Shown one piece after another: positions 1-26,571 of a stretch of 26,571 bases of DNA. Under the pieces are notes generated by a model. It had not been told where the DNA came from and did no database searches. It worked only from the letters and a program-made list of their open reading frames with translations. A program made the position numbers and the translations under genes. The stretch's first letter is position 1, and every line of letters starts with the position of its first letter. Source of the DNA: a virus; IMG/VR virus record IMGVR_UViG_3300030380_005221, positions 24,160 through 50,730 of that record; one strand, 5' to 3'.

Positions 1-698
1 TTCTGTAACCAACCACAATCCTTAAATTTCTGAACTTGATCCTTTGTCAGTTGTAGAATTTCTGATTGTTCCAGTTGAAAGTAACCAGAATTGAGTCCGT
101 CACGAAGTTTCACCTGCTCCAATATAAAGTCGTGATCTCCGAATAGAGAGGGCTGTTCGAAAAACACACGAATCCATTCTTCACCAGAGTCCACAGATAC
201 GACTGAATACTTTTTACTGTTCTTGATAGCAGATAGTGCGTAGTTGTAAAAAGAATCCCGTCTGAAGTGTCTGAGGGAACCCTTGTACACCTGATCGAGT
301 CTATCGGGATCTGCAATCAAATCGTAGATAGAGTACCCATTATCTTTATCGGTATAATTAATCCGAGTCCTGAACATATTCTCAAAGAATTGATCAACCT
401 CAGAACCGCCACGAGACTTATTGATAATCACATCTTTCGGCGTGTCACTCAATTCGTCATCGTGTTCAAATTCATGAACTGGATAGGTTTCTAGTTTGTT
501 CCAGTTTTCAATAATCTTGGACTCTGGTTTGCCAGTTCGAGGAGGGCAGTCATAGGTGTCCCAAGAGTGCCTCAGTACATCTCGCATTTTGCCAACCCAC
601 ACTCGAAACTCATCGGGTGTCATTTCGAGTAGATCCTCGAAACAGACATTCACCTCGTGATTAATTACATAATCATTTCGTTGGTACGGGACAGTCAT
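1..698 (-). CDS. Hypothetical phage protein, N-terminal part (runs off the left edge)
   Basis: An uninterrupted minus-strand frame runs from an ATG at 698 to the window edge, giving at least 232 residues without a stop. I do not recognise the family. The visible protein is soluble-looking and rich in charged and aromatic residues, with no signal peptide or membrane segment. Segments that look conserved include CPPRTGKPESKIIENW (about residues 51-66), FRTRINYTDKDNGYSIYDLI (about 109-128) and LRHFRRDSFYNYALSAI (about 142-158). A consensus host-type promoter ends 6 bases before the ATG, leaving no room for a Shine-Dalgarno site, so the message may be leaderless. An alternative ATG at 623 has a weak GAGGAT 11 bases upstream. 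The gene starts a new transcription unit downstream of the giant Cys-rich gene. That it is a gene is fairly certain; its function is unknown. Confidence 0.75.
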   Translation of the reverse strand, partial: MTVPYQRNDYVINHEVNVCFEDLLEMTPDEFRVWVGKMRDVLRHSWDTYDCPPRTGKPESKIIENWNKLETYPVHEFEHDDELSDTPKDVIINKSRGGSEVDQFFENMFRTRINYTDKDNGYSIYDLIADPDRLDQVYKGSLRHFRRDSFYNYALSAIKNSKKYSVVSVDSGEEWIRVFFEQPSLFGDHDFILEQVKLRDGLNSGYFQLEQSEILQLTKDQVQKFKDCGWLQ

Positions 699-704
699 GC
701 GGTA

Positions 705-732
705 ATTATATCACACATAAAAAATATGTCAA
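705..732 (-). promoter_or_regulatory. Sigma70-type consensus promoter for the leftmost gene
   Basis: On the minus strand TTGACA (727-732) is followed by a 16-base spacer (711-726) and TATAAT (705-710). The -10 is extended by TGA directly before it (711-713). All twelve hexamer bases match the consensus. Six bases (699-704) then separate the -10 from the ATG at 698, so the expected +1 coincides with the A of the start codon. It lies in the 40-base gap after the giant gene. Function is inferred from sequence only. Confidence 0.8.
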
Positions 733-738
733 GAAGAA

Positions 739-3700
739 TTAGGTAATGGTTATTCGTATTGTCCGTCCAACAGACATATCTTCTAATATGGCATGTAGAT
801 CGTCGGCTTTGAATGCACTACTTGTCTTTACATCTGGATCGGCGCTGGCCAAATACTTCCATATAACAATAAAACTAGATCCTCCTGTCAACTGTGTGGC
901 ACTTGCCGCAAAGAAATCTTTCGTTATACCATTAATATCTAGTGTAACCTTTCCACCATTATTTTTGAAATTTTCTGCATCCTCCGGGGAACCAAATGCA
1001 ATCCTTAACGCACTCGTATTGAAATCATTCCAAAATGTTTCTGAACCGGGCCCTAGTTGGATGTACGCTCCTCCGGTGTAGATATCGTATGGATAATTAT
1101 CAAAAGCACACCCATCTGTGCTTGATGTTATCCATCTATATCCTTCACCACCGAATAAATCGCCCTGATCATAGAAACCCGACTCACAAACACTCGGGAA
1201 TAGATCTTTACATGGGACATTAGGACAACTCCAATTGACACACTGCTCGGTTATTTCACTGCAAACTTTACCTAAAGGACACTCAATTTCACCACATAAC
1301 TCACCGCTACCTTCCGGGACACCTAATTTACTTTTACAACTAGACCAATCTAACCAGTTCTCATTAGTCTCGTCTATACACGGAGTCGCCTGGCCAATTT
1401 GCGGACAAGAGGGATATTCCTTTCGGAGAACAGTGGACATTTCCTCGGCGGCATCCGAGGAGATAGAACCAACCAAATTACTAATTGTGCAAAGACTCTC
1501 GGCAATAGAAACGCATTGGGAGTCCCATCGAGGAGTACAGTCTTGACCAAGGGGACATTCCGGCTGCTCTACACAACACGAGGGCCTCACATTACAAACT
1601 GCCTGTTCACATAGAGCAGCCAGATTAAGAGATTCACCTTGAGGATGATTAGTTGATGTTCCGAAACTATGCAAATCTCCTCCACAACCCGGATTATCGT
1701 TTTCTTTGAAACATGAACATATACAATTAACATCACAGTACTCAGGTTCATCTACGACGAATCCCGAAGCATCTGTACGTATTTCTCTATAATCACATGG
1801 ACTTGTATAGTCCAATGCTCCCCCATTAAGTTTACTGACACCATTGCACATCCGTGGATTACTTAAAGGATTTGATGCTATATCCCAACAACTAGCGGAA
1901 CCAAATCCTGAGTTAGATCTACCACAGTACGAATCTTTTGGTTCTGGTGGTGCAGGACAACATTTTGCTTCGTTTATATCAGAGGGAACACTACCGTTAT
2001 CGCACTGATTCTGGCTCGGACATGATGTACCAATTCCTTGGAACTGTGGAAATGATTGAGGGGAACACGGGGAACCGGGCCCCGGAGCACAATCTTCCGG
2101 AGCGATATCATTATGACACGAGCCATTTAAATCGGTAGGACCACAACAACAAGCACCTGTCTCCACACACCCACAGACTGGTCCGGCATTAGGACAAGCA
2201 TCATCACAAACATTCGCATCGTCATAATAACTCGTCCAAGTTCCCGTGCAATTAGCGAAAAGAACAAAGTCATCACATACGCCATCCACACAACATTTTC
2301 CGGGGATCTCATCACAGCAAGGAGCAAGACCCATATCGGTGTCATTATGATCGTCCGGAGCAGATGAACAAACACTACAATCATTAATATCATCATTCCA
2401 TTCTCCACCGAGAGTGGTAATACAGGTTTCCTCATCCTGTATACTACAGTCGCTATACGTTACTCCCCACGGCTGACCGTCACTCAATATTCCTATTGGA
2501 AGGAAACCACCCTGAACACAACACCTTCCTACGGCAGTACCACAGAATGTATCATCCGGTCCCTGAATGGATCCTATATTATAAATTTTGGTAATTTCTG
2601 CTCCACCGGGAATGGTATACCCACCCGATGTATCATTTTTAAGAGTTACTTGCAATCCAATACCACAATTTTCAATCACTCCATCAGATGAAATTGTATA
2701 GAAATTGTCGTCTGATATGATATTACCGTCTTTGTCCGTCCATTTGTAACTATCAGTGGCACGTGGTTGTCCTAGTTGCGGAAGGGGATCCTTCAAATTA
2801 CCCGGATACAAAAAGAGATCTCCATAATTTAAAACAATCGGTGGATCGATAGCGGGACCGGAAGGAAAGAATTTAAAGTCCGGATAAAGAGTGTTTATGT
2901 CATCCGGAAAAACAGGAGGAATTCCGTGAATATAATCATTCGTAGCGTGAAAATTAATATTATCAGATAACGACTCTACTGGTTGATCCTTGTCATCCAA
3001 TAACTCAGAATCAGCGGTAACTTCAAAATTCAGTTCAAATCCAGGCAAGGCGCTTGCGGGGAGACTCTCAGTTGTCACTGGTACTGTAAGTGTTTTTGTA
3101 TCTCCACCAGAAAAATCGTATGTAAAATCAGAGAGTGGATCTGTTAGGTAAAAACGATAAGAAACATTTTTCACATTCTTTTCAGTTGTAGAAACCGTGA
3201 CTACTGATCCAATCCCAATAGGATTTGTAGAAGGATCATATAGATTACCATCGACAGTGAAAGAATCTATTGATAATACAGGAACACCAAAGGGACAACA
3301 ATCAGATGGATCATCTGCGGGATTTTCATTCGGATCAGTGCAGTCAGGACAAGTCGGAGAGGAAGCATCATGATGATCGGGGCAGTCTGTTTCGAATTGA
3401 TTAGGAATACAAATACCATTGTCGCAACACCTACCAAATGCAGGCTCTTTATCATCGCAGCAACTCTCACTGTTATCCCCACTTCCACAATTTGGGCATG
3501 ATTCTCCAATTGTAAAAGTTTTAGTTCCTTCTAACGCATCATTAAGGGATGCAAGAGTGTCACAATCGTCACTAGTCACATTCTCTTCACAGAAACCCAA
3601 ACGGAAACCTACAGTTTCATTGTCTTCAGCATTAGCAGTTTTAAAGCAGCATCTACCAAGAGTAGGGCAGCAATTTGGATTGTTCGAAGCGGTATCTGGA

Positions 3701-6700
3701 TCACTACAAGTCAACACAAGACCGGAATCAGCAGATGATTGATTTGGATTATTTTGGGTCCATTCTTTATTTTCATATCCTTCATCAATCCTCCTTTGCT
3801 CACAATCTGCCTCAGTTATATCATAAGTAATGTCTCTTAAATCTCCACTGCTTCTCAAACAACATCGTCCTAAAGGATCACAACAGTCGTCGCCGTTTTC
3901 CTCTGGGACTTCACAATTTGGACAAGTACCAGCGTTTAAAAATTCTCCAACTTCAGGACTCGCTCCAGAATCACGGGCAGCAATACAATCCTCCAAGGTG
4001 AAGTTAATTTCACATACTCGATCTCCAGCAGAATCAATATAACAACAACGACCAGTCTGCACATCACAACATCTATCCTCAATTTCTCCTGTAACTGGAT
4101 CCACGGCAGAGAAACAACCGGGATCACATTCTCCACCAAGAGTCCATAAAGGCTCACCAGTTAGACTTCCTTCTGGAGCAGAAACTTCATCATAGGATTG
4201 GGCACAAATACCAAAGTCAGGATTAACTCTATTACACTCAGCATAAGTTAAGTCATCTACACAATTGCCCATGTTATTTGTTTTTGTACAACAACACTTT
4301 CCTGTTTTTATCTGTGGACAACAACAAGTTTCGAAAGTTGGATTATTTGGATCACACCCATCAGGATTATCTCCGCACGAAGTAGGACACGATGAAGCAT
4401 CCCCTTGATAATATCCTCCGAGATTTGCACATTCCAAAGGAGTTTGCTGGTCACATTTATTTCCTACGATTCCCTCTGCTGGAATGTCGTTATCAGGATC
4501 AGGTCTACAGCAAGCACCTCTAACCGTACCACAGTTTTCATTAGGAGTCGGATTGAATACATCACCTATCTTGTAGCGTTTAGATAGTGTTACGGTAGAA
4601 GGAGCATTCTCGGTAAAATTACTAAATGTCAAATTAACCCACAATTCACACCCGTCTATAGCCTCGTTGGGTATTGTATAAATCGCCGGCGTCCCGGCCC
4701 CAGAGGCAAGTACATCTTCATTCAATTGTTGAAATTCCCATGCAATAGAAATCTCAGGATCTACTTCTGGTTTGCTTATCGAGAGTCCAACAAGATCGCC
4801 TGGATTCAATGAACCGGAGCCGTTATCCCACATCGCACCCGGAATGACTATGATTGTAGCAGGTATATCGTCCGGCATACCAAAAGACTCGCCATCAATA
4901 AACCTCGAAGCGAAAGCGGTAGATGTCTCTCCGTCAGCATCATCAGCAGAAACCGTACATTTCAGTTCTTTTCCTGCATCGGAAAGAGAGCCGGCCGTAA
5001 AGTAAGGAATCTGATACTCATTGGATAAAGTGTCCTGACGTAATTCACCATCAACTTCAAACTTATATAAAGGCTGGGTGGCATTATTGTTAACATCAAC
5101 ATCAATCGTCAGTGTCTCTCCAACTTTTGGAGGATCCGAATCAAAAGTAAAATCTCCTATGACAACATTTGCATTACAACAGTCCGGATCATTTTCTGTT
5201 TCACAGTCCGGACACACTAACCCGTTTCCGAACGTCTGGTTAGATTGTTGACAATCATCATACCATACATTATCTTCACAACTATTCACACCACCATTTT
5301 CTGCACAACATCTCCCCTTACTAGTATCACAGCAATAATCATTGGTATCATTGTCTCCGGGACAACCAGCACCAAAGCGATCGCCGGGACAGGCAAGATT
5401 ACCACCCGGAGTCCACGCAGAAAACGGAATAGAGGCTGTAGGAATTTGCTGTAAACATTCAAATTCAGTAATCGCTTCTACACAATTACCCTCAGAGAAC
5501 TGACCAGTAGCATCAGAAACTTTCCAACAACACCTACCAAGAGGAGCACAGCAATTTGGATTTGCCGAAGCGGTATCTGGATCACTGCAATCTAGTTCAA
5601 GACCGGAATCAGCAGATGATTGATTTGGATTATTTTGGGTCCATTCTTTATTTTCCCATCCTTCATCAATCTTCTTTTGCTCACAATTTGCCTCAGTTAT
5701 ATCGTAAGTAATATCTCGTAAGTCGCCACTTCTTAAACAACAGCGTCCTAGAGGATCGCAACAAGGAAGGCCTGAATTTAAGGTTGGATCTGAACAATCA
5801 ACACAAGTTCCATCTGGAGTCCATTGGAAATTAGTAGGATCACTTTCCTGAAATTGAGGACAGTCAAATGATTCTAGACCAGATTCACAATAAGCACCAA
5901 CGGGTCTCCCATTTTCATTCTCCAAAACTACCTCACAGCACCTACCAGTTAATGGAGCGCAGCAGGGGGGATTTGGTGTCCCCACAACACATTCTGGACA
6001 TTCCTCCCCATACGTCCAAGTTATCTGACCAAGACTGTCGGTGGATCCACAATTTGCAAATCTAGGATCCGTGGTAACACACTCTTCGGCAGTCACATCA
6101 GGAATACACAATCCAGTGTTATCAGTTTGAATGCAACAGCACCTACCAGTTCCAATTTCATCACAACATGGAGTTCCCACATTTCCATCACCGCATAACG
6201 GACACGGTGTGTTGGCAGTCCATTTACCTTGAGGTGTTAGTGCTAAACAATCTGCTTCTGTTTCCTGTGTACAGGATCCAAGGGTTATTCCAGTATTAGG
6301 ATCAAACCCACCAGTTACACAACAGGAACCCAAAGCAGCACCACATGGATTACCGGCCACAGGATCCTGAACACCCGCAAGTTCCTGATCAAAAGTTCTA
6401 GTGATAAATCCGTCACTTGTGCCGGGAATGTTGGGATTTTCGTTACTAACACTTATACTATTTAAAACAATTTTACAGTTAGAACCTGATTCATCAGAAC
6501 CAACCACATGTAAAACTGAGGATCCGGTGTATACATTTCCATTAATTATGGTTTCAATCGAGTTAACATCTGGATCACCGGAAGAAGTTAATAGTGAATT
6601 ATATACTACTCCAACTAGATCACCGGGATTAACAATTCCCCCAATAGGGGGTGCAATATCAGCAAAGGTAGTAATATCCGTTGGTATTTCTGGAATAGTA

Positions 6701-7035
6701 CCATAAACTACCCCCATTTCAATGGTTGTACTAACCGAACCTGCAACATTGGACGCAGTAACTATACAGGTTAGTACCTTTCCCGGAATCCCATCTCCCT
6801 CAACTATAGAATATGGGTTTCCACTATATTCAGAAACCCCATCTAAAAAATATTCATATGATATAGACTGAACCTCACCGGAGGTCACTACAACGGCTTC
6901 AACGGTAGATTCTGATACAGGAGGATTTAATGCTCCTCCAGCACCCGTTTCGTCGGGTGTTCCCACTGATCCATTCACTAAAAATTCAGAAGATACTATT
7001 GAAGGAGGATCTGTAGGATCGCAAATAAATACCAT
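739..7035 (-). CDS. Giant cysteine-rich modular protein, probably virion-surface or adhesin (2098 aa)
   Basis: I start this gene at the ATG at 7035, because GGAG lies 6 bases upstream and the preceding gene ends at 7037; the in-frame ATG at 7077 lies inside that gene and lacks such a site. Three super-repeats are visible, about residues 1-620, 620-1250 and 1250-1690. Each begins with two beta-rich, Ig-like stretches without paired cysteines and continues into a block of short modules of the type GRCC-x-C-x(n)-C-x(n)-W-x(n)-C-x-x-C. The part after about 1690 has other Cys motifs (CPLGQDC, CPLGKVC, and WDSQCVSIAESLC, which resembles Cys motifs of secreted bacterial proteins). A Cys-free C-terminal domain of about 130 residues closes the protein. 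No signal peptide or membrane segment is seen. The architecture suggests an extended structural or receptor-binding protein whose cysteines form disulfides or bind metal; that role is inference. No known tail-fibre family was recognised. Confidence 0.7.
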   Translation of the reverse strand: MVFICDPTDPPSIVSSEFLVNGSVGTPDETGAGGALNPPVSESTVEAVVVTSGEVQSISYEYFLDGVSEYSGNPYSIVEGDGIPGKVLTCIVTASNVAGSVSTTIEMGVVYGTIPEIPTDITTFADIAPPIGGIVNPGDLVGVVYNSLLTSSGDPDVNSIETIINGNVYTGSSVLHVVGSDESGSNCKIVLNSISVSNENPNIPGTSDGFITRTFDQELAGVQDPVAGNPCGAALGSCCVTGGFDPNTGITLGSCTQETEADCLALTPQGKWTANTPCPLCGDGNVGTPCCDEIGTGRCCCIQTDNTGLCIPDVTAEECVTTDPRFANCGSTDSLGQITWTYGEECPECVVGTPNPPCCAPLTGRCCEVVLENENGRPVGAYCESGLESFDCPQFQESDPTNFQWTPDGTCVDCSDPTLNSGLPCCDPLGRCCLRSGDLRDITYDITEANCEQKKIDEGWENKEWTQNNPNQSSADSGLELDCSDPDTASANPNCCAPLGRCCWKVSDATGQFSEGNCVEAITEFECLQQIPTASIPFSAWTPGGNLACPGDRFGAGCPGDNDTNDYCCDTSKGRCCAENGGVNSCEDNVWYDDCQQSNQTFGNGLVCPDCETENDPDCCNANVVIGDFTFDSDPPKVGETLTIDVDVNNNATQPLYKFEVDGELRQDTLSNEYQIPYFTAGSLSDAGKELKCTVSADDADGETSTAFASRFIDGESFGMPDDIPATIIVIPGAMWDNGSGSLNPGDLVGLSISKPEVDPEISIAWEFQQLNEDVLASGAGTPAIYTIPNEAIDGCELWVNLTFSNFTENAPSTVTLSKRYKIGDVFNPTPNENCGTVRGACCRPDPDNDIPAEGIVGNKCDQQTPLECANLGGYYQGDASSCPTSCGDNPDGCDPNNPTFETCCCPQIKTGKCCCTKTNNMGNCVDDLTYAECNRVNPDFGICAQSYDEVSAPEGSLTGEPLWTLGGECDPGCFSAVDPVTGEIEDRCCDVQTGRCCYIDSAGDRVCEINFTLEDCIAARDSGASPEVGEFLNAGTCPNCEVPEENGDDCCDPLGRCCLRSSGDLRDITYDITEADCEQRRIDEGYENKEWTQNNPNQSSADSGLVLTCSDPDTASNNPNCCPTLGRCCFKTANAEDNETVGFRLGFCEENVTSDDCDTLASLNDALEGTKTFTIGESCPNCGSGDNSESCCDDKEPAFGRCCDNGICIPNQFETDCPDHHDASSPTCPDCTDPNENPADDPSDCCPFGVPVLSIDSFTVDGNLYDPSTNPIGIGSVVTVSTTEKNVKNVSYRFYLTDPLSDFTYDFSGGDTKTLTVPVTTESLPASALPGFELNFEVTADSELLDDKDQPVESLSDNINFHATNDYIHGIPPVFPDDINTLYPDFKFFPSGPAIDPPIVLNYGDLFLYPGNLKDPLPQLGQPRATDSYKWTDKDGNIISDDNFYTISSDGVIENCGIGLQVTLKNDTSGGYTIPGGAEITKIYNIGSIQGPDDTFCGTAVGRCCVQGGFLPIGILSDGQPWGVTYSDCSIQDEETCITTLGGEWNDDINDCSVCSSAPDDHNDTDMGLAPCCDEIPGKCCVDGVCDDFVLFANCTGTWTSYYDDANVCDDACPNAGPVCGCVETGACCCGPTDLNGSCHNDIAPEDCAPGPGSPCSPQSFPQFQGIGTSCPSQNQCDNGSVPSDINEAKCCPAPPEPKDSYCGRSNSGFGSASCWDIASNPLSNPRMCNGVSKLNGGALDYTSPCDYREIRTDASGFVVDEPEYCDVNCICSCFKENDNPGCGGDLHSFGTSTNHPQGESLNLAALCEQAVCNVRPSCCVEQPECPLGQDCTPRWDSQCVSIAESLCTISNLVGSISSDAAEEMSTVLRKEYPSCPQIGQATPCIDETNENWLDWSSCKSKLGVPEGSGELCGEIECPLGKVCSEITEQCVNWSCPNVPCKDLFPSVCESGFYDQGDLFGGEGYRWITSSTDGCAFDNYPYDIYTGGAYIQLGPGSETFWNDFNTSALRIAFGSPEDAENFKNNGGKVTLDINGITKDFFAASATQLTGGSSFIVIWKYLASADPDVKTSSAFKADDLHAILEDMSVGRTIRITIT
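3653..3885 (-). repeat. Internal direct repeat, copy in super-repeat 2 of the giant gene
   Basis: This stretch and 5534-5763 are closely similar at DNA level, at a constant offset of 1881 bases for most of their length. The core around CAGCAGATGATTGATTTGG is identical in both. Both encode the module CCDPLGRCCLRS, a linker containing NKEWTQNNPNQSSADSGL, and the next GRCC. This copy has one extra codon (RSSGD against RSGD). Such DNA identity inside a protein-level repeat indicates recent duplication or gene conversion. Confidence 0.85.
5534..5763 (-). repeat. Internal direct repeat, copy in super-repeat 1 of the giant gene
   Basis: Partner of the repeat at 3653-3885, in the same orientation and reading frame. 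Most differences are third-position or conservative changes. It lacks one Ser codon relative to the other copy. The surrounding modules of the two super-repeats are much more diverged, so this module pair stands out. Confidence 0.85.
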
Positions 7036-7036
7036 A

Positions 7037-7804
7037 TCATGCTCCGACGTTCCAAAAAAGTGCGCCTGGAGATGCATAATTTAGCATAAATTCCCAAGCC
7101 TTTGCATCATATGTAGGTGCAGATGGAAATGGAGGCTTTACTTTTGTTTCTTTGTTGAATGGTATTTCGCATCTATACGTTTTTGCTCGTCCATAGTCGC
7201 CACTATGTCCCACACAGACGCAGTGAAAGGAGGCATTTGGCCACGCGAGTTGTAGTCCCCGCGTGAGTGTTCCTGATGATCCGACAGTCCAGACTTCATT
7301 TGGAGTAAAAGGTTGATTGCGAGCCACACGAATGATGCTAGATAGAACAGTATCATCATCAAATCCGATAGGCAAAAGTCTACGAGTTTTTGGATCTTCT
7401 TGGACATAATCTCTTGCTCTCTTTTCTGTTACAGATAGCATTCCATTCGGAACCCATCGCATATCAACCCCCGTATTTATGGCTTCAATTTGATATGGAT
7501 GCCTTTTTTCTACAGCACGATCTGCCATAAAAACAACTGCCGACTTATCATATTTCTCACATAAGTGACCCAATGATATTTGAGCATATCCAGTTGCAGG
7601 TGAACTTCCGTATACCCACTCCTTTATATTATCATCAGCACGAATTAAATAATCCGCAAATCTTATCTTGGAGCCTCCACCCAGAAGATCATCACGAACA
7701 ACCAGAAACCCGTCGTGCTCCTCTACGACGGGTTCTGGATTTGGATCTTCCCAATCTCCAATAAGAGAGAGGTAGTCATCTGATGTCATTTCAAATAAAC
7801 TCAC
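7037..7804 (-). CDS. Compact PLP-dependent enzyme-like protein (fold type II, ACC deaminase/cysteine synthase type)
   Basis: The 255-aa protein has the landmarks of fold-type-II pyridoxal-phosphate enzymes. RDDLLGGGSKIRFADYL (residues 37-53) resembles the GGNKLRKLEYL stretch of ACC deaminase-like enzymes and makes K46 the candidate Schiff-base lysine. YGSSPATGYAQISL (65-78) matches the substrate-carboxylate loop in position and type. GSSGTLTRG (175-183) is a candidate phosphate-binding glycine loop. At 255 residues it is shorter than typical family members (over 300), so it may be a minimal form. The start is a GTG in a GTGA overlap with the gp46 stop; an ATG at 7789 is an alternative. It sits 1 base before the giant Cys-rich gene. 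Substrate and reaction cannot be told; amino-acid metabolism, DNA base modification or a non-catalytic role are all open. The fold call is good, the function unknown. Confidence 0.65.
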   Translation of the reverse strand: MSLFEMTSDDYLSLIGDWEDPNPEPVVEEHDGFLVVRDDLLGGGSKIRFADYLIRADDNIKEWVYGSSPATGYAQISLGHLCEKYDKSAVVFMADRAVEKRHPYQIEAINTGVDMRWVPNGMLSVTEKRARDYVQEDPKTRRLLPIGFDDDTVLSSIIRVARNQPFTPNEVWTVGSSGTLTRGLQLAWPNASFHCVCVGHSGDYGRAKTYRCEIPFNKETKVKPPFPSAPTYDAKAWEFMLNYASPGALFWNVGA

Positions 7805-9525
7805 TTAACCGGAACCAACTTAGAGAAATTCTTTATCTTCTTTACTTGATATGCCTTTGTAAATTTATCAACCATCGAATCCATTCTATGACTAATAATA
7901 CAGACAGTACCATCCAATCCAACTCCATGAAGAGTCTTCATGAGTTCTTCCGTTCCCATAGAGTCCAGTGAAGAATCAAAAATTTCATCAAGTATCAGAA
8001 GATTGCAGTTTGCACTATTCTTTAGTTTTGCTACTTCTCTCCAAGCAAACAGTAAGGCAAGATCAATTCTAAGTTTTTCACCCTCACTGAAACTCATGTA
8101 ACTAAACTTATCACGAAAACGGCTCTTAATTATCTCGTTAAATTCTTCGTCCAATTCGAATTGGGTAAAGAAATTCATACTCTTAAGAAACTTATTGATG
8201 ACTTTATTCACCACTGGAAGATAGTGCTTTATGATTTTAGATTTAATTCCACTATCCTTGAGAAGAGAAACACAAATTTTATAATTTAATTGTTCTTTTT
8301 TTCTCTGTTCCAATTGTTCATCGAGAGACTCAATTTGACCCTCCAACATATTTTTTGTTTTAATTTCTTCACGAAGTTCTTCTTCATTAGGATCAAATGA
8401 ATCGATTTGTTTCTGAAGTTTTTTGACTTGATCTTCTGATGATTCTAATAGACTCTTGTTGGATGCTATTTTCTTTTCAATATCTAAAGAAGATTTATAC
8501 TGTATTTCAATATCCTTTATAAGAAGTTCCTTTTCAGAAAGTTTCTCCTTCAAAAGAACCAAGCCATCCTCCAACTCACCCTTCTTCAAGTTTGAAGTTT
8601 CAAGTTTAGAAGACCTGAACATTTCCTCTATACTTTGTTTACAAACCGGACATGAATCATTGTCTTCATAAAAATCAATATCTTTTTGATTTGACTGTAT
8701 ATTATTGACAATTTGATCACGAAGAGATGACATCTTTGATATCTCTGACCTTATTGCTAATGATTTTTTTCTGATATCATCTGATGCTACATGATTTGTC
8801 TCTAATGATTTTATTTCATTAGAACATTTCTCAATTAGAATCAAACTATCTTTAATTTGGTCTTCAAGTTTAGTCGTGGATTCTTTGCTTTGACTTTCAA
8901 TTTTTTGGATGTACTTCTCTTGGAAAGAGATTTTTTCTTTTGCGGCCTCAATTTTACTGAGAATGTCATTTATATAATCCTTAATTATAGACAGTTTTGC
9001 TTTTGCAATACTATTCATCGTAGAAAATATATTTATATCCAATATGTTTTCAATGACTACCCGGCGATCTGTTGGGGATAACTGCATGAAAGGAATAAAT
9101 GAAGACCTACCAAGAATAACAACTTGAGTGAACGTCTTGTAGTTCATTTTTAATATTTGTTCTTCTATAATATTCTGGTAGTCTTTAGACTTCGCATCCT
9201 GATCCAACATTTCCCCGTCCTTGAAAATTTCAAAGACTTTGGGGGACAATCCCCGAACAATTTTGTATTCAGTATTACCGATCGTAAAATAAACTTCTAC
9301 TAAACAATTCTTTAAATTTATACTATTAACAAGCTGAGGCATGTTAATTTTACGAAAAGGTTTACCGAAAAGGGCAAAGGTCAGGGCATCGAGATATGCA
9401 AACGATTTCCCATGACCATTTAATCCTGTTACCAGAATCAAGCCCTTTTCGGTAAAGTCTATTTCAGTAAAACTATTTCCAAATGAACCAAAATTTTTGA
9501 AACGTAGTTTTGTAAAATTTATCAT
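7801..9525 (-). CDS. 46: gp46 recombination endonuclease subunit (Rad50-like SMC ATPase)
   Basis: A 574-aa Rad50-type ATPase that pairs with gp47 to resect DNA ends for recombination-dependent replication and DNA repair. The N-terminal half-ATPase carries Walker A GLNGHGKS (residues 34-41). A long charged coiled coil follows, broken near residue 291 by the zinc-hook motif CPVC. The second coil leads to the C-terminal half-ATPase with the signature FSEGEKLRIDLAL, Walker B LLILDEIFD and the switch histidine in CIISHRMDS. Size agrees with T4 gp46 (about 560 aa). It follows the SET-like gene by a 19-base gap with no strong Shine-Dalgarno, and its stop overlaps the GTG of the PLP-like gene. It is separated from gp47 by one foreign-looking gene, although the two products act as one complex. 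Confidence 0.96.
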   Translation of the reverse strand: MINFTKLRFKNFGSFGNSFTEIDFTEKGLILVTGLNGHGKSFAYLDALTFALFGKPFRKINMPQLVNSINLKNCLVEVYFTIGNTEYKIVRGLSPKVFEIFKDGEMLDQDAKSKDYQNIIEEQILKMNYKTFTQVVILGRSSFIPFMQLSPTDRRVVIENILDINIFSTMNSIAKAKLSIIKDYINDILSKIEAAKEKISFQEKYIQKIESQSKESTTKLEDQIKDSLILIEKCSNEIKSLETNHVASDDIRKKSLAIRSEISKMSSLRDQIVNNIQSNQKDIDFYEDNDSCPVCKQSIEEMFRSSKLETSNLKKGELEDGLVLLKEKLSEKELLIKDIEIQYKSSLDIEKKIASNKSLLESSEDQVKKLQKQIDSFDPNEEELREEIKTKNMLEGQIESLDEQLEQRKKEQLNYKICVSLLKDSGIKSKIIKHYLPVVNKVINKFLKSMNFFTQFELDEEFNEIIKSRFRDKFSYMSFSEGEKLRIDLALLFAWREVAKLKNSANCNLLILDEIFDSSLDSMGTEELMKTLHGVGLDGTVCIISHRMDSMVDKFTKAYQVKKIKNFSKLVPVK

Positions 9526-9544
9526 AACTTACTTACAAAGAAAT

Positions 9545-10276
9545 TCACGAAGTTTCCTTACTCCTATCACGGAACTGCTTTCTTTCCTCTGCCTTCTTCG
9601 CACAACTACCACAACCGCCTGGTTTAGCAGCACCGGGAGTGGACAAAACAAGACCAGATATATTCTGGAATTCTTCTGCCGAAATCCCAGAAGGTCCAAT
9701 TGCTTCTGGTGAAGGCACAGGAATTGTAATACTTTCTCCCTCTGCAATAGGTCGGAGGGCAAAGAAACGAATGGTTCTGGTTACTTCATCAAATTCGAAG
9801 TAAGCGTTCGGGGATTCGGCCGGACGATATGACATTGCATTACCGCGAGGAATGATTATGTGAGGTCCAAACTCTTCACAGCCGTGAGTGTTTTCATCAC
9901 AAGGAACAGTCCATAGTAAACGAACACCAATTTTGTCCTTTGTGCCCTTGATAAAATCATTAAGTCTAGACTCTAAGATCCAATAGTGACATTCTTCAAT
10001 AAGTCCACCACCGTTAATATCTTTAGTTGCCTTTACATCGAAAGTACCATCAATATTATTAATATATTGAGAATTACATTCAAACGATTCTTTCACTGGA
10101 ATAACCTTTGGTCTGTTTACATGAGTCATATGTGTATTATCTACCATTGTATCATATCGATACGCCCCAGAAGTTTTCCTTGCCCATTCACGAGGGTCAA
10201 AAACTTCCTGTACAGGCTTTACAGGCTTTACCGGCTCTGTAATATTTTCTTCTGTCTTTTCAACTGTGTCTGTCAT
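9545..10276 (-). CDS. Divergent SET-domain-like protein with a CxxC tail
   Basis: A 243-aa protein inserted between gp47 and gp46. After a Pro/Lys/Val-rich N-terminus, residues 79-99 (FDVKATKDINGGGLIEECHY) resemble the start of a SET domain, where a G-x-f-A-t-k-d-I-x-x-G-e-l-I-E pattern is usual. Residues 145-185 (GNAMSY, SPNAYFEFD, RTIRFFALRPIAEGESITI) resemble the end, where GN-x-x-x-NHSCxPN and alrdIxxGEEL are usual. The canonical Asn-His of NHSC and the C-terminal YxY tyrosine are not evident, so methyltransferase activity is doubtful. The tail has GGCGSCAKK (220-228), a possible metal-binding or redox CxxC. SET proteins usually methylate protein lysines; no substrate is indicated here. 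The start has GGAGAG 9 bases upstream and lies within the last codons of gp47 (17-base overlap), so the two are translationally linked. The SET call rests on motif pattern only. Confidence 0.55.
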   Translation of the reverse strand: MTDTVEKTEENITEPVKPVKPVQEVFDPREWARKTSGAYRYDTMVDNTHMTHVNRPKVIPVKESFECNSQYINNIDGTFDVKATKDINGGGLIEECHYWILESRLNDFIKGTKDKIGVRLLWTVPCDENTHGCEEFGPHIIIPRGNAMSYRPAESPNAYFEFDEVTRTIRFFALRPIAEGESITIPVPSPEAIGPSGISAEEFQNISGLVLSTPGAAKPGGCGSCAKKAEERKQFRDRSKETS

Positions 10277-11333
10277 CTGATAAACTCTCCATATACAAGG
10301 TTCTCATAATTTTTTTAAGTGCATCCAAATCAACATCATCCACATCCAAACTCTCCAATTCAGAGTTTATAATGGTTAATGTATCTTGTGCTAAATCTAC
10401 GTCTTCTTCATCATTAAAAATTTCTCTATAATCTTCTATCACCGAAACATCAGATACGTTTACTTCATACAATTTTTCAATCAATGAGTCAAATAAATGA
10501 TGCTTATCTCTATTCACTACAACTATTTTTACATACTTATCCCGAAAAGATTCGTCTATACTATTTATAAGAGATTCCGTATTTTCTTGATCAGTGTCAT
10601 TGTACTCTAACGTATAGAACATCCTATCTGTATTTGGAACAAATTTTAGTTCTCGGGTCGAGGTGTCTAATATATGAAACCCCCTCTGTTCGTGAATATC
10701 ACCAAAAGTTATTTCATACTGAGTTCCAAGATATACTACATTATTTTTAGAACTTTTACCATGAAAATGCCCAGACAAAACCATTTCGAATCTTTTTAAT
10801 GGAGCATCTGACATTCCTCCATCAAACTTAACGCCTTTCATTACTTCATAACCATTTAATTCAAAATGCCCCATGATAATTGGACACTTACAATTATTCA
10901 AAAACTCAATTGATTCGTCGTGGTTTTCTGCGTTTATCCAAGGAACAATACCTATACACAACCCGTCCATTTCTAAAACTTCGGGTTCATTATAAATTTT
11001 TATATTATCATACTTGTTACCAATGATTTCTGTGAGTGAGTTTATTTTATTGGTATTTTTATAATAAGTATCGTGATTACCCAGCAGTATATGAAGATTA
11101 ATTTTCTTCTCATCGAAAACATCTATGATCTGGGATCTAGTCTTGTTAAGAGTATTGAAATTTATAAACTTTCTTCTGTCGAAGAAATCGCCCAGATGTA
11201 TTACAGTGTCTATGTTATGTTCTTCACAATACGGAAAGAACTTGTCCTCAAAGAAAGATATAAAATGATCCAAAAATACTGGAGAATCATTTCTGGCACC
11301 GAAATGAGTGTCGTTAATTAAAGCGATTTTCAT
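10260..11333 (-). CDS. 47: gp47 recombination endonuclease subunit (Mre11-like nuclease)
   Basis: A 357-aa metallophosphoesterase, the nuclease partner of gp46. All five metal-binding motifs are present: DTHFG (D8, H10), GDFFDRR (D49), GNHD (N86, H87), GHFE (H156) and GHFHG (H189, H191). The C-terminal region is acidic (DVDDVDLDALKK) and probably contacts the gp46 coiled-coil base, as in Mre11-Rad50 complexes. Length matches T4 gp47 (about 340 aa). Its ATG overlaps the gp55 stop by 4 bases (ATGA), so it should be co-transcribed from the gp55 promoter. TATAAATA-like octamers inside this gene are probably chance AT-rich matches. Confidence 0.96.
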   Translation of the reverse strand: MKIALINDTHFGARNDSPVFLDHFISFFEDKFFPYCEEHNIDTVIHLGDFFDRRKFINFNTLNKTRSQIIDVFDEKKINLHILLGNHDTYYKNTNKINSLTEIIGNKYDNIKIYNEPEVLEMDGLCIGIVPWINAENHDESIEFLNNCKCPIIMGHFELNGYEVMKGVKFDGGMSDAPLKRFEMVLSGHFHGKSSKNNVVYLGTQYEITFGDIHEQRGFHILDTSTRELKFVPNTDRMFYTLEYNDTDQENTESLINSIDESFRDKYVKIVVVNRDKHHLFDSLIEKLYEVNVSDVSVIEDYREIFNDEEDVDLAQDTLTIINSELESLDVDDVDLDALKKIMRTLYMESLSDDRHS

Positions 11334-11836
11334 TTTGTCTTCTTTTTGTTACCCTTAAATTTTGTCAAGTCATTATCATTTAATTGAAAATGTTCTTTCA
11401 TGGCTTCTTTTTCACTATCTTTTTCAAAATAATTTTCTTTGAACCATTTATGTAAAGTTCCATCAATATCCTTTTCTTCAGCTAACTTATACTTAATATA
11501 AAGTTGTTTCTTCTCTTTTTCTATTCTTCGAAGAAAAGCAAAATATATTATTTGAGTGAAATATGAGAAAGGGTTTGATGATTTTTCTGGGTTAAAATTG
11601 TGAGCGTACAATATACAGTTTTCAATTGCATCTCCAATCATCTCATCTCTATATGGATACTTTATAAAGTTTCCTTTACGAGAAAGATTTTCTGCTATCT
11701 TAAGAAAACACTCTGCTATGTAATTCGTTAATGGAGGACGCTTTTCATCCATTTCGTTGGCTTCTTTTACAAGAACCAACCATTCGCTCATAGCCTTTAG
11801 GAATTCTTTATTATCTACATAATGGTTATCACTCAT
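11330..11836 (-). CDS. 55: gp55 late-transcription sigma factor
   Basis: A 168-aa protein matching the small T4 sigma factor gp55 (185 aa), which directs host RNA polymerase to TATAAATA late promoters together with the sliding clamp. Recognisable parts are the N-terminal helix with NYIAECFLKIAENLS, then RDEMIGDAIENCI (about residues 63-75) and NPFSYFTQIIYFAFLRRIEKE (about 87-107), the sigma region 2-like core that contacts the polymerase clamp and -10 DNA. The Lys-rich tail ends with DLTKF, possibly the clamp-contact tail; that is inference. It is the first gene of a unit running on into gp47. A host-type promoter ends 6 bases before its ATG, with no Shine-Dalgarno site, so it is predicted to be leaderless. 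Early host-sigma70 expression fits a gene whose product switches on late transcription, and two late promoter octamers are present in this window. Confidence 0.92.
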   Translation of the reverse strand: MSDNHYVDNKEFLKAMSEWLVLVKEANEMDEKRPPLTNYIAECFLKIAENLSRKGNFIKYPYRDEMIGDAIENCILYAHNFNPEKSSNPFSYFTQIIYFAFLRRIEKEKKQLYIKYKLAEEKDIDGTLHKWFKENYFEKDSEKEAMKEHFQLNDNDLTKFKGNKKKTK

Positions 11837-11842
11837 GCTAAT

Positions 11843-11870
11843 ATTTTATACTCGTATTTTATTTTGTCAA
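11843..11870 (-). promoter_or_regulatory. Sigma70-type promoter for gp55 and downstream genes
   Basis: On the minus strand TTGACA (11865-11870) is followed by 16 bases and TAAAAT (11843-11848), then 6 bases (ATTAGC) and the ATG of gp55 at 11836. Read as TATAAAAT (11843-11850) it also resembles a late octamer with one extra A, but the perfect -35 favours host sigma70. Spacing of -35, -10 and ATG is identical to the promoter at 705-732, and both begin CTTGACA and end GC-ATG. No Shine-Dalgarno precedes the ATG. Confidence 0.7.
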
Positions 11871-11887
11871 GTTTTTACTTGACAAAA
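11862..11887. repeat. Perfect 11-bp inverted repeat containing TTGACA in both arms
   Basis: TTTTGTCAAGT (11862-11872) and ACTTGACAAAA (11877-11887) are exact reverse complements around a 4-base TTTT loop. The left arm supplies the -35 of the gp55 promoter. The right arm supplies a -35 for a possible plus-strand promoter. Neither strand shows a proper T-tract after the stem, so an intrinsic terminator is less likely than an operator or a paired promoter element. Confidence 0.75.
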
Positions 11888-11907
11888 ATTAGGGGTGCGT
11901 TTAAAAT
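11879..11907 (+). promoter_or_regulatory. Possible divergent plus-strand promoter
   Basis: On the plus strand TTGACA (11879-11884), a 17-base spacer and TAAAAT (11902-11907) make a good sigma70-like promoter. A transcript would start near 11914 and run antisense to the Sm-like gene and uvsW. No convincing plus-strand gene follows, so it may be a by-product of the inverted repeat. It lies in the 122-base gap between gp55 and the Sm-like gene, which otherwise holds only the short tandem GGCCTAG repeat near 11941-11954. Confidence 0.3.
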
Positions 11908-11958
11908 CCTCTGTGTCCGGGAGCATAAGGAATAGTGTAAGGCCTAGGGCCTAGTGAG

Positions 11959-12696
11959 TCATTGGTAGTCTTCGCTGTCAGGATTCTGATTCCAATCAGT
12001 CCACTTGTTACCAAAATCTTCCCGATCTTTTTCGTCTCCAGTAAATTCATCACTAATACTTTTTCCGTTTTCGAATTTATCAATTAACCGTAAAAGGTAC
12101 TCTGGTGGTATTATATCATTATCAACTAGCGTTTTCAATATTTTGGCATCAAAAGATATATTGAGATTTACCAATTCCTTTTCATTTATGGCTTCATTAT
12201 CAGAACCGAAAAATTGATCCATGATATTGGATAATTGATCCGGATCAAATCCCATTTTTTTCAGGTACTCCTCTGGTTCCATATCGGGATCCATATCTTC
12301 ATTTAGATTAGGATCAACCATATCTTCCAATTCATCCATAAAATCTTCCAAGTTCTTTTTATTCATTGGATTCAATTTCATAGGACCTAATGTTGGATTG
12401 TCCGGCTTGGTATCCTCTCGTTCTTTTTCTTTGTCATATAAAGATATGACATGAGAATCTGGTTCAAGAACTGTTAGGATATTATTCTTTGAAATTTTAG
12501 TCTCTATCTGATTAGAAAAGGATAGCCAGTTTCTCAAGTAAGTCACTTCCTTTTGATTACCAAATCCATCAAATGCCGCAGATGACTTGAAAATCATAGG
12601 TCTTTCGATCAGCATATTGCCTTCGATTTCCCCCTTTATTTTGGCTATTATCTCTTCTCCGCTATTTAACTTAATGACTCTGTACGTTGTTTTCAT
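11959..12696 (-). CDS. Sm-like (LSm) domain protein with acidic C-terminal extension
   Basis: A 245-aa protein. Residues 3-90 look like an Sm fold: YRVIKLNSGEEIIAKIKG, then LIERPMIF, WLSF, and ILTVLEPDSHVISLYDK. This is the strand order and the LxxGeeIxgxV start typical of LSm proteins, and Sm-like proteins of cyanophage origin have been described. LSm rings usually bind RNA. The remaining 150 residues are strongly acidic and helical (EDFMDELEDMVDP, EDMDPDMEPEEYLKKMGFDP), a possible partner-binding or nucleic-acid-mimicking region; this is inference. The start is fixed by a perfect AGGAGG 8 bases upstream, lying within the last codons of uvsW (26-base overlap). High translation relative to uvsW is therefore likely. 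It is the last gene before the gp55 promoter region. Confidence 0.6.
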   Translation of the reverse strand: MKTTYRVIKLNSGEEIIAKIKGEIEGNMLIERPMIFKSSAAFDGFGNQKEVTYLRNWLSFSNQIETKISKNNILTVLEPDSHVISLYDKEKEREDTKPDNPTLGPMKLNPMNKKNLEDFMDELEDMVDPNLNEDMDPDMEPEEYLKKMGFDPDQLSNIMDQFFGSDNEAINEKELVNLNISFDAKILKTLVDNDIIPPEYLLRLIDKFENGKSISDEFTGDEKDREDFGNKWTDWNQNPDSEDYQ

Positions 12697-14185
12697 CGAG
12701 AGGTCCTCCTAAGCGGATGTTAGAAATATCATAATCAAACTTCTCATTAGTATATATTTTGATTCTCTCCTCCAGATGATTCATCGTATGGTTTGTGTAC
12801 TTTTTATACGATAAATTATCTGATATGTCATAGACAATTGCTTTATTTTTACCCTCAGAAGTCCTTAAACCTCTTCCAATCGATTGGAGGACTCGAATTA
12901 CGGATTTGGACGGTGAAGCAAAGATAATGTTGTGAATATTGCGAATATTGATTCCCGTGGAACATGTACCATATGATGCCAGTAAAATGGATGTCTTATT
13001 TTTATCAACAACCTTACGAATCATCTCTCTTTCATCTACGTCAGTTTTACCATGAATCATGTATATGGGTCTGTCTGTGATCTGAGTTTCCATTAATTCA
13101 TTCAGAGGAATGCCATGCTTATTGACAAAATTGAAAAGTATCAAAGTATTTCCGTTTAACTTTTTTGCCAAATCTACTATAAACTGGTTTCTGTCCTTAT
13201 TCTGAACCAACCAATCTATCTCTTCCTGATACTTCTTTCTCTTCATTTCATTACAAGATTCTTCATTGTGTTTCAGGGTAAGGCAGTGAATTTTTAGTTT
13301 AGATAGAATTTTCTTTTTCATCAACTCTGTGGTTGATGTCACTTTGACCGCAGGACCAAATAGTCCTTCGATTACCAACTTGTGTGTTTTTGAGTCATCT
13401 AATGTTCCCGTTGTGCCAAATCGGTAGTATGCGTTCTTCATCTTTTCCATCAGCCCAGACAATGATTTGGCTTTGAATAAATGACACTCATCTCCAAACA
13501 CAGATTCGAATTGATCAAAGTATGATTCTGGAAGTGTATATAAACTCTGCCACGTTGAAATTACCACTCTTCTGTCTGTTTGTTTTTCCTGTCCAGAAAA
13601 TATGGTATGGATTTCGTCTGAAATATTGAACGAGTCATTTGACCCGTAGTCTTCGAAATCGGACCTCATTTGATTTACAAGATTAGTTGTGGGGACAACT
13701 ACTAAAATTTTACCCTCTGTACATCTAAGAAGATAGCGAACTAGGCAATAAATTATTAGAGACTTACCTGAACCCGTGGGAGATATGAGTAAAGTTCTTT
13801 TCTTTACCAGAGAATCAAGAAAAGCCTTTTTTTGGTGATCATGAATCTTTATGGGTTTACCATTGGCAGTTAGACTCAGTGTGTTTATGAAGTCCTCTGC
13901 ATCATCACATTGAGCCATTTCTTTTTCTTCTGTGAATGTGTATGAGTAATTTCTATCATCACAGAATTTTTGAATGTAATCTTTAAGTCCGACATATATT
14001 GTGCGATTGAATAAATTGAATAGTCTTATCTGACCATCCCAATATTTATTCTTAAATGCTGGGGTGTACTGATAATTCGGAACATAGAATGTGAAAAAAT
14101 CACTGAGTTCTTTTGCTATTGATTTTTCACTTTCTATTTTTAGATGTACGGCATCTATTTGTCGTATGATCAGATCACTCATCAT
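12671..14185 (-). CDS. uvsW: UvsW superfamily 2 helicase
   Basis: A 504-aa SF2 helicase matching T4 UvsW, an ATPase that unwinds R-loops and branched recombination intermediates and helps the switch from origin to recombination-dependent replication. Visible motifs are Walker A SPTGSGKS (residues 135-142), GKILVVVPTTNLVNQM, STWQSLY, the DECH box (232-235), TTGTLDD (258-264), ILFNFV, LASYGTCSTGINI and motif VI QSIGRGLR (434-441). The N-terminal 90 residues carry the UvsW DNA-binding pattern (FYVPNY, then KYWDGQIRLFN). I prefer the ATG at 14185, which overlaps the uvsY stop as ATGA. An in-frame ATG at 14233 adds 16 residues within uvsY and does not resemble the family N-terminus. An ATG at 14182 is also possible. 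Confidence 0.95.
   Translation of the reverse strand: MMSDLIIRQIDAVHLKIESEKSIAKELSDFFTFYVPNYQYTPAFKNKYWDGQIRLFNLFNRTIYVGLKDYIQKFCDDRNYSYTFTEEKEMAQCDDAEDFINTLSLTANGKPIKIHDHQKKAFLDSLVKKRTLLISPTGSGKSLIIYCLVRYLLRCTEGKILVVVPTTNLVNQMRSDFEDYGSNDSFNISDEIHTIFSGQEKQTDRRVVISTWQSLYTLPESYFDQFESVFGDECHLFKAKSLSGLMEKMKNAYYRFGTTGTLDDSKTHKLVIEGLFGPAVKVTSTTELMKKKILSKLKIHCLTLKHNEESCNEMKRKKYQEEIDWLVQNKDRNQFIVDLAKKLNGNTLILFNFVNKHGIPLNELMETQITDRPIYMIHGKTDVDEREMIRKVVDKNKTSILLASYGTCSTGINIRNIHNIIFASPSKSVIRVLQSIGRGLRTSEGKNKAIVYDISDNLSYKKYTNHTMNHLEERIKIYTNEKFDYDISNIRLGGPLDENNVQSH
12705..12710 (-). promoter_or_regulatory. Perfect Shine-Dalgarno AGGAGG inside the uvsW 3' end
   Basis: AGGAGG sits 8 bases before the ATG at 12696 and encodes part of the uvsW C-terminus (LGGP). 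It is among the strongest ribosome sites in the window and decides the start of the Sm-like gene. Confidence 0.85.
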
Positions 14186-14616
14186 TGTCCATTCGTAAAT
14201 TTCAGCCAGTCTATGGCAGAACGTATGTTCCACTGTCTATTGTTAATTACTTTTATGATTTCGTTTAGATAATCAACAATAGTTTCTTTATATTTCATAC
14301 GCATGTCAATTAATTGTAGATCCTCGTCGGAATCTAAAAATTTATCCAAATCCGTTTTCAGTATTGTAAGTTCGAATGGTTCCCAGTCCTCTTCTTCTAG
14401 TTCTTCCTGAGACATTTTACCTGTATAGTACAGCCACTTCTTTCTTCGAATCACCTTATACTCATGTTGAAGTTTAGTTAATCTAAGTTTTTCATCCATC
14501 AAAAAATTTAAGTATTTTGAATGGAGTTGAGGTGTTTTTAAAGATTCTGTGTCTAGTTGAGTTTCATCGAGTATAAGATCATTTTTTGCATAATTTTGAT
14601 AATCACTTAAGTTCAT
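14182..14616 (-). CDS. uvsY: UvsY recombination mediator
   Basis: A 144-aa protein, close to T4 UvsY (137 aa), which loads the recombinase UvsX on gp32-coated single-stranded DNA. The family pattern is visible: an N-terminal helix with DLILDETQLDTES, a basic stretch KVIRRKKWLYYTGKM (about residues 56-70) where T4 has its Lys/Arg-rich DNA-binding motif followed by YYSG, then DLDKFLDSDEDLQLIDMRM and a C-terminal helix IIKVINNRQWNIRSAIDWLKF. It lies directly before uvsW with a 4-base overlap, as expected of a recombination operon. The ribosome site is weak. UvsX itself is not in the window. Confidence 0.9.
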   Translation of the reverse strand: MNLSDYQNYAKNDLILDETQLDTESLKTPQLHSKYLNFLMDEKLRLTKLQHEYKVIRRKKWLYYTGKMSQEELEEEDWEPFELTILKTDLDKFLDSDEDLQLIDMRMKYKETIVDYLNEIIKVINNRQWNIRSAIDWLKFTNGQ

Positions 14617-14622
14617 TCACTG

Positions 14623-15207
14623 TTATCCCAATAGGTTATCACATAAGTTTCCATTTGCATTATATATTTCGAATCGAGTATAGTTAAAAGTTACATTAGA
14701 TATCAGAGGTGAGGATATTGGTTCTGCCGAAGTGAAATCCAATTCCCCTAGTGCTATCGGATATAGATCCTTGAAAACAATTCTGTATTGGGGTCTATAT
14801 GCACTGTTTGTTACTAGCAATGTTGCATCAGATGTTATAGCTTCTCTCTCAATTGTCGTATCATTCTTGAACATACCAATAGAAGTCATCCAATTATATA
14901 ATTCGATGTAAGATAAGAATCTCTCATCTAGAACAAATCCTACTTGAAGAGGTAAAAAGTCAAAACTACCTCCTGCCAATTTTATATCCAAATTCAGTGT
15001 TGTTGGTTGAACAAGTTCACCAAATCTAAATGGTGGCACTAATACGCTTCTTACAAATCTTTCAAAATTTGGTATTCTTTGGATGGTGAATCTAAAGTAA
15101 TTACGATTTAGAAGATTATCATCCTGTGGTAATCCCGCAGTTCCTCCGGATGTTATACCGTAGGATCTGTAGGTAATGTCTGGGATTGAAGCAGTTTCTC
15201 CGGCCAT
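14623..15207 (-). CDS. 3: Tail-tube-fold protein, likely gp3-type tail tube terminator
   Basis: A 194-aa protein with the tube-protein pattern of T4 gp3/gp19/gp54: NYFRFTIQRIPNFERFV (about residues 35-51), a middle strand with LDIKLAGGSFDFLPLQVGFV, then LDERFLSYIELYNWMTSIG (about 93-111), and a C-terminal IVFKDLYPIALGELDF and NVTFNYTRFEIY. In T4-like marine phages the gene after 23 is commonly annotated as gp3, which caps the tail tube and stabilises the sheath; position and the xDExxxSYxxxYxWM motif support that. A second tail-tube paralogue or a gp54-like initiator remains possible. The ATG lies only about 14 bases after the terminator T-tract that ends the gp23 unit, and no Shine-Dalgarno is visible. 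Expression may depend on read-through or an unrecognised promoter. Confidence 0.65.
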   Translation of the reverse strand: MAGETASIPDITYRSYGITSGGTAGLPQDDNLLNRNYFRFTIQRIPNFERFVRSVLVPPFRFGELVQPTTLNLDIKLAGGSFDFLPLQVGFVLDERFLSYIELYNWMTSIGMFKNDTTIEREAITSDATLLVTNSAYRPQYRIVFKDLYPIALGELDFTSAEPISSPLISNVTFNYTRFEIYNANGNLCDNLLG

Positions 15208-15221
15208 ACTACTATGTATAT

Positions 15222-15252
15222 AAAAAAACGGGGGATCGTAAGATCCCCCGTT
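15222..15252 (-). terminator. Intrinsic terminator after gp23
   Basis: On the minus strand a perfect 9-bp stem, CGGGGGATC with GATCCCCCG (15242-15250 and 15229-15237), extended by AA/TT pairs, closes a 4-base loop and is followed by seven T residues (15228-15222). It lies 30 bases after the gp23 stop, as expected for ending the highly expressed capsid message. It is the only strong intrinsic terminator I see in the window. Confidence 0.93.
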
Positions 15253-15282
15253 CTTCTAACCTTATTTGATATTATCAGGAAG

Positions 15283-16776
15283 TCAAGTCATTGTTCCGTG
15301 AATGTTATCAACCTTGAACAGTCTGTAGTACTGGTTACCAGCACTAGAAGATCCGCCCGTAGTGAAGTCACGAGCAGACGCATCCGAACCCCCGACGAAT
15401 GGGTTTGCAACCATACCGTATCGGGTCTTGAATCCGATCTTAGGCTGGAAGGTGTTCTCACCAACTGCACGAACCATCTGGAGTGGAACGTATGGGCAGT
15501 AGAACATACCAGCGTCGTATGGTGATGTACCCTTATAACCGACGAGAACTGTGTTCACGTTAGTTGCAAGGTAGGGATCAATGTAAACCTTGATTCTACC
15601 ATTAAGGACACCTGCGAAGGTTCTACCAGTATCATCAACGTCGAGTTGGACATTGAGTGCTGGTGAGATGTTGAGGAATCCACCCATTGCAAGGGCAGAA
15701 GCAACATCAGAAGAAACTACGATGAAGTTACCCTTACCGCGACGAGTTTCCTTAGCGATTGTGTTGCACTCACGTTCGATTTGGAACATGAGTCCACGGA
15801 ATCGTTCAGCACTCCAACGTCCGTCAGAGTCTGTGTCGAGGTTGTAGATACCTGCGTCGGTGAGATCACCCTGTTGAGCACCACTCTTAGCCTTGAAGTA
15901 GAGAAGACGGATGAGTTCTCGGTTGATTTCAGCAAGAACTTCGGTGCTTAGGATGTTAGCAAGTTCAGTCTCTGCGTCGAGTCCGTGAACAGCCTTGAGG
16001 TCCTGAGCAAGTTCTGTGCTGTATTCAGCCTTGAGTGCTCTGGTACGAGCTTCAACGGCGATTCTGTCGATGGTGAATGCCATCTGACTGAATGTTTCGT
16101 TTCCACTGCCACCGAGGCCTTCAGCAGTTCCAGTGAGCATTGCTCTGAAATTGTCATTGAAGACGGATGCACGGAATGTACCACCAGATGTGATACCGCG
16201 AGCGGCCGCACCGTCAGGATCGACGCCACCAGTTGCAGAGAAAGCAGCAGGTCCACCGCTTGTGGTTCCTTCGATTGCTCCAGAAGTGAAACCGTTACCG
16301 GAGAATGGTGGGTAAGGCTCTTGGAAGAGTGCTTCACCAACACCACTACCACGATCATCAGTTTGGCTTGTGTAATTAGCACGAAGCGCAAAGATGAGTC
16401 CGGTTGGTGCGCTCATTGGCTGAACACCGGCAATGTCATACGCAAGAAGGTTTGGCATAGCACGGCGGACGAGACTAATGAGAACTGGATCGTAACCAGC
16501 AATTCCGGTTGAGCGAGAAACTGGTGTACCAGTGTCTAAGTTGGAAGCACCTGTGTCGTAACCAAACGCACCAGCGCCGAGGGCGTTAGTTGGTGAGGTT
16601 TCTGTAAGGTATTGTTGTTGCATTGCACGCTCTTGGTTTTCAAGAAGTGATGCGGTAACTTTCTTTCGGTAGCTATCTTCGAAGCCGCCGAATTCGTCGT
16701 GATTAAGAACAGGTCCCCACTTTTCGACCAACTGGTCATATGGTTGTGTGTTCATGAGTTCGAATTCAGATAACAT
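15283..16776 (-). CDS. 23: gp23 major capsid protein
   Basis: A 497-aa T4-type major capsid protein with HK97 fold. Recognisable stretches are WGPVLNHDEFGGFEDSYRKK near the N-terminus, SLVRRAMPNLLAYDIAGVQPM (about residues 102-122), the PTGLIFALRA segment, then KGNFIVVSSDVASAL, VYIDPYLA and KIGFKTRYGMVANPF near the end. The prohead protease site is probably LTE (57-59), cleaving before T60, by analogy with T4 gp23; this removes a delta-type N-terminal peptide. AAGGAGAT lies 6 bases before the ATG. GC content and codon choice (GGT, AAC, ACC, TTC) differ from neighbouring genes as expected for very high expression. It follows gp22 by 27 bases and ends in a strong terminator. No separate gp24 vertex gene is seen. 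Confidence 0.96.
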   Translation of the reverse strand: MLSEFELMNTQPYDQLVEKWGPVLNHDEFGGFEDSYRKKVTASLLENQERAMQQQYLTETSPTNALGAGAFGYDTGASNLDTGTPVSRSTGIAGYDPVLISLVRRAMPNLLAYDIAGVQPMSAPTGLIFALRANYTSQTDDRGSGVGEALFQEPYPPFSGNGFTSGAIEGTTSGGPAAFSATGGVDPDGAAARGITSGGTFRASVFNDNFRAMLTGTAEGLGGSGNETFSQMAFTIDRIAVEARTRALKAEYSTELAQDLKAVHGLDAETELANILSTEVLAEINRELIRLLYFKAKSGAQQGDLTDAGIYNLDTDSDGRWSAERFRGLMFQIERECNTIAKETRRGKGNFIVVSSDVASALAMGGFLNISPALNVQLDVDDTGRTFAGVLNGRIKVYIDPYLATNVNTVLVGYKGTSPYDAGMFYCPYVPLQMVRAVGENTFQPKIGFKTRYGMVANPFVGGSDASARDFTTGGSSSAGNQYYRLFKVDNIHGTMT

Positions 16777-16803
16777 GTGTATCTCCTTGGTTTATCTGGT
16801 TGG

Positions 16804-17760
16804 TCATTTGGTGTTTTTATCGTAAAGTTTTCTCTGCGAGGACTGTCTGGACAGTGTGTTAACATACAGATCCATAGGGCTCTTAATTTCAGAGGTTTCG
16901 TTTAAAGTAGTAGCGGCTCTAACTGAAGTTGCGGCAACTTCTTCTTCTTCTTGTGTTGCTGGTTCTCCGGTTCCAAAGTAACTTTCCTTAAGAACTACTA
17001 GTTTATCAGCAAATTGTTCTGCACTTTCAAATTCAATACCCTCTGCTAAGGATGCAAATCGATCAATTTGCACATCACTCAAATCATTTGCAACTTCAGA
17101 GAATAGTTCTGCCTTTTGGTAACCAAGAAGGTCCTTGGAGAGTTCTATGTTAGTGTTGATTGCTTCGTTGAGTTGATCGTTAACTTCTTCGTTCTCGTTG
17201 ACGAGTTTTTCAAGTATGTCAACTCTCTCTTCTGGGATGTCGATGTAGTTAGTTTCAAAGAGGTTCTTGAGTCCTTCGATGAATGACTCTGCAACTTCAG
17301 AACGAACTCCAGTTTCAACTGCGAGTTCATTCTCTTGCATCCACTCTTCCACGACGTAGTTGAGGTAGTCATCAATTCTCTCTACGAGTTCACCCTTGAA
17401 CGATTCTAGTTCTTCTTCATAACTTTCGGCAACAGCAGCCTTAAGTTCCTCTTCAAGTACACTAACTCTTTCTCCTACAGCGGCTTCAAAAACGACTTCT
17501 GCCTTAGTCATGAAGTCTTCTGTTAGATTTTCGCCGTCGAATAGAGTTTCCATGTGCTCTCTGAAGGGTACAGGTGCTACGACTCCTTCTGGAGTTTGAA
17601 CTTCAGGCGAAGCGTCAGATGGCTTAGGAGCGACTGAGGTTCTATTTGCATCCGCACTTGTTGCGGTTGGTTTTGCAATCATGGCACCTTTTCCTGATGC
17701 GTCTTTGTAGAGATCAGGGCTGCTGAAATCTTTGTTTGTTGTTTTGGTTGCTGTATCCAT
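16804..17760 (-). CDS. 22: gp22 prohead scaffold protein
   Basis: A 318-aa, strongly acidic, helical protein in the gene 22 position between protease and capsid genes. From about residue 66 to 280 it is almost entirely amphipathic helix and coiled coil (EEELKAAVAESYEEELESF, LVNENEEVNDQLNEAINTN), as expected for the internal core that shapes the prohead and is degraded by gp21. The N-terminal 60 residues are Pro/Thr/Ser-rich and low in complexity. The basic C-terminus (RQSSQRKLYDKNTK) may contact the capsid shell. GGAGG lies 11 bases before the ATG, and a T4-type late promoter precedes it. Sequence identity to T4 gp22 is not obvious; the call rests on position and composition. Confidence 0.85.
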   Translation of the reverse strand: MDTATKTTNKDFSSPDLYKDASGKGAMIAKPTATSADANRTSVAPKPSDASPEVQTPEGVVAPVPFREHMETLFDGENLTEDFMTKAEVVFEAAVGERVSVLEEELKAAVAESYEEELESFKGELVERIDDYLNYVVEEWMQENELAVETGVRSEVAESFIEGLKNLFETNYIDIPEERVDILEKLVNENEEVNDQLNEAINTNIELSKDLLGYQKAELFSEVANDLSDVQIDRFASLAEGIEFESAEQFADKLVVLKESYFGTGEPATQEEEEVAATSVRAATTLNETSEIKSPMDLYVNTLSRQSSQRKLYDKNTK

Positions 17761-17789
17761 CTTAGTCTTAACCTCCGAGGTTTGTATAT

Positions 17790-17797
17790 TATTTATA
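17790..17797 (-). promoter_or_regulatory. T4-type late promoter TATAAATA before gene 22
   Basis: The exact octamer TATAAATA is on the minus strand 29 bases before the gene 22 ATG, in the 69-base gap after gene 21. This is the sequence recognised by the gp55 sigma factor, which this phage encodes. It should give extra scaffold and capsid message that ends at the terminator at 15222-15252. Confidence 0.85.
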
Positions 17798-17829
17798 AAT
17801 TTGTTTTTTTTAACAGTGTGGACAGTTTT

Positions 17830-18474
17830 TCAAAGACCCATCATGAATCTTTCGAATAGTTCTAGAGCGGTTTTTTCTCTGTTATTCCGAGAAGACTCTT
17901 CTACTTGTCTTTTCATATCTGAGATTTCTTTCTCTCTCAGAATACCATTATCCCACACCCATTCCGCACCTTCCATGATTCCGTTAACAAACGCACTGGG
18001 GGCTGATGGATCCGCTACAATGTCTACAGCAGAAAGCATGAAGTCCTGTTGAACTTCATTTATTCCGCCCATATCCTTTAATGATCCCATTCCTCTAGAG
18101 GAAACACCAAGTTGTGCTCCTTCATCGATCAAACTTTTTACTATTTTACCCATAGGGGTATCAAGAACTTTTGCCTTTCCGTAGCAATCATTCCCTCTAA
18201 AATTTAGTTCGGTTATAAGATGAGAAACTTTATCAAGGTTTACGGTAGGACCTTGTGGATGGTTGAGTTCACCAAGTGCTCTTTTCTTCTCTACTAAATC
18301 TTGCGAATATCGTCTAACTTCTTTTTCGAGTATACCCATAGGATAAACTCTACCATTTCGGTTTTTGGTTTCTGCCTGCATAAAGACACCTTCGATAAAG
18401 TAAGTTTTCTTACCATCGTCAGTTTTCTCTGTTACGAGGCGAACGTCTTCTGTTGTCTCGGTAATTAATTTCAT
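17830..18474 (-). CDS. 21: gp21 prohead core protease
   Basis: A 214-aa T4-type prohead serine protease, which cleaves scaffold and capsid proteins after assembly. FIEGVFMQAETKNRNGRVYP (residues 26-45) is the family N-terminal signature. The catalytic His is H72 in GELNHPQGP, and the Ser is S125 or S126 in LGVSSRGMGS. A third element, VDIVADPSAPSAFV, forms the conserved C-terminal core. The last 40 residues are helical and probably removed by self-cleavage or used in core assembly. Length matches T4 gp21 (212 aa). It overlaps the upstream 95-aa gene by 4 bases (ATGA), so the prohead-core genes are translationally coupled. Confidence 0.95.
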   Translation of the reverse strand: MKLITETTEDVRLVTEKTDDGKKTYFIEGVFMQAETKNRNGRVYPMGILEKEVRRYSQDLVEKKRALGELNHPQGPTVNLDKVSHLITELNFRGNDCYGKAKVLDTPMGKIVKSLIDEGAQLGVSSRGMGSLKDMGGINEVQQDFMLSAVDIVADPSAPSAFVNGIMEGAEWVWDNGILREKEISDMKRQVEESSRNNREKTALELFERFMMGL

Positions 18475-18758
18475 TTCTTACCTTTACCTTTTTTCTTTTT
18501 ATTTAAGGCTTTACCGATTGCTTTTCTTCTATTGTGAAGATACTTATCGGTTTCGTCTTCGTCTCCGTCATTATCGATGTCTCCATCCTCTTTCCCTACA
18601 GGATCAAGTGCTTCCCCGTATACCTTCCGAGTAACTTCCATTCTCTTCTCTTCGATTCTAGATGAGATTTTGTCAAATAATGCCACATCAAGTGTGTCCA
18701 TTATTGCCTTTGGATTCTCATCCATTACATGCTTGAGTATTTCTGATGCTGTGCTCAT
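18471..18758 (-). CDS. Small prohead core protein (gp67/gp68-like)
   Basis: A 95-aa protein in the place of the T4 prohead core genes 67/68, overlapping its neighbours by 4 bases on both sides. The N-terminal half is helical and contains LFDKISSRIEEKRMEVTRKVYGE, a pattern shared with T4-like prohead core and scaffold proteins. An acidic stretch, KEDGDIDNDGDEDETDKYL, resembles an EF-hand-like calcium loop (DIDNDGDEDETD has acidic residues at positions 1, 3, 5, 9 and 12). The tail is very basic (NKKKKGKGKK). Internal core proteins of this kind are degraded by gp21 during maturation. The exact T4 equivalent is uncertain. Confidence 0.7.
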   Translation of the reverse strand: MSTASEILKHVMDENPKAIMDTLDVALFDKISSRIEEKRMEVTRKVYGEALDPVGKEDGDIDNDGDEDETDKYLHNRRKAIGKALNKKKKGKGKK

Positions 18759-19429
18759 TCAGATTCTCCCTCTTTTTCGATTGCGTCCTGAACAAAGTTC
18801 ATCATTTGCTCGAAAGACTCTTCGCTGAGTGTTGCGTTATCACGGAAGATTTCTTGATTCTTACCGCTAAGGACATCATGAACTCTGCTGATCTGCTGAG
18901 CCATTTCGCTAGTGATTCTAGCAGTTGAACCATCGGCTAGTTCAAATTCAACTTCACCGTCTTCGAGTGCTTCCTTGATGAAGTATGCAAATTCGTGATA
19001 GGGATCATAGTGTGTATCTTCTGAAAGTTCTTTCAGAGTGAAGTAAACATCAGGCCATACATTTTCGTCAATTGATTCTACATCAAAGTGAAGTTTTTCA
19101 CCTCTCTGAGTAATGCAGGCCTCACACATACCCATATTTACCATTTCTTTTCTTGCCACTTTCGCTTCGTCTATGGTCTGGAAAGAAATGGTAGGAATTG
19201 CATGACGAAGGAGTGTTTCGTTTACTTCATCAATGGGTTCTTCTACATTCTCTTCCAGATCAGGTTCGACTACCACACCTTCGGGATTTAAGAGATTCTT
19301 TGAAACTGTACGGTGAATGTTCTGTACTTTTTCGTTGACTCTATTGAGAAATTCTTGACCAAAAGAATCAAGGAAATTATCCTTGTCTTTTAAGATTGCT
19401 GCATCAATCATTTTGGAAATTGTTTCCAT
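18755..19429 (-). CDS. Hypothetical protein between portal and prohead core genes (gp67/68 position)
   Basis: A 224-aa acidic protein starting 3 bases after the gp20 stop, with GGAG before its ATG. Its N-terminus (ISKMIDAAILKDKDNFLDSFGQ, about residues 4-25) is a helix of the type seen at the start of small prohead core proteins. Residues 84-134 look like a compact domain, with MGMCEACITQRGEKLHF holding a CxxC pair. The C-terminal part is helical and acidic (EDGEVEFELADGSTARITSE, SFEQMMNFVQDAIE). It overlaps the next core gene by 4 bases. By position it could be a core or scaffold protein; I do not recognise a specific family. Confidence 0.6.
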   Translation of the reverse strand: METISKMIDAAILKDKDNFLDSFGQEFLNRVNEKVQNIHRTVSKNLLNPEGVVVEPDLEENVEEPIDEVNETLLRHAIPTISFQTIDEAKVARKEMVNMGMCEACITQRGEKLHFDVESIDENVWPDVYFTLKELSEDTHYDPYHEFAYFIKEALEDGEVEFELADGSTARITSEMAQQISRVHDVLSGKNQEIFRDNATLSEESFEQMMNFVQDAIEKEGESE

Positions 19430-19432
19430 TGC

Positions 19433-21007
19433 TTACTCCGTTGGCTCTTGGGGGATTTGTTGTTCTTGTTGTACTGGTTGTTGATCAAACGAATCTTGCA
19501 AATCCCTAATTTCTTGATCGGACATCTTCAGGATGTGCTTCTTTATATAATCCTCGGTGAAAAATGTGCCTATCAGTGGCTGTATGGTATTTAGCATATT
19601 TATTCTTTCGGACATAATTTCATTTTCTTTGAGTTCATCAAAATATGTGTCTCGATTGAATCTAAATCTTATATCCTGAGAAATATCGTTCCAGTCATCC
19701 TCCGTAGTAATTCCCTTAAGTATTAGTTGAACCCTCAACAGGGAATAAAACAATTCAGAAAATTTAACTTGAAGTCTAGTGATAAATTTTTGGAATTTAA
19801 CTTCATCTCTCGATATCTCTGCTGATCTGCCCATATTGAAACCATTTTCAGATTCCATTCTTGAAACAGGCACGTTCAGTGAACGATATACTTTCTTGAG
19901 GAGGTACTCAACGTCTTCGAGTTGGGACATCTTATCACCACCGGGAAGTGTTGTAATCTCTGTTCCTCTTCCACCCTCTCTTCTTGGAAGCCAGTAATCT
20001 TCAAGCATAGAAAGGTGGTTTCTATCATCTCGTACCTGTCCTGTGTCTTGATCGTAGATTAACTTATTTCTGTAACGATTCATTATCTCACGAAGGTATT
20101 GTTCTGCCTTATTCTTAGGAAGATTTCCGACATCAATATAAAATACTCTTCTTTCGGGAGCACGAGAGATTCTATAAATCACTACCGCATCCTCGGTCTG
20201 TCTGAGCATATTCAATGAACGAATTGCTTTATGGAGATATCCAATGACTCTTCGTGAACTTCCATCGATTATACCAGAGGATGCATATGCAATTGAATCT
20301 GGTGAAATTTTCAATCCAGAAGTCGGTGTTTGGTATGGTGAATCCTTATCCGTGTTTGTGTACAGATAATATTCTTCCACATTTGCAACTAGAGGAATTT
20401 CAACATTCCCTGTTGTTGTTTCAAAATTCTTTTTACTCTTTTTATTTACTCTTCGTATTCTTTTGATCTTTAGAGGGTCTATAGGACGTATTTCTGCAAC
20501 CCCCTGATCAGGATTTTTATTATCTATCAGAATGTGAAAATATAATTTACTGTCGATATACCATCTTCTAAAAATATCATGTGCTCTTTTATCAAAATTA
20601 AGAAGTTTTGTTATTTTTTTGAATTCTAAATGTATTTTTTTCTTAACAATATCTGATACTTTAACATCATCTAAATCAAGTTTTATCGTTTCCATATCAT
20701 CACCGGGAACAACGGCTTCATTAACAATATCTTCTATTGCCTGATCTACTTCCGGATATAATGACATCCCACGGTATGTGCCTATGAGTTCATTTTCACC
20801 CTTCATTTGTGCTGCTAAGTTTTGCCCACCAACATCGACATATGTGCCAAAAACACCACCCGTTTCGAAAGTGTATGTTCCGTCATATGTTTCTGGTGGA
20901 ACAAAGGACTCGGAACCCTTATTAGTGAGGCTTATAGCCGGATCAATAACAGGGGTTCCGAGGTCCTTATTGCGACCAATTTCAAACCCAAAAAATTTAA
21001 AAGCCAT
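19433..21007 (-). CDS. 20: gp20 portal vertex protein
   Basis: A 524-aa portal protein, which forms the dodecameric ring for DNA entry and neck attachment and nucleates the prohead. T4-type stretches include YRGMSLYPEVDQAIEDIVNE (about residues 78-97), LNFDKRAHDIFRRWYIDSKL, IRSLNMLRQTEDAVVIYRISRAPERRVFYID and the C-terminal NVPVSRMESENGFNMGRSAEI motif followed by KFQKFITRLQVKFSELF. Length equals T4 gp20 (524 aa). GGAGTG lies just before the ATG. It follows gp19 by a 25-base gap and is followed at 3 bases by the first core gene. Confidence 0.96.
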   Translation of the reverse strand: MAFKFFGFEIGRNKDLGTPVIDPAISLTNKGSESFVPPETYDGTYTFETGGVFGTYVDVGGQNLAAQMKGENELIGTYRGMSLYPEVDQAIEDIVNEAVVPGDDMETIKLDLDDVKVSDIVKKKIHLEFKKITKLLNFDKRAHDIFRRWYIDSKLYFHILIDNKNPDQGVAEIRPIDPLKIKRIRRVNKKSKKNFETTTGNVEIPLVANVEEYYLYTNTDKDSPYQTPTSGLKISPDSIAYASSGIIDGSSRRVIGYLHKAIRSLNMLRQTEDAVVIYRISRAPERRVFYIDVGNLPKNKAEQYLREIMNRYRNKLIYDQDTGQVRDDRNHLSMLEDYWLPRREGGRGTEITTLPGGDKMSQLEDVEYLLKKVYRSLNVPVSRMESENGFNMGRSAEISRDEVKFQKFITRLQVKFSELFYSLLRVQLILKGITTEDDWNDISQDIRFRFNRDTYFDELKENEIMSERINMLNTIQPLIGTFFTEDYIKKHILKMSDQEIRDLQDSFDQQPVQQEQQIPQEPTE

Positions 21008-21032
21008 TTATCACTCCATAATAATTAATATA

Positions 21033-21590
21033 TCAACCAATTGTAGGTGCCGAACTTGTTCCAGATTCGTAATTAAGATAATCGTACCTAACAGTTACGT
21101 CGAATGTTACCAATTCATCTCTTGCACCGGCAGCGAGACTAATAGGTCCAACTGATACTGGCCAACATCCCTTAAGTATAAAGGTTTTGAGTGCGTTAGA
21201 ACCCTGTCCTTGTGCTTCTAGGTGCTTAATTGTCCACTGCTGTCTATCAGCAGCGGGACCTGTTTCTGATACGTTATCTGTGTGATCATTTATCTTTCTT
21301 TGCCACTCTTGGAAAGCAGGATAAATTTCAGATCCGGGACCACCTGCATCATCCAGAATTGTTAAGGTCCATTGCGGATAATCACGATCTCCGGGAATAT
21401 ATACCCTTCTTCCTCTATAGTCTACAGGAATTTCTCCTATTCCTACCGCTGGAAGATTGAATGCGTAAGCGTGAAACGTGGAGAGTGATGCAGCCGCTTC
21501 TCCAATCGACCCGCTAATTTCAAACCTGTTTCTGCGGGTTCCCCCGTGGAAATTACTCTTAAATTCGTCTATGCTATTAGTTCCTGGCAT
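21033..21590 (-). CDS. 19: gp19 tail tube protein
   Basis: A 185-aa tail tube protein, near the T4 gp19 length (163 aa), which polymerises into the hexameric inner tube. Typical features are RRNRFEISGSIGE near the N-terminus, FNLPAVGIGEIPVDYRGRRV (about residues 44-63), WTLTILDDAG, FQEWQRKIN and a C-terminal strand pair ending VTFDVTVRYDYLNYE. It lies between the sheath genes and the portal gene, as in T4 (18-19-20). AGGAG precedes the ATG at normal spacing. Its message is likely shared with the short sheath gene 21 bases upstream. Confidence 0.94.
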   Translation of the reverse strand: MPGTNSIDEFKSNFHGGTRRNRFEISGSIGEAAASLSTFHAYAFNLPAVGIGEIPVDYRGRRVYIPGDRDYPQWTLTILDDAGGPGSEIYPAFQEWQRKINDHTDNVSETGPAADRQQWTIKHLEAQGQGSNALKTFILKGCWPVSVGPISLAAGARDELVTFDVTVRYDYLNYESGTSSAPTIG

Positions 21591-21611
21591 TTTTTGCTCC
21601 TAGTGTATGTA

Positions 21612-22925
21612 TCAGCCTAATTCTGCACCTTCACCTTTGTTGGTGAAGCGAAGACGAATAAAGTTAATGGACTTGGTTGGTTTAATAAACACATCTGCTA
21701 CGAATTGATTGGAATCAATAATATCTGAGGTATTGTTGGTTTCGTCACAGATGACTCTGAAGTCGGTAATTCCTCTTTGTCCTCGAATTGTCTCAAGAAG
21801 AGGAGTGACTGCGTTAATAAACAAGTTACGGGTAATTTCGTCATTTTGTTCGAAAAGAAGACTTCGTGCAGATGTTCCGATTACTCTCTTGAGGTAAAGG
21901 AACAAACGAGCAACATTAATTCTACTTAATGTGCTGTTTGGTTTATTTGTTTTGTCTCCAAACAAGAGGGTTCCTTCACCGGGGAAAGTAACAATTGGGT
22001 TTACCTTATTATCGTAACAAATGTCTTGCTCTCCGTCTGTTAGATCTTTTGCTAATCTAACAACATCTAAAATTCTACCTCGAACCTCACCACCCGGTGA
22101 GAACCAAGGATTGGCAACTCTATCTGTTCTCGCAAGACACCCAGCAACATCAGCAGAAAGTGGTGTCTGAATCAAGTTTGTGTCCGTGACCACTGATGAT
22201 GATAATCTACTAATGTCCACATGGCTCTTTTCACCAAACACAGATACAATATTTTCACTTGCACTACCTACTGGTGAGTTTACGCTTGTGTCAATACCAG
22301 TCCCGGAGGGAACGTGACATACACCAATACAGTCTCCTCTATTATCAGTAATATTCTTGACTATGGTATTGGAAGCTGATCCCGAAACACCAAACACAGA
22401 ATCCAAAGCAATAGATTTGTTCTGAAGAGTAGTAGTGGCACTAGTGGTATTGGTTACTGTTCCAGTTGCACCAACAATTGCAATTCCTCCATAAAGAAGG
22501 TAATTGTGAACTGACCACCATTCGTCTGTCCACTCTCCGGTTGGTCCGTTTGGCCATCTTTGGTATCCGAATGTTGATCCAAAGACCTGAACATTACCTC
22601 CGGTTGCATCTCTATTTACTTGTTCTGGATCTAGTCTCTGTCCGGAGAATGTGCTTCCCGGTGTGAAGTGATAAAATGGAAGATCGCCACCCGCAGTGCT
22701 TCCCCCGCCATAGTTTGAGAGAGGCTCTGGACTTTTTAGTCGGCCAAACCAGTCATCGGTTCCCTCGACACGCATGAAACCTTGCTGTGTTTCTGTGGTA
22801 TTTCCGAGTGCGAAAAGTAAACCTTCACTTGAAGGAAATCCTGCAACATGTGCTCCGCCAGACTCGGTTCCGCTGATAACAAAAGATTGATCGTTAACTA
22901 TTACTGTAACATTAGGTCGTGCCAT
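21612..22925 (-). CDS. 18: Short tail sheath protein (gp18 paralogue)
   Basis: A 437-aa contractile sheath protein. The N-terminus MARPNV and TESGGAHVAGF, the centre YQRWPNGPTGEWTDEWW, NYLLYGG and DNRGDCIGV, and the C-terminal half (NPWFSPGGEVRG, FGDKTN, RINVARLFLYLKR, LFEQND, GITDFRVICDETNNT, DSNQFVADVFIKP) are all shared with the 1154-aa protein encoded just upstream. It is much shorter than T4 gp18 (659 aa) and apparently keeps only the conserved core used for inter-subunit contacts, without large surface domains. AGGAG precedes the ATG and a late-type promoter lies in the 35-base gap upstream, so it can be made separately from the giant sheath gene. Which of the two forms the bulk of the sheath is not known. 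Confidence 0.9.
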   Translation of the reverse strand: MARPNVTVIVNDQSFVISGTESGGAHVAGFPSSEGLLFALGNTTETQQGFMRVEGTDDWFGRLKSPEPLSNYGGGSTAGGDLPFYHFTPGSTFSGQRLDPEQVNRDATGGNVQVFGSTFGYQRWPNGPTGEWTDEWWSVHNYLLYGGIAIVGATGTVTNTTSATTTLQNKSIALDSVFGVSGSASNTIVKNITDNRGDCIGVCHVPSGTGIDTSVNSPVGSASENIVSVFGEKSHVDISRLSSSVVTDTNLIQTPLSADVAGCLARTDRVANPWFSPGGEVRGRILDVVRLAKDLTDGEQDICYDNKVNPIVTFPGEGTLLFGDKTNKPNSTLSRINVARLFLYLKRVIGTSARSLLFEQNDEITRNLFINAVTPLLETIRGQRGITDFRVICDETNNTSDIIDSNQFVADVFIKPTKSINFIRLRFTNKGEGAELG

Positions 22926-22950
22926 CTTATTCTCCTAGAGAGTTCATTTT

Positions 22951-22958
22951 TATTTATG
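22951..22958 (-). promoter_or_regulatory. Late promoter-like CATAAATA before the short sheath gene
   Basis: CATAAATA lies 25 bases before the ATG at 22925, in the only gap (35 bases) between the two sheath genes. It differs from the T4 late octamer at the first base only, a position that varies in related phages. It would boost short sheath and tail tube expression over the giant sheath gene. Confidence 0.6.
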
Positions 22959-22960
22959 AA

Positions 22961-25900
22961 TTACTCTAATTCAAAAGAAGTTCCAACATTGGTTAATCGA
23001 ATCTTTATAAAGTTGATTGTTTTTACTGGTTTCACGAAAACATCTACCACAAATTGGTTAGAATCTACAATATCAGGAGTATTATTAGTTTCATCACAGA
23101 TTACTCTAAATTCACTAATCCCTCTGGATCCCACAACAGTTTCCAAGAATGGTGTTGCTGAATTAATGAATAATTCTCTTGATTTGGCATCATTTTGCTC
23201 GAATAAAAATCTTCTTGAAAGAGGTTCAAGTTTCTTTTTCAGATATATGAATAAGTTACTAACATTCACTCTGGAAAATGTGCTAGTAGATGGAGCAAGA
23301 GTTTTATCACCAAACAATCTTAGTGATCCGTCACTATTCCTCACAAAGTTGACTTTTGCATCATACAGTGTATCTTGCTGTCCATCTGTTAATGTGTATC
23401 TTTCGCTAATTATGTCTTTAACTGTGGATACTGATCGATTTGCAGGAGAGAACCACGGTTGTAGATCTCTGAATTGTCTTGCAAACATACCACCCACATC
23501 AGAAGTCAGTGGAATCTCCACTGCATTGCTTAATTGATTTACTTCATCTTGGGTGTTTAACACTTTATTAGTTGATTGTGAGAACTTTTCTCCAAACACA
23601 GCAAATTCAAATTTATCTGAAGTTGATGAGAATATGTTATCTAACGTATAATCTTCAATGTCGAATTGTGCATCTGAAGGTGCGAAAGCAGCAGTAGGAA
23701 TTCCGGGGACTATATCAACTTCTGCTACTAGGTATATTCCATCACCACCAAATCCATCTCCAGTATATCCAGATTCGGCTGAGTGCCCTGCATAGAATAG
23801 ATTTTCATATGAAATGCCAGGATTACCAACCTTTCCGAAGGTTCCCGGAAGTGTTGCTCCCACTCCATCATTGAGTAAGGTGTTTGCTGGGAAAATGTTA
23901 ATACTGCTGTTTCTCAGCCTATTTGCGATATTGCTTAAAGCTATAGGAGTATCATCAATACTACTCGAATCGTAATCCTCTTGATAATAATCTCTATACT
24001 TGACAAGATTAACATCATTTTCTGCATCCCACCTTCTCATAAATGGGATGCTGACCTGAGCAAGGTTCTGGAATCCTTCTGTTTGTGGTTCTGCAAGATA
24101 AAAATAATTAGATGTATCTCTCTTAAGAGGGAAATTACCGGGACCAACAGCAGCCTCACTGTTGAATGCATCATTTACCACCAATGGATAGAAAACAAAT
24201 GATCTAGTTGGTAAAACTACACTGGCAACGGATTGTCTATCATTATAAGTTTTATCTTCTGCCACAGTATTCAAATATTTATCATGGAACAAACCAAGAG
24301 TTGATCCGGGAACTGCTGGAGTTCCTATGGTTTCTCCAAATATATTTACCAAATTCTTCATTATCATTTTTGGATAAGGTTCGGACCACCCAATATATGC
24401 ATTATATGTACTTCCGGATGCTGTTACCCCTCTTCTTGTTATACCGGGGACGCTAGTTTCCACACAAATATCTGGAGTTGCACCTACCAGATTGAATGTG
24501 TAAAGCATCTCGGGCAGATTTGCACAAGTGCATCCCCAGAAGTCTAGAGGTTTTTTGCCTTGTGAATTCGCAACATCCAAAGACGCACCAGTGATACCAA
24601 AAACATTATATAGTTGTTTCGTGGCGTGTGCTTGGGTATCATAAGATGAACCGGGAGATAACGGGTTGGAGATATTTCCTTCTTTTATTCTTTGCTTTGT
24701 GTAAGCAGCGTGAAGTTTCGCATTCGGGAATGTACCATTTGTGCCATATAAATTATCCAGTATATCAAAATCTGGATTTAGAGTTTGTCTCATATCAATC
24801 AATGATGTTCTTGCTTCTGAATTAGAAATTCTAGGGAATTCAGCAAGACCATCATAAGCATCTTCGGGTGCTCCTGTGAAAATTCTTTGACCAGATAAAG
24901 TGGGATCTGGAATGTGCTCAAACGAACGAGATCCTCCACCCGCGCCGCCTCCGAATGCCAACGCTGTTGAAGCGGATGTATCTGATTTGTTCACCGGATC
25001 ACTGCCATCCGCGAGGTTGGCCGGTTCCGGGAAAGTGTATGTGAACGGATCCATCCAGTTTGCAGGAACCGCCAGATGGAAAAAGTTCTGATAAGAAAAT
25101 AAGACGTTTAACGGCGCCGAGGGAGTTCCGTTTGCTGGAAATGGCACTATATTTGGTTCAGTCTTTAATATTTTGTCCATAAATCTATCTCTGAGATTTA
25201 CCATTCCGTCTATGATTAGAATGTCTCCAAGACTAGATCTAACATGTGTATTTTGATATATTGTAACTCCAGAAGATCCACTTAATTGATTTTTCCATGC
25301 CCGTGCCTCTGCTTCTGTTCTTCCTACGTTACTACCTTGCGGGCCCGGGATTTTACCCAAGACTCGACCAGGTACATCCGGTGATTCGAACCTCAAAAGA
25401 CCATTTGGTCCGACTGCATCTGTTGTCAACCCCAATGTCACTCCCACACCTATGGCGGCCGCCGTGTTCAAATCAGCAGTCCATCCTCTAGTTCCAAATG
25501 AATGGTCCATTTCATGAAGAACACGGTATCTTTCAAAATTAACCACATCAGTGGTGGTGCCGGCAGTTGGGCCCGGTTTATCCTTTCTCATTACAACCGA
25601 GTACACCAGTTTTCCGTGGTCGTACTGATATACACTTCCGCTATTACCAAAGAAGGCCTTATCAAAAGTGAATCTTGATATATGCTGATTTGATCTTGCA
25701 GCATATCCGGGATACGACCAAGTTCCTCCTCGGAAAAAATCGTTGGACGCTGGAATTGATGGTTCTGTATGGGTATCGCTTCCTGTTCTTTCAATGATAC
25801 CGGCTTGGTTTTCAGAGGGAACTGAAGTTATTGCTATACAATCACCCCGGACATCTACAATACCTCTGACATCGTTATTTTTACTGAAAAATGGAGAAAG

Positions 25901-26425
25901 AAATGCATCAACTGATTCTCTCTTGTTCTTTGCCCTTGTAATTACGTCCCCAATACTTTCACTCGATTTTGCTCCAAATATCTTTATTATGCCACCATAT
26001 GAGAGATAATTGTTTATAAAGTTCCACATATAATCCCACTCAGAATATTGGGATCCTGATGGCCACCTTTGATAATTGAAGGTGCTACCTGCATAAAAAT
26101 CACCACCCACTTGTATGTTAGATGCAGGATCTCGGTGAATAAAAGGGACAAATCCTCTGTCCGAGGATTTTATAGAATTAATGGGAATATCATAGGGTCC
26201 TATACCAGTTGGATGAGTTGAGGTAAGTCTTTCATTCCATTCCCCAACAGAAGAAATGGTCATTAGACCATTTTCTCTTTCGGCTGTATTTCCTAATGCA
26301 TTTAGTAAATTATGAGGAGCAGTATCTGGATCTATGACTGCTGCTATGAAAGGAGATCCGGATTCTGTCCCAGATACCAATAATCCCTCATCTGTTAGTG
26401 TTGTCGATACATTTGGTCGTGCCAT
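22961..26425 (-). CDS. 18: Giant tail sheath protein with a ~700-residue insertion (gp18 paralogue)
   Basis: A 1154-aa protein whose first ~215 residues (MARPNV, TESGSPFIAAV, YQRWPSGSQYSEWDYMW, NYLSYGG, DVRGDCIAI) and last ~210 residues (FGEKFSQ, PWFSPANRS, FGDKTLAPS, FSRVNVSNLFIYLKK, GISEFRVICDETNNTPDI, DSNQFVVDVFVKP) align with the 437-aa sheath protein next to it. Between lie about 700 extra residues absent from the short copy. They include LGDILIIDGMVNLRDRFMDK, a Gly/Ser stretch (GGGAGGGSRSF) and an Asn/Tyr-rich region. In T4 gp18 and relatives, insertions at this place form domains on the outside of the sheath, so this is probably surface decoration; that is inference. GAGGT precedes the ATG. 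Co-assembly of the two proteins, or use at different places in the tail, are both possible. Confidence 0.88.
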   Translation of the reverse strand: MARPNVSTTLTDEGLLVSGTESGSPFIAAVIDPDTAPHNLLNALGNTAERENGLMTISSVGEWNERLTSTHPTGIGPYDIPINSIKSSDRGFVPFIHRDPASNIQVGGDFYAGSTFNYQRWPSGSQYSEWDYMWNFINNYLSYGGIIKIFGAKSSESIGDVITRAKNKRESVDAFLSPFFSKNNDVRGIVDVRGDCIAITSVPSENQAGIIERTGSDTHTEPSIPASNDFFRGGTWSYPGYAARSNQHISRFTFDKAFFGNSGSVYQYDHGKLVYSVVMRKDKPGPTAGTTTDVVNFERYRVLHEMDHSFGTRGWTADLNTAAAIGVGVTLGLTTDAVGPNGLLRFESPDVPGRVLGKIPGPQGSNVGRTEAEARAWKNQLSGSSGVTIYQNTHVRSSLGDILIIDGMVNLRDRFMDKILKTEPNIVPFPANGTPSAPLNVLFSYQNFFHLAVPANWMDPFTYTFPEPANLADGSDPVNKSDTSASTALAFGGGAGGGSRSFEHIPDPTLSGQRIFTGAPEDAYDGLAEFPRISNSEARTSLIDMRQTLNPDFDILDNLYGTNGTFPNAKLHAAYTKQRIKEGNISNPLSPGSSYDTQAHATKQLYNVFGITGASLDVANSQGKKPLDFWGCTCANLPEMLYTFNLVGATPDICVETSVPGITRRGVTASGSTYNAYIGWSEPYPKMIMKNLVNIFGETIGTPAVPGSTLGLFHDKYLNTVAEDKTYNDRQSVASVVLPTRSFVFYPLVVNDAFNSEAAVGPGNFPLKRDTSNYFYLAEPQTEGFQNLAQVSIPFMRRWDAENDVNLVKYRDYYQEDYDSSSIDDTPIALSNIANRLRNSSINIFPANTLLNDGVGATLPGTFGKVGNPGISYENLFYAGHSAESGYTGDGFGGDGIYLVAEVDIVPGIPTAAFAPSDAQFDIEDYTLDNIFSSTSDKFEFAVFGEKFSQSTNKVLNTQDEVNQLSNAVEIPLTSDVGGMFARQFRDLQPWFSPANRSVSTVKDIISERYTLTDGQQDTLYDAKVNFVRNSDGSLRLFGDKTLAPSTSTFSRVNVSNLFIYLKKKLEPLSRRFLFEQNDAKSRELFINSATPFLETVVGSRGISEFRVICDETNNTPDIVDSNQFVVDVFVKPVKTINFIKIRLTNVGTSFELE

Positions 26426-26432
26426 TTTTACC

Positions 26433-26571
26433 TCAATTGTTTGTTTCTATATACCATCTGTCGTCCCCGTCCCATTCACCATTCAATTCTTCTGATCCAT
26501 CATTAATAAAACCGAATGGAAGGTAACTTTCTTCTATCTGTTCTATTTGATTTTTGTATATACCTTTTCTA
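26433..26571 (-). CDS. C-terminal end of an upstream gene (possibly terminase large subunit gp17)
   Basis: A minus-strand open frame enters from the right edge and ends in TGA at 26433-26435, giving 45 visible residues, including EESYLPFGFINDGSEELNGE and ending WYIETNN. In T4-like phages the gene before 18 is usually 17, the terminase ATPase/nuclease, so this may be its acidic C-terminus. The visible part has no diagnostic motif, so identity rests on position alone. The next gene starts 7 bases downstream, with its ribosome site overlapping this gene's end. Confidence 0.5.
   Translation of the reverse strand, partial: RKGIYKNQIEQIEESYLPFGFINDGSEELNGEWDGDDRWYIETNN

Follow-up and report, generated by a model that had tools for sequence, protein, structure and literature searches.

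A sigma70-type promoter directly before the start codon of a phage gp55 gene and a probable leaderless layout in non-cyanobacterial marine T4-like phages

In the viral DNA analysed here (a stretch of 26,571 nucleotides, hereafter the window, which belongs to a viral contig of 68,147 bases), the gene for the late sigma factor gp55 is preceded by a sigma70-type promoter so near to the start codon that the predicted mRNA begins at the AUG, which leaves no space for a ribosome-binding site. Probably, this promoter gives rise to a leaderless gp55 mRNA, and the same layout is widespread among non-cyanobacterial marine T4-like phages. The layout is enriched, is restricted to ATG starts, recurs on the gp55 tree and is absent in outgroups. 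The proposed mechanism has four elements: (i) a host-sigma70-type promoter would start the gp55 transcript at the A of its start codon, yielding a leaderless mRNA; (ii) the sigma70-type promoters of the group put their -10 box 6 nt before the ATG; (iii) the gp55-dependent late promoters of the group put the box ATAAATA 5 nt before the ATG; and (iv) ribosomes, probably 70S, would begin translation at the 5'-terminal AUG with no Shine-Dalgarno sequence. The gp55 region contains the following features (positions are those of the window):

11330 to 11836, minus strand: gp55, T4-type late sigma factor, 168 aa (PHROG 234, E 7e-55), without Shine-Dalgarno
11837 to 11842, minus strand: ATTAGC, between the -10 box and the ATG, as read in the sequence
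11843 to 11848, minus strand: -10 box TAAAAT of the gp55 promoter, after a 16-base spacer; its last T is 6 bases from the ATG
11865 to 11870, minus strand: -35 box TTGACA of the gp55 promoter, as read in the sequence
11879 to 11907, plus strand: divergent promoter TTGACA-N17-TAAAAT, back to back with the gp55 promoter

The minus strand from 11870 to 11834 reads TTGACA AAATAAAATACGAGTA TAAAAT ATTAGC ATG, with CTTGACA at -35. This is exactly the layout described in the original prediction: CTTGACA, a 16-base spacer, TAAAAT, 6 bases ending in GC, and ATG. Judged as a sigma70 promoter, it has 6/6 matches at -35, 5/6 at -10 and a spacer of 16, and its sequence fits the proposed reading as a host promoter (TTGACA/TANAAT). 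The -10 box stands at the same position in relatives L007, L008 and L021. As expected of a leaderless gene, gp55 combines (i) a promoter at a distance (d) of 6 between box and start codon; (ii) an ATG start; and (iii) no Shine-Dalgarno. Because the clade as a whole shows a peak at d=6 and a pyrimidine is found at -1, the predicted +1 of the promoter is the A at 11836, the first base of the ATG. A T4 late promoter was also considered for this site and rejected, since the site reads TATAAAAT, not TATAAATA, and its -35 box is perfect.

The window holds a second promoter of the same geometry:

3 to 698, minus strand: start of an N6/N4 DNA methyltransferase gene (PF01555; 524 aa in the contig, extending beyond the window)
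705 to 732, minus strand: promoter TTGACA-N16-TATAAT of the methyltransferase gene, 6 bases (TACCGC, 699-704) before the ATG at 698

Here, the minus strand from 732 to 696 reads TTGACA TATTTTTTATGTGTGA TATAAT TACCGC ATG, again with CTTGACA at -35. As had been claimed, both promoters have the same spacing (a 16-base spacer and 6 bases ending in GC), and no Shine-Dalgarno precedes either gene. The companion claim that most neighbouring genes do possess one was generous: some 4-base anti-Shine-Dalgarno match is found for 13 of 20 window genes, but at usable spacing for about 9-10.

The argument that coincidence is unlikely holds well. The pattern TTGACA-N15-18-TANAAT occurs three times in the window against 0.19 expected, the third occurrence being the divergent plus-strand site at 11879-11907; when followed by N5-8-ATG, it occurs exactly twice in the whole contig of 68,147 bases, where 0.08 occurrences would be expected, and two were not reached in any of 200 simulations. 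The proposed scan for promoters near ATGs, applied to the contig and its relatives, revealed enrichment over expectation and shuffles. Chance resemblance in A/T-rich DNA could be invoked on the grounds that the window holds just two strict cases, but with 0.08 expected and the layout recurring in many relatives it is scarcely conceivable: it is refuted for gp55, and could apply only to the methyltransferase promoter. The latter is conserved in one of 14 relatives (L386 only), which counts against a wide distribution of the layout and suggests that this promoter is probably a local gain. The total of two strict sigma70 cases in the window phage counts in the same direction and, since just two genes fit the strict pattern, the class is not a large one in this genome. 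A 2112-aa reading frame (739-7077, minus strand), flanked by the methyltransferase gene and a PHROG 7093 gene, looks like an insertion because, in several relatives, the methyltransferase gene directly follows sequence resembling that upstream of the frame.

For a broader view, gp55 relatives were taken from viral contigs with four queries and clustered at 90% protein identity, which left 100 clusters; the sigma70-type promoter model was that of E. coli, which may not fit the phages' own hosts. The best upstream promoter had its -10 box 5-7 nt from the gp55 ATG in 17 of the 100 clusters, against 0.56 expected from shuffles. Such recurrence among relatives points to a functional layout. Other preferred distances were 9-11 nt in some clusters and 20-23 nt, the latter often with a Shine-Dalgarno, while in cyanophage-type clusters the promoter lay roughly 20-47 nt from the ATG. 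A Shine-Dalgarno was present in 1 of the 17 leaderless-type clusters versus 43 of the 83 others. Because the leaderless state needs 5-9 changes on the gp55 tree, many of whose forks are weakly supported, the layout has apparently come and gone repeatedly, with a promoter retained throughout. In the clade L009-L030, without leaderless gp55, a 71-aa frame precedes gp55 and has its own promoter 7 nt before its ATG; this frame (L320:13618-13830, with orthologues in L309, L315 and L321) has no PHROG match. The control genes of the same loci showed a peak of their own at 5-7 nt, mainly from one gene, uvsY, which has its -10 box at this distance in 21 of 42 clusters and is the commonest gene with leaderless geometry in the group. 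The uvsY of the window is not leaderless in layout, its start lying 6 nt after the preceding gene:

14182 to 14616, minus strand: uvsY (PHROG 231)

The divergent promoter is more conserved than the gp55 promoter itself. Its pattern (TTGACA-N16-18-TANAAT) is found in 78 of the 100 gp55 clusters versus 2.85 expected, cyanophages included, and it can be seen upstream of gp55 in L008, L021, L040, L065, L089-L092 and others. When 28 sequences were aligned, an invariant TGT appeared at about +1, followed by purine-rich sequence; RNAalifold returned no consensus structure for the start of the divergent transcript. RNA from this promoter would run antisense to the end of the gene upstream, and one may guess at an antisense RNA or at a primer RNA for an origin. 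Furthermore, the two back-to-back -35 boxes form an inverted repeat, TTTTGTCAAG-N6-CTTGACAAAA (11862-11871 and 11878-11887), with similar repeats in several relatives (L008, L029, L065, L124), which might be an operator or possibly reflects simply the pairing of promoters.

An unbiased scan of 1.16 Mb (relatives, the methylophage Melnitz and the window contig), in which promoter-like sites were related to ATG frames of at least 60 aa, gave peaks at d=6 (n=25) and d=7 (n=18), with 0-9 sites at other distances. In uncultured contigs, d=6 sites precede 19 different proteins besides gp55 and uvsY; genes at d=6 or 7 include, for instance, dUTPases, an exonuclease-family protein and a dehydrogenase-family protein. 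Record by record, an early excess stands out in several contigs and in Pelagibacter phage Mosig; T4, Syn9, P-SSM2 and Melnitz show none. An ORF-aware scan was needed because simply counting TATAAT-N6-ATG in each record gave too much noise to tell the phages apart. Since a 400-kb stretch of a SAR11 genome showed no early peak, it can be suggested that the layout is not simply copied from a SAR11 type of host; the host of the window phage may differ.

Late promoters present a parallel case. The T4 late box TATAAATA spans -13 to -6 (PMC1524935), so that ATAAATA-N5-ATG predicts a leaderless start, and the relatives show a sharp ATAAATA peak exactly 5 nt before the ATG. There are 8 sites at d=5 in HTVC008M (p 4e-10), 6 in Mosig (p 6e-7) and 3 in Melnitz, compared with 0 in T4, 0 in Syn9 and 1 in P-SSM2. 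A separate count of the forward versus the reversed pattern gave 9 versus 1 in HTVC008M, 8 versus 0 in Mosig and 4 versus 0 in Melnitz, and 10 versus 7 in the cyanophage records in all. In the annotated stretch of HTVC008M, 6/6 sites coincide with annotated CDS starts, namely those of a 2OG-Fe(II) oxygenase, CsgF, tail tube cap, baseplate wedge, tape measure and DNA end protector; the tail tube gene of Mosig likewise has the late box 5 nt before its start. Melnitz, whose late peak is weak and which has no early peak, counts against a wide distribution. In one tail-tube-like gene family, the late box is often located directly behind an intrinsic terminator. A tail-tube-like gene is also present in the window:

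14623 to 15207, minus strand: tail-tube-like gene (PHROG 45)
15213 to 15220, minus strand: TATACATA, probably a variant of the late promoter; it lies behind a terminator hairpin, and 5 bases (GTAGT) separate it from the ATG of the preceding entry

In this gene, TATACATA occupies the -13 to -6 position of TATAAATA, and its orthologues carry ATAAATA or ATACATA (ATAAATA-N5-ATG); it is probably a late gene with the leaderless layout and a variant late box. The other late-type boxes of the window phage are leadered, several of them with a Shine-Dalgarno.

The original prediction had envisaged a class of early genes with start-proximal host promoters whose mode of translation might differ from that of late genes. 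The type of promoter suggests that the genes may be early ones. A recurring class is indeed apparent in gp55, in uvsY and in the d=6 peak, but it is not confined to early genes, for late genes share the layout, including annotated structural genes of HTVC008M. That the layout should belong to early genes only, with early and late translation modes differing, would agree with the window contig, whose ATAAATA sites before an ATG are leadered (for example at d=25 and 29, with Shine-Dalgarno) and whose early-type cases are leaderless; however, the peak of late boxes that relatives show at d=5, which is strong in HTVC008M and Mosig, and the probable late layout of the window gene 14623-15207 make this very improbable.

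The strongest test required an in-frame stop upstream and covered 1.4 Mb of related non-cyanobacterial phage DNA. For the late box, there were 44 ATG starts at d=5, 3 at d=4 and 6 at d=6, with 0 GTG and 0 TTG; for the early promoter, there were 21 ATG starts at d=6, 1 at d=5 and 5 at d=7, with 0 GTG and 1 TTG. Both peaks are nearly one base wide and almost purely ATG, and T4, Syn9 and P-SSM2 lack them. Some sites are orthologous; with each distinct protein counted once, the early d=6 class still has 21 members against 3.4 expected, and the late d=5 class 22 against 1.7. Neither tight gene packing nor A/T-richness would produce such peaks. The offset between them (6 versus 5) is one base, as is that between the box ends, at -7 for the sigma70 type and at -6 for the late type (PMC1524935). 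A pyrimidine, expected in front of a transcription start at A, occupies -1 in 25/27 early and 39/45 late sites versus about half in controls (p 1.4e-5 and 7e-7, respectively). Because the one-base offset matches the box ends and a pyrimidine precedes the ATG, the A of the AUG is the predicted +1.

Two other readings of this geometry have to be weighed. If the promoter were real but transcription started a few bases off, the messages would carry leaders of 1-5 nt and be nearly leaderless; early sites also exist at d=7 and d=9, and in bacteria the start of transcription is variable within a base or two. Peaks almost one base wide, with a pyrimidine in front, argue against such leaders, which are therefore unlikely. 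Alternatively, the hexamer could be no promoter but an A/U-rich ribosome-binding region on a longer message initiated upstream: the boxes are A/T-rich and near the start, and the window genes are co-directional, which would allow read-through from upstream. This is decidedly improbable, given that (i) TTGACA at 16-18 spacing goes with the early cases; (ii) early and late boxes peak at distances that differ as their +1 does; (iii) late cases often lie right behind intrinsic terminators; and (iv) the peaks are missing in T4 and cyanophages. Transcription from the A of the start codon is the preferred reading.

As for the remaining content, the T4-type genes on one strand of the contig include gp46/47, helicase, uvsY, portal, capsid and tail genes. 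An Rfam search of the window and ten loci matched nothing, and a tRNA search found none. Two tail-sheath-like proteins adjoin each other (21612-22925 and 22961-26425, minus strand); the second has 1154 aa, with the sheath-family match confined to its C-terminal part. Between the gp46- and gp47-like genes, the product of 9545-10276 (minus strand) has a weak SET-domain match (PF00856, E 0.00076, under the curated cut-off) and no PHROG match.

SAR11 and other streamlined marine bacteria have extremely abundant phages, whose promoters have so far been hard to find. The rule proposed here (sigma70 box 6 nt and ATAAATA 5 nt before the ATG) provides exact predicted 5' ends for dozens of genes and aids start-codon calls. 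It also suggests that a T4-type late sigma factor may routinely yield leaderless messages, and provides a natural setting for studying the conditions that favour leaderless translation. A bolder and rather doubtful extension is that the early and late programmes run largely on leaderless mRNAs and that the infected cell is shifted to 70S/leaderless initiation; if true, this shift would let phage messages escape host Shine-Dalgarno competition or defences aimed at normal initiation.

Judging by the open-licence literature, a phage group that routinely makes leaderless messages with two sigma factors appears to be new: leaderless mRNAs are not described there in T4-like, cyano- or pelagiphages, nor is the leaderless layout described in HTVC008M, Mosig and Melnitz. 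These three (PMC9004378), which also show the late peak, are the nearest isolates by the gene order uvsY, uvsW, PHROG 471, gp55, gp47. Late-promoter detection failed in pelagimyophages (PMC7029224), and the leaderless layout may help to explain this failure.

Leaderless mRNAs are known, the classic case being lambda cI from PRM (PMC9031893; PMC3160421). The genes described here resemble cI in their predicted 5'-terminal AUG, their lack of a Shine-Dalgarno and a -10 box lying roughly one helical turn upstream of the start codon. But while cI is a single gene of a temperate phage, here many genes and two promoter types are involved, in lytic-type T4-like phages whose leaderless 5' ends are predicted from sequence. 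A second parallel is found in the TA-led or '-10 adjacent to ORF' genes of Deinococcus-Thermus and Actinobacteria (PMC3160421, PMC12340547), where the start codon follows a few bases after a TANNNT box that is likewise read as a promoter for leaderless transcripts; those genes are cellular, mostly high-GC and often without a -35 box, whereas the phages studied here are A/T-rich and have full TTGACA boxes. Finally, the T4 late promoters (PMC1524935, PMC2988020) share the same box, an encoded gp55 homologue and late-type genes downstream. In T4, however, late boxes precede leaders (0/63 sites at d=5 and 26 at d=13-29), while in pelagimyophages and their relatives the commonest late-box distance is 5, for which no leader is predicted.
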